A stretch of DNA of 57,885 nt from Ignavibacteria bacterium (GCA_012719345.1 JAAYAN010000150.1:1-57885); one strand, 5' to 3'; shown: positions 1-57,885, numbered from the stretch's first letter. The notes: generated from the letters alone by a model not told the origin. Numbers and translations: made by a program.

Positions 1-127
1 AAATTCAAAATTAAGAATTCAAAATTCGAGAGTAAGATTAGGATTTAGAATATGAGCAAGATAAAAAAACTCTGCGCTATGTCCTCTGCTTTTCTCATTC
101 AAAATTCAAAATTAAGAATTCAAAATT
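1..127. repeat. AT-rich repeated intergenic motif
   Basis: A 26-base AT-rich motif built from the words AATTCAAAATT and AAGAATTC occurs at 1-26 and again, identical, at 102-127. Between them lies unremarkable AT-rich sequence with no coding signal. Such words are typical of dispersed intergenic repeats, but only two copies are visible here. The stretch from 1 to 152 carries no gene that I can support. Confidence 0.5.
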
Positions 128-152
128 ATCAAACGCTGTATCATCTTGGTGC

Positions 153-187
153 AAAAAAAAGCCCGATTCTGTGAACCGGGCTTTTTT
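153..187 (-). terminator. Bidirectional rho-independent terminator after the receptor gene
   Basis: The stem GCCCG (161-165) pairs with CGGGC (177-181). It is flanked by eight A on the left (a T tract for minus-strand transcripts) and six T on the right. It sits just past the stop codon of the leftward receptor gene, so it most likely ends that transcript, and it could also stop rightward transcription from outside the window. Confidence 0.8.
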
Positions 188-188
188 A

Positions 189-2609
189 TTAAAACATCAT
201 TTCGTCATCTTCCATATCTTCGTTATTATTCTCATTTCTGTTTCTTTCCTGCTTAAAGTTATTGAAGATGTATTTCAGATTCAGCATTACAGAAGGAGCT
301 TCACGCGTAAACTTGCTGTAATTATAATAATCTGCTGTTCTTGTAAAAGATTCCTGGTTCATAGAGCCCAAAAAGTCTCTCACCTGAAGAGTTGCAATAA
401 ATTTATTGTCTAAGAATGATTGACGCAAAGCTGCGTTAATAGTAAAGAATCCTTTGTTTTCGCCTTGTGCCGATACTCTTTTGCTATTGTACATACCGTT
501 TAACTGCAGACTTGTTGAAGCGGTAATTTTGAACATATTGTTGAAACGAAGATTCCAGGTGAAATTCTCCTTTTCAAAATTCTGATCGTAAAGAGTGCCT
601 GTAACTTTGTAATTATACAGGTTTCCAATCAAGTTTACGTTCCAAAAAGCTGCCGGATCAACATTAAACATTAATTCTGTTCCCAGCGAATAATCCTTCC
701 CTACATTTTCAAAAGTGTTTAAAGTTACATCGCTGCTGTAAAGATAACGCACCATTTCAATCTTACTGTTGTTCACTCTGTAATATGCTTCAGTAGAAAT
801 TACAGTCTTTCCTAAAAGAAGCTGATAACCGAGCTCATACGAATCTATGTATTCAGGTTCAAGTTCAGGATTTCCTTCTCTCATATTGTAAGAATCAGTC
901 CATGTGCGGAAAGGTTCAAGCATCATTCCTCTCGGACGGTTTATCCGGCGGGTGTAGCTCGCCATTATCTGGTTGCCGTTATCAAGTTTCCACGAAGTAT
1001 GCAAACCCGGGAAATAATCCCATTTATGGAATTTATAAGATGCAGTAGTATCTATCAGACTTATATCATTATCCGTTAATTCCGCTCTTAATCCAAGTTG
1101 AAATTGTAGTTTTCCAATAGAATTTGAATATGTTGAATATAGAGAATGAACATTCCGTATATATTTGGTGCTGTTGCTGTATCTTTTCTGGAATTCATAA
1201 TCTGAAATTGAGGTGTTGTATTCGTAATAACGGTTTTTTTCTTCCGATGTGCTGAATTGCGATTGATATCCCGCTTCAAGCTTTGAGTTTTCGCTGAACG
1301 GCAATGTATAATCTGCCTTTAATCGAGTATCGTAACTCGGTCCGGCTTCTTCGCTTATTCTTCCATCGTATAATATATTACTTTCATCAAAACGTTCGCT
1401 TATGTTTTTATCATCGCCGTCGCGGTAACTGTAATTAAAATCAGCCGTAAGCTGATGACCGTTTTTATTGAATTTGTGAATGAAAGAAGAAAATGCCGAA
1501 TAAAAATTGCTTTCGCGGTTATCATCCGAAATGTTGGTATAACTTGTTTCAATGGTATTAGATAATTCATTGTATTTTGTTTCCATTCCGCCGCCAAAAC
1601 TGAATGAACCATATCGTCCTCCGAAAGTGATATTGTCATTCTCCGATAAGTCCAAATTCAGCGAAGCTCTCAAACCATACGAAGTCCTTCCGCGGCTTCC
1701 TTCTCCAAGCGAGTTAAGTATTTTAGTATTTCCCAGAAAGTAAGTCTCTCTTTTGTTTGCAATATCCATATCAAAATTTCTTTTATTGTAATCTGCTCCA
1801 ATATTAAATCCGTAACCGTTACCCTTGAAATCTAATAAACCTTCAACACCGTATTTATCATTTATACCGGTATTGGTTTCAAATGAACCGCTGAACCCTA
1901 GATTCGAATTCTTTTTCATAACTACATTTATAATTCCGGATGTCCCTTCTGGATTATATTTTGCGGATGGATTTGTAACAATTTCAATATTTTCAATGGA
2001 GCTTGCCGGAATCTGCTGCAAAGCATCGCTCGCGTCAAGTACGCTCGGTCTTCCGTCAATCAGTACAGTAAAATTACTGCTTCCGCGCAGACTTACATTT
2101 CCGTCAATATCAACCGTTACCGAAGGAACATTTTCCAAAACATCAACAGCGCTGCCCGAAGCTGCAGAAATTAAATCGCTTACTTTTATCACTTTTTTAT
2201 CAATTTCGTAGGAAACAGATGCCTTTTCGCCTTTAACCGTAACTTCATCTGTGCTGTAGGACACAAGATCGAGACTGATTTGCTCGAGCTCTAACGTTTT
2301 TTGCGGTTCAACATTAACATTATCTATTAAATGATTTTTAAACCCGATGAAACTGAGCACAATATAATATTTACCGGGGCGAACTCTTTGTATTTCAAAA
2401 AATCCGTCTTTATTTGTAACAGTTCCGCTAACCTGCGAGCTGTCCTGAGCGTTAAATAACACAACATTCGCAAATTCAAGCGGCTTGTTAGTTGAAGAAT
2501 CAAAAATTTTCCCGTTTATGTTTGATCCGAATTGCCTTACCGGAGGCTGTGCACTTAAAAAAATGAAAAATAAAAGATTAAACGCTGCAATTTTTGTAAC
2601 TAAATTCAT
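189..2609 (-). CDS. TonB-dependent receptor-like outer membrane beta-barrel protein
   Basis: This 806-residue outer-membrane protein starts with a signal peptide of about 20 residues. A carboxypeptidase-regulatory-like (Ig-fold) domain follows at about 30-115 (the GKIFDSSTNKPLEFANVVL stretch). Next come a TonB plug domain at about 130-235 (LENVPSVTVDIDGNVSLRG, then VLIDGRPS) and a long barrel rich in aromatic-polar strands. The layout matches the Bacteroidota family of outer membrane beta-barrel proteins related to SusC/TonB receptors; those have no assigned substrate and none can be read here. The C-terminus is an unusual acidic, Asn-rich tail (NENNNEDMEDDEMMF) rather than a terminal aromatic strand. 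The start is supported by an AAAGGAG site 4-10 bases upstream. The gene is monocistronic, divergent from aspS and ends at a strong terminator. Confidence 0.85.
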   Translation of the reverse strand: MNLVTKIAAFNLLFFIFLSAQPPVRQFGSNINGKIFDSSTNKPLEFANVVLFNAQDSSQVSGTVTNKDGFFEIQRVRPGKYYIVLSFIGFKNHLIDNVNVEPQKTLELEQISLDLVSYSTDEVTVKGEKASVSYEIDKKVIKVSDLISAASGSAVDVLENVPSVTVDIDGNVSLRGSSNFTVLIDGRPSVLDASDALQQIPASSIENIEIVTNPSAKYNPEGTSGIINVVMKKNSNLGFSGSFETNTGINDKYGVEGLLDFKGNGYGFNIGADYNKRNFDMDIANKRETYFLGNTKILNSLGEGSRGRTSYGLRASLNLDLSENDNITFGGRYGSFSFGGGMETKYNELSNTIETSYTNISDDNRESNFYSAFSSFIHKFNKNGHQLTADFNYSYRDGDDKNISERFDESNILYDGRISEEAGPSYDTRLKADYTLPFSENSKLEAGYQSQFSTSEEKNRYYEYNTSISDYEFQKRYSNSTKYIRNVHSLYSTYSNSIGKLQFQLGLRAELTDNDISLIDTTASYKFHKWDYFPGLHTSWKLDNGNQIMASYTRRINRPRGMMLEPFRTWTDSYNMREGNPELEPEYIDSYELGYQLLLGKTVISTEAYYRVNNSKIEMVRYLYSSDVTLNTFENVGKDYSLGTELMFNVDPAAFWNVNLIGNLYNYKVTGTLYDQNFEKENFTWNLRFNNMFKITASTSLQLNGMYNSKRVSAQGENKGFFTINAALRQSFLDNKFIATLQVRDFLGSMNQESFTRTADYYNYSKFTREAPSVMLNLKYIFNNFKQERNRNENNNEDMEDDEMMF

Positions 2610-2728
2610 AAAACTCCTTTTTTTCTATTTATACCTTCAATAGACTCAAAACCCTTGCGCAAGGTTTAAAGTTCTGAAAAAAAAAATTAATATTTCTTGA
2701 TAAAATAATATTTAATTCTTAATTTACT

Positions 2729-2760
2729 ATTGATTAACCGTAAAGAATTTTATATTTTTG
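2729..2760 (+). promoter_or_regulatory. Predicted Bacteroidota-type promoter of aspS
   Basis: ATTG at 2729-2732 is followed, after 20 bases, by TATTTTTG at 2753-2760. This fits the Bacteroidota -33/-7 consensus (TTG, 19-21 bases, TAnnTTTG). It lies 40 bases before the aspS start. The same arrangement precedes the tRNA-Lys gene. This is a pattern match only. Confidence 0.5.
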
Positions 2761-2800
2761 CCTTTCGGTAAATTCCATACACAGAAGGATTATATTTTTA

Positions 2801-4567
2801 ATGTTATTTAAAAGAAGAACGCACACTTGCGGTGATTTAAGAGAAGTAAATATTGGTGAAAGTGTTGTATTGAACGGATGGGTTGATACAAGAAGAGATT
2901 TGGGCGGCGTTATTTTTATTGATTTGCGCGACAGATACGGTATTACACAGGTTCTTTTTGAGCCTACTTTTAATAAAGATTCCCACGAACTGGCTAAACA
3001 GCTTCGCACAGAGTTTGTAATTTCGGTGGAAGGTAAAGTGAGAAAAAGACCTGAAGGAACCGAAAATTCGGAAATATCTACAGGTAATATCGACGTTATG
3101 GTAGAAAAACTGGTAATTTTGAACGAAGCGGTTACTCCTCCTTTCCCTATTAAAAATAATATTGACGTTAACGAAGACCTGCGTCTTAAATTCAGATATC
3201 TCGATCTCCGCAGAAAAGAGATGCAGTCCAATTTAATAATGAGGCATAAAATTGCCCAGACTGCCCGCCGGTATTTCGATTCGCAGTCATTTATTGAAAT
3301 TGAAACTCCGGTTTTAATGAAAAGCACACCCGAAGGCGCGCGCGATTTTCTTGTGCCCAGCCGTCTTCACAAAGGTAAATTTTACGCTCTGCCGCAGTCG
3401 CCACAGCAATATAAGCAATTGCTTATGGTTTCCGGGTTCGACCGCTATTTCCAGATTGTAAAATGTTTCCGCGACGAAGACTTGCGTGCAGACAGGCAGC
3501 CTGAATTTACTCAGATAGACCTTGAAATGTCCTTTATCGACCAGGAGGATGTGTTTGGGATAATGGAAGGATTTATGAAAATCCTTTTAAAAGAAATTAA
3601 AGACTACGATTTACAAACTCCTATTCTCCGTTTATCCTTTAACGATGCAATGGAAAAATACGGAATTGATAAACCCGACTTAAGATTCGGTCTCGAAATG
3701 ATAACAATGACCGATATTTTCTCAAAATCGGAATTCCGTGTGTTTAAAGATACAATTGAAAGCAATGGAATTATTACCGGTCTTCTTGCCGAAAAATGCG
3801 GCGATTACACCCGCAACCAGCTCGACGCCTTAACCGAATTTGCAAAAAAACAGGGTGCAGGCGGTTTGATTTGGATGCGCGTTAAAGAAAATGAACTTGA
3901 AGCTCCGATTGCCAAGTTTTTGTCGGATGAAGAAAAGAAAAATATTGTTGCAAGACTTAATGCTAAACCTGGCGATCTTATTTTTATGATTTCCGGACCA
4001 AGGTTAAAAGCGCTTTCCGCTATGGGGCAGCTCCGCCTTGAAATGGCTGAAAGGCTTAATCTTATTTCGCCCGATGCGCCTCCCGCTTTGCTGTGGGTTA
4101 CCGATTTCCCTTTGTTTGAGTGGGATGAAGAAACAAAACGCTTTTATGCAATGCATCACCCTTTTACTTCGCCTAGAGTTGAAGATATTGAATTAATGGA
4201 AACGAACCCCGGAGCAGTAAAAGCGCGCGCTTACGATCTTGTTCTTAACGGAAATGAAATTGCCGGCGGAAGCATTAGAATACATAACAGCAAACTGCAG
4301 GCATTAATGTTTAAAACATTGGGAATTACCGGGCAGGAAGCTGAAGAGAAATTCGGCTTTTTAATGAATGCATTTAAGTACGGCGCTCCTCCTCACGGCG
4401 GAATGGCTTTCGGTTTGGACAGATTAGTAATGCTTTTGGCGGGAAGAAACTCAATACGCGAAGTTATGGCATTCCCCAAAACTTCCAGCGGAATGTCCCT
4501 TATGGATGATTCGCCGTCGAATGTTGATGCAGACCAGTTGAAAGATTTGCATATAAAATTGCGGTAA
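2801..4567 (+). CDS. aspS: Aspartate--tRNA ligase
   Basis: Charges tRNA-Asp with aspartate in the cytoplasm. The 588-residue length equals that of bacterial-type AspRS (about 590). An N-terminal OB-fold anticodon-binding domain begins at RTHTCGDLR and GWVDTRRDLGG. The class II core follows, with motif 2 (FRDEDLRADRQPEFTQIDLEMSF) and C-terminal motif 3 (GLDRLVMLL). A bacterial GAD insertion lies between them at roughly residues 280-420. The protein ends in the usual MDDSPS plus short tail. The start has an AGAAGGA site upstream, a little distant (about 14 bases). Whether this is the discriminating or non-discriminating form cannot be decided here, because gatCAB is not in the window. Nothing is unusual about the gene. 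Confidence 0.97.
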   Translation: MLFKRRTHTCGDLREVNIGESVVLNGWVDTRRDLGGVIFIDLRDRYGITQVLFEPTFNKDSHELAKQLRTEFVISVEGKVRKRPEGTENSEISTGNIDVMVEKLVILNEAVTPPFPIKNNIDVNEDLRLKFRYLDLRRKEMQSNLIMRHKIAQTARRYFDSQSFIEIETPVLMKSTPEGARDFLVPSRLHKGKFYALPQSPQQYKQLLMVSGFDRYFQIVKCFRDEDLRADRQPEFTQIDLEMSFIDQEDVFGIMEGFMKILLKEIKDYDLQTPILRLSFNDAMEKYGIDKPDLRFGLEMITMTDIFSKSEFRVFKDTIESNGIITGLLAEKCGDYTRNQLDALTEFAKKQGAGGLIWMRVKENELEAPIAKFLSDEEKKNIVARLNAKPGDLIFMISGPRLKALSAMGQLRLEMAERLNLISPDAPPALLWVTDFPLFEWDEETKRFYAMHHPFTSPRVEDIELMETNPGAVKARAYDLVLNGNEIAGGSIRIHNSKLQALMFKTLGITGQEAEEKFGFLMNAFKYGAPPHGGMAFGLDRLVMLLAGRNSIREVMAFPKTSSGMSLMDDSPSNVDADQLKDLHIKLR

Positions 4568-4595
4568 TAATTACATTTTACGTGTAATAATTACA
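4564..4595 (+). promoter_or_regulatory. Tandem near-palindromic repeats upstream of the pilin promoter (candidate enhancer sites)
   Basis: The 12-mer GTAATAATTACA occurs at 4564-4575 and again at 4584-4595, exactly 20 bases apart. Each copy is almost a palindrome. The first copy overlaps the aspS stop codon. The pair lies about 70-100 bases upstream of the sigma-54-type promoter of the pilin gene, the usual place for binding sites of an NtrC/PilR-type activator. Function is inferred from position and symmetry. Confidence 0.4.
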
Positions 4596-4664
4596 AATAT
4601 GAAATATTGTTCATTGAAACTTTGAGAAACGTATGTTAAGCTTTACACTTAAAAGAATTATTTT

Positions 4665-4680
4665 TGGCTCGATAGTTGTA
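4665..4680 (+). promoter_or_regulatory. Predicted sigma-54 promoter of the pilin genes
   Basis: TGGCTCG-ATAG-TTGTA matches the sigma-54 consensus TGGCACG-N4-TTGCA with two mismatches and exact GG to TG spacing. Transcription would start near 4690, about 27 bases before the pilin start codon. Sigma-54 control is the rule for pilA in many bacteria, and two sigma-54 activators are encoded in this window. Confidence 0.55.
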
Positions 4681-4716
4681 ATGTATAAAGCAATTAAATT
4701 GAGCCGGAGTTTATAA

Positions 4717-5103
4717 ATGGGTCAGCAGCAGTTGTTACTAATAGCCTTGGGTGTTATCATAATAGGTGTGGCAGTAATGGTTGGTATTCAAATATTTAAT
4801 GCAAATTCCATTGAGCAAAAAAGAGAATTACTTATTTCTGAATGTATGAATCTGGCAACATTGGCGCAAAAATATTATAATACTCCTGCTGAACTTGGGG
4901 GTGGCGGAAGAAATTTTTCTAAATGGGAGATAAATCACTTGCTTACTAAATCAGCAAACGGAGATTTTGAATTTGCTGTTGAACCTGCTGCAGATCAAGT
5001 AGTAATAAACGCAAAAGGAAACGTTGATGTTGCATCTGGTAAGTTGGTTGAAGTTAATGTTACTGTATATAGTGATTCATTGCAGATAAATATTGTTCAT
5101 TAA
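4717..5103 (+). CDS. Pilin-like protein with minimal leader, copy 1
   Basis: A 128-residue protein beginning MGQQQLLLIALGVIIIGVAV: a Gly at position 2 followed directly by a long hydrophobic helix (about 6-27), as in a type IV pilin cleaved after Gly. The leader would be only two residues. The mature start is Gln rather than Phe/Met, and the usual Glu at +5 is missing. After the helix comes a short periplasmic domain with a GGGG motif (about 63-66) followed by F.K, shared with its neighbour. Residues 70-128 look like beta strands. It lies immediately upstream of a paralogue and a pilus assembly cluster, which is the main reason for the call. It could instead be a membrane-anchored protein unrelated to pilins. 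The second copy is the better candidate for the major subunit, given its placement before a terminator. Confidence 0.65.
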   Translation: MGQQQLLLIALGVIIIGVAVMVGIQIFNANSIEQKRELLISECMNLATLAQKYYNTPAELGGGGRNFSKWEINHLLTKSANGDFEFAVEPAADQVVINAKGNVDVASGKLVEVNVTVYSDSLQINIVH

Positions 5104-5176
5104 AAATTGGCATAAATTTAGATAGTTATCAAATAACACAACAAAATCATTAACAAACAAAAAAGGAGTTATTAAA

Positions 5177-5551
5177 ATGGGTCAACAACAATTATTACTT
5201 ATCGTTTTAGGCGTTATCATTGTGGGTATCGCAATTGTTGTAGGTATTAATCTTTTCAACGCACAGTCAGAAGAATCTGCTAAAGATGCAATGGTTGCAG
5301 CAGCTACAAATATTGGAGCTATGGCTCAGCAATTTTACAAAAAACCTGTCCAAATGGGCGGCGGCGGCGGTGTATTTACCAAGTTTAAAATTCCGACTGG
5401 ACTATCATCAGATGCTAATGGTAAATATGTAGCTACTCCTACGGCAACTAGTGTTACAATTGTAGGTACACCTGATAAAGCTTTTGGTTACTCTTTCAAA
5501 AATATAACAACAACTGTAACGGCTGATACTTTATATTCAACGATTAATTAA
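5177..5551 (+). CDS. Pilin-like protein with minimal leader, copy 2 (likely major subunit)
   Basis: This 124-residue paralogue of the preceding gene is nearly identical over the first 15 residues (MGQQQLLLIVLGVII) and shares the Met/Leu-Ala-Gln-x-(F/Y)-Y motif and the Gly-rich stretch (GGGGG, about 60-64) followed by FTKF. The C-terminal part is Thr/Val rich with no cysteines, so there is no disulfide loop of the kind seen in type IVa pilins. It has a strong AAAGGAG site ending about 7 bases before ATG. A stable terminator follows 40 bases after the stop, as expected for a structural protein made in excess over the machinery. Cleavage by a prepilin peptidase is inferred; no such peptidase gene lies in the window. 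Confidence 0.7.
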   Translation: MGQQQLLLIVLGVIIVGIAIVVGINLFNAQSEESAKDAMVAAATNIGAMAQQFYKKPVQMGGGGGVFTKFKIPTGLSSDANGKYVATPTATSVTIVGTPDKAFGYSFKNITTTVTADTLYSTIN

Positions 5552-5590
5552 AATTAAATTTTCTTTAAAAAAAAGAAATTTATTATATTT

Positions 5591-5621
5591 AAGCCGGCAA
5601 TTAAAAAATGCCGGCTTTTTT
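5591..5621 (+). terminator. Rho-independent terminator between pilin and machinery genes
   Basis: AAGCCGGCA (5591-5599) pairs with TGCCGGCTT (5609-5617), followed by a T run. The hairpin would stop most transcripts after the second pilin gene, letting a fraction read through into the assembly genes. An ATG at 5608 lies inside the hairpin, which argues against its use as the start of the next gene. Confidence 0.85.
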
Positions 5622-5643
5622 AATTTTAACAGGGTGGAAGTTT

Positions 5644-6987
5644 ATGGTAGAATTAAGATTCAGCGCAATTAAACCAAACGGACAATCTATAACAGGCAAC
5701 CTTACAGCTTCTTCAGCCTCGGACGGTAAAAGGAAGATTCAGCAGCTTGCCGAAAAACATCAGCTGAAAATTGACAAAATTGACAAAAAATCAACTTATT
5801 TTTACAAGGTTCGCAAGGGTACAGAACCGCCGAGCAAAGGCGAACAGAAGGCATTTACCGAAGACGAGGTGCGTAAAGCTCTTTCAAAATTGGGTTATGA
5901 TGTTTTATCAGTAAACAAAGCACTTTTTGAATTAAATTTTGCTCCTCCTCAGAATGAAGTAGTCTCTTACGTGAAAATAAGCACGGAGCTTATGGAACAG
6001 AAACTGCCTTACAGTGAAATTATGAATCTGCTTACAAACGACCTCGAAAACAAAACTTTAAGAGAAACATTAAAGCAGATAAATAACGATTTAAAGCAGG
6101 GGGCAGACAGCCAGGCGACATTTCTAAAGTACGAATCTGTATTCGGCAAGTTTACAGCTTATATGCTCGGTCTTGCTTCAAAAAGCGGTAATATGACGGA
6201 GATATACAGAGCTACCTCAAAATTTCTTGAAAGGCAGATGGAGTTCCGTAAGAGTATGCGAAGCGCGCTTATTACTCCTATGATTACATTGTTCGTATTA
6301 TTTTTAGCTGTTCTTTTTTATGTTGCATATATTTTCCCGGAAACTGCAAGAATGTTTAAAAAATTCGATATTGAACTGCCTCCTATGACGGCTTTCACGC
6401 TTGCTTTCTCGGATTTTTTGGTTGCTAACTGGATTGTAATTGCCTTTCTCTGCATTGTACCCCCTATCATTTTTTGGCGATGGGCTGTTTCAAAAAGCGG
6501 AAAACTAATTGTTGACCGATATATGCTGAAACTGCCGATTATAGGTTCTCTTGTGCATAAAACAACAATAGAAGTATTTTGCCGAGTATTTTATACATTA
6601 TATACCGGATCTGCAGAAAGTATCGAACCTATAAGAATAGCTGCAGAGGCTTCGGGCAATGCATATTTCGAAAAACAGATAAAAGAGGTTGCCATACCGC
6701 TTATGATTAAGAAAGGTATAGGAGTTACAGATGCTTTTACTGCAAGCGGGGTTTTTACCGAAACAGCATTATCAAGGTTCCATTCGGGGGAAGAATCGGG
6801 CACAATTAAAAATACCGCTAAACAATTGGCGGATTATTACGAAAGTGAAACTGTGTTTCGTTTAAAAAATATAATTGAATTAATTCAGGTTGGTATTGCT
6901 ATGATAATTATGATAGTTATGATTGCTCTTACGCTTGTATCTGCAGAAACTGCGGTTATCAGTCCAAAAAATCCGATGCTTAAATAA
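5644..6987 (+). CDS. Type IV pilus/type II secretion inner membrane platform protein (PilC/GspF family)
   Basis: A 447-residue polytopic inner-membrane protein, the platform on which the cytoplasmic ATPases act. Two T2SSF domains can be followed: a first around 95-215 and a second around 290-405. Membrane segments are at about 212-236, 265-290 and 405-432. The second domain carries the family-typical pattern in which L/F.R.F..L...G is followed by GE.SG (here FYTLYTGSAES and HSGEESG). I chose ATG 5644 because the upstream ATG (5608) is inside a terminator hairpin; a GGAAG site precedes 5644. The first ~90 residues form a soluble, Lys-rich domain typical of PilC. The gene is 17 bases upstream of the extension ATPase and is clearly co-transcribed with it. 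Confidence 0.88.
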   Translation: MVELRFSAIKPNGQSITGNLTASSASDGKRKIQQLAEKHQLKIDKIDKKSTYFYKVRKGTEPPSKGEQKAFTEDEVRKALSKLGYDVLSVNKALFELNFAPPQNEVVSYVKISTELMEQKLPYSEIMNLLTNDLENKTLRETLKQINNDLKQGADSQATFLKYESVFGKFTAYMLGLASKSGNMTEIYRATSKFLERQMEFRKSMRSALITPMITLFVLFLAVLFYVAYIFPETARMFKKFDIELPPMTAFTLAFSDFLVANWIVIAFLCIVPPIIFWRWAVSKSGKLIVDRYMLKLPIIGSLVHKTTIEVFCRVFYTLYTGSAESIEPIRIAAEASGNAYFEKQIKEVAIPLMIKKGIGVTDAFTASGVFTETALSRFHSGEESGTIKNTAKQLADYYESETVFRLKNIIELIQVGIAMIIMIVMIALTLVSAETAVISPKNPMLK

Positions 6988-7004
6988 AGGAAGTATTAAG
7001 AATT

Positions 7005-8801
7005 ATGATTGAATCACAGCAGGAAATGATTGATAAAATCGGTTATCTGCTCCTTAAAAAGGGAATAATCGACGCTAAAATTCTAGATAAGGCTCTTCAG
7101 ATTAAAAGGGAAGACCAGAACGGATTAAAGCGCAACCTTGCACAGATACTTGTTCAGGAGCTTAAGTTCGATCACGATACAATCTTCCGCGAAGTGGCGC
7201 TGCTTTATGCATTCAAGGAAATAAATTTTAAAATTGAAGATATACCCGAAGATAAAAGAGAAGTAATACGCAGTATGATAAACGGACAGGGCGAAGATGT
7301 AAAAAATCTTTTGCTTGAAAGCAAGATACTGCCGTTAAGATACGATGATAAATTTAAAGATAAAATAGTTTTTGCCGCTGTTGATCCCACAAGCAAGGAT
7401 ATCATAAAAGTTGCTCACGCTTTTAACACACGCAAGTATGAAATAAATTATTTAAAAAAAGCAGATTACGATAAAGCTATTGAAATTTTAGTTCCTCCGG
7501 AAAATAAGTTTCTTACGGATTTACAGAATTTCAAGGAAGAAATCAGTATGGAAATACTTGATGAATCTTCCAGCATAGATGAAGAGCAGCTTAATGCGGA
7601 AATTAATAAAAGCGCGCTTATAAACCTTATTGAAGGCGCATTGGTGGACGGAGTGCGCAGAGGAGTGAGCGATATCCATTTTATTCCTAAAAACGGCAAC
7701 CGTACTGAAATACATTTCCGGCAGGACGGCAAGCTGCAGTTATGGAAAACTCAGACAAACACTCTTCCCGAAGCAGTGATGGCTGTTGTAAAAGACAGAT
7801 CGAAGGGAATGGACCGTTTTGAAAGAGAAATGGCTCAGGACGGTTATATTCAGAGGAATATCGACGGCAGGGTAATCCGTTTCCGTGTGTCTGTTCTGCC
7901 CGTTGTAGGTACAGAGGTTAAGCATAAATTTGAAAGCATTGTAATAAGAATTCTTGACGACAGCAAAATCATAACAGACTTGGATAAACTTGGTCTTATC
8001 GGTTACGGAAGAAAAGTATTCGAAAAAGCTATCCGCCAGCCTCAGGGAATGGTTATTATGACAGGTCCTACAGGAAGCGGTAAAAGCACTACGCTTGTTG
8101 CCGCATTGTATCAGGTTATAAATCCTACAAAAAACGTTTTAACTGTAGAAGACCCTGTGGAATATGTTATTGAAGGCGCCCGCCAGCTTAAAATCGGTCA
8201 TAAAATGAATTTCGAGCAGGCAATCCGTTCAATATTGCGTCACGACCCCGATATAGTTCTTGTAGGTGAGATGCGCGATAAGGAAACAGCAGAAACTGCT
8301 ATTAAACTTGCAAATACCGGTCACTTAACATTTTCCACGCTTCACACAAACGATGCCCCCAGCGCGGTTGCGCGTTTATTTAAAATGGGTGTGGAGCCTT
8401 TTCTTATTGCTTACGCTATAAATCTTATTGTTGCGCAAAGACTATTAAGGCGTTTATGCCCTATTTGCAAAAAGAGAGTTGAAGAATACGACGGGGAATA
8501 TTTTAAATCCCTTAATTTAGATGTAGAAGAATGGAAACAGTACGAAATATTTGAACCTGTTGGGTGCTCGAAATGCCATAATACCGGCTACAAAGGGCGT
8601 CTTGCCATACACGAATCATTATATTTTACAAAAGATATACGCGAAATAATAGTGCGTTCCGGTGAAGAAGTCGATGAAGAAAAAATAAGGATTCAGGCCA
8701 AAAAAGACGGCACTTTGAACCTGAGAGAGAGCGGTTTGGAAAAAGTGCGTCTCGGTATGACTTCCATAGCTGAGGTAGTTGCCGGAACAACAGATGATTA
8801 A
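7005..8801 (+). CDS. Pilus extension / secretion ATPase (PilB/GspE family)
   Basis: A 598-residue hexameric ATPase of the secretion superfamily. An N-terminal MshEN/GspE-N-type domain (about 1-165) is followed by the N2 domain (200-320) and the motor domain. The motor domain shows Walker A GPTGSGKST, Asp box TVEDPVEYV, Walker B VLVGEMRD and a His box TGHLTFSTLHTNDAPSA. Two CxxC pairs (CPIC and CSKC, about 40 residues apart) form the zinc finger typical of PilB/GspE extension motors. All key residues are present, so this is expected to be an active assembly motor. It has a good AAAGGAAG site. It is followed by 108 bases without a gene, which could hold a separate promoter for the PilT-like gene (TATCTTTG at 8874-8881). 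Confidence 0.93.
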   Translation: MIESQQEMIDKIGYLLLKKGIIDAKILDKALQIKREDQNGLKRNLAQILVQELKFDHDTIFREVALLYAFKEINFKIEDIPEDKREVIRSMINGQGEDVKNLLLESKILPLRYDDKFKDKIVFAAVDPTSKDIIKVAHAFNTRKYEINYLKKADYDKAIEILVPPENKFLTDLQNFKEEISMEILDESSSIDEEQLNAEINKSALINLIEGALVDGVRRGVSDIHFIPKNGNRTEIHFRQDGKLQLWKTQTNTLPEAVMAVVKDRSKGMDRFEREMAQDGYIQRNIDGRVIRFRVSVLPVVGTEVKHKFESIVIRILDDSKIITDLDKLGLIGYGRKVFEKAIRQPQGMVIMTGPTGSGKSTTLVAALYQVINPTKNVLTVEDPVEYVIEGARQLKIGHKMNFEQAIRSILRHDPDIVLVGEMRDKETAETAIKLANTGHLTFSTLHTNDAPSAVARLFKMGVEPFLIAYAINLIVAQRLLRRLCPICKKRVEEYDGEYFKSLNLDVEEWKQYEIFEPVGCSKCHNTGYKGRLAIHESLYFTKDIREIIVRSGEEVDEEKIRIQAKKDGTLNLRESGLEKVRLGMTSIAEVVAGTTDD

Positions 8802-8909
8802 CTTTTGAAAATTTTATTTGACAAAGTATAAAAGATTTAGTTATTTTTCAGTTATGGTGATAAATTTAAGTAATATCTTTGTCTCATTTTCTAACTTGGT
8901 ACTAAACTT

Positions 8910-10136
8910 ATGATTAATGAAGCCAAGCTTATTCTTTCGACATTTGCAAAACGAATTCCTCCCACAGTTTTTGGTCCGGAAAGGGTAAATGTTATAGTAA
9001 GCAATTTTTCGGAATTAAAAGCAGAGCATAAACTGCTTCTGCACGATTTAATGAATTACATTCTCACTCTGATGGTCGAACGGCAGGCATCGGACGTTGA
9101 AATTGGCGGTCACGGCTGCGAAAATTACGTGTGGTTCCGTATTTTCGGCAAAAAGGAACGCGTTAAGGATCTTCCTGATTTTACCGCTGATGAAGCTTCG
9201 GTTCTTATTGTAAGTTTGTTGAACAGCAATCAGACCAAACTTATCCTCGAAAAAAGAAATATCGATTTCAGCTACACCTTCCGCTACGAAGCCGAAAATA
9301 AAAATATACGTTTCCGTGCCGATGCATATTTCGATCTCGATTCTCTCGCGCTGAATATGCGTGCAATCAACACCGAAATACGTCCTGTTGAATCCCTCGG
9401 GTTTCATGCAAACGCTATCCGCACAATGAATCATAATTACATTAAATTCGGACTTTCGCTTATTACAGGAATTACCGGTTCAGGTAAATCATCCACTTTG
9501 GATTCAATTGTCGATTTTCATAATAAATTCGATCCTGCTCACGTTATTATAATAGCTGCTCCTATTGAATATGTGCATAATTCAAGAGCCTGCATTATCA
9601 GGCACAGGGAAGTGGGCAGGGACGTTCTTTCGTTTAAGGAAGGCGTTATTCAGGCATTGCGCCAGGACCCTGATATTATAATTATCGGTGAAATGAGAGA
9701 TCCCGATACAATTATGGCTGCTCTGGAAGTTACTGATACGGGTCATAAAGTGTTTTCAACTCTCCACACATCTTCTGCGGTTGAATCAATCGACCGTATT
9801 ATTGCTGAAGTTGATACCAACGAGCAGGATCGTGTGCGTCTCAGGTTAGCGGATGTGTTGATTTCGGTTGTGTCGCAGAAACTTGTGCCGAGTCTTGATG
9901 GAAAACGGGTACTTGCAAAAGAAGTGTTGCTTGTAACTCCGAGCGTTCAGGCAGCCATTAAAAACAATAATACAAGCGAAATTTATATGATGATTAATCA
10001 GGGCGGACCCCAGGGTATGGTAACAATGGAGCAGGATCTGCTCAGATTGTTCCAGCAGCGCTCAATCTCAAGAGAAAATGCAATAGCATATTCCAATAAT
10101 AAAAACAGAATGTTACAATTACTTAAAGCGGTATAA
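8910..10136 (+). CDS. PilT-like twitching/retraction ATPase
   Basis: A 408-residue secretion ATPase. It resembles PilT in lacking the zinc finger and in its short PAS-like N2 domain (about 50-150). Walker A is GITGSGKSS (about 190), Walker B is IIIIGEMRD and the His box is TGHKVFSTLHTSSAVE. The Asp box reads IIAAPIEYVH where PilT normally has EDPIEFVH, so the first two acidic residues are replaced by Ala-Ala; the following Glu is kept. An extra ~50-residue N-terminal extension precedes the N2 domain. A retraction-type motor suggests a dynamic pilus rather than a pure secretion system. It begins a tight run of four genes (spacings of 5, 1 and about 12 bases). The motor assignment is solid; retraction activity is inference. 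Confidence 0.85.
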   Translation: MINEAKLILSTFAKRIPPTVFGPERVNVIVSNFSELKAEHKLLLHDLMNYILTLMVERQASDVEIGGHGCENYVWFRIFGKKERVKDLPDFTADEASVLIVSLLNSNQTKLILEKRNIDFSYTFRYEAENKNIRFRADAYFDLDSLALNMRAINTEIRPVESLGFHANAIRTMNHNYIKFGLSLITGITGSGKSSTLDSIVDFHNKFDPAHVIIIAAPIEYVHNSRACIIRHREVGRDVLSFKEGVIQALRQDPDIIIIGEMRDPDTIMAALEVTDTGHKVFSTLHTSSAVESIDRIIAEVDTNEQDRVRLRLADVLISVVSQKLVPSLDGKRVLAKEVLLVTPSVQAAIKNNNTSEIYMMINQGGPQGMVTMEQDLLRLFQQRSISRENAIAYSNNKNRMLQLLKAV

Positions 10137-10141
10137 AAAAT

Positions 10142-11674
10142 ATGAAGCCATTAATTTGTGTTTACTGTGAAGGAAACGATACAAAAGTATCTGTGGTGTC
10201 TTCCGAAGGATCAGAAATAAGAGTGCTTAAAACAATTTCACTCAGCGGTAAAGTAACAGGCAAAGGAGATTTCGATTCGGGAGCGTCAGTTGACTTGGAC
10301 GGGCTTTCCGGCGATATTTCGTTTGAAAAAGGTGATTCCGGAGCTTTAACGTCAACAGATTCGTCGGATGTAAGTCTGCTTGCCGCCGGTCTTAACGAAT
10401 TTAAACTGCCTATGTGCGAATTTGCATTGGTAGTTTCGGAACCGGTTTTAAATTATCATATTTTCGAAGGAGTAACTTCGGATGAAAAAAAGAAAACTAT
10501 TGAAATTATATGCAATGACTTAAAAAGTTCAAAAGGCATAATTGTTGATCCTGAATCAATTGATTATACAGAGCTGATTGATAAGTCGCTGCTTACGGGT
10601 TTTATCGAGCACGATATTCAGGCTTTTAATCTTATACAGTCTCTTGCAAGTTATCATGGCAAAAGATTTTATAAAATTAACACTATTAAAAGCGCTGATA
10701 TTGCTCTTGCTCATTATGTTGCAAAAAATAACGAGTTTTTCCCCGAAGATTTCAGTCTTGTGCTTTATACGGCAAAAGAATACAGCAAACTTATCTTTCT
10801 TGAAGGAAGTAAATTAAAACATTTAGGACCTACTCTGGATATAGGTACTCAGAATATTCATACTTACGATGTTTATTTTTCAAAAATCCTCCTTGAAATG
10901 GAAAACGGCGGAGTTCCGCGCCTCGATAATATTGTAATCTGCGGCGAAGATAATTCCGAAAATCTTATACTTTCCTTTTACGGCGCTTTTCCCGAAGCAA
11001 ATGTTATTGAACTAGGGTTCGATAAACTGAAACTGTCAGCCTTGAATGATGACGACAAATCGACAGTATCTGCTTTTACAATACCTGTTGCCGCAGCGGT
11101 TGAATATTTCGACGAGCAGGCTAACACGGTAAAAGGATTTAACATTCTTCCTAAGTACATTAAAGAAAATCAGAAACCTTTCCAGCTGGGATGGCATACA
11201 ATTGTTGTTATGGCACTGCTGCCGCTGGTTGTTTTGTTTCTTACAATGAAATATCTGAATAACAGCCAGGAAATTTCCGATCTCGAAAGAGAATTGAATA
11301 TTAAAAAGCAGGAAAAAATAAGGAATCAGGAACTTCTTTCGCAGATTGATGAAGTAAATCAGAAAATTGAAAACTTCGGAAAAACCCAGTCTATATTGGA
11401 TTCAGCCTCTGCCGGAGCCGAAGTATGGAGCAAAACTGCCGAAAGAATCGCATCATTTATGGAAAGAAGAAGAAACTTCTGGATTACAAAACTTGAAACA
11501 TCAGGCAAAGATATAAACATTGACGGATATTCGCAATCGCGAAGCGTTTTGACTGAATTTGCTGACTATAACAGCTCTTCGCTGCTTAAAAGCATTTTAT
11601 ACGAGCCGTTGCGCGAAGAAAGCGCTTATGCTTTCAGCCTAAATTTTAAACTAACTAACGATTCGGTGGACTGA
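10142..11674 (+). CDS. PilM-PilN fusion-like (GspL-like) pilus assembly protein
   Basis: A 510-residue bitopic inner-membrane protein. Residues 1-345 are cytoplasmic with an actin-like fold pattern (alternating beta strands; DIALAHYV, LGPTLDIGTQNIHTYDVYFSKILLEM, LDNIVICGED). One membrane segment lies at about 352-372 (WHTIVVMALLPLVVLFLTM). It is followed by a coiled coil (375-425) and a periplasmic ferredoxin-like PilN domain containing RNFWITKLETSGKDINIDGYSQS. In type IV pili the PilM and PilN halves are separate proteins, while in type II secretion they are joined as GspL; this gene has the joined form. Sequence similarity is weak and the call rests on topology and position between a PilT-like and a PilO-like gene. 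Confidence 0.65.
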   Translation: MKPLICVYCEGNDTKVSVVSSEGSEIRVLKTISLSGKVTGKGDFDSGASVDLDGLSGDISFEKGDSGALTSTDSSDVSLLAAGLNEFKLPMCEFALVVSEPVLNYHIFEGVTSDEKKKTIEIICNDLKSSKGIIVDPESIDYTELIDKSLLTGFIEHDIQAFNLIQSLASYHGKRFYKINTIKSADIALAHYVAKNNEFFPEDFSLVLYTAKEYSKLIFLEGSKLKHLGPTLDIGTQNIHTYDVYFSKILLEMENGGVPRLDNIVICGEDNSENLILSFYGAFPEANVIELGFDKLKLSALNDDDKSTVSAFTIPVAAAVEYFDEQANTVKGFNILPKYIKENQKPFQLGWHTIVVMALLPLVVLFLTMKYLNNSQEISDLERELNIKKQEKIRNQELLSQIDEVNQKIENFGKTQSILDSASAGAEVWSKTAERIASFMERRRNFWITKLETSGKDINIDGYSQSRSVLTEFADYNSSSLLKSILYEPLREESAYAFSLNFKLTNDSVD

Positions 11675-11675
11675 T

Positions 11676-12572
11676 ATGAACCGTAAACTAAAAAATACTT
11701 TGATATTCCTTGGATTGCTGATTTTAGCATTGGTAATCGGTCTTATTCCTATATACTTGCAGGGTCAGAAGATTGACGACAAGGAAAAAGAGCTTGAACA
11801 ATACAGACGCCAGGAATATAATACGGACGAACTAACTTTGCAGCTTGAACAGCTTAAAGTTGAATTTTCCAAGCTGGATTCAATCCTTTCATCAAGGAAA
11901 TTCAACATCCCTGTAAATTTATCGCAATCGCGTTTTTATGATTTTATTACTAAAGTGAGCTTTAATTTTTCACCTCAGTCTTATGTTAACCAAGAGTTTG
12001 TTTCTGTTGAAAAAAAGGAGCATTTCAGCATATATAACTACAGACTTACAGGCGTTGCTTATTTTAATGATGTTTACAAGCTGCTGTATGCAATTGAACA
12101 GAGCAAAGAGCTTAAAAAAGTGTCATCTGTTTCGCTTGCAAATTACGTTAAAGTTGATGATGAAGGAATACCTTATTATCTGGTAAATTTCTCGCTTGAT
12201 ATACAGGTGCTCAATTCCGATAACGACAGATTCGCATCATCAAATTTTAAGGAAAACAAGCTTGTCCCGAACCAGATTTATGATGTATTCTATCCGCAGA
12301 TACGGAACGAGATTCCGCCGAATGTTGATAATCTTCTCGATGTTCAAAGCGCCCAGCTTCTTGCGTTAATTCCTGACGGAGCATTTTTAGCGGATGCAAA
12401 GGGAAATACATATCTTCTTTGGGACGGTGATGAAGTTTACCTCGGACACTTAACAGATATCGATTACGACCGAAATCAGGTGAATTTTATACTGAATAAA
12501 GGCGGTATTATCGAAAGAGTTTCATTGAAACTTGAAAACAAACAATTGGAAAAAACAAACAAAAAAAAATAA
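11676..12572 (+). CDS. PilO/GspM-like inner membrane alignment protein
   Basis: A 298-residue protein with a short cytoplasmic N-terminus and one membrane helix (about 8-28). A coiled coil follows (35-75, KEKELEQYRRQ to LEQLKVEFSKLDSIL), then a periplasmic ferredoxin-like domain (80-180, with NYRLTGVAYFNDVYKLLYAIEQS as the typical PilO strand-helix). This matches the PilO/GspM alignment subcomplex. An unusual C-terminal extension of about 100 residues (190-298) contains a small beta-rich domain (LADAKGNTYLLWDGDEVYLGHL) that resembles the bipartite PilP/GspC-like beta modules placed next to the secretin. That function is inferred, since no separate PilP gene is seen. The start lies one base after the stop of the upstream gene. 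Confidence 0.65.
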   Translation: MNRKLKNTLIFLGLLILALVIGLIPIYLQGQKIDDKEKELEQYRRQEYNTDELTLQLEQLKVEFSKLDSILSSRKFNIPVNLSQSRFYDFITKVSFNFSPQSYVNQEFVSVEKKEHFSIYNYRLTGVAYFNDVYKLLYAIEQSKELKKVSSVSLANYVKVDDEGIPYYLVNFSLDIQVLNSDNDRFASSNFKENKLVPNQIYDVFYPQIRNEIPPNVDNLLDVQSAQLLALIPDGAFLADAKGNTYLLWDGDEVYLGHLTDIDYDRNQVNFILNKGGIIERVSLKLENKQLEKTNKKK

Positions 12573-12584
12573 AGAGTGAATAAT

Positions 12585-13808
12585 ATGAAACGATTAATTG
12601 TACTATTATTACTGGCGGTTTTCATTTCACCTGTATCCGCTCAGAGATTGTTGGAAAAAACATTAAGCGGTTATACAAATCCCGAGGAAATTGTAAGTCT
12701 GTCGCAGAATCTTCCTTTTGATAATGCTATAGAGGTATTAAGCCAGATAAGCGAAAAATTAAAAGGTAAGAAAATTGTTTCAACGGCAAATTTTACAAGC
12801 CCGATAGGTATTGAAATTACAAAAATGCCATATGAAAAAGCATTGCTTCTTATTGTTCAGTATAATAACCTTGAATATGAAGAAACGCCTAATGTAATTG
12901 TTGTTAGAAGCAAAAACGATCCTACAAAGGGACTGGAAGATGATGTTTATGCGGATATTAATACAAAGGAAGTTAAAATATCGGCTCTTTTCTTCGAAGC
13001 AAATATAACAGATATGCAGGAACGCGGAATCAATTGGAAGTTTCTCCTGCAGGGTGAAGGTTTTTCTGTAGGGAATGAACTTAAAACATTTTTAACAGGA
13101 CAAGTTGAAGGGGGAACTAAAACCCAAAGTGAAACACCTCCAGATAACCAAACTTCAGGGAATAGCGATTTTGAAATGGGAGATTACGACGGCACTTTAA
13201 GCGGCGCGTTTAAGTTTTTTGAAACAAACAATCTTGGCGAAGTTGTTGCAAGACCCAATATAAGCGTAAGGGACAAACAGAAAGGACGTATCCAGATTGG
13301 CTCCGACTGGTCAATCAAACAGCGTGATTTTTCGGGCAACGTTACAGACGTATTTATTTCCACAGGTACAATTATAGAAGTTGTTCCTTACATTTATAAT
13401 GAAGACGGCACGGATTATGTCTTACTTAAATTAATGGTTGAAAGAAGCTCGGGTTTGCCGGATGCTATCAGCACTGAAATTAAAAAGACTACTGCAACAA
13501 CAGATGTTTTAATGCTTAACGGCGAGGAAATTGTTATAGGAGGTTTGTTTGTAAACGAAACAGCAACATCGCGCAGAGGTATTCCTATTTTGAAAGACCT
13601 TCCATGGTGGGTTTTCGGTATCAAGTATTTAACAGGATACAACTCGGAAACTGTTATAAAGAAAGAAGTTATAATTTTAGTTAAGACAGAAATAGTTCCT
13701 TCGTTGAAAGAAAGAGTTAATCAGAAACAGGAAGATTTGATCAATAAGGAAATACTTGAAAACAGGCAATATTTAAGAGAACACGGAAGTAAAAAAACAA
13801 ACGAATAG
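12585..13808 (+). CDS. Short secretin (PilQ/GspD family outer membrane channel)
   Basis: A 407-residue exported protein: signal peptide 1-20 (cleavage after VSAQ), one N-domain of secretin/TonB short type at about 25-110, and then the C-terminal secretin domain (120-390). The signature GLFVNETATSRRGIPILKDLPWWVFGIKYL is diagnostic of secretins, as is the VVARPNISVRDKQKGRIQIGS stretch. Typical PilQ/GspD are 600-750 residues with several N-domains, so this is a minimal form. A Gln/Ser/Thr/Asn-rich loop (about 178-195) interrupts the secretin domain near the gate region. An upstream GTG at 12576 is possible, but the AAAGAG site favours ATG 12585. It would provide the outer-membrane pore for the fibre. 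Confidence 0.85.
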   Translation: MKRLIVLLLLAVFISPVSAQRLLEKTLSGYTNPEEIVSLSQNLPFDNAIEVLSQISEKLKGKKIVSTANFTSPIGIEITKMPYEKALLLIVQYNNLEYEETPNVIVVRSKNDPTKGLEDDVYADINTKEVKISALFFEANITDMQERGINWKFLLQGEGFSVGNELKTFLTGQVEGGTKTQSETPPDNQTSGNSDFEMGDYDGTLSGAFKFFETNNLGEVVARPNISVRDKQKGRIQIGSDWSIKQRDFSGNVTDVFISTGTIIEVVPYIYNEDGTDYVLLKLMVERSSGLPDAISTEIKKTTATTDVLMLNGEEIVIGGLFVNETATSRRGIPILKDLPWWVFGIKYLTGYNSETVIKKEVIILVKTEIVPSLKERVNQKQEDLINKEILENRQYLREHGSKKTNE

Positions 13809-13817
13809 GAGATACGG

Positions 13818-14195
13818 ATGCATTCTGTTTTAATTGTTGACGACGATATAAATCTTTGCACAGTGCTTTCTGAAGAGTTGAATGAAGAAGGATTCAACAC
13901 AACTTACGTTACCAGCGCGGCAGAAGCAGTTGAGTATATGCAGAAAGGCAATAATGTGGATTTGATATTGCTCGATTTGAAGATGCCGCAGCACGACGGT
14001 TTCTTTGTGTTGAAAAACCTGAAGCAGATTGGCATTGATACAAAAGTAATTGTGCTTACCGCTTATGCAGATGTGCGAAGCGCAATAGATTCCGCCAGAC
14101 TCGGGGCAATTGATTTTATTAACAAGCCTTATGATCTGGATGAACTTATAATTACTATGCGAAAGGTTCTCCAAAAAGAAGAAAATGAAGATTAA
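13818..14195 (+). CDS. Single-domain response regulator (CheY-like)
   Basis: A 125-residue stand-alone receiver. It shows the acidic pocket VDDD at 7-10, the phospho-acceptor Asp in LLLDLKMP (about 53), the Thr in VLTAY (about 81) and the Lys in INKPYD (about 104), so it should be phosphorylatable. It has no output domain. It begins 9 bases after the secretin gene with a GGAGAT site, so it is probably expressed with the pilus genes. Its stop codon is overlapped by the natural ATG of the following hybrid kinase (14185), suggesting that kinase and receiver act together, perhaps in controlling pilus motors or as a phosphorelay intermediate. Confidence 0.88.
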   Translation: MHSVLIVDDDINLCTVLSEELNEEGFNTTYVTSAAEAVEYMQKGNNVDLILLDLKMPQHDGFFVLKNLKQIGIDTKVIVLTAYADVRSAIDSARLGAIDFINKPYDLDELIITMRKVLQKEENED

Positions 14196-17100
14196 TGCAA
14201 AGCTGTGACTAATTACATTTTCCATTGTTTGTGTAATATCAATAGTAACAGCTTTTATTTATTTTTCTCTTACGGTTAACTTACTTGAACAGCAGCAAAT
14301 AAAGGGGCTTAAAACCCAGAAAACAAATCTTTCCTATTCTCTGCGGCAAATCATTTCCGAAATGGATTTGAATATCTACGAAACAGTTTCAGAAAAAAAG
14401 GACATTCTGAAACTTAATATCGACAGCTCGGCAATAGATTTTCTTTTTACATTCCAGTCCGATTCCGATAAAAAGTTTAATGTTTTTTTAGCAAAAGATA
14501 AGTATAAAAATATTACGCCTCAGTCTGATTTTAATAAATTCAAATCGAATAACCCGAATATTCTGATAAACTATTATGATTTGGGCGAAGGCGGAATGGT
14601 TTATTATGGAAAGCTTATAAACACAGAACTTTTAAAGAAATTAACGAATGATGATAAAATAGGAATCATATTATTAAGTGCGAAAAAAGTTATTGCTGCT
14701 TCTAATGATACAAATAATAATGCCAATCTCTCCTACAATCTAAAATTGCATCTTGCGGATAAGAATGAAATTACAAAGATAGAAACCAGTAATGAAGATA
14801 ATTATTTTATTACATATGAACCGGACAATATATTTTTTACAGGGAATGATGTAAAGTTTGTTATTCAATTGCAGACAGATGAGATTAACCAGATAACAGG
14901 AGTGATGCAGTCAACAATTTTGATAATTGTTATTACAGGCAGTCTTTTATCTTTAATTGCAATATTGCTTTTTACTTACAGGATGCGAAAACAGATTCAA
15001 TTAATGAACAAGGTTGTAAGCAAGGTAAAAAGCGGTGATTTTTCGGAAACAGTTCAGGTAATTACAAAAGATGAGATTGGAACATTTGCATTAACATTGA
15101 ATGCAATGCTTAAGGAAATTCATCAAAGAGAAGATGAGGAAAAAAAATACACCGATTTTCTAAGAATCATAAACACTCATACCGAAATTGATGAACTTGC
15201 AGAGGTAGCAATAAAAAATATAAGCAGTTCGTTAAACTGTAATTACGGATTGCTCTATTTAATTGAAAATAAAGAAATTAAAAGAATATTTTCGTACGGT
15301 ATTGATGCCGCTAAAATAAAAGACGCCTCGAATATTAACTATTTGCATAAAGCAATTTCGGGAAAAGAAATTATCGACGTAGATTTAGCAGAAAAAGCCG
15401 TAATATTAAACTCAGGGCTCTTCTCTGTTGAAATTAAGAACATCATCGTTTTTCCGGTTATTTTCGGCGGAAAAGTTATAGCTGCAATAGAGATAGCCTC
15501 TTCCGGAAAAATTAAAAGAATCCAGTATCTCAATAATATTCTTGACCAATTGGCAATTGGTTTGGCAAACGCAATTGCTTATAAAAAACTGGAGACTTAT
15601 GTTCATGATTTAAAGAATCTGAATGAGGAATATCAAAAACAGAATGAACAAATCCGTTACAAGAACCAGGAATTGATAGAATTGCATACTACTCTTCAGA
15701 AAAAGGCTGCCGAGCTCGAAACTGAGAGAGTAAAAGCAGTTGAACTGACCAGATTAAAATCCGAATTTTTAGCGAGCATGAGCCACGAACTTCGCACACC
15801 GTTAAATTCAATTCTCGGTTTGTCGGAATTATTGCTGCAGCGTAAAACTCCCGTTAAGGATAGTCAGAATGATCTCAATCTTATTTTAAAAAACGGAAAA
15901 TTACTTTTGGCGCTGATAAGCAACATTCTCGAATTTTCGAAAATTGAAGCAGGAAAAACTGAAATTAAAAATGAAAACGTGTTTGTCTATTCGCTGCTGA
16001 ATGAAATATTTGATTTGATTAGTCCTTTAGCAAAACAGAAAAAATTAAATTTCACTTTGGAAAACAATATATCAAAAGAATTTTGTTTCAATACGGATAA
16101 AGAAAAAATAATACAGATCCTTTTGAATATTTTAAGCAATGCAATAAAGTTTACAGAATCGGGTTATATTAAACTGACAGCAGCTTTGAATCAGAAAAAT
16201 CAGATTCAATTTGAAATTATTGATACTGGAATCGGGATATCGGAAGAAGACCAGAAGAAAATATTTGATGAGTTCCGGCAGTTGGAAGGCGGGTTAACGA
16301 GGAAATACGGTGGTACCGGACTTGGGCTTTCGATTGCAAAAAAATACATCGATCTTTTAGGCGGCAAAATAGCTGTGGAAAGTGAAAAGGGAGTCGGTTC
16401 AATATTTACGATAACTTTACCTGTTGATATTGAAAATTACAGTGAAAAAATCAAAGAAAAGCTTGATACTCCGAAAGAGAAAAAAGCAGTTATACTATAT
16501 TCGGATAACCAAATGATTTGTGATGTTATAAGTGAATATTTCAAATTAAATGATATTACTGTTAAAAGTGTTGATAATGAAAATAAACTGCAAGAAAGCA
16601 TTATAAACGACAAACCTATTGGGGTAATTATAAATTCTGTTTTATCGGGAAAGCAGACCTGGACAGTATTGAAAGAGATAATTAAACAGAACAAAGATTC
16701 CGATCTGCCTATTATTGCAGCATTGTTTGATGCAGAAAGCAATTTAGGTTATGCATTAAATATATATAACTATTTAACCGAGACTGAATTTGTAAATAAT
16801 ACTTCAACAATAATTAAGAAAATTGAAAAACATCATAATATTAAAATCAACAAAATTGCTTTTTTAACCGATAAAAATGAAAGTGAAAAAATTGATATAA
16901 CGGATAATTATGATATTATAAATATACAGCCCGCTCAGTCTATGCCGGCTGACATAATTACTAATCAAATTGATTTGATTGTGTTGAAATTGGCTTTAGA
17001 AAATTATCAGCTGGCACCGGAAATAATCGGGGATATTAAAGAAAATAAAAGCACCCGGAACATTCCGGTAATTGCTTTAATTGATGAAGACTTGAATGAA

Positions 17101-17649
17101 AATGACGGAAATGCTTTAAATACAAGTTTGCATATTGTTTTACAAAACGAAAAACATCACCCTTTGGATGTGCTGAACTTCATACGAAAACGTCTGCAAA
17201 TTTCGTATAATCCCAGAACATTAAATAGTCTTTTTAAGGAAGAAAATTATATCATTACGGATGAGGATTTCACTAAGAAAAAAATATTGATTGTGGATGA
17301 TGATAACGACACGCTTTACACTATCGGCGAAATAGTAAAAGATATGGGATACGAAGTTGTATTTGCAAGAAACGGACTTGAATGCATATCCCAGCAGCGT
17401 AAAGAACAGCCGGACTTGATTCTGCTTGATATTATGATGCCGCAAATGGATGGATTTGAAACAATTAAAAGAATCCGTAAAATTTATGATGTTGATAAAT
17501 TACCCGTTGTTGCGTTAACAGCTTATGTAATGCTGGAGAATAAAGAAATTATTCATAAAAACGGATTTAATGATTTAATTACTAAACCGATAAAAAGACA
17601 GGAAATTGAATTTAAATTAAAAAAAATATTTTCTGCAGGAATTAAATGA
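14185..17649 (+). pseudogene. Hybrid sensor histidine kinase interrupted by an in-frame TGA near its N-terminus
   Basis: The natural start appears to be ATG 14185, overlapping the upstream receiver stop. The frame reads MKINAKL, then TGA at 14206-14208, then LITFSIVCVISIVTAFIYF, clearly the first membrane helix. The first downstream ATG (14362) would give a 1095-residue protein lacking that helix. From 14362 the domains are a periplasmic sensor (1-180), second membrane helix (182-206), HAMP (206-258), GAF (265-410) and a coiled coil. HisKA follows with the phospho-His at 475 (SHELRTP), then HATPase (570-690, with GTGLGLSIAKKY), one or two degenerate receivers (about 705-960) and an intact C-terminal receiver (974-1090, Asp 1023). 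A CGA-to-TGA change would explain the break. It could be a true nonsense mutation, a sequence error, or readthrough. The rest of the frame is intact, so the event is recent or not damaging. Confidence 0.7.
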
Positions 17650-18335
17650 AAAAAATACTGGTAATTGATGATCAGCCCGATAATGTTTTTATATTGCAGG
17701 ACAGGTTGGAACACGAGGGATTTGAAGCAATATCGGCTTACGACGGGCAGACGGGGATACGAAAAGCAATTGATGAACAGCCCGATTTAATTTTACTTGA
17801 TGTTATGATGCCCGGAATGTCTGGTTTTGAAGTCTGCCAAAAACTTATTTCGATGGAAGATACGAGAAATATTCCTATACTGCTTGTTACAGCGCTTACA
17901 AGCGCCGAAGATATTAAACAAGGTTTAGCTGTAGGTGCCTTCGATTACATTAAGAAACCTTTCAATAAGACTGAATTAATGGCGAGAATTAATTCGGCAT
18001 TAAAATTCAGCGAAACAAAAAAACTTCTTATTGAATATGAAAAAGTGAAAACATTTGCTGCAACAATTGTTACTGCAAATCACGAAATTAAGCAGCCTTT
18101 AACTTTAATAAACCTTTCAATTGCTGCAATCAGGAGGGAGCTTAACAAGGAAGAAGTAAGCAAAGAAGGAATAAGCAAACGCATTCAGTTTATTGAAAAA
18201 GCATCAAAGGATATCATTGAAATTTTAGATCAGCTAAGCTCGATTAGAAGGCCGGTTTTTGTTGATTATGTAAATGATACAAAAATGGTGGATATTAAAA
18301 ATATCGGGGAAGATTCTAGTCCAGCAGCGAACTGA
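17646..18335 (+). CDS. Response regulator with a DHp (HisKA-like) domain but no ATPase domain
   Basis: A 229-residue protein. Residues 1-120 are a complete receiver (DDQ pocket at 7-9, Asp 52, LVTAL, KKPF). Residues 135-200 form a helical hairpin with NHEIKQPLTLINLS around His 146, which resembles the dimerization/phospho-acceptor helix of histidine kinases. No N, G1 or G2 boxes follow, so it cannot bind ATP as a kinase. It overlaps the preceding hybrid kinase by 4 bases (ATGA), so the two are translationally coupled. It may act as a phosphotransfer intermediate or as a dimerizing regulator. Its 3' end overlaps the convergent kinase gene by 20 bases. Confidence 0.8.
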   Translation: MKKILVIDDQPDNVFILQDRLEHEGFEAISAYDGQTGIRKAIDEQPDLILLDVMMPGMSGFEVCQKLISMEDTRNIPILLVTALTSAEDIKQGLAVGAFDYIKKPFNKTELMARINSALKFSETKKLLIEYEKVKTFAATIVTANHEIKQPLTLINLSIAAIRRELNKEEVSKEGISKRIQFIEKASKDIIEILDQLSSIRRPVFVDYVNDTKMVDIKNIGEDSSPAAN

Positions 18336-19701
18336 TTAAGCTTAACATATTAGGGAAGTTATAAGGTTTATTCAATATTGCATCTATTTTCAGTTTCGAA
18401 TAATCAATTTGGTTAATTGAGGGTGAACCGGAAGCCAAAATTACCGGTAAATCCGATTTAAGTTTTTCGCGAATTCTTTTGATGCATTCTACACCGTCAA
18501 TATCTGGCATTTTACGATCAATAATCAACAGATTGATGTTGGGGTTTTCATTAAGAATGTCTAGAGCTTCTTTTCCGTTGGAGGCTTCTATTACATTATA
18601 TTGATAAGATTCTATCAAATCTTTCAGTAATTCACGGAGCATTACTTCGTCTTCTGCAATCAATATAGTCTTGTCTTTGTTATTGATTTTTTGTTTTGTT
18701 TCAGTTTGAACACAAGGAAGATAAATTGAAAAAGCAGTACCTTTGCCTTTTTCACTCTCAACAAATATTTTCCCGTCGTGTTCTTCAATGCTTCTTTTTA
18801 CAATACTTAAACCAAGCCCCGATTTCCTTTTTCTGTTTTTGGTAGAAAAATTTATTTCAAAAATCTTATTTATTGTATCGGCAGACATTCCGCAGCCGTT
18901 ATCTTTAATAATAATTTCAGCAAAATTATTCTTTGTATCAATTTGTAAGTATTGTTTTATATAGTTCGGATTTTTTACAGATGAAGTTATCAAAATTTCA
19001 CCTTTGTCTTCGATAGCTTCAACAGCATTAAGCACTATGTTAAAAATGCTGCGGTAAAGGTCGTTAGGATTGCCGTAGATATAAATTTGTTCAGCGTCGT
19101 TAAGTAAGTTGAAAATAACATTTTTATCAGCAGTATGAGTAATTGCCTCAATAACTTCCTTGATTACAGCAAGAATATCAAACTCGGTTTTAACTATTGA
19201 TGCTTTGTTGTTGGAAAGCAATTCTCTTGTAATTTCGGCAGCCCTGAAAGTGCATTTTTCAATGTTTTCAATGAGGGCTTTACCGTCGGGTTGCACAAGT
19301 TTTTTAGTTTTGATAAGGGACAGGCTGTTGTTTACGCTGGTTAAAATGTTATTAAAATCGTGCGCAATAGAATGTAATTTAGTTTGATCGGGCAGTGTGC
19401 CTTTGCTACAGTTTACGTGTATGAAGAAGCCAGTAAGGTTTTTATTCTCGAACACTTTGGAAATGGAAACAAATAAATTTGCGCTGCCGATGTTGTAATT
19501 TCGCGTGTTTTCTTTAAAATTAAGGTCACAAGAAAAAATTGCTTTTTTGTTTTTAACACTAAGCTTGCGGAATTGTAAATTTTCGAAAATTACTTCATTA
19601 GAAACCGAAATAAAAGTAACAGGCGCAGCTATCTGATCAAAAAAATACTTAAAATTATTGCCGCTTAATAATTGATGAATATTTGAATTTTCAATAATCA
19701 C
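18316..19701 (-). CDS. Cytoplasmic hybrid histidine kinase with C-terminal receiver
   Basis: A 461-residue protein without membrane segments. It has an N-terminal PAS-like region (1-100), then a HisKA domain with phospho-His in the HDFNNILTS motif (about 115) and an HATPase domain (215-330: N box FNIVLNAVEAI, G1 KDNGCGM, G2 SGLGLSIVKRS). A receiver follows at 345-461 (AEDE pocket, LLIIDRKMPDIDG, LNKPYN). The AHDFNN class is common in hybrid kinases acting with NtrC-type regulators. It overlaps the upstream NtrC-like gene by 4 bases and is certainly co-transcribed with it. Its own receiver could accept phosphate before transfer elsewhere. Its 3' end overlaps a convergent gene by 20 bases. Confidence 0.88.
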   Translation of the reverse strand: MIIENSNIHQLLSGNNFKYFFDQIAAPVTFISVSNEVIFENLQFRKLSVKNKKAIFSCDLNFKENTRNYNIGSANLFVSISKVFENKNLTGFFIHVNCSKGTLPDQTKLHSIAHDFNNILTSVNNSLSLIKTKKLVQPDGKALIENIEKCTFRAAEITRELLSNNKASIVKTEFDILAVIKEVIEAITHTADKNVIFNLLNDAEQIYIYGNPNDLYRSIFNIVLNAVEAIEDKGEILITSSVKNPNYIKQYLQIDTKNNFAEIIIKDNGCGMSADTINKIFEINFSTKNRKRKSGLGLSIVKRSIEEHDGKIFVESEKGKGTAFSIYLPCVQTETKQKINNKDKTILIAEDEVMLRELLKDLIESYQYNVIEASNGKEALDILNENPNINLLIIDRKMPDIDGVECIKRIREKLKSDLPVILASGSPSINQIDYSKLKIDAILNKPYNFPNMLSLISSLLD

Positions 19702-21047
19702 TTCAGGTTGTATTTTTTTATCTTGGTATATAATGTTTTTTGGCTGATTCCTAAAGCACGTGCTGTGTTTTCGCGGTTCCAGTCGTTTTGAACAAGTGAA
19801 TTGTGTATCAGTATTTTTTCTGTTTCCTCTAAAGATAATGCAGGATTCATAACGTTTTCCGAAAAAATAGGATTTCTGTCCTGTTCTTTAGGCAGGCTTA
19901 AATCTTTAGCCTTAATAATATTGCCGTCCGAAAAAATAATTGCCCGCTCAATAATGTGACTCAGTTCACGCACATTTCCGGGAAAATCATATTTCATAAG
20001 CATATCTTTAGCTTCGTCCGATAAGACTTTAGGTGTGCGGACGGGTGATTTTTTTTCAAGAAAATATTCAGCTAAAAGAATAATGTCAGTATCCCGTTCG
20101 TGCAGAGGCGGAATTGTAAGTGTAATAACATTAAGTCTGAATAACAAATCGCGCCGGAAGTTTTTCTTTTCCGACTCTTCCATCAGATTTTTATTTGTAG
20201 CTCCAATTACTCTTACATTTGAATTTATAGTGTTTACACCGCCTATTCTGCGGAACTCTCCATTTTCAAGAAATCTTAAAAGCTTAGGCTGTAAAGTAAG
20301 GCTCAATTCTCCTATTTCATCTAAAAATAAAGTGCCTCCGTCAGCTATTTCAACAAGTCCTTGTTTTGAAGTTTTTGCATCGGTAAAAGCGCCTTTTTCG
20401 TAGCCGAATAATTCGCTTTCAATAAGCTGATCGGGCAAAGAGGCACAATTTATTGCTACAAACGGTTTTTCGGAACGCGGCGAGCATTTGTGAATATATT
20501 CCGAAAATAATTCCTTACCGGTGCCGGTTTCTCCTTGAAGAAGAATATTAGAGTCGGATATTGCAGCTTTCTCGGCTAAATTTATTACTTCCTTAATTTT
20601 TTTGCTTTGACCGATTATACTGCTGGCAGAATTTTTATTTACTTTAGTTTCAAGAATTTTATTCTGGACCACAAGATTTTGATGTTCAAGAGCTCTTTCT
20701 ATTATAACTAACAGTTGATCGAACTGATATGGTTTTGTAATAAAATCATAAGCTCCCAGTTTTATGCACTCAATAGCGGTACGGATCTCAGTTTTTGCGG
20801 TTAAAACGATAACTTGCAAGGCAGGACAATTTGTTTTTACAAACTCAAGAACAGCTTCGCCTGATACCTCACGCATTTCAAGATCGAGCAGCAAAATATC
20901 GTATTTTTGTTTTTTGATTTTGTTTATGGCGTCGTTTCCGTCGTAAACATTATCAACTAAAAAACCTTCATTTATAAGCTCTTCTTTAAGCAAATAACAG
21001 AGAGTTTCATCGTCATCAGCAATAAGAATTCTGCTATTTCTAATCAT
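19698..21047 (-). CDS. NtrC-family sigma-54-dependent response regulator
   Basis: A 449-residue transcription activator: receiver (1-120, ADDDE pocket, Asp in LLLDLEM, TKPYQ Lys), AAA+ domain (140-370) and Fis-type helix-turn-helix at the C-terminus (NRENTARALGISQKTLYTKIKKY). Walker A is GETGTGKE. The sigma-54-contact loop is GAFTDA, a common variant of GAFTGA. Walker B is GTLFLDEIGEL and the R-finger region DLLFRLNVI is present. It should drive sigma-54 promoters such as the one found before the pilin genes (4665); PilR has that role in other pilus systems. This target is inferred from proximity. The first base of the receiver motif after Asp is atypical (MR instead of MP). Confidence 0.93.
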   Translation of the reverse strand: MIRNSRILIADDDETLCYLLKEELINEGFLVDNVYDGNDAINKIKKQKYDILLLDLEMREVSGEAVLEFVKTNCPALQVIVLTAKTEIRTAIECIKLGAYDFITKPYQFDQLLVIIERALEHQNLVVQNKILETKVNKNSASSIIGQSKKIKEVINLAEKAAISDSNILLQGETGTGKELFSEYIHKCSPRSEKPFVAINCASLPDQLIESELFGYEKGAFTDAKTSKQGLVEIADGGTLFLDEIGELSLTLQPKLLRFLENGEFRRIGGVNTINSNVRVIGATNKNLMEESEKKNFRRDLLFRLNVITLTIPPLHERDTDIILLAEYFLEKKSPVRTPKVLSDEAKDMLMKYDFPGNVRELSHIIERAIIFSDGNIIKAKDLSLPKEQDRNPIFSENVMNPALSLEETEKILIHNSLVQNDWNRENTARALGISQKTLYTKIKKYNLK

Positions 21048-21239
21048 AGATACATACTATCGTTTAATATGTTAATATAACAAAAATCAAGACAAAACTA
21101 CAAACAATGAACAATATAAAGTTTAAATACTATTTAAAGAAATTAGAATTTTTCGATAATACATCAGATTTGAAAAAATGTTTAAAATTGTTAGTTTTGA
21201 ATCTGTAATTCTTAATGCATTTATTTGCAGGAAACATAA

Positions 21240-22004
21240 ATGGCAAAAATACTAGTTGTTGACGACGATCCTAATGTGAATATGTTTATCAGCAGATTGT
21301 TGATAAAAAAATTCAATTGCAATGTTGTTAGTGCAAGCAACGGTTTAGAAGCTTTATCAAAATTGAAAGAAGAAGAGCCGGATGTAATATTTTTAGATGT
21401 TACAATGCCTGTTATGAATGGCATTGAAACTCTGGAAGCAATTAAAGCTGATAAAAAATTCAGTAAAATGCCTGTAATTATGCTTACTGCAGTAAGTGAG
21501 CGGCAGGTAATAGAAAAAGTTATGGGGATGGGTGTTCTCGACTATATTCTTAAACCTCTTATTTATGATGCAGCTTATAACAGAATTAAAGAAATATTTG
21601 ATGCTATCAGAAAGATGAAAAAAGACGAAGAGGAAATTCTTAAAAAAATTGGAACTGCCGAACTTAACAAAGAAAAAATACTAATTGTAGATAAAGACAA
21701 AGAATTTAGGACTGTTTTTGCCAACGAAATGAAAAGCAGCTATAACGTTATTGAGGCTGAAACTGGAGCCGAGGGGCTGAAGCTATTTATGAATGAGCTG
21801 CCGTCAATTGTTTATTTAGGCGAAAACCTGCCTTTGTTAAATGAAAAACTTTTGGCGCAAAAAATAAGGACAATTAAAAATAAAGAGGAAGTAACTTTAT
21901 ACACTGTGCGCGAAAATCCTATTTTAAATGAAGAGGAAAAAATACTATTCGATTATGTTATCAAAAAAGATAAAGACAACATAGAAGTTTTTGGAAAAAA
22001 TTAA
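21240..22004 (+). CDS. Double-receiver response regulator, second receiver degenerate
   Basis: A 254-residue protein with two receivers in tandem. The first (1-125) is complete: VDDD at 6-9, Asp in IFLDVTMP (about 54), LTAV, LKPL. The second (about 140-250) starts ILIVDKDKEF, but the phospho-acceptor position reads YLGENLP, with Gly in place of Asp, and the Lys region is VIKKD. It is therefore probably a non-phosphorylated interaction domain. No DNA-binding output is present. It is divergent from the NtrC-type gene across 192 bases of AT-rich DNA in which I see no clear promoter. It completes a set of five neighbouring phosphorelay genes. Confidence 0.85.
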   Translation: MAKILVVDDDPNVNMFISRLLIKKFNCNVVSASNGLEALSKLKEEEPDVIFLDVTMPVMNGIETLEAIKADKKFSKMPVIMLTAVSERQVIEKVMGMGVLDYILKPLIYDAAYNRIKEIFDAIRKMKKDEEEILKKIGTAELNKEKILIVDKDKEFRTVFANEMKSSYNVIEAETGAEGLKLFMNELPSIVYLGENLPLLNEKLLAQKIRTIKNKEEVTLYTVRENPILNEEEKILFDYVIKKDKDNIEVFGKN

Positions 22005-22022
22005 AAAATGAAAAATAATTTC

Positions 22023-22053
22023 TTGCCTTTTTTTGATAAAAATACTAACTTTG
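22023..22053 (+). promoter_or_regulatory. Predicted Bacteroidota-type promoter of tRNA-Lys
   Basis: TTG at 22023-22025, then 20 bases, then TAACTTTG at 22046-22053 fit the -33/-7 consensus TTG and TAnnTTTG. The tRNA starts 15 bases downstream, at the right distance for a short 5' leader. Spacing is identical to the aspS promoter. Confidence 0.55.
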
Positions 22054-22067
22054 AAGTCTAAAAAAAT

Positions 22068-22139
22068 GGGCGCATAGCTCAGTGGTAGAGCATCTGCCTT
22101 TTAAGCAGAGGGTCGGTGGTTCGAAACCACCTGCGCTCA
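22068..22139 (+). tRNA. tRNA-Lys (anticodon UUU)
   Basis: A full cloverleaf can be folded. The acceptor stem GGGCGCA pairs with TGCGCTC (one G-U pair). The D arm is GCTC...GAGC. The anticodon stem TCTGC/GCAGA encloses the loop CTTTTAA, with anticodon TTT at 22100-22102. The T arm is GGTGG-TTCGAAA-CCACC. The discriminator base is A and CCA is not encoded. Confidence 0.97.
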
Positions 22140-22143
22140 CAAA

Positions 22144-22169
22144 AAGCCTGATTATAAATCAGGCTTTTT
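22144..22169. terminator. Bidirectional terminator between tRNA-Lys and the kinase gene
   Basis: AAGCCTGATT (22144-22153) pairs with AATCAGGCTT (22157-22166), with a T run on the right and an A run on the left. It would end the tRNA transcript on the plus strand and the leftward kinase operon on the minus strand. Confidence 0.85.
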
Positions 22170-22190
22170 GTATTTAGGGCAATATAAAAT

Positions 22191-23483
22191 TTACGAATTA
22201 TGGAAAGTTAGAGTGAAAGCGGTACCTATATTTTTTGTGCTTTCTACAGAAATACTGGCATTATTCAAGTCGCAGTATTTTTTCACAAGAGCCAATCCGA
22301 GTCCGTTCCCTTCAAATTTACGGCAGTAGCCTTGTTCTTCTTGCGAAAAAGGTTCAAATAAATGCGGAATATAATCTGGTGAAATACCGATTCCTGTATC
22401 CTTTATTGTTGCAACTAATTTTTTATATTTATCACGCGTAATTGTTATCAATACACCGCCCATTTTTGTGTATTTAATTGCATTATCAATAAGATTTTTA
22501 AAAATCTGGGTGAGTGTATAAATATCGGCAAATACATCGGTATTATTGATATTGCATTCGAAATTAAGACTGATATGTTTTTCATCTGCCTGTGAATGCA
22601 ATTCGGCAATCACAGGTTTAAGTACCTGCTGAATTAAGTCGGCTTTTGTAGGGATATACTCATAAGTTCCTGAGCGTAATTCCGACATATTTAAAATTAA
22701 ATCTATTGTACGGATAATCCTTTTACCGGCAAGATTAATAATTTTAAATCCGCTTATTAACTCATCATTCATTTCTTTATCAAGTTCTTCTTGAATTAAA
22801 CTTGAAAAACTCAATATAGAATTTATTGGCGTTCGTATTTCGTGCGACATTTGAGCAAGAAACTCGGTTTTAAGGCGGCTTGATGTTTCAGCCATTTCTT
22901 TTGCTTTATTTAATTCTTTATACAATTGTGCGTTTCTGATTGCAATTGCTGCCTGTCCTGCAAGTATTTCGAAGGTTGAAGTAATTTCACGTAGATTTAT
23001 CCGGTTTAATCGAGTGCTGTCAACGTATATAACGCCAAGCTTCTTTTCATCAATAATTAAAGGGGAGCATAAAATTGTTTGCAGTGCAAGCCGGAAAATA
23101 CTTTTACTTGAGGAAAAGTTGACATCGCTTTGAGCGCCTTCAATAAAAATAGATTTTCCTGAACGGAAAACATCTTCAATTACTGTAGTGCTTATATTAA
23201 AGCTGCTCTCTTTCAACGTGGTTTCATCAGAATCAAGACCGACTTTATATTCCAGTTCTTCTTTTTCGTTTTTCAGTACAATGAAACCTTTTTGGGAACC
23301 GGATAGTTTTATTGCTTGAACCAAAACCAATAAAAGAACATCATCCAGAATAAGAGAGCTGTTTATTTTCTTTACTACATCAAGAATTATTTCAAGATTT
23401 TTAACTCTTTGATTGGTATCATTATCTCCGAACGATAAGTTTTTATCTTGATCCAGACTTTTTTTAAATTCTGACAGTTTCAT
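22191..23483 (-). CDS. Cytoplasmic GAF-domain sensor histidine kinase
   Basis: A 430-residue kinase without membrane segments. A GAF sensor domain (about 30-185, with GVIYVDSTRLNRINLREI typical of FhlA-like GAF) is followed by HisKA with phospho-His in MSHEIRTPINSI (about 215). The HATPase domain (300-428) shows N box FKNLIDNAIKYT, G1 KDTGIGIS, F box FEPFSQEEQ and G2 GNGLGLALVKKY. It has no receiver. It ends the leftward gene run that begins with the repeat protein (28844), 65 bases after the TPR gene, so it may be in that operon. Its partner regulator is not evident; the local sigma-54 activator cannot be it, since that one lacks the acceptor Asp. Confidence 0.9.
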   Translation of the reverse strand: MKLSEFKKSLDQDKNLSFGDNDTNQRVKNLEIILDVVKKINSSLILDDVLLLVLVQAIKLSGSQKGFIVLKNEKEELEYKVGLDSDETTLKESSFNISTTVIEDVFRSGKSIFIEGAQSDVNFSSSKSIFRLALQTILCSPLIIDEKKLGVIYVDSTRLNRINLREITSTFEILAGQAAIAIRNAQLYKELNKAKEMAETSSRLKTEFLAQMSHEIRTPINSILSFSSLIQEELDKEMNDELISGFKIINLAGKRIIRTIDLILNMSELRSGTYEYIPTKADLIQQVLKPVIAELHSQADEKHISLNFECNINNTDVFADIYTLTQIFKNLIDNAIKYTKMGGVLITITRDKYKKLVATIKDTGIGISPDYIPHLFEPFSQEEQGYCRKFEGNGLGLALVKKYCDLNNASISVESTKNIGTAFTLTFHNS

Positions 23484-23548
23484 AATGTCATCTATTTTAA
23501 GTTAACTAAAAGTTTATAAAAATATTTAGATGGTCTTGTTTTCAATTT

Positions 23549-24793
23549 TTACATCATGCTGATATTTTTTAATAAAGCATTTATCTTTTCTTCCTGCAAT
23601 TTAGCACTAATAGACAGATAATAATCGGAAGCTTTTTTCAAATATTTAAATGCTTGTGGAATATTTTGCCATTTAACGTATAAAAGTCCAATTTCATAAG
23701 CACTTTCGGCATAATTATACTTGTTTTTAATATCGGAATTTAATCTTAAGCTAGTAAGGAGATGATTTTCGGATAATGAAAAATTATTTAATTCACGTTC
23801 AATCATTCCTTTTACTTTATAGACATCTGCTATTGTAAGCTTATCGTTTAAGCGGATTGCCAATTCCATAGCTTTATCTGAATATGCGTTTGCAAATTTA
23901 TAATCGGCTGTACGGCAATAAACAACGGATTTATTAACATATGCCATCGCAATGCTGATTAAGTAATCATTTTTAAGTCCGGATTGAATGCTTAAATCGA
24001 ATTCGCCGAGAGCTGTATCGTTATCGTCTTTAAGCGTAAATAAAAGTCCCAAATTGTTTCGAATTTCCGAAATTTTATTTGAATTATCGAGCTGCTGCTG
24101 ATAAGAAAGCGCTCTGTGAAAATATGTGAGGGCTTCATCAAATTCATTTTGCGAAGCATGAATAATTCCGATGTTGTTGTCAATCAAGCCCAAAAAATAT
24201 TTATCATTTATTTGATCGATGTATTCACCGCCTTTTTCAAAAGCTTTTTTAGCTTTATTTAAATTTCCTGTATTTAAATACATATTTCCGAGAAGAAGGA
24301 AATAATCAGTCAAGCCGATTGAATCTTTATTCGAAAGGAATGTGTTTTTTGCTTTGTTCAAATATTCCAAACATTCTTTCCATTCTGCCTGAAGTACTTT
24401 TATCTTTGCAAGATTATAGTAAGAAAATGCAGTATAGCTCTCGTAATAATCGGACTTAACGGGATTAGAAATGATTTTAACGAAAAGATCTTTTGCAAGA
24501 GGGAATTCTCCAAGAGAAATGGAAAGTTTGCCTAAGTTGAAAAGAAGATCTGCAAATTTATGTTTTGTTAAATTGTTTGCCCCGAATGTAATTACATTTT
24601 CAATTTTAATCCGGCGCGAAATATCAATTTTATGTTCGGGCAAATTTTCGCGGTCAAAAGTCGAATTGTATGCATCAGAATTATTCCGGGCATCGAGCGA
24701 GCTGAAAAAATTATAAATATTCTCATCTTTGATATAACAATCAAGTATATCAAGTATTTGTTTGCTGTCGCTGTTAAATGAAAAATCAGTCAT
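23549..24793 (-). CDS. Tetratricopeptide repeat protein
   Basis: A 414-residue cytoplasmic protein made almost wholly of TPR helices from about residue 65 to the end. Clear repeats include YESYTAFSYYNLAKIKVLQ, YLNTGNLNKAKKAFEKGGEY, IGIIHASQNEFDEALTYFHRAL and YEIGLLYVKWQNIPQAFKYLKKA. No other domain is seen, so it is probably a scaffold or sensor adaptor. I chose ATG 24793 because it overlaps the upstream stop codon as ATGA with a GGAA site; the longer frame reaching back to 24853 lies inside the upstream gene. The TPR region resembles that in the large kinase gene at 30368-33934, which suggests related signalling. Confidence 0.85.
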   Translation of the reverse strand: MTDFSFNSDSKQILDILDCYIKDENIYNFFSSLDARNNSDAYNSTFDRENLPEHKIDISRRIKIENVITFGANNLTKHKFADLLFNLGKLSISLGEFPLAKDLFVKIISNPVKSDYYESYTAFSYYNLAKIKVLQAEWKECLEYLNKAKNTFLSNKDSIGLTDYFLLLGNMYLNTGNLNKAKKAFEKGGEYIDQINDKYFLGLIDNNIGIIHASQNEFDEALTYFHRALSYQQQLDNSNKISEIRNNLGLLFTLKDDNDTALGEFDLSIQSGLKNDYLISIAMAYVNKSVVYCRTADYKFANAYSDKAMELAIRLNDKLTIADVYKVKGMIERELNNFSLSENHLLTSLRLNSDIKNKYNYAESAYEIGLLYVKWQNIPQAFKYLKKASDYYLSISAKLQEEKINALLKNISMM

Positions 24794-25355
24794 TTCCAAC
24801 CCCCCATCTTGAAAAATGAGGAATTTCAGCCCCGATAATGCTGATGCTCCCATTTTCCTTATCGACTATAATTCTCTTTTTGTTAGCAATTTCATAAAGA
24901 GTTTTATTGTCATTTAAATAATAAAAATCAATATTGTCAGTTTCAATACCTTTTAAATTAAGTCCCGCATAAATTAAATTAAGTGACAAAGGCACCTTAA
25001 AGTTTACGGGACTTGGATAAAAATCGGCAAATGCAAAATTCTTATCGAATAATAAATCGAAAGTCATATTTCCTTCGAAGGCGCCGGCAGGTATAATCAA
25101 ATTTCCGGAAATAGCAACTTCGGAATTTGAAGAAGATAGATACTTAAAATGAAAATCAATTGTATCGCCGATATTACCAGTTACAATTTTTGATACTGAA
25201 AAAATCTGTTCAGCTTTCAACTTCGAATCCTGTGCAGGCAGACTTAAAAAATTTTTTGTGCTATTTTGGTTAAGCGGTTCAGTTGCAATGGGCATTTCTT
25301 TGCAAGCCCACGATATAAATAAGAGTAATAAAACAAAAAAGTAAAGATTTCTCAT
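24786..25355 (-). CDS. Hypothetical lipoprotein with ZU5-like beta domain
   Basis: A 189-residue exported protein with a type II signal peptide: hydrophobic stretch 5-16 and lipobox ISWAC with Cys about 18. The mature part is beta-rich. NLIIPAGAFEGNMTFDLLFDKN resembles the start of ZU5-like domains of surface proteins, and the C-terminus ends with AEIPHFSRWGV, a pattern also seen in such domains. I cannot assign a function. It has an AGGAGG-like site (CCTCC on the plus strand). It overlaps the TPR gene (ATGA), tying a surface lipoprotein to a cytoplasmic TPR protein. It is separated by 112 bases from the upstream barrel gene. Confidence 0.7.
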   Translation of the reverse strand: MRNLYFFVLLLLFISWACKEMPIATEPLNQNSTKNFLSLPAQDSKLKAEQIFSVSKIVTGNIGDTIDFHFKYLSSSNSEVAISGNLIIPAGAFEGNMTFDLLFDKNFAFADFYPSPVNFKVPLSLNLIYAGLNLKGIETDNIDFYYLNDNKTLYEIANKKRIIVDKENGSISIIGAEIPHFSRWGVGND

Positions 25356-25467
25356 AAATCCTCCGAATTATTTATTAGTATCGAAGTGTGAAAAGAGGAA
25401 TAGCGGACAAGTCACTTCATTAAGAACGACTTTGACATATAATTATCGGGGGAAGGGAAAGAAGACT

Positions 25468-28377
25468 TTAGTTTTTTAATAATTTAAATGAAATCATTAC
25501 TTCATCATCGTAACGATTAAACTTTCTGAAAGATTTTGCATATCCTACAGAAAATGTGGTTTCGATATTATACCAATGATCAAATATTAAATTTAACTGT
25601 ATTCCGGCATTTGCAAATGTATTTTGAGAATTAAATTCAGATACAAGCAACTGGCTGAAAATTGAATAATCGATATGTGATAAAAAATGATTAAAGAATG
25701 AGAGACTGTAAAACCTTAAAGGTGGAAAGTTGTTTTCCAGCGATAACTTAATAAACTTATGAGAAGAAACAGCATAAGGTTCCACTCCCGGAAAACTGAA
25801 AGTCTCGCGGTATTGTTTAACAGGGTCGCAGTCAACCTCACGGTTTCCGAAGCTGCCGAAATAAAACTGAGCAAAAGTTAAATTATTATTGAGGGATTGA
25901 TATCCGCCGGAAAGTGATAAAATATAAACATTGTGATTTGTTAACCAAGTGTTGAATAAGGAAAGGTTGGAAAATGTGAAAAAAGAGCTAGAATATTTGC
26001 CTTTTAACCCGGTAAAACTGCCTGCAACTAAATCAGCTTCTAAACCGCTTTCGTAATCGCAGCTTCCAATGCTTTTTCTTAAGTTTTTATAATTCGTTTT
26101 TGTTTGGAAATATAAAATATCAGGGACGGTAACTTTAACAGAATTTTCATTTAGTGAAGAAATTCCTTTGTAAAAAGTGAACTCTGTTTCTTGAATTAAT
26201 GTGTTCGGATTATCATAAATCCAATAATGTTTATTAAATATTTTAAAAGAAGAACCCTGAAATCCTTTTTTCCTTTTGCTGAATAAATCGTAAAAATTTG
26301 TAGGGTTATAGCTGTATTCGAAGCCGTATTTTGTTTTGAATTCATATTTAAGATTAAAATGAACAGATTCCGGTTCCTTCTTACGGGGGGAAATTCCCAT
26401 CTCTAAAGAAAGATTATGATACAAAAGAGGATCATTAAATTTTGCGAAGAGTCCTAAAACAAATTTATCTTTAAACCCGGAAACAACAGGATTAAAAGAT
26501 GCAATATTGATATTGCTAAAGCCGCTGTATATTTCGGGAGAACTTGTTCTTAAAGCAGCAGTTTTATTAACAGGTGAAGCAATATTCATAAGAACAGGTT
26601 TTTCTTCGAGCAATTTATCGCCCATATAAACAATTGCAGAAAGATTAAGATTAAGATGTTTTTTAATTTTCACAGGCACAAAACCGTCGGTAGTAAATTC
26701 AAAAGCGAAAAGACTATCCTGCGAAATTTCTACAGGATTAAATAAGCCGCGGATAGTATGTGTAAGAGCATCTATTTTTTCATTTTCAAGGTTGTACTGA
26801 TAAATATTCGAAACTCCGTTAACAAAACTATTCCAGTAAATAAATTTTTCGTCAGAGCTCCACGAAGGAAATTCAGGCGAACCGGTTGAAGAAATCTTTT
26901 TATACCGGAAACTTTTGGATAAATCTTTGCATCTGCCATAAGCTAAATAATGACTGCCGTCAGGCCGGTGAATAACGGCAGCCAAATAATTGCCGGATGG
27001 ACTGACAGCCAAGTGAAGTATTTCATCTCCTACTTCAAAAGCTATCAGCGTAAAAAAATCATTATAGGGGAATACCGACCTTACCAGAGCTGCCCTGCCG
27101 TCTCTGTGCATAATTCCCCACAACTCCCTTGTCTGCTGCGAAAAAGAAATATTGCCTATCCGGCAATTTTCGAATAGAAGTTTTTTTTTACTTTTCCGGA
27201 TATCAAAAGAATAAATGTCGCGATATAAATTACTATTGTTTGTTGTATAAAAAAGTTGCTTGTTAATTTGATCGAAAGCTATTGAACTTACCAAATATTT
27301 TCCCGGAGTTGGCAGTGAGAGTATAGTTTTTTCGATCTTATCATCTAAATCCATTTCACGGATAGAAGCTAAAGTGCCTGCCTTATGTATAGCGTAATAG
27401 ATTTTTTGATTATCAGTATCGAAGCAGGGATGAGAAACCCAGCCGGGATTTTTTCCATCAAGAACTGAAATTTCTGTAAGATTATTTTTTGATAATTTTT
27501 GGATATTAGAAAGCTGAAAACTCTTTTCATAATCGATATAATTCTGCCAGGCATTATCAAGCGATATATTAAAAGTCTGCTCAAATTTTGAAGAAAAATT
27601 TCCGGAAATTTCTTTGCTAGCATACCAATCTAATAATTTTGTTAGATCATATTTTAGAGAAATATATGTTATAAATCTGGTTCCGTACAAATAATAAAGA
27701 GATCCTATTAAAAATGAATCATTTTCTGCATAAGCTTCAAGTTCTTTCCAAGCAAGGAAATTTTTATTTTCGTAAACCAGCGAACGAAAATACATTTCCT
27801 CGAAACTTCCCATAATTCTGCCGTATCCGCCGCTTAACCAGGTTTCTAAAAATACAGCAATCGCTTCCTGATGCCAACGGGGGCTGAAACGGTTTGGACT
27901 GGTTAATAAGCTGTAAAAAATAGTAAGAGGGTTTGATTTTTCGGGAACAGTTTTTTGAAAAACGCTGCGGGCGCTTTCGGTAATTCCAGATGCAAAATCA
28001 TTTACAAATATATGTACGAGTTCATGATTAAGAAGCCATTCAAGCCTTTCGGTATAAGGAGTATTTTCATAACCTGGTTCTAAAGGTGATAATTCAAGTT
28101 TTATATAATTTGCCGGTAAAGTGGCTGCAGCTGCTGAACCGTAGTCGGAGTAGTCGTAAATATGTATAAAAATTTTATCGGATGGTGAATATTTAAATAA
28201 ATAAGAAAGCCGATGGAAAGCTTTTTCTGCAGAAAGCAAGATATGATCTGATAAACTTTCATGTCGTTGATCATAAATTAAAATGAAATTATTACTTTCA
28301 ATCTGTTTCCAATCGGCTGCAACTAAATTAAAATAATTATAAAAGAACAACACAAAAAATAAAATCCTCTGTACCAT
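25468..28377 (-). CDS. Outer-membrane metalloprotease-like protein: peptidase MA-like domain, beta-propeller and barrel
   Basis: A 969-residue exported protein with a signal peptide of about 21 residues (cleavage near LVAA). Residues 22-260 resemble the peptidase MA-like family: WLLNHELVHIFVND carries the zinc motif HELVH with its catalytic Glu. About 290-620 shows repeated YYAIHKAGTLASIREMDLDD and FPSWSSDEKFIYWNS motifs of TolB/PD40-type propeller blades. From about 660 to the end, alternating strands with Tyr/Phe/Trp look like an outer-membrane barrel. The protein should therefore sit in the outer membrane with an external or periplasmic protease and propeller. It follows the repeat protein by 14 bases and is likely in its operon, so that protein is a plausible substrate. 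Substrate and activity are inferred. Confidence 0.72.
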   Translation of the reverse strand: MVQRILFFVLFFYNYFNLVAADWKQIESNNFILIYDQRHESLSDHILLSAEKAFHRLSYLFKYSPSDKIFIHIYDYSDYGSAAAATLPANYIKLELSPLEPGYENTPYTERLEWLLNHELVHIFVNDFASGITESARSVFQKTVPEKSNPLTIFYSLLTSPNRFSPRWHQEAIAVFLETWLSGGYGRIMGSFEEMYFRSLVYENKNFLAWKELEAYAENDSFLIGSLYYLYGTRFITYISLKYDLTKLLDWYASKEISGNFSSKFEQTFNISLDNAWQNYIDYEKSFQLSNIQKLSKNNLTEISVLDGKNPGWVSHPCFDTDNQKIYYAIHKAGTLASIREMDLDDKIEKTILSLPTPGKYLVSSIAFDQINKQLFYTTNNSNLYRDIYSFDIRKSKKKLLFENCRIGNISFSQQTRELWGIMHRDGRAALVRSVFPYNDFFTLIAFEVGDEILHLAVSPSGNYLAAVIHRPDGSHYLAYGRCKDLSKSFRYKKISSTGSPEFPSWSSDEKFIYWNSFVNGVSNIYQYNLENEKIDALTHTIRGLFNPVEISQDSLFAFEFTTDGFVPVKIKKHLNLNLSAIVYMGDKLLEEKPVLMNIASPVNKTAALRTSSPEIYSGFSNINIASFNPVVSGFKDKFVLGLFAKFNDPLLYHNLSLEMGISPRKKEPESVHFNLKYEFKTKYGFEYSYNPTNFYDLFSKRKKGFQGSSFKIFNKHYWIYDNPNTLIQETEFTFYKGISSLNENSVKVTVPDILYFQTKTNYKNLRKSIGSCDYESGLEADLVAGSFTGLKGKYSSSFFTFSNLSLFNTWLTNHNVYILSLSGGYQSLNNNLTFAQFYFGSFGNREVDCDPVKQYRETFSFPGVEPYAVSSHKFIKLSLENNFPPLRFYSLSFFNHFLSHIDYSIFSQLLVSEFNSQNTFANAGIQLNLIFDHWYNIETTFSVGYAKSFRKFNRYDDEVMISFKLLKN

Positions 28378-28391
28378 TAACAGCTTTTTAA

Positions 28392-28844
28392 TTAATCTTC
28401 AACCTGACTGTTGTTTGTGTTAAAACCCCAGCGGTTTCCTAAATCTTCAACCTGGCTGTTGTTTGTGTTAAAACCCCAGCGGTTTCCTAAATCTTCAACC
28501 TGACTGTTGTTTGTGTTAAAACCCCAGCGGTTTCCTAAATCTTCAACCTGACTGTTGTTTGTGTTAAAACCCCAGCGGTTTCCTAAATCTTCAACCTGGC
28601 TGTTGTTTGTGTTAAAACCCCAGCGGTTTCCTAAATCTTCAACCTGAGCGTTATTTGAATTTTGGTAAATACTAGCGGTAGGTATAATTTCATTATTTTC
28701 TATTTGAATTTCATTGGTTAAAGAATTCATATCCATGTTTGGATTTTGAATTCTTGTTCTTTTAGCAACTTCAACATTGCCTTGTGAAAAAAGATTAATA
28801 CTAATTGCTAAAAATAGAATAATTGAAGAAACTGTATTTTTCAT
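28392..28844 (-). CDS. Exported protein ending in five exact 16-residue repeats
   Basis: A 150-residue protein. A signal peptide occupies 1-21 (cleavage near LFSQ) and a low-complexity, Asn-rich spacer 22-64. QVED (67-70) is followed by five back-to-back copies of LGNRWGFNTNNSQVED filling 71-150. The protein ends exactly at a repeat boundary. The copies are identical in protein; at DNA level they differ only at one synonymous Ser codon. I chose ATG 28844 because the preceding GGAG site overlaps the upstream ATG (28856). I recognise no family. The repeated unit, adjacent protease and nearby peptide importer suggest a multi-copy peptide precursor. An adhesive or structural repeat protein is the main alternative. 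A sigma-54-type promoter lies just upstream. Confidence 0.8.
   Translation of the reverse strand: MKNTVSSIILFLAISINLFSQGNVEVAKRTRIQNPNMDMNSLTNEIQIENNEIIPTASIYQNSNNAQVEDLGNRWGFNTNNSQVEDLGNRWGFNTNNSQVEDLGNRWGFNTNNSQVEDLGNRWGFNTNNSQVEDLGNRWGFNTNNSQVED
28393..28632 (-). repeat. Five tandem 48-base repeats within the repeat protein gene
   Basis: Five 48-base units start at 28393, 28441, 28489, 28537 and 28585, followed by about 15 bases of a sixth. They differ only by one A/G change (A, G, A, A, G along the plus strand), which is synonymous (AGT/AGC serine); the first unit also carries the stop codon. Near-identity implies recent expansion or homogenisation, and copy number probably varies among strains. 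Confidence 0.95.
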
Positions 28845-28877
28845 AAAAAACTCCAAATTTGTGATCTACAGCATACA

Positions 28878-28893
28878 AACAAGGAATGTACCA
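28878..28893 (-). promoter_or_regulatory. Predicted sigma-54 promoter of the repeat protein gene
   Basis: Read on the minus strand, TGGTACA-TTCC-TTGTT fits the sigma-54 consensus TGGCACG-N4-TTGCW with GG and TTG at the exact spacing. The predicted start is near 28867, about 23 bases before the start codon. A sigma-54 activator gene ends 118 bases upstream of the promoter. Confidence 0.5.
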
Positions 28894-28952
28894 TAAATTT
28901 AATGCAAAAATCGGTTCATTTATAAGTAATTAGAAATATTATTAAGAGGAAA

Positions 28953-29000
28953 GTGTAAAAATAATTAACAACGAAGTAAATGTGTAAAAATATTTTACAC
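28953..29000. promoter_or_regulatory. Palindrome and half-copy upstream of the sigma-54 promoter (candidate activator sites)
   Basis: GTGTAAAA-ATA-TTTTACAC at 28982-29000 is a perfect inverted repeat. A partial copy, GTGTAAAAATAATTAACA, lies at 28953-28970. They lie roughly 60-110 bases upstream of the promoter at 28878-28893 and just past the stop of the sigma-54 activator gene. There is no T tract, so a terminator is unlikely. Binding by that activator is inferred. Confidence 0.45.
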
Positions 29001-29010
29001 AAACAGGATG

Positions 29011-30378
29011 TTATAACTTATTCTGTAAAATCTTATCTAAAGTAGGACGGGATAACCCTAATAATTTTGCAGTTTTCGATTTATTGCCATATAAACGCTC
29101 AAGGACTTTCCTTACATAAACGGAAGAAAAATCTTGCAAAGTAGTTGAATTATAATCAATTTCGAAGGATAAGAGGCTGTTTTTTGAATTTGAAGAGAAT
29201 GCAGATTCAATTTCGGGAGTAAGGATATTGAAAAGGAATTTAACATTCAGCTTATCATCGTTTGAAAGCAGTACTGCTCTTTCGATAGCGTTTTTCAGTT
29301 CGCGGATGTTTCCCGGCCACAAGTAATTTAAGAGAAATGTTCTCAGCTCTTCAGTTACGGGAAAAACAGGTTTATTGAACTGCTTGCAGGCATTAATAAT
29401 GAAAAATTCGGAAATCTCAAGAACATCGTTTCCGCGGTCGCGAAGCGGAGGCATATGAATATTAATTGCATTAAGGCGGTGATATAAATCGTTGCGGAAC
29501 TTTTCTTCAAGTATCAGCTGAGGAAGATTTCTGTTGGTTGCAGAAATAATTCGTGCTTTTATAGGTATATCGTAAGTGCCTCCAAGTCTGCGTATAACCC
29601 TGTTATCAATTGCCCGTAAAAGTTTTACCTGCAGACCAAGACTTAAATCGCCTATTTCATCAAGAAAGATTGTACCGTCTTGGGCAAGTTCGAACAAACC
29701 TGTTTTTGCAATTTTTGCATCGGTAAAAGCGCCAGGCATATGCCCGAATAATTCAGTTTCCAAAAGATTTGCCGGTAGAGCCGAGCAATTAATATCAATG
29801 AAAGGAGATTTATAATTGGGACTTAAATTGTGGATGGCTTTTGCAAGAACTCCTTTCCCGGTTCCGGTTTCACCGGTAATTAAGATGTTTATATTTGGTG
29901 TTGCTGCAATCTTTTTCGAAATGTCAAAAACTTCCTGCATCCGCAAAGATTTTCCGATAATATTATAAAAAATCTCTTCTTGTTTTTCTGTAAGGTTTTT
30001 ATTCCGAAAAATATCCGGGATAAAATTTTCTAAAATCTTTTTAAAGTGACTGCGGAATTTTGGGAGTTCAAAAGGAATAATAAAAATGTTGGGAATATTT
30101 AATCTGGCAATATTTGCAATAAAAAACGGATCCTGACTTTCGGTTACAATAATAAGCGGATTTTTGGTTTGTACGGAATATTTAAGAGTTTTCTCAAAAA
30201 GATGATCGCTTAAAGAAGTTATTCCCAGAATTATTATTCCTTCTTCGTCAATCAATTTTTCAGTATATACTATTTCCAGAATGCAGTTATTTTTTTTTGT
30301 CTGCTTAATTGATAGCTCAACCAGCGAAGTATCCACTTGTCTGGCAACAATAAATATCTTTATACTTTTAGTTTCCAT
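29011..30378 (-). CDS. Sigma-54-dependent transcriptional activator with a degenerate receiver
   Basis: A 455-residue enhancer-binding protein. Residues 1-120 keep the receiver fold pattern, but the key residues are gone: the acidic pocket reads VARQVD, the acceptor position is IILGITS and the Lys region is IIPFE. The AAA+ domain (about 140-375) is intact: Walker A GETGTGKG, sigma-54 loop GAFTDA, Walker B GTIFLDEIGDL, arginine region FRNDLYHRLNAI. A Fis-type helix-turn-helix closes the protein (GNKSKTAKLLGLSRPTLDKIL). It cannot be controlled by Asp phosphorylation; its 11-base overlap with the Ser/Thr kinase gene upstream suggests control by that kinase instead. The predicted sigma-54 promoter and palindrome downstream are its likely targets. 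Confidence 0.92.
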   Translation of the reverse strand: METKSIKIFIVARQVDTSLVELSIKQTKKNNCILEIVYTEKLIDEEGIIILGITSLSDHLFEKTLKYSVQTKNPLIIVTESQDPFFIANIARLNIPNIFIIPFELPKFRSHFKKILENFIPDIFRNKNLTEKQEEIFYNIIGKSLRMQEVFDISKKIAATPNINILITGETGTGKGVLAKAIHNLSPNYKSPFIDINCSALPANLLETELFGHMPGAFTDAKIAKTGLFELAQDGTIFLDEIGDLSLGLQVKLLRAIDNRVIRRLGGTYDIPIKARIISATNRNLPQLILEEKFRNDLYHRLNAINIHMPPLRDRGNDVLEISEFFIINACKQFNKPVFPVTEELRTFLLNYLWPGNIRELKNAIERAVLLSNDDKLNVKFLFNILTPEIESAFSSNSKNSLLSFEIDYNSTTLQDFSSVYVRKVLERLYGNKSKTAKLLGLSRPTLDKILQNKL

Positions 30379-33300
30379 AAAAATATTTTTCCCAGGTTTT
30401 TATTTGTTCCGAAACAGAGTATCTCTCTTTTTCATTTAAATATGCTGATTTATCATCATATTCCGTAAACTGTTCGGAAATGTGGTTTATGAGCGAGCGC
30501 GTCAATTTAATATATTCGTAAGCCTGATTTTTATTTCCTCTACGAAGATATTCTTCTGCAAGTCTGTGCGTGTATTTCCAAGTATATTCATTGATATTGT
30601 TTTCAATAAGTTTTTGATAACCGTTTTCTAGTAACGCCAAAGCTTCGGAGAAATTTTGTCTGTTGTTCATTATTTCCGATTTTATAAAGTCAATTCGTAT
30701 ATTGTCAAGGAAATTCACTTTGCAATGTTCTTTAACAATAGGATTTTCTGTGCATTCATAAAAAAACATATCATCAGTTTCTTTGAGATTAATATATAAA
30801 AATCGCAGGATATAAATAAACTCGGAAACAGTTTCCGAATAAAAATATTCATTGCATAAATCAAAAACCTTTTTCTTGTCTATTTCTATTTCGTTATAAA
30901 AATCTTCAAGAATGCCGGTTAGTGTTAAATTTTTTTCGTGGTATTGAGGAAGATTTCCGGCGGAGGCAAGTTCTTTGTAAATTTCGGAAGCAAAAATCAG
31001 GCGTTTTGAAAGTCCGATTGCAGAATAAAATTTAATTTCGGTAAAATAGAGTTCTGCCAGCTCATTCTTTTCATTGAGAGATGAGAAAATGTTGCGGCAT
31101 TGTTCAATTTGTTTAAGGGCACTTTTGTATTCGCATATATCAATATTCAGTAAAAGATGATTGTGTTTTACAATGCCCAGTCTTTTTTTATTTCCAGTGA
31201 TTTCAAAAACCGATTCGGCATTTTGAAAATGTTTTTTAGAGCGGTCTATTTCAAATTTCGATCTGTGGAAAAATCCAAAGTTTGAATTCAGCAAACCGTC
31301 TTGGTCTAAATTCCCGATTTCAGTATTTATTTTATAAGCTTCTGTCCATTCGGCCAAAGCAAAATCAAAATTATTCTGCAAAAAATACTGTGTTCCGATA
31401 TTCTGTTTTATTTGAACATATTTCAGAAGTTCATTCTGCTGTTTATAAAGTTCCATTGAATTTTTAAAAAATAAAACTGCCTGCTCGATATTTTTATAAA
31501 AAGAATAATAAATTATTGCTTTTAAATTAAGCAGACGTGCGCGGTTGTAATCTGAAAGATTCTTGTTCAGTAATGAATCGATAAGGTTTTCGGCATCTTT
31601 GAATCTGCTGCATTCAAATTCGAGCACGGCTTTTTCAATTAAAATATCTTTTTCAAAATTTTCATCGCATTCAAGCAGAAGTTCATCCATAATATTACGT
31701 GCTTTAGCAGTTTCTCCAATCGAAATAAGGCAAGAGGCTTTTAGTTTTTTGATAGTTAAAATGTCATTTTTGGAATAAGGATAATTCAAACAATCGTCAA
31801 TTTGCAAAATACAGCCGGGTTTATCATCAAGATTAAAAAGAGTAATTGTTTTATCAAACTTAATTTTGTAAACCAAATCTGAATCGAGCGGCATACCCAA
31901 TAGTTTATCGAGCAGGGAAAGTCTGTACCGGAAAGCAAAAGCGTAAACCGGATCGTTAATTTCTTCATAAATAAGACGCCCGGCATTAGTAAAATCACCG
32001 CCAAGGAAATACTGTCTCGAAATTTCCAACCGGCTGATATTTTGCTTTATCTGCTCCATTATGGCGGCAAGTTTTAAGTGTAAAGCGGGTTTATCGGGTA
32101 TTTGAGAATAAATATAATCCTTAAGATTTTGCGAAACAAATTTAACTCCAGCTTTTTCAGTCTGGCGAAGGATATTTTTCTCAATCAATTTTTTAATTGA
32201 TTTTCCGGTTTCTGAGGGAGTGAGCGACAAAATTTTATTAAGCCACTGAGGACGCAAATTTGTTTCAGCAGCCGAAAGAATTATTGAAGTAGCTTTATCT
32301 TCATCATCAAGTCCGGCAAATTGTGCTGCCGAAAAATGGAAATTATCTTCTTTCAGCGATTCGAGAATTGTTTTATCCGGTTCAAAAATAATCTGACCGT
32401 TACGGTAATTTATCATCCCAAAAAAGAAAAGAGCTGATAAGAAATGAAAAATTCTTCCAGGACGCAAATTAGAATATGCAATAATTGTGTGATAAATATC
32501 GTCAATCGGAAAATCGGGCGAGAAAGTTTTATTCAGAAAATTATGAATTTCGTTTTCGGAAAATGGATTCAGCTGTTTTACAATTTTCGAATGAAAGTAA
32601 GGACCGAATGACCTATAAGCTGAGTTTTCGGTAACAATTATTTTTATGTTGTTAACAAGAAAAACAGGTATAATTTCTAAAAGAATTGAAATAGAAATTT
32701 CATCATAAAGATTAAAATCATCAAAAATAATCGTGAAATTCTCTTTTGCTGAAATATGATTAAAAATAGATTTAAGGTCGTTTGCCAGATTTTTAGTGTT
32801 GCCGCATAAAACATTTTCAATTAAATCTTTAATTTCCTGAGAGACTGCGTTAAGGATGAAATTTGAATTATAAATCCTTTTAAGAGTCTGCTCCCAAATT
32901 GTTTTTCCGGTTTCCGAGTATCCATTATTTATAAGGATAATTTTTTCAAAATTCAGATAAACTTCTTCAACAAGACGCGATTTACCGGAACCTTCGGGTG
33001 AATTCAACAAAACAAGGAAATTAGTATTTTTTTTAAAAAGATAATTTTTTATCAGATATGAGAGAATGTCTGTTACAACAAAAACCTTAGGTGGAATCCA
33101 CTCACTGAAATAACTTTTTTCAATATCAATATTAAGTTCAGTTAAAATTTCCATTGCGTTCGAAAATCTTTCAGCCGGGTCTTTAGCAAGCATTTTTTTT
33201 ACGGCATTTATCAATCCGGAAGAAAAATTTGTTTTAGGAAAATCCGGATCGGAATTAATATGCGCCTTAAAAAGTTCAAGCTGATCTTTTTTTTCGAAAG

Positions 33301-33934
33301 GAAATTTTTTGTAAATAATTTTATAGATTAAAACACCGAGAGAATAAATATCTGATCTATGGTCAATAGTCCCGCCAGTCAGTACTTCGGGGGCAAGATA
33401 TTCGGCTGTGCCCCGTTTTGTAAAAGAAGCTGCGGATTTTGTGTTGCAACAAAGTCCAAAATCTATAAGAAAAAGTCCGGGATTTTCATTGCCGGAAATC
33501 AATATATTCTCTGCTTTTAAATCCGAATAGATATAATTTGATTGATGCAGATAAAACAGTGTTTTGCATAAACGCGAAAGAATAAAAATTATTTCGGATT
33601 CGGACTTGTCCAGGCAATATTCAAAGATGTTTATTCCTTCGATAAAATCCATTGTGAAAAACATTGAATTGCTTTTAATCGGAAATTTATTGTTTATGTA
33701 TTCAATATGAACAATACTTCCAAAATCGTAGCATTTAACAATGTTTTTATGAGTGAGATTTTTTAGAATCGAATATTCATCAACAAATGCCAATACTTCT
33801 TCATTATCAGCTTCGGGAGGAAGAATTTTCAGGGCGATAAGCGAGTTTAAGTTTACGAGATTTTCAGCAAGGAAAACATGGCTTCTGCCGGAGCCTAATT
33901 TTTTAATTATCTTAAATTGCTTGTTTATTATCAT
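30368..33934 (-). CDS. Giant Ser/Thr protein kinase fused to a NTPase and TPR region
   Basis: A 1188-residue cytoplasmic protein. Residues 1-265 are a Hanks-type kinase: Gly loop KLGSGRSHVF, Lys in ALKIL, catalytic YIYSDLKAENIL (Asp kept, HR replaced by YS), DFG in LIDFGL, and APEVL. A P-loop ATPase of the AAA/STAND type follows, with Walker A SPEGSGKSRL (about 310) and Walker B-like IIFDDF. The rest (about 640-1160) is a long TPR-like helical array (FEIDRSKKHFQNAESVFE and similar). The architecture resembles PknK/AfsK-type or STAND kinases that sense a ligand through the C-terminal array. It overlaps the permease gene upstream by 4 bases and the sigma-54 activator downstream by 11, making one operon with the peptide importer. 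No membrane helix is seen. Confidence 0.9.
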   Translation of the reverse strand: MIINKQFKIIKKLGSGRSHVFLAENLVNLNSLIALKILPPEADNEEVLAFVDEYSILKNLTHKNIVKCYDFGSIVHIEYINNKFPIKSNSMFFTMDFIEGINIFEYCLDKSESEIIFILSRLCKTLFYLHQSNYIYSDLKAENILISGNENPGLFLIDFGLCCNTKSAASFTKRGTAEYLAPEVLTGGTIDHRSDIYSLGVLIYKIIYKKFPFEKKDQLELFKAHINSDPDFPKTNFSSGLINAVKKMLAKDPAERFSNAMEILTELNIDIEKSYFSEWIPPKVFVVTDILSYLIKNYLFKKNTNFLVLLNSPEGSGKSRLVEEVYLNFEKIILINNGYSETGKTIWEQTLKRIYNSNFILNAVSQEIKDLIENVLCGNTKNLANDLKSIFNHISAKENFTIIFDDFNLYDEISISILLEIIPVFLVNNIKIIVTENSAYRSFGPYFHSKIVKQLNPFSENEIHNFLNKTFSPDFPIDDIYHTIIAYSNLRPGRIFHFLSALFFFGMINYRNGQIIFEPDKTILESLKEDNFHFSAAQFAGLDDEDKATSIILSAAETNLRPQWLNKILSLTPSETGKSIKKLIEKNILRQTEKAGVKFVSQNLKDYIYSQIPDKPALHLKLAAIMEQIKQNISRLEISRQYFLGGDFTNAGRLIYEEINDPVYAFAFRYRLSLLDKLLGMPLDSDLVYKIKFDKTITLFNLDDKPGCILQIDDCLNYPYSKNDILTIKKLKASCLISIGETAKARNIMDELLLECDENFEKDILIEKAVLEFECSRFKDAENLIDSLLNKNLSDYNRARLLNLKAIIYYSFYKNIEQAVLFFKNSMELYKQQNELLKYVQIKQNIGTQYFLQNNFDFALAEWTEAYKINTEIGNLDQDGLLNSNFGFFHRSKFEIDRSKKHFQNAESVFEITGNKKRLGIVKHNHLLLNIDICEYKSALKQIEQCRNIFSSLNEKNELAELYFTEIKFYSAIGLSKRLIFASEIYKELASAGNLPQYHEKNLTLTGILEDFYNEIEIDKKKVFDLCNEYFYSETVSEFIYILRFLYINLKETDDMFFYECTENPIVKEHCKVNFLDNIRIDFIKSEIMNNRQNFSEALALLENGYQKLIENNINEYTWKYTHRLAEEYLRRGNKNQAYEYIKLTRSLINHISEQFTEYDDKSAYLNEKERYSVSEQIKTWEKYFYGN

Positions 33935-35145
33935 AGTTTAAAAGACAAGTCATTAATTTTTTTAGCCGCATTGTTTATTGTAATAACTGTAATAAAAATA
34001 ATCAGACAAGAAAATCCGCTGATCCACCAGGCATTACTGAGATAAAGCTGTCCCTGATTAATCATTGCCCCCCACGAAGGATAATCAACACCAGAGCCGA
34101 AACCCAGATAGCTTAAAGCCGATTCGGTGATAATCACATTAGAAAAAAGGAAAACCAGATTAACAATTACAGGCGCTGCAATAAGGGGAAGAATTTCGTC
34201 CTTCAGTATTTTTAATTTTCCTATTCCCAGCATTTGCGATGTGATAATGAAATTTTTATTTTTTAAGGAAATTACTTCGCCGCGGACTATTTTGAATAGG
34301 CTCATCCATCCTGTTAATGAAAGTATCAAAATAATGGTGAATAAAGAATTACCCGTAAACGCAGCAATAAAAATTACAAGAAACAGAAGCGGAACGCACA
34401 AGAGCGCATCGGCAAATTTATCAAAAACTCTATCGGTAAATCCAGAAAAAATTCCAGCAAGATAACCGAAAACAATTCCGAAAAAAGAAGAAAACAATGT
34501 TACAAGAGATGCTATAAAAAGCGAGAGCCGGGTTCCATAAACAATCCGCGAAAAAACATCTCGCCCGAAATTGTCTGTGCCGAGTAAAAAAAACGCTTTC
34601 TTAACAGCGAAATATTTATTTTCAAATCTTGTGAATTTTACGCCGTTTTGTGAGGATATCTTTGCAGGTTTTCCTGATATTTCAATTTTCTCGCCGGTAT
34701 AAATTTCGAAGTAATTATAATCGCGGGTAATTAAAGAAGTCCGGAATTTTGAATTTGTATTGTCCGAATCGGAAATAATCAATAAGGTTTTAGACGATAA
34801 GGGGGGCAGAAGCCGGGCTGCTTTCAACTCGTAATGGAAATCGGGATCGGAAGAAACAAACGCCGGGGCGAAAACAAGGAATGAGAAAAGCAGCAGCATT
34901 GTCATTTTTAGCAGACTGATTTTCTGTGATAATAACTCCACTTTTCTCAGTACTAAAGATGTAACAAGCATAAGAGGCAGGGCAATTGCAGTAAAAAAAT
35001 AATCAAAAACATTCCACCTGAACGAATCTGAAAAAATTGAAATTATTATATGATGCAGATTCATATAAAGATCGATGTTCACTAATATAAGCGCGGATGA
35101 CAAGAAAACAACAAACGTACCGGTCTGCAGAAATAATCCCGTCAT
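33931..35145 (-). CDS. Peptide-type ABC transporter permease (DppC/OppC family)
   Basis: A 404-residue inner-membrane protein. The C-terminal 220 residues are a standard binding-protein-dependent permease with about five membrane helices. The FGRDVFSRIVYGTRLSLFIA motif is typical of DppC/OppC, and the EAA-like loop reads ITSQMLGIGKLKILKDEILP. DppC proteins are usually about 300 residues. Here the N-terminus has two or three extra helices (14-32, 50-65, 82-98) and a soluble insert (about 105-180), so a roughly 100-residue extension is present. It is the second permease gene of the operon and overlaps both neighbours by 4 bases. Confidence 0.9.
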   Translation of the reverse strand: MTGLFLQTGTFVVFLSSALILVNIDLYMNLHHIIISIFSDSFRWNVFDYFFTAIALPLMLVTSLVLRKVELLSQKISLLKMTMLLLFSFLVFAPAFVSSDPDFHYELKAARLLPPLSSKTLLIISDSDNTNSKFRTSLITRDYNYFEIYTGEKIEISGKPAKISSQNGVKFTRFENKYFAVKKAFFLLGTDNFGRDVFSRIVYGTRLSLFIASLVTLFSSFFGIVFGYLAGIFSGFTDRVFDKFADALLCVPLLFLVIFIAAFTGNSLFTIILILSLTGWMSLFKIVRGEVISLKNKNFIITSQMLGIGKLKILKDEILPLIAAPVIVNLVFLFSNVIITESALSYLGFGSGVDYPSWGAMINQGQLYLSNAWWISGFSCLIIFITVITINNAAKKINDLSFKL

Positions 35146-36125
35146 TCTATTAAATCTCCTGCAATTCTGCTATCAATAACCGATTTTATAAAATCTGCCG
35201 CAATATTCGATAAAATAACGCATAATCCCGAAACGAAAGCGCAGCCGGTTACAAGCGGATAATCACGCTGCAAAATTGAAGTTACTGTAAGCCTTCCCAT
35301 ACCGGGCAAAGCAAAAATAGTTTCGGTAATAAGTGCTCCGCTTAAAAGCATACCAATTTCAATTCCTGCTACAGAAATAAGCGGGAAAACCGAATTTGGC
35401 AAAATATGTTTGATAAGTATTCCATTTCTGCTTAAACCGTTCGATTTCAGCAAAAGAGTAAACGGGGCAGAATCTGTCATATCCATATTCTCACGTAAAT
35501 ATCTGTAGAAATATGCTGTCCCGATAATACTTAAAGTCATCACCGGCAGAAAGAGATAATTTATTTTTTCTGCTGCAAAACGGAAATAATTATTTTCTTC
35601 CGGATTAAAAGAATTAATTCCTGCAGAAGGGAAAATTTGCAGACAAACGGAAAAAAAAAGTATAAGAAGAACTGCTAAAACATAAGTCGGTACGGAATAA
35701 ATTATCAAAGAAAATTTGTTGAAAAATATGTCTTGCCAGCAATTTTTTTTCTTGAATGAATAAAGAGATAAAACAATTGAGCCAGCAGTTTGAATGAAAA
35801 AAACAATAAAAGCAAACATTAAAGTAAATGGGAAATAATTCATAATTACTTCGAAAACCGGCTGGCGGTAAATGTAGGAAATTCCGAAATTGAGTGAAAT
35901 TATATTGGCAAGAAACGAAAGGAATTGTTCGTGAAGCGGAGCGTTTAGATTGAAAGAATTGTAAATCTTTTCCGAAAGCTCCGGACTGAATTCGGGCGAT
36001 ACAAACTTGTGAACCGGATTTCCGGGAGCCAGACGAAGAAGCAGAAAAATTAGGCAGATTAAAAAAAATAAAGTGATAATGCCGTTAAAAACTTTTCGGA
36101 GCAAAGGGAAAAAGTATTTTTTCAT
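35142..36125 (-). CDS. Peptide-type ABC transporter permease (DppB/OppB family)
   Basis: A 327-residue inner-membrane permease with an N-terminal helix (about 12-31) and the DppB signature RLAPGNPVHKFV. Five further helices follow, plus the loop LKSNGLSRNGILIKHILPNSVFPLI, which contacts the ATPases. The length is normal for the family. GALITETIFALPGMGRL is the conserved C-terminal motif. It forms the translocation pore together with the adjacent DppC-like protein. It overlaps that gene by 4 bases and follows the binding-protein gene by one base. Whether the substrate is a peptide or nickel cannot be told from the permease alone. Confidence 0.93.
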   Translation of the reverse strand: MKKYFFPLLRKVFNGIITLFFLICLIFLLLRLAPGNPVHKFVSPEFSPELSEKIYNSFNLNAPLHEQFLSFLANIISLNFGISYIYRQPVFEVIMNYFPFTLMFAFIVFFIQTAGSIVLSLYSFKKKNCWQDIFFNKFSLIIYSVPTYVLAVLLILFFSVCLQIFPSAGINSFNPEENNYFRFAAEKINYLFLPVMTLSIIGTAYFYRYLRENMDMTDSAPFTLLLKSNGLSRNGILIKHILPNSVFPLISVAGIEIGMLLSGALITETIFALPGMGRLTVTSILQRDYPLVTGCAFVSGLCVILSNIAADFIKSVIDSRIAGDLIE

Positions 36126-36126
36126 A

Positions 36127-37767
36127 TTATCTAACTTCCCACTCCCAGCATCGCTGCACAGAACCCAGAGAATTCACCTCGGCATTTTTAATTTTGGAAC
36201 TGTAAACGGAAAAATTATCAATCCAGAATAAAAATGTAACAGGTTGGTTTTCTCTGATGATATTCTGAATTTTATTGTAAATGCGTTTCAATTCAGCCGG
36301 GTCGTTTGTCTGCGAAGTTTTATCCAGTAACTGGTCGATCTCTTTATTCATAAAACCAGAAGTGTTTGTTTGATATTTCTTTAAGTCCGAATTCCAGTAT
36401 GGTTTTATGTGCAGAGGAATAGGGACTTGCCAGCCCGAAATAAAAGCATCCATTTGTCGCGAATACATCTTTTCCAAAAAAACCCCGCGTTCCAAAGGTT
36501 CAAGATTAACATTTATGCCGATTTTCTTTAAATCCGATTTAACGATATTTGCTGTATATTCCCGAAGAGGTTTTCCGGTTACAAAATTTAACGTGAACGA
36601 AAATTCCTGCCCGCTTTTGTCAAGTATTCCGTTATTGTCGCTGTCTTGCCATCCGGCATTTTTTAAAATTGCTAAAGCTTTTTTGGGATTATACGAAAAA
36701 TTAGTGCTTTTGCTGTAATTATCTTTGAATATCGGGGAAACAGGTTCATTGGCAACACTTCCTCTGCCAAGCAAGAATTCGTCGAGAATCATCTTTCTGT
36801 TTATTCCATAAGTTAGCGCTTTTCTTATGTCTTTGCTGCCGAAATATTTATTGGGTATAACTGAATCTTTTAAAAAAGCTTCTGGACTAACATTATTCCA
36901 GCAGATAAAGTCGATATAACGCCCTTGCATTGCCGAAATGTTTAAATCTTTGCGGTTTTCGAATTCGTAAATATCTTCTGTATTAATTTCGGGAAGCACG
37001 TCAATCTCGCCGGTTAAAAGCTGATTTTTCCGCGTAAAATATTCCGGAATCACTTTTAATATTATACGCGAAGGAGATAAATCGTTTACAAGAAAGTGGC
37101 CTTTTCGCTTTTCGAGCAGAATATATTGATTTCTTTCCCATTTTTTTAATTTGTAAGGACCGGTGCCGCAGCTTTTAAAAATTGCATCCGAAACAGAAAT
37201 AAGCGAATCGGGGATTCCTTCGAAAATATGTTTTGCAATAATAGGCAAATCAGTTTCAAGCAGCGAGGGATTCGAATTCTTCACAAACTTAAATTTAATT
37301 TTTTGCGGTGAAATAATTTCGAAAGTATTTTTTATATCTATCTGCCCGTTTTCGAGCGTGTGAAATTTATCGAACATTCCGAAAAAAGAACTTTGTACAA
37401 CCGGATTAGAATAAACCGAATAAGTAAAAACAATATCTTCGGGCGAAAAAGCTTTGTCGTCGCTCCATTTTATATCACTGCGCAACGTAAAAACAACTTC
37501 ATCGCGGCTTTCATTCCATTTCCAATCTTCTGCAAGAAGCGGGTAATCAGTCAGTCCGCCTTTGGCGCTATCCCATTTATGCCCGACAAGACCAAGATTT
37601 GTATGCTCAAATAAAATTGATTCGCTTACGCCGAAAGAATAAACCGGCGATGCCGATTGAATATCGGAAGAAATGCCAATTGAAACCAGCCGCGTATCTT
37701 TCCCGTCTTTTCCGCACGAAGAGAAAAATATAAGCAGCAAAACAAAAGCAAAATTCTTTTTAATCAT
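36127..37767 (-). CDS. Extracellular solute-binding lipoprotein (SBP family 5, oligopeptide type)
   Basis: A 546-residue lipoprotein: signal peptide 1-18 with lipobox FFSSC (Cys 18), then the family 5 solute-binding fold. Recognisable stretches are LAEDWKWNESRDEVVFTLRSDIKWSDDKAFSPEDIVFTY, the GTGPYKLKKWERNQYILLE motif, and DIRKALTYGINRKMIL. Length and motifs match DppA/OppA proteins that deliver di- or oligopeptides. It is the first gene of the five-gene operon (binding protein, two permeases, kinase, sigma-54 activator). In other bacteria such proteins can import signal peptides. The substrate here is unknown. Confidence 0.93.
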   Translation of the reverse strand: MIKKNFAFVLLLIFFSSCGKDGKDTRLVSIGISSDIQSASPVYSFGVSESILFEHTNLGLVGHKWDSAKGGLTDYPLLAEDWKWNESRDEVVFTLRSDIKWSDDKAFSPEDIVFTYSVYSNPVVQSSFFGMFDKFHTLENGQIDIKNTFEIISPQKIKFKFVKNSNPSLLETDLPIIAKHIFEGIPDSLISVSDAIFKSCGTGPYKLKKWERNQYILLEKRKGHFLVNDLSPSRIILKVIPEYFTRKNQLLTGEIDVLPEINTEDIYEFENRKDLNISAMQGRYIDFICWNNVSPEAFLKDSVIPNKYFGSKDIRKALTYGINRKMILDEFLLGRGSVANEPVSPIFKDNYSKSTNFSYNPKKALAILKNAGWQDSDNNGILDKSGQEFSFTLNFVTGKPLREYTANIVKSDLKKIGINVNLEPLERGVFLEKMYSRQMDAFISGWQVPIPLHIKPYWNSDLKKYQTNTSGFMNKEIDQLLDKTSQTNDPAELKRIYNKIQNIIRENQPVTFLFWIDNFSVYSSKIKNAEVNSLGSVQRCWEWEVR

Positions 37768-37888
37768 TTTTTACAAAGGTTTTGTGGCAGCAAATGATCA
37801 AATTAATTTCAAAATTCAGATTGTAAATTATTAAACTTTATTTGATCTTGTTTTTATCAAAAAATAAATAATTTTTTTAACTTTTGAT

Positions 37889-38620
37889 ATGAATAAAAAT
37901 AAAATAATGTTAAAAGAACTTTCGGTTGCTAATATACAAAAAGGACAGCCATATATTATTTTAAAAAATATTTCCTGCATTTTTAATTCAGGAAAAGTAT
38001 ATACAATACTTGGTAAAAACGGAAGCGGAAAATCAACATTGCTGAAAAGTGTGTTAAAACTTCTTCTACCGGAAGATTTTAAGGTTGAAGGTGAAATCGA
38101 AATTAATGGAAAGAATATTTATTCAATGTCCGAAACAGACTTGAAAAATTTCCGGAAAGGAATAATTAAATATGTTCCTCAGGATGCGCAGACTGCATTC
38201 GATCCGTTAAAGAAAACAAAATATTATTTCGAAAAAATATATAAGATTAATAGCGGTACCGAAGAAATGCTCGATTATTTTTTGCTTCCTCCGAAAGATG
38301 TTTTATTCAGGCTGCATCCACATCAGCTTAGCGGAGGGATGTGCCAGCGTTTATTAATATCGTTATCGTTTTTATCCAACCCGGAAATTATTTTTTTTGA
38401 CGAACCTACTTCCGCGCTCGATACGCCTGTTTCGAACTTGCTTTGCAGAAAAATAAAAGAATTTGCAAAGGAGGATAAAAATGCAGTGATTGTTACTCAG
38501 GATGAAACCTTTGCAAAAAATGTTTCCGATGAAATTGCAGTTCTTTCAGCTGGAAAAATTTCGGAATTCCAAGTTGCCGATAAATATTTTAATCGGGAAA
38601 ATTATGAAGAATATTCTTGA
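37889..38620 (+). CDS. Peptide ABC transporter ATP-binding protein 1 (DppD-like)
   Basis: A 243-residue ATPase: Walker A GKNGSGKST (about 45), Q loop VPQDAQTAFDP, signature LSGGMCQRL, Walker B IIFFDEPTSALD, H loop VTQDE (His replaced by Gln). It is shorter than typical DppD (about 330) and lacks the C-terminal oligopeptide-transporter extension. It is divergent from the binding-protein gene across 121 bases, so the two halves of the transporter probably share a control region. The Gln in place of the switch His deserves note, since it usually lowers ATP hydrolysis; the second ATPase keeps its His. Confidence 0.9.
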   Translation: MNKNKIMLKELSVANIQKGQPYIILKNISCIFNSGKVYTILGKNGSGKSTLLKSVLKLLLPEDFKVEGEIEINGKNIYSMSETDLKNFRKGIIKYVPQDAQTAFDPLKKTKYYFEKIYKINSGTEEMLDYFLLPPKDVLFRLHPHQLSGGMCQRLLISLSFLSNPEIIFFDEPTSALDTPVSNLLCRKIKEFAKEDKNAVIVTQDETFAKNVSDEIAVLSAGKISEFQVADKYFNRENYEEYS

Positions 38621-39338
38621 AGTAGAAAATTTATATTTTTCAGCTGCAACATCAAACGGACAAAAAGAAATTCTGAAAGGGATTGATTTGCAGGTTCGGG
38701 AAAGTGAAGTTTTAGGAATTTCGGGTGAATCGGGCTGCGGAAAAACAACTTTAGCGAAAGTGCTTGCCGGAATTTTAAAACCTGTTTCGGGCAGAATCAG
38801 TTATAATTTTTCTGCAAACAACGGTTCAGCAAAAAAAGTACAGATGCTTTTCCAGAACAGCGACGAATTGTTAAATCCGCTTTTGGATGTGAGGAAAACC
38901 TTAACTTTAAACGGCAAACCTTTAAATTACGATTTATGCGATTTAATCGGGATAAACCAAAAATTATTCTCGCAGAAAAATTCAACTCTTTCGGGCGGGG
39001 AAAGGCAAAAAGTAGCAATAGCGCGGCTTTTATCTGTAAATCCCGAATTATTAATTCTTGACGAACCGTTTTCGTCGCAGGATCCCGATTCTGTTAAAAA
39101 CCTTGTGGAATTATTTAAAAAAATAAATTCGAATTACAAAACCGCATTAATCTGTATTTCTCACCAAATAAAGATTTTCGAAAACTTTGCTCATACTATA
39201 TCAATTATGAAAAACGGAAAGATTTTAGAAACAGGAAATTCAGCGGAAATTTTAACTTCTCCTGCCGGAAAATATACGCGTTTTCTTTTAGAGGCAGAAT
39301 CATACAAATTGGAAAGAAGAGATTTTAATGACATTTAG
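38604..39338 (+). CDS. Peptide ABC transporter ATP-binding protein 2 (DppF-like)
   Basis: A 244-residue ATPase: Walker A GESGCGKTT, Q loop LFQNSDELLNP, signature LSGGERQKVAIARLL, Walker B LLILDEPFSSQD and switch His in CISHQ. I chose ATG 38604, overlapping the upstream gene by 17 bases; a longer frame back to 38490 merely reads the upstream gene out of frame and would add 38 residues unlike the family. It too lacks the C-terminal extension of DppF. The pair should work as a heterodimer with the divergent permeases. Confidence 0.9.
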   Translation: MKNILEVENLYFSAATSNGQKEILKGIDLQVRESEVLGISGESGCGKTTLAKVLAGILKPVSGRISYNFSANNGSAKKVQMLFQNSDELLNPLLDVRKTLTLNGKPLNYDLCDLIGINQKLFSQKNSTLSGGERQKVAIARLLSVNPELLILDEPFSSQDPDSVKNLVELFKKINSNYKTALICISHQIKIFENFAHTISIMKNGKILETGNSAEILTSPAGKYTRFLLEAESYKLERRDFNDI

Positions 39339-39350
39339 CAGCAGGAAATT

Positions 39351-39965
39351 ATGTTTGAATTTATCTCTGTAGGAATTGTATTAGGTCTGTCTGCAGGTTA
39401 CAGTCCGGGTCCGCTTAATGCCCTCATCGTTTCCGAAACTTTGAAGAAAAATGTAAAAGCAGGTGTTAAAGCAGCTTTGGCGCCGGCAATTACCGATTTG
39501 CCGATAATATTAATAAGTTTCTATTTGTTATTCCAGCTTAAAAATTATTCGGCGCTTTTAGGAATAATTGCAATTATCGGGGCAATTCTTGTAATTTTAT
39601 ACGGAGTAAAAGAATTAACAGTTAAAGATGTTGAGTTAAACCAAACCGAAAGCAGCAGTTCGTTAAAAAAAGCTGTACTGGTAAATTTTTTAAGTCCGCA
39701 CCCATATATTTTTTGGATAAGCATTGCCGGACCGATTATTCAAAAAGCATACGGCATTTCTTTTTTACATGCTATAATATTTATAATTTCTTTTTATGTT
39801 TTTCTCGTCGGATCAAAAATGTCGATTGCTGTAATTTCGCAGAAATCGAAGAAATTCTTAAAAGGAAACGGATATAAAAATGTAATAAAAATACTTGGCG
39901 CAGTTTTAATAATTCTTGGTCTCTTACTTTTAAGGGACGGACTTACCCGTATGCAGATAATATAA
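39351..39965 (+). CDS. LysE/RhtB family transporter
   Basis: A 204-residue membrane protein with about six helices. The N-terminal SVGIVLGLSAGYSPGPLNALIVSETLKKN matches the LysE family signature G...PGP. The family exports amino acids such as lysine, threonine or homoserine lactone-like compounds; the substrate cannot be told. It follows the ABC ATPase by 12 bases and is probably in the same transcript, which would pair import of peptides with export of excess amino acids. That link is inferred. Confidence 0.85.
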   Translation: MFEFISVGIVLGLSAGYSPGPLNALIVSETLKKNVKAGVKAALAPAITDLPIILISFYLLFQLKNYSALLGIIAIIGAILVILYGVKELTVKDVELNQTESSSSLKKAVLVNFLSPHPYIFWISIAGPIIQKAYGISFLHAIIFIISFYVFLVGSKMSIAVISQKSKKFLKGNGYKNVIKILGAVLIILGLLLLRDGLTRMQII

Positions 39966-40105
39966 ACGGATTGTTATTTCAAATTTTCCTAAAATTTATT
40001 TATTTTCTCAGAAATTATTAGAATCTGAATTTTTCGAAATAATTTATCATCCAAAGCAACATTTTGTGTTTTTGTTCATCTTTATTAAAAAGAGAAAAAA
40101 ATATT

Positions 40106-40636
40106 TTGGAAAAAACTTCAGCACAAATAATTGATTTTACATTGCTTTACAACAAGCATAAGAAAGGCTTATACAATTTTGCCTGTAAAATGCTTTCCGA
40201 TAAACTTACCGCCGAAGATTTAATCCACACAATTTTTCTCAGGTTATTTGAAAATATTGATAAACTAAAAAATCCGGAAAGCGTTGCCTTTTGGCTTTAC
40301 AGGAGTTTGCGAAATGAAATTTATATGATTTACAGATCAAAAAAAATAAAAAATGACAGATATAATGTTGAAGATGTTTACGAAATTGAAAAAATGGATT
40401 CCAAAAATATTGAATCAGAAATTGAAATGAATGATATCAAAGAAATTATTAAAGGCGAGCTTGATAAAATAGATAAAGCGCAAAAGGAAGTTTTCCTGTT
40501 AAAAGAATATGGAAAGTTCAGTTACAAGGAAATAGCGGAAATAATGGATATTAACGAAAATCTTGTTAAAAGCAGGTTATTCAAAACAAGGCAGAAACTT
40601 ATTGAAAGAATGTCAAAAATAATCGATAAGGATTAA
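40106..40636 (+). CDS. ECF-type RNA polymerase sigma factor
   Basis: A 176-residue sigma-70-family factor: region 2 (about 10-80, LYNFACKMLSDKLTAEDLIHTIFLRLFENIDKL, WLYRSLRN) and region 4 (120-170, AQKEVFLLKEYGKFSYKEIAEIMDINENLVKSRLFKTRQKL). There is no ATG at the expected start. TTG 40106, preceded by AAAAAGAG, gives the best fit; TTG 40064 is an alternative that adds 14 residues. It is followed after 2 bases by a membrane protein that is probably its anti-sigma factor. Together they may control the TonB genes downstream. Confidence 0.88.
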   Translation: MEKTSAQIIDFTLLYNKHKKGLYNFACKMLSDKLTAEDLIHTIFLRLFENIDKLKNPESVAFWLYRSLRNEIYMIYRSKKIKNDRYNVEDVYEIEKMDSKNIESEIEMNDIKEIIKGELDKIDKAQKEVFLLKEYGKFSYKEIAEIMDINENLVKSRLFKTRQKLIERMSKIIDKD

Positions 40637-40638
40637 TT

Positions 40639-41103
40639 ATGAATACAGAATTTGAAATAATTGACAAATACTTTGATGGAGAATGTTCGGAAAAGGAAGA
40701 GACGGAAATGTTTTTATTCCTGAGCAAAGAGAAATCCGCGCGTGAATATTTTAAGGCAAATTACAAGCTCAAGATGATAACTAATCAAATAGATGAAGAA
40801 TTCCCGGAAAATCTTGATGAAAGAATTTTAATATCAATTAAGAATAAAGCAATAAAAGATGAAAAATTCTATACTGCTAAAAAAAACAGTCATCTTTTTT
40901 ATTATGCTGCTGCGGCTGTTTTAATAATTGGATTACTTCTGGGTTATATGGAAATTAATAACTATAAAGCAAATATGGAGGCAACAACAAGAAAAATTGA
41001 GAAGCAGGAAAAACTTATTAATCTGATTCTAAACAATTCGCTGCCCACAACAGAAATAAATACAAAATACACAAACGAAATAATTATAACATCAGAACTT
41101 TGA
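40639..41103 (+). CDS. Anti-sigma factor-like membrane protein
   Basis: A 154-residue protein with a cytoplasmic N-terminal half and one membrane helix (about 88-106, LFYYAAAAVLIIGLLLGYM). A short periplasmic tail with a coiled-coil start follows. The N-terminal IIDKYFDGECSEKEETEMFLFLSKEKSAREYFKANYKL resembles the helical part of Bacteroidota anti-sigma factors, without the zinc-binding HxxxCxxC motif. Its place directly after the ECF gene is the main evidence. There is no FecR domain. Confidence 0.7.
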   Translation: MNTEFEIIDKYFDGECSEKEETEMFLFLSKEKSAREYFKANYKLKMITNQIDEEFPENLDERILISIKNKAIKDEKFYTAKKNSHLFYYAAAAVLIIGLLLGYMEINNYKANMEATTRKIEKQEKLINLILNNSLPTTEINTKYTNEIIITSEL

Positions 41104-41110
41104 GGTAAAA

Positions 41111-41854
41111 ATGAAAAGGTTATTTATTGCAGCAGTAATGTTGTTTTTATCTCTGCAAAGCTGCAGGGAAAACAAAATTGAAATAATTCCGGATTACGAT
41201 AATGATTATCTGACATTAGAGAAAGTAGATGAACCGGTTTCCTTGAAAAATATGGAGCAGGAACAAAACAAACTCAAGGAGATTCTGAATGAAGCAATTA
41301 ATCAGGCAGAATCAAAATATGATAACTTGTTCGACTTTAAATTATATGTTGGAACAGATGGAAGGATTGAAAAAATTAAAATAATAGATTCAAAAGTTAC
41401 TGATAAGAAGACAGAAATAATTGAACAATTAGAAAACTGGGTTTTCAATTCTGCAAAACTTGATGGTAAGCCGGTCAATTTCCAGTTTAACTTAAAAGTA
41501 TCTCATGAATTACTGCTCAACGATAAATTGATATCAGATTTTTTTAATGAAAGAAGTTACTTTATTGCTGTGAATCAAATGCCTGAACCCATTGGAGGCA
41601 TTGAAGCAATCCAAAAAAATATTATATACCCGGAATCAGCAAAAAAGGAAGGTGTTCAGGGCAGAGTATATGTAAAAGCATATATTGATGAACAGGGAGA
41701 TGTTTCTAAGGTTGATTTAATAAAAGGTATTGGTGCAGATTGTGATGAGTCAGCAATGGCGGCTGTTAAAAAAACCAAATTCAAACCCGGAATGCAAAAT
41801 GGAAAACCGGTAAAAGTACAGGTTGCAGTACCAATATTATTTCAATTAAAATAA
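41111..41854 (+). CDS. Lipoprotein with two TonB C-terminal-like domains
   Basis: A 247-residue exported protein with lipobox LSLQSC (Cys about 18). The first domain (about 45-140) is a diverged TonB-like fold (FKLYVGTDGRIEKIKIIDS to WVFNSAKLDGKPVNF). The second (155-247) is a good TonB C-terminal domain: PEPIGGIEAIQKNIIYPESAKKEG, YVKAYIDEQGDV, GADCDESAMAAVKKTKFKPG. TonB itself has a membrane anchor and Pro-rich spacer, which are absent here, so it probably does not transduce energy but serves in the envelope as a lipid-anchored binding module. It lies 7 bases after the anti-sigma-like gene. Confidence 0.8.
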   Translation: MKRLFIAAVMLFLSLQSCRENKIEIIPDYDNDYLTLEKVDEPVSLKNMEQEQNKLKEILNEAINQAESKYDNLFDFKLYVGTDGRIEKIKIIDSKVTDKKTEIIEQLENWVFNSAKLDGKPVNFQFNLKVSHELLLNDKLISDFFNERSYFIAVNQMPEPIGGIEAIQKNIIYPESAKKEGVQGRVYVKAYIDEQGDVSKVDLIKGIGADCDESAMAAVKKTKFKPGMQNGKPVKVQVAVPILFQLK

Positions 41855-41886
41855 TTAAAGCAACTTTCAAATAATCATAAAAAGAA

Positions 41887-42103
41887 ATGTTACCTATTAA
41901 AATAATTACGTTATTAGTTTTATTAACATTAAATACTCTTGCCCAGAGAAACTACGAATTAATGTATGTTAGGGAAAATAGGTTTCGGATGCGATGAAGC
42001 TGCCATTAACGCAATAATGAAAAGCAAATTTTCGCCGGGACTAAAAAACGGAAATCCGGTGAAAACTCAAATAGTAATACCGGTATTTTTTAAAATAAAC
42101 TAA
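41887..42103 (+). pseudogene. Remnant of a TonB C-terminal-domain gene
   Basis: An ATG at 41887 opens a signal peptide (MLPIKIITLLVLLTLNTLAQ) that stops 17 codons later. In the next frame the C-terminal end of the same domain continues: GKIGFGCDEAAINAIMKSKFSPG and on to a stop at 42101-42103. About 55 residues of the middle of the domain are missing and the two parts are in different frames. It sits between two intact paralogues of the same family, so it arose by duplication and internal deletion. It is too broken to make a functional protein. Confidence 0.75.
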
Positions 42104-42122
42104 ACTAAAATAAGGAGGTTCT

Positions 42123-42491
42123 ATGAAGAACATGTTATTTATCGCTTTATTATTTTCTATTTCAATAATTTCATCATTTGCACAAGTTGAACTTGATAAA
42201 CTCCCAAGTCCGGAAGGCGGAATTGAGGCAATAGCTCAAAAGGTAATTTATCCATCTGAAGCAAAGGATCAGAAAGTTGAAGGAAAAGTTATGGTGAAAG
42301 CTACAATTTCAAAAAGCGGAGAAGTTATCAGTGTTTCTGTTGTGAAAGGAATCGGTTTTGGCTGCGACGAAGCTGCTTGCGAAGCCGTGAAAAAAACAAA
42401 ATTTACTTCGGCAGAAAAAGATGGAAAAAAAATCGAAGCTGAAATAATTATTCCAATTAAATTTAAACTGTGCGATACTGATAAAAAATGA
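42123..42491 (+). CDS. Periplasmic single TonB C-terminal-domain protein
   Basis: A 122-residue protein: signal peptide 1-20 (SSFAQ) followed by one TonB C-terminal domain (25-115), with LPSPEGGIEAIAQKVIYPSEAKDQKVEGKVMVKATISKSGEV and GFGCDEAACEAVKKTKF. It has no membrane anchor or Pro-rich spacer, so it is a soluble periplasmic domain of unknown use, perhaps competing with TonB or binding a receptor plug. It has a strong AAGGAGG site. It may be the intact cousin of the neighbouring remnant. Confidence 0.8.
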   Translation: MKNMLFIALLFSISIISSFAQVELDKLPSPEGGIEAIAQKVIYPSEAKDQKVEGKVMVKATISKSGEVISVSVVKGIGFGCDEAACEAVKKTKFTSAEKDGKKIEAEIIIPIKFKLCDTDKK

Positions 42492-42615
42492 AACTTTAGA
42501 AATTGAGATGTGTATAAATCCTTAAGTCTTTGATTTTAGAATTTAAAAACAGCGCGCGCGAATTAAACATCCTCTAAAAGTAAAAGACAAGAAAACCTAA
42601 AATAAAGGAGGATTT

Positions 42616-43269
42616 ATGCCGCTCGCAAAAAACCCAAAGTACGATCTTAAACGAAAGTACAACAGATTTGTTGAAACAAGCCTTATTATATCATTAGTAG
42701 CTTTAATTGCAGCTTTTATGTACATTCCGGCACCCGAAGATAAAGTAGTTATAACTGAAAAGGGGCCCGAATTAATAACCGTTTATACCCCGCCTACAGC
42801 AATAAAACCTGAAGTTCCCGCAAGACCGGTTTTGCCCGCAGATTTTATTGAAAGCATTGAAGAAATTGACGGTCCGGAAGAAGTAACTATTCCAACAACC
42901 GAAGATATTAAACCGATAACAGAAATTAAACCACCGGTTATTGAGAAAAATGATAATTACGAAGATGCTCCTTTCTATGAAATAAGCGAGGTAATGCCTC
43001 AGCCCGTCGGGGGATTAAAATCAATATACGATAACCTCGTATATCCCCAGATGGCAATAAAAGCAGGGATTCAAGGACAGGTAACAGTATTAGCATTTAT
43101 TGATGAAGCCGGCAATGTAGTAAATACTCAGCTGCTTAAGACAATTGGCGGAGGCTGCGATGAAGCTGCCGTTGAAGCCATTAAAAAAACAAAGTTCAAT
43201 CCGGGAAAACAGCGCGAAAGGCCTGTTAAGGTAAGAATGATGATACCAGTTAAATTTGTGCTGAAATGA
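42616..43269 (+). CDS. TonB-like energy transducer
   Basis: A 217-residue protein with all parts of a TonB: a short basic cytoplasmic tail, one membrane helix (about 20-37, LIISLVALIAAFMYIP), a Pro/Glu-rich spacer (45-120) and a TonB C-terminal domain (128-217, with MPQPVGGLKSIYDNLVYPQMAIKAG and GGGCDEAAVEAIKKTKFNPG). It would span from inner membrane to outer-membrane receptors. No exbB/exbD genes are nearby, so its energy source is elsewhere. A good AAAGGAGG site precedes it and a strong terminator follows. Confidence 0.85.
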   Translation: MPLAKNPKYDLKRKYNRFVETSLIISLVALIAAFMYIPAPEDKVVITEKGPELITVYTPPTAIKPEVPARPVLPADFIESIEEIDGPEEVTIPTTEDIKPITEIKPPVIEKNDNYEDAPFYEISEVMPQPVGGLKSIYDNLVYPQMAIKAGIQGQVTVLAFIDEAGNVVNTQLLKTIGGGCDEAAVEAIKKTKFNPGKQRERPVKVRMMIPVKFVLK

Positions 43270-43287
43270 AAAAAAATCTACAGTTTG

Positions 43288-43315
43288 AAAGTCCGGATTA
43301 CCCCGGACTTTTTTT
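43288..43315 (+). terminator. Rho-independent terminator after the TonB-like gene
   Basis: AAAGTCCGG (43288-43296) pairs with CCGGACTTT (43303-43311), followed by a T run to 43315. It ends the sigma factor/TonB transcript immediately before the regulatory site of the next operon. Confidence 0.85.
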
Positions 43316-43333
43316 ATAGGTAATTGTACCTAT
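43316..43333. promoter_or_regulatory. NarL-like inverted heptamers upstream of the two-component operon
   Basis: ATAGGTA-ATTG-TACCTAT is a perfect inverted repeat. Each arm equals the NarL-type heptamer TACYYMT. It lies 65 bases before the first gene of the operon encoding a NarL-family regulator, which suggests autoregulation. The same heptamers flank the end of that operon. Confidence 0.55.
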
Positions 43334-43397
43334 TTACAATAATCAATTATATTATTTATTTTAAAGTTAGTAAACAGGGAAAAATTTGAGATAAATA

Positions 43398-43631
43398 ATG
43401 AAAACAAACTTGCAGCAAATAATATCTGGCTTTAAAGGATTTTCAAATGAATATCAGGATAAATACTATTTGCAAAAAAACATAAAATCATTCTTCCCGG
43501 AAATTGCCGATAAAACAATTTATAAAATAATTGAGAAAAGTTTTATAAATTCTAAAGGTAAAAATAAATTATTTATCAAGGAATTGGCAGGGCAGATTAG
43601 AAATCTGCAGAAATTCAAAAAGGATTTATGA
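43398..43631 (+). CDS. Small hypothetical protein coupled to a sensor kinase
   Basis: A 77-residue, basic, helical protein of unknown function. No membrane segment or known motif is visible. Its stop codon overlaps the ATG of the kinase gene (ATGA), so the two are translationally coupled; it may therefore modulate the kinase. It is the first gene after the operon's regulatory site. Coding is likely, given the regular composition and the tight coupling, but I do not recognise it. Confidence 0.6.
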   Translation: MKTNLQQIISGFKGFSNEYQDKYYLQKNIKSFFPEIADKTIYKIIEKSFINSKGKNKLFIKELAGQIRNLQKFKKDL

Positions 43632-44779
43632 TATTCGGCAACTGGTTTTTTAATATAAACAACCCTTTTATTATTTCCCTTCTCATTATTATTATTGTGT
43701 TTGCTGTTATTACAATTTTCATAAAATACATATTTGTACCTTTAAAAATTGAACACATAAAAGATAAACAAGCGCTTGAACTTAAAAATACGAGGATGAT
43801 GGCTCTTTTTGCCGAGCTCGATCCCGATCCGGTATTCAGGATTGATAAATCAGGCAGAATAATACATTTTAATCAATCGGCTTCGGATATTTTAAAAGGG
43901 AAAAGTCCGGACTCGTTATGGAACGAAATATTTTCTGAAATTGATTTGAATTTTTCTGATTTAATTGAAAACGATAAATCGTTTACCATAAATTTGCCTA
44001 TTGAAGAAAAACATTATTCGGTTTATATAAATGGAATATCATACCTTGAAATTGCACAGGTTTATTTCCGGGATATTTCTGAGCGTGTAAAATCCGAAGA
44101 GCAATCGAAAAAATATCAGGAAGAATTAAAGAGGCTGGCTTCGCATCTCGAAACAAAATTGGAAACAGAAAGGCAAAGAATTTCGCGTGAGCTTCACGAC
44201 GGAGTAGGGCAGAATCTTTTATTTCTTAAGTTAAAACTTCAGCAGACTCTTAAAGGTAATTTATTTCACGAGCCGGATAAAAATTTACTTGATGAAATGC
44301 TTGAAAAGTCGATTAACGAACTTAAAGGAATAAGTTACAATCTTAAACCCCGTATTCTTGAAGAGGCAGGTCTTGCAGCAGCTTTATCATCCCTTGCAGA
44401 AAAAATTACAATTCAAACAGGTATCGCAGGCAAAATTGATACGGCAGCTGAGGTAAAAAGAATGACAAGCGAACTTGAGACAGCTTTATTCCGGACAGCT
44501 CAGGAGGCTTTTAATAATATTATTAAACACTCGCAGGCAAAAAACTTTTATGTGCAGGTTATTAAAAAAAATAATTCGTTCCGTATGCTTATTTCGGATG
44601 ATGGAATAGGACTTACAAAATCGAAGATCACTAATGGGAATAATTCGGGTATGGGGTTATTGAATATGAAAGAAAGGATTGCAAATTTTAACGGAAGCGT
44701 AAAAATAGATTCACAAAAGGGAGCCGGAACAGTTATAATAATAGAAATTCCCGAGGTAGAAAACTATGAAACAAGATAA
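43628..44779 (+). CDS. NarX/DegS-type sensor histidine kinase
   Basis: A 383-residue inner-membrane kinase: one membrane helix (about 14-36), a PAS domain (55-150, PDPVFRIDKSGRIIHFNQSA), a coiled coil, and a HisKA_3 domain with phospho-His in RISRELHDGVGQN (about 187). The HATPase domain (270-380) shows FRTAQEAFNNIIKHS, SDDGIG and GMGLLNMKERI. With no periplasmic sensor it probably detects an internal signal through PAS. It overlaps its response regulator gene by 14 bases. Confidence 0.92.
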   Translation: MIFGNWFFNINNPFIISLLIIIIVFAVITIFIKYIFVPLKIEHIKDKQALELKNTRMMALFAELDPDPVFRIDKSGRIIHFNQSASDILKGKSPDSLWNEIFSEIDLNFSDLIENDKSFTINLPIEEKHYSVYINGISYLEIAQVYFRDISERVKSEEQSKKYQEELKRLASHLETKLETERQRISRELHDGVGQNLLFLKLKLQQTLKGNLFHEPDKNLLDEMLEKSINELKGISYNLKPRILEEAGLAAALSSLAEKITIQTGIAGKIDTAAEVKRMTSELETALFRTAQEAFNNIIKHSQAKNFYVQVIKKNNSFRMLISDDGIGLTKSKITNGNNSGMGLLNMKERIANFNGSVKIDSQKGAGTVIIIEIPEVENYETR

Positions 44780-45455
44780 ACCGATAAGACTCCTTGTGGC
44801 AGACGATCACAAATTATTCCGGAGCGGCATAATAAGTCTGATAAGCGGCGAAAGAAATATTTTTGTTGTAGGCGAAGCCGAAAACGGAATTGAATTAATT
44901 GAAATGTACGGAAGGCTTCTTCCTGATGTAGCGCTTGTAGATATTTCGATGCCCGTAATAGCGGGAATTCCAGCAGCTGCAGAAATTATTAAAAAATACC
45001 CGTTTGCAAAAATATTGTTTTTATCTATGTATGATGATGAAGAATATATTTATCAGACTTACAAAACCGGCGGAAAAGGTTTGTTAAGTAAAAACGCAAT
45101 GAAGGACGAATTATTATTTGCTATTATCGAGGTTTATCACGGCAGAAATTATTTCGGGAAGGCTCTTGCTGAGGAATCTTTTAAGAAAATACTATCTAAG
45201 TTTGATTCCTTTCCGGAAGGGAAGACAAATGATAAAACAGAACAGCTTACAGAACAGGAAAGGAAAGTTCTTTTATTAATTTCGGAAGGATTATCGAGCA
45301 GCGAAATTGCTGCAAAACTTGAAGTAAGCAAAAGAACTGTGGATGCCCACAGAGCGAGTTTATTTAGAAAATTGGAAATTAATTCGCTACCTGAATTAAT
45401 GAAATTTGCTTTTGAACGATATAGCAGGCAAAATAAAAAAAATTTTTCTAGGTAG
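44766..45455 (+). CDS. NarL/FixJ-family response regulator
   Basis: A 229-residue regulator: receiver 1-125 (ADDH pocket, Asp in ALVDISMP, LSMY, GGKGLLSKNA) and a LuxR-type helix-turn-helix at 160-222 (LTEQERKVLLLISEGLSSSEIAAKLEVSKRTVDAHRASLFRKL). It pairs with the preceding kinase. Members of this family bind TACYYMT-type heptamers, and such sites lie upstream of the operon (43316) and across its own stop codon (45448-45485), pointing to autoregulation and control of the next gene. Confidence 0.93.
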   Translation: MKQDKPIRLLVADDHKLFRSGIISLISGERNIFVVGEAENGIELIEMYGRLLPDVALVDISMPVIAGIPAAAEIIKKYPFAKILFLSMYDDEEYIYQTYKTGGKGLLSKNAMKDELLFAIIEVYHGRNYFGKALAEESFKKILSKFDSFPEGKTNDKTEQLTEQERKVLLLISEGLSSSEIAAKLEVSKRTVDAHRASLFRKLEINSLPELMKFAFERYSRQNKKNFSR

Positions 45456-45485
45456 TTCTACCTATATATAGGTATTAATACCTAG
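45448..45485. promoter_or_regulatory. Array of four NarL-like heptamers
   Basis: Four heptamer-like half-sites alternate: CTAGGTA (45448), TACCTAT (45459), ATAGGTA (45468) and TACCTAG (45479). The central pair, TACCTAT-AT-ATAGGTA at 45459-45474, is an exact 7-2-7 inverted repeat, the arrangement known for NarL dimers. The array overlaps the stop codon of the response regulator gene and lies upstream of the gene at 45651. Binding by that regulator is a strong but untested inference. Confidence 0.6.
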
Positions 45486-45568
45486 AAAAAAATATATAAA
45501 AAAATATTTTAAATTTATTTTCGCTGTTTTTAATGTAATAACGGCATTTCTTAGATAAATATTCTCAA

Positions 45569-45584
45569 CTAGGTAGTTCTACTG
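45569..45584. promoter_or_regulatory. Further NarL-like site upstream of the membrane protein gene
   Basis: CTAGGTA-GTTC-TACTG repeats the 45448 site exactly for its first 14 bases, but the second arm is imperfect (TACTG for TACCT). It lies 67 bases before the gene at 45651, so it is well placed to control it. Confidence 0.45.
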
Positions 45585-45650
45585 ATTCCGTTAAAATAAT
45601 TTTTATATAGTTTTCAACTAAAGATTTTACATAGAAGTAGGATAAAATAG

Positions 45651-46139
45651 ATGAATGTTAAAAAGTATAAGTTAAAACCTACAGATATATTTTTCATATT
45701 TCTTGTAGTTATTTTAATCATATTTATCGGGGATGTAGTTTTTGCAAATGGGCCGCAAAATTCCTCCCGGGGGCAAATCGGTAAAGTTTTCGCAACGGAA
45801 GAAGCTGATAGTCTTTTTGGTTCGGTCAATACTGAAAAGAGTATCAATACAAAAGCTTTCAGGCTTTTTATTAACGATTGCGAAAATTACATCCTTGTCA
45901 ATGTAGTTGATGATCGCTTTGTTTTACTTAATGAGGAAAAGGTGGTTTTATCTGAAACGCCTTTTAATTATTCGCAAAGTGACACTTTTTATGTGTTTAG
46001 CATTGATAAGGTTTATGAACTTCTTGTAAGAGGAGGAAATAGTATTACGAAATTCCAGAAACGCAAGGCGATATTTACAATATCGAACGGGTCTTTCGTT
46101 TTGGAATTCTCTGAACCCTGCCCTCCAAAATGCCGATAA
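45651..46139 (+). CDS. Membrane-anchored protein with NusG domain II-like C-terminus
   Basis: A 162-residue protein with an N-terminal membrane helix (about 12-31, DIFFIFLVVILIIFIGDVVF). The C-terminal end, FTISNGSFVLEFSEPCPPKCR, resembles the closing strand of NusG_II-type domains, which end in a Cys-Pro-x-Lys-x-Cys pattern, but the middle is diverged, so this is tentative. The protein is likely periplasmic with a Cys pair. It has an AGTAGGA site. It is preceded by NarL-like sites and is the best candidate target of the two-component system. Confidence 0.6.
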   Translation: MNVKKYKLKPTDIFFIFLVVILIIFIGDVVFANGPQNSSRGQIGKVFATEEADSLFGSVNTEKSINTKAFRLFINDCENYILVNVVDDRFVLLNEEKVVLSETPFNYSQSDTFYVFSIDKVYELLVRGGNSITKFQKRKAIFTISNGSFVLEFSEPCPPKCR

Positions 46140-46144
46140 TTATC

Positions 46145-46168
46145 TCAATGCTCTGAAAAGGGCATTGA
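46145..46168 (+). terminator. Weak hairpin after the membrane-anchored protein gene
   Basis: TCAATGC (46145-46151) pairs with GCATTGA (46162-46168), with a 10-base loop and TGTTTT downstream. It may be a weak terminator. Confidence 0.4.
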
Positions 46169-46214
46169 TGTTTTAAAAATTCTTATGTTTTAATTCTATA
46201 ATGTTTGTTACTTT

Positions 46215-46237
46215 AACACACAAAAAATATGTGTGTT
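46215..46237. promoter_or_regulatory. Inverted repeat just upstream of a membrane protein gene
   Basis: AACACAC (46215-46221) and GTGTGTT (46231-46237) are perfect inverted arms 9 bases apart, ending five bases before the GTG start of the next gene. The hairpin would cover the ribosome-binding region, so it could be an operator or a translational control element. Only symmetry and position support this. Confidence 0.35.
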
Positions 46238-46242
46238 AATAG

Positions 46243-46851
46243 GTGAATCATTTTTTACTAGAAATCGATCAGTATATCGCAAGCATTTCAGCGATTGTAT
46301 GGCTTTTCCCGCCGATTAGACAATTCCGTACAAAGTATTTTTATTTTTTTTTGTTTCTTGCAATTTTGGGTCCAATTTCACGTATTATCCGTCAGGTATT
46401 CGAAAGTAATTCAAATATTCATCTTATTATATTTACTGTCTTAACATTGTTAAGTCTTTTTGAAATCTCACGTATAAAAAGTAAATGGCATATCGTTTCT
46501 TTATCATTAGCATTTTCGTTATTTCTTTCATACATAAAACCTATTGAATTTATTGATGTGACTATCATTTTTTTTACATTATTAATAATCAGCATAGTTT
46601 TACTTAAAAGAACAATTGAATATACTATTAGTGAAAAAGCTATAAATGTTTTTCAGGTTGTGCTAATTTTTTATTTTCTAACAAATATTACGAAATTTAT
46701 TAATGTAATTTTTTGTTTCACCGACGCTCCGGCATATTTTAGTCTTACAAATATTATACAAAGTATAATAGCTGTGTTCTTCTGTATTTTTACTGTAGAA
46801 AGTTCAAAAATGAAAATCCCTTTAAAATCTTTACAAAAATTAGAGATTTAA
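46243..46851 (+). CDS. Hypothetical multi-pass membrane protein
   Basis: A 202-residue hydrophobic protein with about six or seven predicted helices (for example 35-48, 62-78, 87-100, 105-121, 135-152, 165-182). I recognise no family. It starts with GTG at 46243, preceded by an inverted repeat rather than a clear ribosome-binding site. It overlaps the convergent receptor gene by 4 bases at its 3' end. AT-rich codons and poor start signals make this call less sure than its neighbours, but the helix pattern is convincing. Confidence 0.6.
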   Translation: MNHFLLEIDQYIASISAIVWLFPPIRQFRTKYFYFFLFLAILGPISRIIRQVFESNSNIHLIIFTVLTLLSLFEISRIKSKWHIVSLSLAFSLFLSYIKPIEFIDVTIIFFTLLIISIVLLKRTIEYTISEKAINVFQVVLIFYFLTNITKFINVIFCFTDAPAYFSLTNIIQSIIAVFFCIFTVESSKMKIPLKSLQKLEI

Positions 46852-48671
46852 TCTTCGGAAATATTGAATTTAATTCCTGCAATTATCCATCTTCCCGGAA
46901 GTTCAGCAAACAAGTGTTTTTTATATTTCCTGTCAAAAATATTTGTAACCTTTGTAAATATTTCCAAATGCTTCACTTTATATAAAATGTTTCCATCAAC
47001 AAGAAAAATATCATTCAACTTTAACCGGTCTTCGTAGCGGAAAGATAAATTGGTGGAAAGTCCGAACTCGAATTTCTTTTTTACTTCTGCAATAAATTGA
47101 TGCCGCATTGCTTCCAGATAATCGCGTGAGCGCTTTCCGTCAGTATTTTTATCGGATTGTATATAAGCGTAATTCAAATTGATATTTATCCCGCCAGATA
47201 AAAATCTTAAAGTAGCAGGATGAAGATTTAAGCTGAGCTCAATTCCCTTTGTTATTACTTCCGCAAAGTTTTCAGCATAATAAATGTTGTTTTCACTTTT
47301 ATCAATCCAATCGATATTGTTTAACCCTTTTTTATGAAAAAAAACTGCCGATAGTTTTATATCCTCATTTGAATGAGTAAAGCCCGTTTCGTAGTTTATA
47401 ACTTCTTCGTACTTCAAATTAGTATTTCCGACAGATGATGCGCTTTTATAATACAATTCGGTATACGAGGGAAGTCTGTAAGCTTTCCCTGCGGAAGCAA
47501 AAATTTTATCAGTCTTGCTGAAATTATACGATACATCAATTCCTGGCCAGAATTTCCAGCCGATGTTTGAATATTTATTTAAGTACGAACCGATGTTGAT
47601 GTTCAAATTACTCAGCGGCGAAAACATAATTTCGGAAAAAAATCCAGTCTGTTCCCGCTGATGATTTCCCAAGCGGTTCCCTTCCAGACTGTCGATGCTT
47701 ATTCCGCCGCCAATAGTAAAAGCGGCTTTATCAGTTTTATACGTTACCTGAATATCAGCTCCGTAATTAAATGAAGTATGATTATTCCTGTAAGCATCAG
47801 GATTAGTCCGCAAATAAACATAATCATCGGTATTTTGCCGGAAATAAAATTTGGGAGAAACGTAAAAATTGTCATTTCCCAGATTTGCCGAAAGTTTTGC
47901 AAAGCGGGTAATTATTCTTTCGCACTCGGCATTGCCGGCGTAAAATCCGTTAGCCCCGAATGTTTTATCAACATAACCGAAGAAAAAGTCAGCCGTACCG
48001 AATTTGCAGCTGTAAACCAGACTCCCGCTATAATTTTCCAATTTAAAATCAGTATTCGGCTGAAACCCGTCCGATTTTTTTCTGCTGCCCGAAATTTGAA
48101 AACTCAAATTATTTAAATTATACGAGCCTCCGAGATACATTTCGTGAAATGCGTTTTCGCCTCCGGAGATTAAAGCGGTTACAGAGTTCTCTCTTCGTTT
48201 TTTAGGAATTATGTTTATTGCTCCGCTGAACGCTCCGGCTCCAAAAACTTTAGACCCCTGACCTTTTAATATTTCTATCCGTTCAACATCAAGTAACGAA
48301 AGCGGCAGATTTAAATTATAGTGTCCGGTCTGCGGATCGTTAAACGGAACACCGTCTATCAGTATTAAAACCTGTTCGAAGGAACCTCCGCGTATACTCA
48401 CATCCGCCTGCATCCCCTCTGTGCCGCGCTGACGCAAATCAACCCCGGCGGAATATTGCAGTAAATCGGTAATATTGTTTGCTGGAGCGCTTTTAATTTC
48501 TTCAGCAGAAATCACATTCACGCTCCGGGATAAATCGTTAAAAGAAACAGGCGATTTTGAGGAAGTAACCACAATATCGCTCATATTATATTTTATAGTG
48601 TCCTGCGCTTGCAGCACAGTTATTGAAAAAACTGAAAAAAATAACAGAGTTCTATTAAATGAAAAGTTCAT
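46848..48671 (-). CDS. BtuB-like TonB-dependent receptor
   Basis: A 607-residue outer-membrane receptor: signal peptide 1-22, TonB-box-like SDIVVTSSKSP (about 31-41) and plug domain (45-160). The plug shows DLLQYSAGVDLRQRGTEGMQADVSIRGGSFEQVLILIDGVPFNDPQTGHYNLNLP and VERIEILKGQGSKVFGAGAFSGAINI. A 22-strand-type barrel follows, ending RWIIAGIKFNISED. Size and plug motifs match BtuB/cobalamin-type receptors, though specificity for vitamin B12 is not proved. A corrinoid adenosyltransferase is 8 kb away. I looked for a cobalamin riboswitch in the 266 bases upstream and saw none. Confidence 0.88.
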   Translation of the reverse strand: MNFSFNRTLLFFSVFSITVLQAQDTIKYNMSDIVVTSSKSPVSFNDLSRSVNVISAEEIKSAPANNITDLLQYSAGVDLRQRGTEGMQADVSIRGGSFEQVLILIDGVPFNDPQTGHYNLNLPLSLLDVERIEILKGQGSKVFGAGAFSGAINIIPKKRRENSVTALISGGENAFHEMYLGGSYNLNNLSFQISGSRKKSDGFQPNTDFKLENYSGSLVYSCKFGTADFFFGYVDKTFGANGFYAGNAECERIITRFAKLSANLGNDNFYVSPKFYFRQNTDDYVYLRTNPDAYRNNHTSFNYGADIQVTYKTDKAAFTIGGGISIDSLEGNRLGNHQREQTGFFSEIMFSPLSNLNINIGSYLNKYSNIGWKFWPGIDVSYNFSKTDKIFASAGKAYRLPSYTELYYKSASSVGNTNLKYEEVINYETGFTHSNEDIKLSAVFFHKKGLNNIDWIDKSENNIYYAENFAEVITKGIELSLNLHPATLRFLSGGININLNYAYIQSDKNTDGKRSRDYLEAMRHQFIAEVKKKFEFGLSTNLSFRYEDRLKLNDIFLVDGNILYKVKHLEIFTKVTNIFDRKYKKHLFAELPGRWIIAGIKFNISED

Positions 48672-48703
48672 AGATATCCTTGGGTTAAAGATTAAATTAA
48701 AAA

Positions 48704-48728
48704 GAGTAAGAGTATGAGTAAGAGTAAG
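48704..48728. repeat. Short GAGTAA-type simple repeat in the 48672-48937 spacer
   Basis: The 266-base spacer between the divergent receptor and peptidase genes contains an imperfect run of GAGTAA/GAGTAT hexamers at 48704-48728. The rest is AT-rich with a possible promoter box TACCTTTG at 48908-48915 for the rightward gene. I see no gene or RNA in it. Confidence 0.5.
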
Positions 48729-48937
48729 ATTTTAGTTTTGAGTCTTTGTTAAAGAGTAGAGGGGAGGCAGTTAATTATAAATTATACATTCTACATTGCA
48801 TTTGTTGGCGCTGAGGATAAAACAAAAGAACAACTTTGTAAATTTAATATTTTTAATTATCCCAAAAAAGTGAAAACTTATTCTGTGAGTTTTAACTCAA
48901 AAAATAGTACCTTTGTAAAAAAAACTAAGGTAGAAAA

Positions 48938-49750
48938 TTGGTTAAACTGTTTTTATATATGCTATTGTTTTATGGAATCACGTTTCCGCAGAATATTAAA
49001 CTTGAAGGAAAATTAGAATCGGGCAGTCTTATTATAGGTGAAGCAAAAAAGAAAATATCGGCAGTTTACTTGAATGAAAACGAAATTCCTTTCGATTCTT
49101 CGGGCAGGTTTTTATTTGGGTTCGACAGGGATGAAAGCGGTATTTATAAACTGGAAGTTGAATTTGCCGACAGTTCAAAAGAAAGAAAAAAAATAAAGAT
49201 AAGTTCCCGTAAATATAAAATTCAAAAAATAAACCGGGTTGAAAAGAAATATGTGCATCCGCCCGAAAGCGTATTGCAGAGAATTGAGCACGAAGGTGTG
49301 ATTTTAAGCAAAGCTAAAGGAGACGCTGGTAAAGAAATAACCCCGCATTATTTATCGGGGTTTGCAAAACCGTATAAAAAAGGCAGAATTACCGGAGTAT
49401 TCGGCAGCCAGCGGATATTCAGAAATGTAAAAAAAAATCCTCATAACGGAGCTGATATTGCAAATCCCAAAGGCACGCCCGTTTATGCAATGTCCGACGG
49501 AGTAGTAAAATTAACCGGAGATGATTTTTATTATTCAGGAAATTTAATTATTCTCAGTCACGGATTAGGATTGATGAGTTTTTATCTTCATCTGGACAAA
49601 ATTTCCGTAAAAGAGGGAGAATTTGTAAAAAAGGGACAAAAAATCGGAGAGGTCGGCTCAACAGGAAGATCAACCGGGGCGCATCTTCACTGGACTGTGC
49701 AGTGGTTTTCGAAGAGAATAGACCCTTTAAGTCTTCCTGAGTTAAAATAA
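48938..49750 (+). CDS. M23 family metallopeptidase
   Basis: A 270-residue exported protein likely to cut peptidoglycan cross-links. The N-terminal 15 residues are a weak signal peptide or anchor. A beta-rich region follows (20-85), then a LysM-free linker and the M23 domain (145-265). Zinc residues are visible: His and Asp in HNGADIANP, and HLHW near 245. TTG 48938 is the only start that keeps the signal sequence, with AAGG 8 bases before it. A -7 box (TACCTTTG) lies 23 bases upstream. Catalytic residues are intact, so it is likely an active endopeptidase in the periplasm. Confidence 0.88.
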   Translation: MVKLFLYMLLFYGITFPQNIKLEGKLESGSLIIGEAKKKISAVYLNENEIPFDSSGRFLFGFDRDESGIYKLEVEFADSSKERKKIKISSRKYKIQKINRVEKKYVHPPESVLQRIEHEGVILSKAKGDAGKEITPHYLSGFAKPYKKGRITGVFGSQRIFRNVKKNPHNGADIANPKGTPVYAMSDGVVKLTGDDFYYSGNLIILSHGLGLMSFYLHLDKISVKEGEFVKKGQKIGEVGSTGRSTGAHLHWTVQWFSKRIDPLSLPELK

Positions 49751-49823
49751 ATTGAGGAGCAAATCACATTTTCGGAATTAAGTTTTTCTTATAATAGTTC
49801 ATTGAAATTTAAAATTAAGAGCT

Positions 49824-50351
49824 ATGAAAAACGACCAGATTTACCCAAACGGACATTATGATTATCATAAAGATCTTACCCGAAAAGATATTAATGAACT
49901 TATAGATAAAATTGAACAGATACCTTTATTGTTAGGGCAGGCGGTTTCGGGGTTGAACGAAGAGCAGCTTGATACTCCTTATCGTGAAGGAGGCTGGACA
50001 GTCAGGCAGGTTGTCCATCATATTGCGGATACACAGTTTAAAAGTTTTATGCGAATCAGAATTGCGCTTACTTCTACAAATCCGCTTATAAAATATTACG
50101 AAGTTGAAAAGTGGGCTTATCTTTCGGATGCGCTTAATTCTCCTGTGGAGCACTCGCTTTCAATTGTTGACGGTGTTCATAAACGCTGGGCAGATTTGCT
50201 TAAAACACTTACCAAAGAGCAGCTTAAGCGAACGTTCCAACATTCTGATAAAGGCGAGATTACCGTGGATAAAGCTATTGGCGTTTACGCTTGGCACGGG
50301 CTTCATCATATCGCGCAAATTACAGCGCTGCGCGAAAGGATGGGCTGGTAA
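49824..50351 (+). CDS. DinB/YfiT-family putative metal-dependent transferase or hydrolase
   Basis: A 175-residue four-helix-bundle protein. The three His that bind metal in the YfiT/BstA group are visible: VVHHIADTQ (about 67) and HGLHHIAQI (about 159-163). The N-terminal YPNGHYDYHKDLTRKDINELIDKIEQIP and GGWTVRQVVHHIADTQ match YfiT (178 residues) closely. In Firmicutes such enzymes are bacillithiol S-transferases; the thiol used here is unknown. Its stop codon abuts the stop of the convergent rarD gene. Confidence 0.88.
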   Translation: MKNDQIYPNGHYDYHKDLTRKDINELIDKIEQIPLLLGQAVSGLNEEQLDTPYREGGWTVRQVVHHIADTQFKSFMRIRIALTSTNPLIKYYEVEKWAYLSDALNSPVEHSLSIVDGVHKRWADLLKTLTKEQLKRTFQHSDKGEITVDKAIGVYAWHGLHHIAQITALRERMGW

Positions 50352-51224
50352 TCAGATCTTCCGTTTACTGATAGTCCGGTTCACGTCGATAAGATAAATA
50401 ATTATTGCAATCCAGATAAACGCAAAACCCAATACTTTTGCCTGATCCATTGTTTCGCCGTAAACAAAATATCCGAGGATTAATATTAAAGAAGGGTAGC
50501 TGTATTGAAGAATTCCGAGCAGCGAAAGTTTTATCATTCTTGCTCCTTTAATGTAAATTATCAGCGGCAGACCACTTACTATTCCTGTTCCCATAAGAAG
50601 AAAAAGAGTTTTCAGGTCGGGGATAGCAATTGCCGGACTTGAAGCCGGGAGCATTAAAAGATAAATCATTGCCGGAACCGAAAGAGTTAATGTTTCGATA
50701 GTTAGTCCATCAACCGGACCGACCTGCGATTGCTTGCGTAAAAGACCGTATAAACCCCAGGTAGTTGCAAGAAAAAGTGAAATCCAGGGGAACTGACCGT
50801 AAACGGCAGTCATTAAAATCACGCCGGATAAAGCAATTATCATCGCGAACCATTGCAATCTGCGAAGACTTTCTTTAAGAAAAATAACACCGAGTAAAAC
50901 ACTTATCAACGGCGAAATAAAATAACCCAGACTTGTTTCAATAACAAACCCGGCGTTTACCGCCCAAATATACGTTGCCCAATTTGAACCGATTAACAAT
51001 GCCGGAAGAAAAAGCAGTACTTTATTTTTAGAATTCTTAATCGTATTGAAAAGAGAACCCCAGTTTTTCCGGCTGGTGATGATTATTGAAAAAAACACGA
51101 GAGACCAGATAATCCTGTGCGAAACAATACCGGAAGAAGGAATATGTTTAAGCATTTTCCAGTAAATCGGGTGAAGACCCCAAAAAATATAAGCCGACAT
51201 CGCGTAAATTACACCACGGTTCAA
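50352..51224 (-). CDS. rarD: EamA-family permease RarD
   Basis: A 290-residue inner-membrane protein with about ten helices and two EamA repeats. The N-terminal motif AYIFWGLHPIYWKMLKHIPSSGIVSHRIIWS is diagnostic of RarD (usually about 296 residues). The family name comes from chloramphenicol sensitivity, but the transported compound is unknown. No operon partner is evident. The start ATG has weak ribosome-binding signals (AAAGA). Confidence 0.9.
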   Translation of the reverse strand: MNRGVIYAMSAYIFWGLHPIYWKMLKHIPSSGIVSHRIIWSLVFFSIIITSRKNWGSLFNTIKNSKNKVLLFLPALLIGSNWATYIWAVNAGFVIETSLGYFISPLISVLLGVIFLKESLRRLQWFAMIIALSGVILMTAVYGQFPWISLFLATTWGLYGLLRKQSQVGPVDGLTIETLTLSVPAMIYLLMLPASSPAIAIPDLKTLFLLMGTGIVSGLPLIIYIKGARMIKLSLLGILQYSYPSLILILGYFVYGETMDQAKVLGFAFIWIAIIIYLIDVNRTISKRKI

Positions 51225-51278
51225 AATCTTCTCTGTTAAATGGTTTTAAAGTTTATGTGAAATGATTGTCCGGTTTGA

Positions 51279-51482
51279 TTATTTTCGGACTTTCGCAGGT
51301 TTTAACATTCGATAATCAATTATGGCTCTAATATTAAAAACCAAAGATAAGCTTGTAAACAATCCTACAAAAAAGCATCCGACAGGGGCATTTGCAAACA
51401 GGTATTTGAAGATAAAAGATAAAACCAGCGAAACCAGCCCGGCAGGAAGATATGCATTCTTAAAGCTAAAATTATCAGTCAT
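51279..51482 (-). CDS. Small hypothetical membrane protein
   Basis: A 67-residue protein with two predicted helices (about 12-28 and 33-50) and a basic C-terminus (DYRMLKPAKVRK). I know no family. Positive-inside charges and a length common for small membrane proteins support coding, but the evidence is limited to composition. It lies 54 bases upstream of rarD on the same strand and could be co-transcribed with it. Confidence 0.5.
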   Translation of the reverse strand: MTDNFSFKNAYLPAGLVSLVLSFIFKYLFANAPVGCFFVGLFTSLSLVFNIRAIIDYRMLKPAKVRK

Positions 51483-51648
51483 AATTGATATTTATATTTA
51501 GTGAAATACTGGTTGAAAAATAGATTAAACGATATTCAGATTCAAATAAAAATTGTAGAAAATTTAATACCCGCCTGCAATTCCCACCGGGTTTTTAGCA
51601 GATTAAAAAAAGGGTTACCGGAAGCCTGTAAACATTATACCAAAATGA

Positions 51649-51724
51649 GATGCGCATCTCGATGAAGGGAGATGCGTATCTTTCGCGACCGAGATGCGCA
51701 TCAAAATGGAATTAGATGCGCATG
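51649..51724. repeat. Four 10-base palindromes at exact 22-base spacing
   Basis: GATGCGCATC, itself a perfect palindrome, starts at 51649, 51671 (GATGCGTATC), 51693 and 51715 (GATGCGCATG). Spacing is exactly 22 bases each time, while the 12-base spacers are unrelated. Two helical turns per unit would place all copies on one face of the DNA. The array lies in a 356-base spacer (51483-51838) that holds no gene. It could be an operator or iteron-like array, or a mobile repeat. It is too short in repeat and spacer to be a CRISPR. Confidence 0.85.
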
Positions 51725-51754
51725 TAGTTAGGAATTTGTGCCGGGCATTTTTTT

Positions 51755-51820
51755 ACATCCTGTTTATCCTGTATTTCGATGTTGAAATTATTTAACAGGA
51801 TTTTCAGGATGGACAGGATA
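51755..51820. repeat. ACAGGAT-type repeats in inverted arrangement
   Basis: The left arm has ATCCTGT twice (51757-51773). The right arm (51794-51820) has the complementary AACAGGAT, CAGGAT and ACAGGAT words. The arms can pair into a long imperfect hairpin. ATCCTGT/ACAGGAT intergenic repeats are frequent in many bacterial genomes of this kind. It lies just past the stop of the leftward DUF885 gene and may serve as its transcription end. Confidence 0.6.
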
Positions 51821-51838
51821 AAAAATAACGTCCTACGA

Positions 51839-53164
51839 TTATTCCATTCCGTTCACTAAATCCGAAATTGAATGCGGGGTGGATATTAATTCTTTGAATA
51901 ACTGCCAGCGTTTTTCAGGGTTATCTGCCTTACCGCCGTTGGATTCAATGTATTTTCTTACAATTTCCAACCCGACTGTATAATTGATAATGTAACTCCT
52001 GTATGTTTCGATAAAACGCATACTGTTTTTTGCTTTTTCAACAGTGGATAAATTATATTTTGAAAGCCATTCCGCCGTTTCATCTAATGTTAATGCGCCA
52101 TTTATATATTTGCGGGCAGCTTCGACGGATGCATTTCCAAGCCCGTCCATCAGTTCCTGAATCTGATAAAACATTTCGGCTCTCGATGTGTCAATTCCGG
52201 CGATAGGGAAAAGCACTTCCTTCTCGAATTTCATTCGTTCCTTGCCCGGAAACGCAACCTCAATCCCGAAATTTGCAGTGCCCTCGTCAATCGGGGAAAG
52301 CGGATTGAACAAAAGATTTACGCAGTATTCAGCCCAGCCGTTTTTACGATACAAAATCTGGTCGAGCATTATATTCCTCACGTGATGTCCCGGGTAACCT
52401 TCGTGAGCAGCCAAATCCACCGCCCGGTTAATATAGACCGGGAAATCCATATTTACCTGCATCAGACTGTGGCTGTTGCCTTTGTACCAGTTATATCCGC
52501 CCCAGTTTGTTTCTTTAACATACTCAATCGTGTAGCTTTCATTTTCCGGCAAATCGAAATATTTAAGAGTCCGCTCGCGGCATTCGGCAACGGCAGCTTT
52601 GAAAACATCGTCAGTTTTATCTTCCGGAATTTTGAATTCTTTTTTGAATTCGCTCCACCTGTCGTTAATACTTCCCTCGCCGGGAATTGCTTTATCAAGT
52701 TTATTTATTATTTCCTGGAAATACTCATCGCTGAATTCAGGGGCAACCGCGTCGTAAAGCTTCTGCGATTCCTCATCGAAAGAATATTTTGCTCCGTTTG
52801 TCATTTCGATATTTGCTTTTACAGCATTAAGCTGCTTGCCAAGCGTTTTCTTTCGCTGAATTAAAACTTTATCGAGAGTTTTCTCATCAATTCCCGCAAG
52901 AGCAGAGGAAAGTTTATCAATTTTTTCAGAAAAATTTTTGTAAGGGAACACTTCTTTTTTCGCATTTTCTGACGGTTCCCATTCTTTTGGACCGAAATAA
53001 GCATCCACATAATTGGGAATATATAACCCGGCTTCCAAAACCAGTTTAATGTATTCTTCGGCAATCCAATTCATCTTTTCATTTCCGTTTTTAAGGGGTT
53101 GCGCTGCAGTTACAGCATAAAACAAAAAAATAACAAATAAAAATCTGGTGAAATTAAAACTCAT
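51839..53164 (-). CDS. DUF885 family protein (probable metallopeptidase)
   Basis: A 441-residue protein with a signal peptide (about 1-20, ending TAAQ). The motif DLAAHEGYPGHHVRNIML (about 255-272) carries the DUF885 HEGxPGHH pattern, which resembles a zinc peptidase site. A second acidic region, DEGTANFGIEVAF, follows about 40 residues later and is typical of the family. DUF885 proteins are usually 550-600 residues, so this one is short. It is exported to the periplasm and its substrate is unknown. Its start codon overlaps the stop of a 44-codon ORF (TAATG), so the two are coupled. Confidence 0.8.
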   Translation of the reverse strand: MSFNFTRFLFVIFLFYAVTAAQPLKNGNEKMNWIAEEYIKLVLEAGLYIPNYVDAYFGPKEWEPSENAKKEVFPYKNFSEKIDKLSSALAGIDEKTLDKVLIQRKKTLGKQLNAVKANIEMTNGAKYSFDEESQKLYDAVAPEFSDEYFQEIINKLDKAIPGEGSINDRWSEFKKEFKIPEDKTDDVFKAAVAECRERTLKYFDLPENESYTIEYVKETNWGGYNWYKGNSHSLMQVNMDFPVYINRAVDLAAHEGYPGHHVRNIMLDQILYRKNGWAEYCVNLLFNPLSPIDEGTANFGIEVAFPGKERMKFEKEVLFPIAGIDTSRAEMFYQIQELMDGLGNASVEAARKYINGALTLDETAEWLSKYNLSTVEKAKNSMRFIETYRSYIINYTVGLEIVRKYIESNGGKADNPEKRWQLFKELISTPHSISDLVNGME

Positions 53165-53298
53165 TACTGTCTCCGTAAAAATGTTTTTGTGAAAACGCCT
53201 TCGAAATGTGGATGTTTATCCCGCTCAATATCCTGAACATTTTCAATTTTCTTACCGTTAATATAAAGAATTCCGTTTTGAAAAATTCCGGCATCCAT
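53164..53298 (-). CDS. 44-residue small protein coupled to the DUF885 gene
   Basis: A short frame starting at ATG 53298 with an excellent AAAGGAG site 7 bases before it. It encodes MDAGIFQNGILYINGKKIEN and on to HFEGVFTKTFLRRQ, then TAA, whose last A begins the next gene's ATG. The ribosome-binding site and TAATG coupling are strong signs that it is translated. No membrane segment or known motif is seen. It may be a leader peptide that sets translation of the next gene, or a small protein in its own right. Confidence 0.6.
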   Translation of the reverse strand: MDAGIFQNGILYINGKKIENVQDIERDKHPHFEGVFTKTFLRRQ

Positions 53299-53594
53299 AA
53301 TTAATCTCCTTTGTTATTGAATACCCCCGAAAATAGAAATTAAATAATTGCCAGTATTGTACAAAGTTGCTGCAGTTAAAAATATATTCAAACGCTAAAT
53401 ATTTTGTTGATTTATAAATGGCGATTGCTTAGTTTAAGCTTAATTTTGGTGAAAATTTCGGGTTACAGGAAAAGTTACCTTGCAGGAAAAGGAAATATCA
53501 AAAATAGAAATAGGTTTTAGAAGAAAATTAAAGATAAAATTTCTGGATATCATCCTATTTAAAAGTGACTGATTGTCCGACAGAGGAGATTATT

Positions 53595-54539
53595 ATGAAA
53601 ACCCTTGGCAAATTACAAAAAGTGGAATTAAGAGATTATTGGGCAGATGAAGCACGTGAGTTTACACCATGGTTGGCAAAAGAAGAGAATATCGAGGAAT
53701 TAAGTAATACAATAGGTATTGATATTGAAATTGAGGATACTGAAGTATTTATAGGTAATTATAAAGCTGATATTGTTGGAAGAGATATCTCAAATAATCA
53801 GAAAATTATCATTGAAAATCAGCTTGAGAAATCAAATCATGATCATTTAGGTAAAATAATAACTTATTCATCGGGTATAGGCGCATCTACGATAATATGG
53901 ATTTGCAATTCAATAACCGATGAGCATCGTCAAGCAATTGATTGGCTAAATGAAAACACAATCGAGGAAATTAATTTCTTTGCCTTGGAAATTGAATTAT
54001 GGAAAATAGGAGAATCTCTGCCTGCACCTAAGTTTAATATAATATGCAGACCAAATGAATGGGTTAAATCAACGAAAGAAAAAGGTTCTTCAAAAGAGTT
54101 ATCTGGAACTAAAACACTACAATTAGAGTATTGGAATTATTTAAAAGATTATTTCAATCAACAAAGGACATTTTTAAGTCTTAGAACACCAAGAGCACAG
54201 CATTGGTATTCGATAGCAGTTGGCAGATCAAAATTTCATATCTCATTAACAGTAAATACAATACATAACCGTCTTGGTTGTGAACTTTATATGCGAGGGA
54301 AAAATGCAAAAAAATACTTTTCTGAGCTAAAAAAGGATAAAGAAAGTATTGAAAAAGAAATAGGATCGGAGTTAGATTGGCAAGAATTACCAGATGGTCA
54401 AGATTCCCGCATAATACTATATCAAGACGGTGATATAACTAACAAGAATACTTGGCATGATTCTACTGAATGGTTTAAAAAGTATTCAGAGTTATTTTAT
54501 AATTCATTTAGTGATCGTGTTAAAAGAGTCAAAATATAA
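53595..54539 (+). CDS. DUF4268 protein with PD-(D/E)XK nuclease-like N-terminus
   Basis: A 314-residue cytoplasmic protein. The N-terminal half shows the pattern of the PD-(D/E)XK nuclease fold: ADIVGRDI (Asp about 59), then IIIENQLEKSNHDHLGKIITYSSG with E-N-Q in place of E-x-K. The C-terminal half (about 185-310: WNYLKDYFNQQRTFLSLRTPRAQHWYSIAVGRSKFHI) is DUF4268. These proteins are often linked to restriction or defence loci. I chose ATG 53595, with its GAGGAG site, over GTG 53565. It is followed 79 bases later by an FRG-domain gene. Confidence 0.75.
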   Translation: MKTLGKLQKVELRDYWADEAREFTPWLAKEENIEELSNTIGIDIEIEDTEVFIGNYKADIVGRDISNNQKIIIENQLEKSNHDHLGKIITYSSGIGASTIIWICNSITDEHRQAIDWLNENTIEEINFFALEIELWKIGESLPAPKFNIICRPNEWVKSTKEKGSSKELSGTKTLQLEYWNYLKDYFNQQRTFLSLRTPRAQHWYSIAVGRSKFHISLTVNTIHNRLGCELYMRGKNAKKYFSELKKDKESIEKEIGSELDWQELPDGQDSRIILYQDGDITNKNTWHDSTEWFKKYSELFYNSFSDRVKRVKI

Positions 54540-54618
54540 GGGACAACTAATAAATGTTATGATCTTATATTTTCATAAAGCAGATAAGAAAATGTTATAA
54601 TTAAATTATGTTGGGATT

Positions 54619-55350
54619 ATGTCTGTTTTAAAATGTAAAAGTGTATCTCACCTACTTGACGAATTAAATTTGTTGCAAAGTGAGAAATTATCAATGAATT
54701 GGTATTTTCGTGGACAAGGTGATGCTACTTGGGGTTTAAAACCAAGTTTATTTCGTCAAGATTTAGTAGATGAAAAATTATTCGAGAAAGATGTTATTGA
54801 TTCTTTGCGAAATAATCTCAAACATTATTCAACAATTTCGGATAGACTTTTAAACGATGATGATTATTTACTTTCCCTTGCTCAACACTACGGTACACCG
54901 ACTAGAATGCTAGATTGGACTGTATCACCCTTAATAGCGGCATATTTTGCAGCATCGAGTGCATTAAAGATTCCAAAATCAGAAGCTTTATCTGTTTTTT
55001 GTATTGCAGGTATAGTTAATATAGGGCAACACTCAAATGAACTTAAATTTGTTTATCCCCTTGCAGGGGCCAATGAGAATCTTTTTGCTCAGAGAGGAAT
55101 TTTTCTTAAACATGACTGGGAATGCAGGGATTTTTGGAAGTGTGATTACGAAGAAGAAGTTTCCTCAGCAGTAAAATCAGTTAATGCATCAATAGATTCG
55201 CGTATTATTCGTGTTGAATTATCAAATAGACTGACAAAAGAATTGATAATAGAGCTTGAAAAACGAGGAATTAATGGTTCTTTTTGTTTTCCCGATATGT
55301 ATGGCTGTGTTAAAGAGGCAGCCGATGAAGCATGGGGAAATCAAAGGTAA
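54619..55350 (+). CDS. FRG-domain protein
   Basis: A 243-residue cytoplasmic protein. The N-terminal FRG signature is clear: NWYFRGQGDATWGLKPSLFRQ (about 27-47), then the conserved LAQHYGTPTRMLDWTVSPLIAAYFA (about 92-116). The function of FRG domains is unproven, but many occur in phage-defence and toxin-like loci. It is next to the DUF4268 gene on the same strand. Codon use is AT-rich and plain, as in the rest of this accessory stretch. Confidence 0.8.
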   Translation: MSVLKCKSVSHLLDELNLLQSEKLSMNWYFRGQGDATWGLKPSLFRQDLVDEKLFEKDVIDSLRNNLKHYSTISDRLLNDDDYLLSLAQHYGTPTRMLDWTVSPLIAAYFAASSALKIPKSEALSVFCIAGIVNIGQHSNELKFVYPLAGANENLFAQRGIFLKHDWECRDFWKCDYEEEVSSAVKSVNASIDSRIIRVELSNRLTKELIIELEKRGINGSFCFPDMYGCVKEAADEAWGNQR

Positions 55351-55390
55351 GCACTTATGTTCTTGACACTAAAAAAGTAGAGGTTTAATT

Positions 55391-56194
55391 ATGAGATTTT
55401 GTTTAACACTTATTTTTTTCTCAATAATTGTTTTTTCTGGTTGTTCAAATGAAAAAAGGGAAAGGGAATTATTAAACAAGGTATCTGATCTCGAAACTAA
55501 ATTAGACGAATGTCAAAACGGTGCAGATAAATTACACGCTCGAATTAAAATTGCTTTTGAAAAAGAAGATTTCAAACTATGTAAATCCATTTACGAAGAA
55601 ATGGAAAAACGACATCCAAACTCCGAACTATATTTAGATGTAAGAGAAATTTATCAAAAAGTTATTACGATTGAAAATAAAAAAGAGGAAGATCTAAGAA
55701 AACAATCAGAAAAAGAACAAAAAGAAAAATTACGAGCTTTAAATAAACTAAAAAAAGAATATGATGATGTTTTGAAAATTACTTGGTATAAGCAACCGTA
55801 TTTTACCCATTACACAAATACAAATTTAACTTCCATCTATATAGGAGATAGTGGTACATCACAATGGTTGCGTTTAATGATGTCTTATAAAGGTGATAAT
55901 TGGATTTTCTTTGACCAAGCATTTCTTGCTTATGACGAAAACACAATGGAAATATTCTTTGATAAATATAGTGATAAGAAAACTGAAAATGATTCCGGTG
56001 TTTGGGAATGGATAGATGTTACAGTAACAGATGAAGTAGAAGCGTTCTTGCGAAACTTTGCTAAATCCAAAAATGCTAAAATGCGTTTAAGTGGTAAGTA
56101 TACAAGAACTAGAAATCTTAGTGTTAATGAAAGATTAGGTATTCTTGACGTGTTAAATGGTTATGATGCTCTTAAAGAATCTAAAACTAATTAA
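55391..56194 (+). CDS. Hypothetical lipoprotein with coiled coil
   Basis: A 267-residue protein with a type II signal peptide (LIFFSIIVFSGC, Cys about 18). A long Lys/Glu-rich helical region follows (20-125), first with a short tandem of helices (SIYEEMEKRHPNSELYLDVREIY) and then a coiled coil. The C-terminal domain (130-267) is mixed alpha/beta (GDNWIFFDQAFLAYDENTMEIFFDK). I do not recognise it. It resembles lipoproteins that anchor or sense envelope stress, but no function can be assigned. It follows the FRG gene by 40 bases. Confidence 0.6.
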   Translation: MRFCLTLIFFSIIVFSGCSNEKRERELLNKVSDLETKLDECQNGADKLHARIKIAFEKEDFKLCKSIYEEMEKRHPNSELYLDVREIYQKVITIENKKEEDLRKQSEKEQKEKLRALNKLKKEYDDVLKITWYKQPYFTHYTNTNLTSIYIGDSGTSQWLRLMMSYKGDNWIFFDQAFLAYDENTMEIFFDKYSDKKTENDSGVWEWIDVTVTDEVEAFLRNFAKSKNAKMRLSGKYTRTRNLSVNERLGILDVLNGYDALKESKTN

Positions 56195-56239
56195 TATAAT
56201 ATTTTTTGTCCTAGTAAAGATAACGCGAGTAAAATAAAA

Positions 56240-56264
56240 CCGGCAAGGACGAAAGTTCTGCCGG
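56240..56264 (+). ncRNA. Structured hairpin with GAAA tetraloop, candidate RNA element
   Basis: CCGGC (56240-56244), a bulged A, AGGAC, the tetraloop GAAA, then GTTCT and GCCGG (56255-56264) form a two-part stem with a GNRA loop. It is GC-rich in an AT-rich spacer and has no T tract, so it is not a terminator. It lies 40 bases before a small membrane protein gene. It shares a few features with c-di-GMP-I riboswitches (GGCAA, GNRA-capped stem, GGGAC), but the second helix is not evident. The role is unknown. Confidence 0.4.
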
Positions 56265-56304
56265 GACAGAAAAAGCAAATAAAGATATTGTTCTGAGGTT
56301 CTAA

Positions 56305-56616
56305 ATGCAAACAATTTTATTAGTTATTCTTTTACAAGCTGTAATTTTTGGGGCATTTTGCTCTTTTATCGCAAAAGAGAAAAATCGTGATTCTGCTGGT
56401 TGGTTTTTTTCCGGTTTCTTTTTTAGTATAATAGCTCTATTAGCTTTAATTGCTATTCCAACACTTGATAAAACTACTAGTTTTAAAAAACCTGAATCAG
56501 ATTTATATTGCAAACCGATTCCCCGAATCTCTAGTAAACAAAGGGCATTAAGGCTTTTATATATTTTTCTCGGCTTAGTTGTATTAGTCATTCTGATAAT
56601 ACTTCTGGAAAAATAA
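56305..56616 (+). CDS. Small hypothetical membrane protein
   Basis: A 103-residue protein with three predicted helices: about 3-23, 32-53 and 80-98. The stretch AKEKNRDSAGWFFSGFFFSIIALLALIAIP is a layout seen in many small bacterial membrane proteins of unknown function. It is preceded by a GAGGTTC site and by the structured hairpin. It could be co-transcribed with the lipoprotein 110 bases upstream. Confidence 0.6.
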   Translation: MQTILLVILLQAVIFGAFCSFIAKEKNRDSAGWFFSGFFFSIIALLALIAIPTLDKTTSFKKPESDLYCKPIPRISSKQRALRLLYIFLGLVVLVILIILLEK

Positions 56617-56736
56617 ATTTATTATTTCTTGAAAATACTGTTTATTAATAATTCAAATTATGTAAATATTTTAAAGGGTCATTTTTGATTGGTGATTTTT
56701 TTACTGTTTTGTTTCGAAAATATTCCGGGGGAGATA

Positions 56737-56759
56737 ATTAATTCTTCAGAAGAATTAAT
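56737..56759. promoter_or_regulatory. Perfect inverted repeat upstream of the corrinoid adenosyltransferase gene
   Basis: ATTAATTCTTC (56737-56747) and GAAGAATTAAT (56749-56759) form an 11-base inverted repeat about one central base. A tight centre makes a DNA-binding site more likely than an RNA hairpin. It is the only symmetric element in the 204-base gap 56617-56820 before the adenosyltransferase frame. No cobalamin riboswitch is apparent there. Confidence 0.4.
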
Positions 56760-56820
56760 CTTATTATGTATGTGCTTTCTTACCCAGCAAAGATGAGTTT
56801 GAGAAAAGTACTTTTCTTGT

Positions 56821-57330
56821 GAGGGTTTTCAAGTTTATACAGGAAACGGAAAAGGAAAAACAACCGCTGCATTTGGCTTGGCTTTAAGAGCTTTAGGTGC
56901 GGGCAAAAAAGTTTTTATTGCACAATTTGTTAAAGGCATTGCTTACTCCGAAACAGATGCCGTTAAAGCCTTTACCCCGGATATTGAGGTTAAACAATAT
57001 GGATTGGAATGTTTTATTAAAAAAGCTCCAACCCAAAAAGATATTGATAAAGCAAGGGAAGGTTTAAATGAAGTTAAAAATATAATCGGCAGCAATAAGT
57101 ATGATCTAGTAATATTGGATGAGGCAAATATTGCTTTGTATTACAACTTATTTACTGTCGGTGAACTGATTGGCATCTTAAAAAATAAACCTGCCGGAAT
57201 GGAAATTGTAATTACAGGCAGATATGCGCCTGCAGAACTACTGCAAATTGCGGATTTGGTTACGGAAATGAAAGAAGTAAAACATTATTATAATAGAGGA
57301 ACAGAAGCCCGGAAAGGCATAGAATATTAA
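56821..57330 (+). CDS. Corrinoid adenosyltransferase (CobO/BtuR family), start codon not evident
   Basis: Adds the adenosyl group to cob(I)alamin or cobinamide. The frame shows the P-loop VYTGNGKGKTTAAFGLALRA, FIAQFVKG, YDLVILDEANIAL and the C-terminal KHYYNRGTEARKGIEY, all typical of CobO/BtuR (about 175-200 residues). The open frame starts at 56803 after a TGA, but contains no ATG, GTG or TTG before the P-loop; a TTG at 56878 lies past it and would remove the P-loop. A GTG at 56819 is out of frame by one base. Homologues usually begin 3-6 residues before QVYTG, so the start was lost by a point change or a one-base deletion, or a rare start is used. I list it from 56821 and do not know the true start. 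Confidence 0.75.
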   Translation, partial: EGFQVYTGNGKGKTTAAFGLALRALGAGKKVFIAQFVKGIAYSETDAVKAFTPDIEVKQYGLECFIKKAPTQKDIDKAREGLNEVKNIIGSNKYDLVILDEANIALYYNLFTVGELIGILKNKPAGMEIVITGRYAPAELLQIADLVTEMKEVKHYYNRGTEARKGIEY

Positions 57331-57469
57331 TACAGATGAGTGATAAAAATTGCTTTGTGTTTTTTTAACAAGTTTAAAAAATACGGATTACAAGAAATCC
57401 AATTTTCTCCTTACATCAGCAGAAAACTCGAAGCCCGGTCCGCGGTAACATAAACGGAGAATAAGCAGT

Positions 57470-57885
57470 ATGAACGAAGACGAAATTCAACAATCATTAT
57501 TAGAAATTAAAAAACTTTCTGAAACTGCGGTTCAGGAATTTAATAAACTTTGCGATTTTAATTTCGGTTATGATGCCGAATCGGTTATATGGACAGAAGG
57601 TTTTATTGAGAGGCAAAGAAAGGAAAAAAAATATGCCGGTGCTGTTCCCGAAGGACTTGTAAATGTAATAGGTTCGTATTTAGGCGAATGCATTATAAAA
57701 GTGACAAACGGGGTTTGGAAATGGGATGAAAAACAAAAAGACTGGAGTATTTTATTTCAATCGGGCTGCAGCGCATTTCCGTTTGTAAAAGTATGGAAGC
57801 AATTTAAGAATGGAACCGAAGGCGGAGAATCGATTGCAAGCTTTTTTAATATAGCATTAAACTATGTTGCCAAAGGAAAAATGGA
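57470..57885 (+). CDS. Partial CDS of unknown function, runs off the window
   Basis: An open frame from ATG 57470, preceded by GGAG 10 bases upstream, runs to the end of the window (138 codons, no stop). It encodes MNEDEIQQSLLEIKKLSETA and later YLGECIIKVTNGVWKWDEKQ and GCSAFPFVKVWKQF, with good coding character. The middle resembles small cytoplasmic proteins of the immunity or DUF3806 type, but I am not sure. Its C-terminus is outside the window. The 139-base gap before it holds no recognised element. Confidence 0.65.
   Translation, partial: MNEDEIQQSLLEIKKLSETAVQEFNKLCDFNFGYDAESVIWTEGFIERQRKEKKYAGAVPEGLVNVIGSYLGECIIKVTNGVWKWDEKQKDWSILFQSGCSAFPFVKVWKQFKNGTEGGESIASFFNIALNYVAKGKM

Follow-up and report, generated by a model that had tools for sequence, protein, structure and literature searches.

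Type IV filaments are regarded as sharing four universal components, the prepilin peptidase among them (PMC10790768), and the Com pilus of Streptococcus sanguinis, a T4dP described as made solely of this universal core, has pilins that are cut by the peptidase ComC (PMC10790768). Other relatives of the system analysed here are the 'T2SS' of Bacteroidetes (Cytophaga), a divergent, T4aP-related system of the wider Bacteroidetes whose major pilin is very divergent (PMC6668835), and the pilT, pilQ, pilB and pilC genes reported in Melioribacter roseus (PMC3534657), which represents a closely related lineage.

We analysed a window (the whole stretch of DNA studied, 57,885 nucleotides) from an Ignavibacteria bacterium, which is contig C165 of an assembly of 4.02 Mb whose completeness is rated at 100%. 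Like the type IVa pilus (T4aP) of Myxococcus, Pseudomonas and Neisseria, the system in this window has PilB, PilC, PilT, PilN, PilO, a PilP domain, a PilQ-like secretin and the pilin fold, together with minor pilins resembling the I-J-K set. Unlike the T4aP, its pilins lack both a leader and Glu5, most of its carriers have no detectable prepilin peptidase, PilP is joined to PilO in one protein, and the secretin is short; this secretin, PilB and PilC score below the curated T4aP cut-offs. With the Com pilus it shares a predicted tip complex in which the last of the minor pilins has no Glu5, whereas Com has neither a secretin nor PilT. The Cytophaga system, compared here by description only, is likewise divergent and T4aP-related but is described as a secretion system, while the present one has PilT. 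Relative to the Melioribacter report, our analysis locates the pilins, which went unrecognised because they are leaderless, and argues that pilD is unneeded. Leaderless pilins together with carriers in which no peptidase was detected are the feature that sets the system apart, and this was missed in an earlier, sequence-only reading of the window.

Gene calling and profile searches place eight genes in the same direction on one strand, spanning positions 4717-13808 of the window, with aspS as the upstream neighbour of the locus. The features of the locus and of the region directly downstream are as follows.

4717..5103, + strand: major-pilin-like protein 1, 128 aa; leaderless start MGQQQLLLI, with an in-frame TAA abutting the ATG and GGAG upstream
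5177..5551, + strand: major-pilin-like protein 2, 124 aa; leaderless start MGQQQLLLI, with AGGAG upstream; predicted structure a helix at residues 2-55 plus four strands, the fold of a type IV pilin
5590..5624, + strand: terminator-like hairpin in the gap between pilin 2 and pilC; AAGCCGGCA, a loop of 9, the complement, then a T run
5644..6987, + strand: PilC/GspF-type inner-membrane platform protein, about 447 aa (PF00482); start moved from 5608
7005..8801, + strand: PilB-type extension ATPase, 598 aa (PF00437; ATPase tree)
8910..10136, + strand: PilT-type retraction ATPase, 408 aa; above the NCBIfam PilT/PilU cut-off
10142..11674, + strand: putative PilM-PilN fusion, 510 aa; PilN part by profile, PilM part from position and length
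11676..12572, + strand: PilO-PilP fusion, 298 aa; PilO at residues 79-182, PilP/GspC-HR domain at residues 211-291
12576..13808, + strand: short PilQ-like secretin, 407-410 aa (PF00263); N-terminal signal peptide judged by eye
13818..14195, + strand: single-domain response regulator, starting 9 nt past the secretin; in the same place in 28 of 86 loci
14362-17649, + strand: hybrid sensor kinase, 1095 aa, with HAMP, GAF, HisKA, HATPase and receiver domains, directly past the response regulator

The co-directional run of two short pilin-like genes, a platform protein, an extension ATPase, PilT, a PilO-like protein and a short secretin is thus as first read. The PilC start is probably at 5644, since 5608 sits within the terminator-like hairpin and 5644 yields the 447 aa of the orthologues. 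An exact-stem hairpin precedes pilC in 20 of 79 loci, versus other operon genes in 1-2 of about 90; the hairpin at 5590, which is absent from the list of a stricter, standard terminator scan, may hold expression of the machine genes under the pilin level. The single-domain response regulator is part of the gene set in this lineage, and the 1095-aa kinase next to it might be a regulator of the pilus.

The gene order pilin-(pilin)-PilC-PilB-PilT-PilMN-PilO-secretin, with individual genes split or absent in some loci, is kept across Ignavibacteria, Balneolia/Rhodothermia, KSB1, Neomarinimicrobiota, Calditrichia, LCP-89 and one Latescibacterota MAG. Across approximately 100 loci, many of them truncated by contig ends, we counted PilT/PilB in 100, PilMN in 93, PilO in 89, the secretin in 86, PilC in 79 and a major pilin in 60. 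The nearest named relatives of the window's PilT come from Melioribacter-, Ignavibacterium- and Stygiobacter-like genomes. A lipoprotein family with carboxypeptidase-regulatory-like, Big_1 and Invasin_D3 domains lies near about 28 loci (for example L083:2762-4141, L085:2030-3499 and L147:1467-2912 on the minus strand), and is a candidate outer-membrane partner of the pilus.

The major pilins of these loci depart from the canonical prepilin in a uniform manner. All 101 distinct sequences from FCB-group loci begin M/V/L-G-x-x-Q, with Gly2 and Gln5 invariant and Glu5 absent, and none has a charged residue in its first 27 positions; not one has a class III signal peptide or Glu5, the residue regarded as neutralising the N-terminus of the adjacent subunit. 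No basic residue was found ahead of the helix in the major pilins examined. None of the 101 genes has an in-frame ATG upstream of its annotated start, while an in-frame stop is the directly preceding codon in 8 and lies no more than 6 codons away in 80, and the GGAG and AGGAG sites ahead of the two window pilins are normally spaced. The upstream stops, the Shine-Dalgarno sites and the conservation in 101 of 101 sequences therefore fix the pilin starts and rule out wrong or chance start codons. Although no Pfam or NCBIfam family matches the leaderless pilins above its cut-off, the AlphaFold model of the window pilin (pLDDT 89.7) has a 54-residue helix and four strands, and rows 1-21 of its VIA-align matches are all type IV pilins (Z 10.4 to 5.5), several aligned over their full length; Foldseek E-values of 0.09-0.2 are not significant by themselves. 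The structural alignments mostly set residue 4 of the pilin at canonical position 1, an offset of 3. Gln5 is thus not strictly equivalent to Glu5, as the register is ambiguous, and we dropped the equation of Met1 with Phe1 and of Gln5 with Glu5. Copy number of the major pilin varies widely, with four tandem copies in one locus (L089:15316-17463, minus strand) and nine matches in one genome (G018).

Minor pilins are likewise present. Three families, A (PilV/GspI-like), B (PilW/GspJ-like) and C (PilX/GspK-like), were named by eye from size, order and motifs (LEYDxxKxGY in B, for instance), and no Pfam or NCBIfam model matches them above its cut-off. Each has 33-37 members, nearly all leaderless. 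In several families the three genes are placed between PilB and PilT, whereas the window's genome has A, B, C1 and C2 side by side in one operon on another contig (C139); the absence of minor pilins noted earlier therefore holds within the window but not for the genome, where they are present and unlinked. Gln or Glu occupies position 5 in 27 of 33 A sequences and Asp position 6 in 22 of 33 B sequences, while in C neither position 5 nor position 6 commonly has Gln, Glu or Asp. Glycine is at position 2 in the major pilins, often at 4 in A, and at no fixed position in B. The capping K subunit of the conserved I-J-K tip pilins is described as lacking Glu5 (PMC10790768); by these sequence features the A-B-C operon resembles the I-J-K set, and C the capping K subunit.

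The distribution of the prepilin peptidase agrees with this picture. Profile searches of 197 genomes of the class found the PilT-like gene in 109, the major pilin in 105 and minor pilins A and B in 107 each, whereas the peptidase domain PF01478 was found in only 9, all of them among the 109 PilT carriers. The remaining 100 of 109 carriers had no match to PF01478, a count obtained with one profile on assemblies that include many fragmented MAGs, which leaves room for an A24 peptidase that has diverged or for an enzyme of an unrelated kind. Seven of these carriers are single-contig assemblies (G032, G113, G119, G153, G165, G180 and G183). Canonical N_methyl pilins occur in 15 of the 197 genomes, including all 9 with PF01478. 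In the genomes whose coordinates allowed a comparison, the peptidase has such a pilin no more than a few kb away, and usually a GspE-type ATPase as well (both are that near in G013, G019, G118 and G134). A search of 20 named genomes at E<=10 gave a match over the cut-off in 8 (from KSB1, Calditrichia, Neomarinimicrobiota, LCP-89, Balneola EhC07 and a Chlorobiaceae MAG), leaving 12 without one; even at this threshold no plausible peptidase was seen in Fodinibius halophilus, F. sediminis, Gracilimonas amylolytica, Rhodohalobacter halophilus or the complete genome of the machine carrier Roseithermus sacchariphilus. In the control set, Lactococcus lactis matched N_methyl and not PF01478, for which loss of sensitivity and true absence are both possible.

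The window's own genome has a single peptidase gene, located outside the window in a second, T2SS-like locus, so the earlier statement that no prepilin peptidase is present applies to the window only.

Contig C94 (genome G000, locus L012), 1-9813: second type IV filament locus, with canonical N-methyl pilins, the only prepilin peptidase, GspE, a two-domain GspF, a 690-aa secretin and PilM/N-, PilO- and PilP-like ORFs

For a locus without a peptidase, Denise et al. regard the enzyme as possibly borrowed from another system (PMC6668835). This idea is of no help for genomes with no peptidase at all. A protease concealed in the operon was also sought, and no recognisable substitute was found among the conserved neighbours of the approximately 100 loci.

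These observations bear on the question of whether the pilins might still be processed, with the initial MG (M-x-T-G in minor pilin A) acting as a vestigial leader that is cut after the glycine by the C94 enzyme or by a divergent peptidase missed by the profile. Glycine at -1 is a hallmark of prepilin cleavage sites, Gly2 is invariant in the 101 major pilins, and the C94 peptidase could in principle cut MG^QQQ. On the other hand, PF01478 has no match in most carriers, single-contig genomes included, the major pilins have no basic residue ahead of the helix, and no conserved neighbour looks like a protease. Nor does glycine hold one shared position over the four pilin families, and a vestigial glycine -1 common to all pilins was rejected as a general rule on this ground. 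We therefore consider processing unlikely. Carriers with and without a peptidase have the same pilins, which makes a filament that never needs leader removal the simplest account.

The machine proteins of the system resemble those of the described T4aP. PilT passes the NCBIfam TIGR01420 cut-off (321.3 versus 319.1 bits), and solved PilT structures are its nearest profile matches in the PDB (E 1e-87). PilB scores best against type_IV_pilB, at 425 bits versus a cut-off of 675.65, and the secretin reaches 91.5 bits versus 284.35 for NCBIfam PilQ, with PilQ as its best PDB match (E 4e-26, versus 4e-18 for GspD). As PilB, PilC and the secretin all lie far under the curated NCBIfam equivalog cut-offs, calling the whole system a T4aP is a statement of resemblance. 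A Tad/Flp pilus is not supported, as the TadA-family model (52 bits for PilB) and RcpA (E 4e-6 for the secretin) score well behind these T4aP matches. In a quick ATPase tree with 20 references, two of which are very long branches, the PilB and the PilT of the system are each set apart as a single group by a branch with full support, on long stems that measure 0.98 and 2.11; PilT nests on its long stem within the PilT/PilU clade, while PilB forms its own long-stemmed clade with no resolved place among PilB, GspE and MshE. The proposal of a separate branch is supported by these clades with their stems and by the sub-threshold scores. A second PilB paralogue of 618 aa in one locus (L087:14594-16450, minus strand) has a Walker A motif that is degenerate by eye (GPSGAGRID versus GxxGxGKST) and is possibly an inactive ATPase.

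All three members of the PilN, PilO and PilP alignment subcomplex were recognised, the first two by profile and PilP by predicted structure. The C-terminal part of the PilMN protein matches PilN (E 2e-10), while the PilM assignment of the approximately 340 aa ahead of it comes from position and length. The PilO-like protein matches PilO by profile (E 1e-7), and in its predicted structure (pLDDT 91.3) residues 79-182 align with PilO (VIA-align Z 10.6) and residues 211-291 with PilP (Z 9.3 and 9.0), as well as with the HR domain of GspC (Z 9.0; 57 residues at an rmsd of 1.2). One protein thus combines PilO with PilP, and what had been read as an extra beta domain beside a missing PilP is PilP itself. 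With PilP accounted for and minor pilins elsewhere in the genome, the locus can no longer be called minimal. The suggested T4P/T2SS hybrid is not supported either, as PilT, PilN, PilO and the secretin all find their closest matches among T4aP proteins. Judged by its sequence relationships, the system is a divergent type IVa-like pilus machine of Ignavibacteria, Balneolia/Rhodothermia and other FCB-group lineages.

A related possibility is that the machine builds a short pseudopilus for secretion and not a surface pilus, which would make it T2SS-like in the way suggested for Cytophaga. Fusions of the PilM/PilN type and HR-type domains are also known from T2SS GspL and GspC. Against this, the conserved gene set holds a PilT above its curated cut-off, and the T2SS is not known to have a PilT; the secretin is nearer PilQ than GspD, PilN and PilO are closest to T4aP proteins, the HR-type domain is carried on PilO, and the same genome has a separate T2SS-like locus. 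Denise et al. 2019 place the Bacteroidetes 'T2SS' among the T4aP and suggest a separate, T4aP-derived secretion system (PMC6668835), which lends the pseudopilus some plausibility, but on balance we regard it as improbable. That the system is an ordinary T4aP, with the puzzle of the sequence-only reading due to scattered genes and nothing else, has very little left to recommend it: PilP was found within a protein, and minor pilins and a peptidase in the genome, but both ATPases sit on long private stems, and the pilin starts without leader or Glu5 and the carriers with no detectable peptidase clash with the T4aP definition and already contradict it.

Taken together, these findings make it probable that the locus encodes the machine for a retractile, type IVa-like pilus in a single operon, and that this pilus has no need of a prepilin peptidase. 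The pilins, beginning two to five residues ahead of the membrane helix, would have no leader to remove, and each would enter the inner membrane via its hydrophobic helix with the globular head in the periplasm. Removal of the methionine by methionine aminopeptidase is likely ahead of Gly2, and the initiator methionine would be at most what the pilin loses. PilB and PilC would then assemble the unprocessed pilin directly, the filament would be exported via the PilQ-like secretin with the aid of the PilM/N and PilO/P complex, and PilT would pull it back. The leaderless minor pilins A, B and C, from their separate operon in this genome, may form the tip complex. That such pili are made at all is something we infer from sequences and structure models.

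If pilins are made essentially mature, then of the four 'universal' components of type IV filaments one would be dispensable. We found no earlier report of leaderless or peptidase-free type IV pili in the literature searched, most of it outside subscription journals. Somewhat more likely than its opposite, in our judgement, is the broader proposal suggested by these sequences, that a branch of type IV pili spread over the FCB group does without the prepilin peptidase by means of ready-to-assemble pilins with Gln for Glu near the N-terminus, and that cleavage and N-methylation are unneeded for a retractile filament. If true, this would explain why such pili have been annotated as incomplete (PMC3534657), since their pilins escape the Pfam and NCBIfam families. 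A lineage assembling pilins without the peptidase or Glu5 would mean that the mechanics of the filament require neither, and would provide a natural system for asking what leader cleavage is for.
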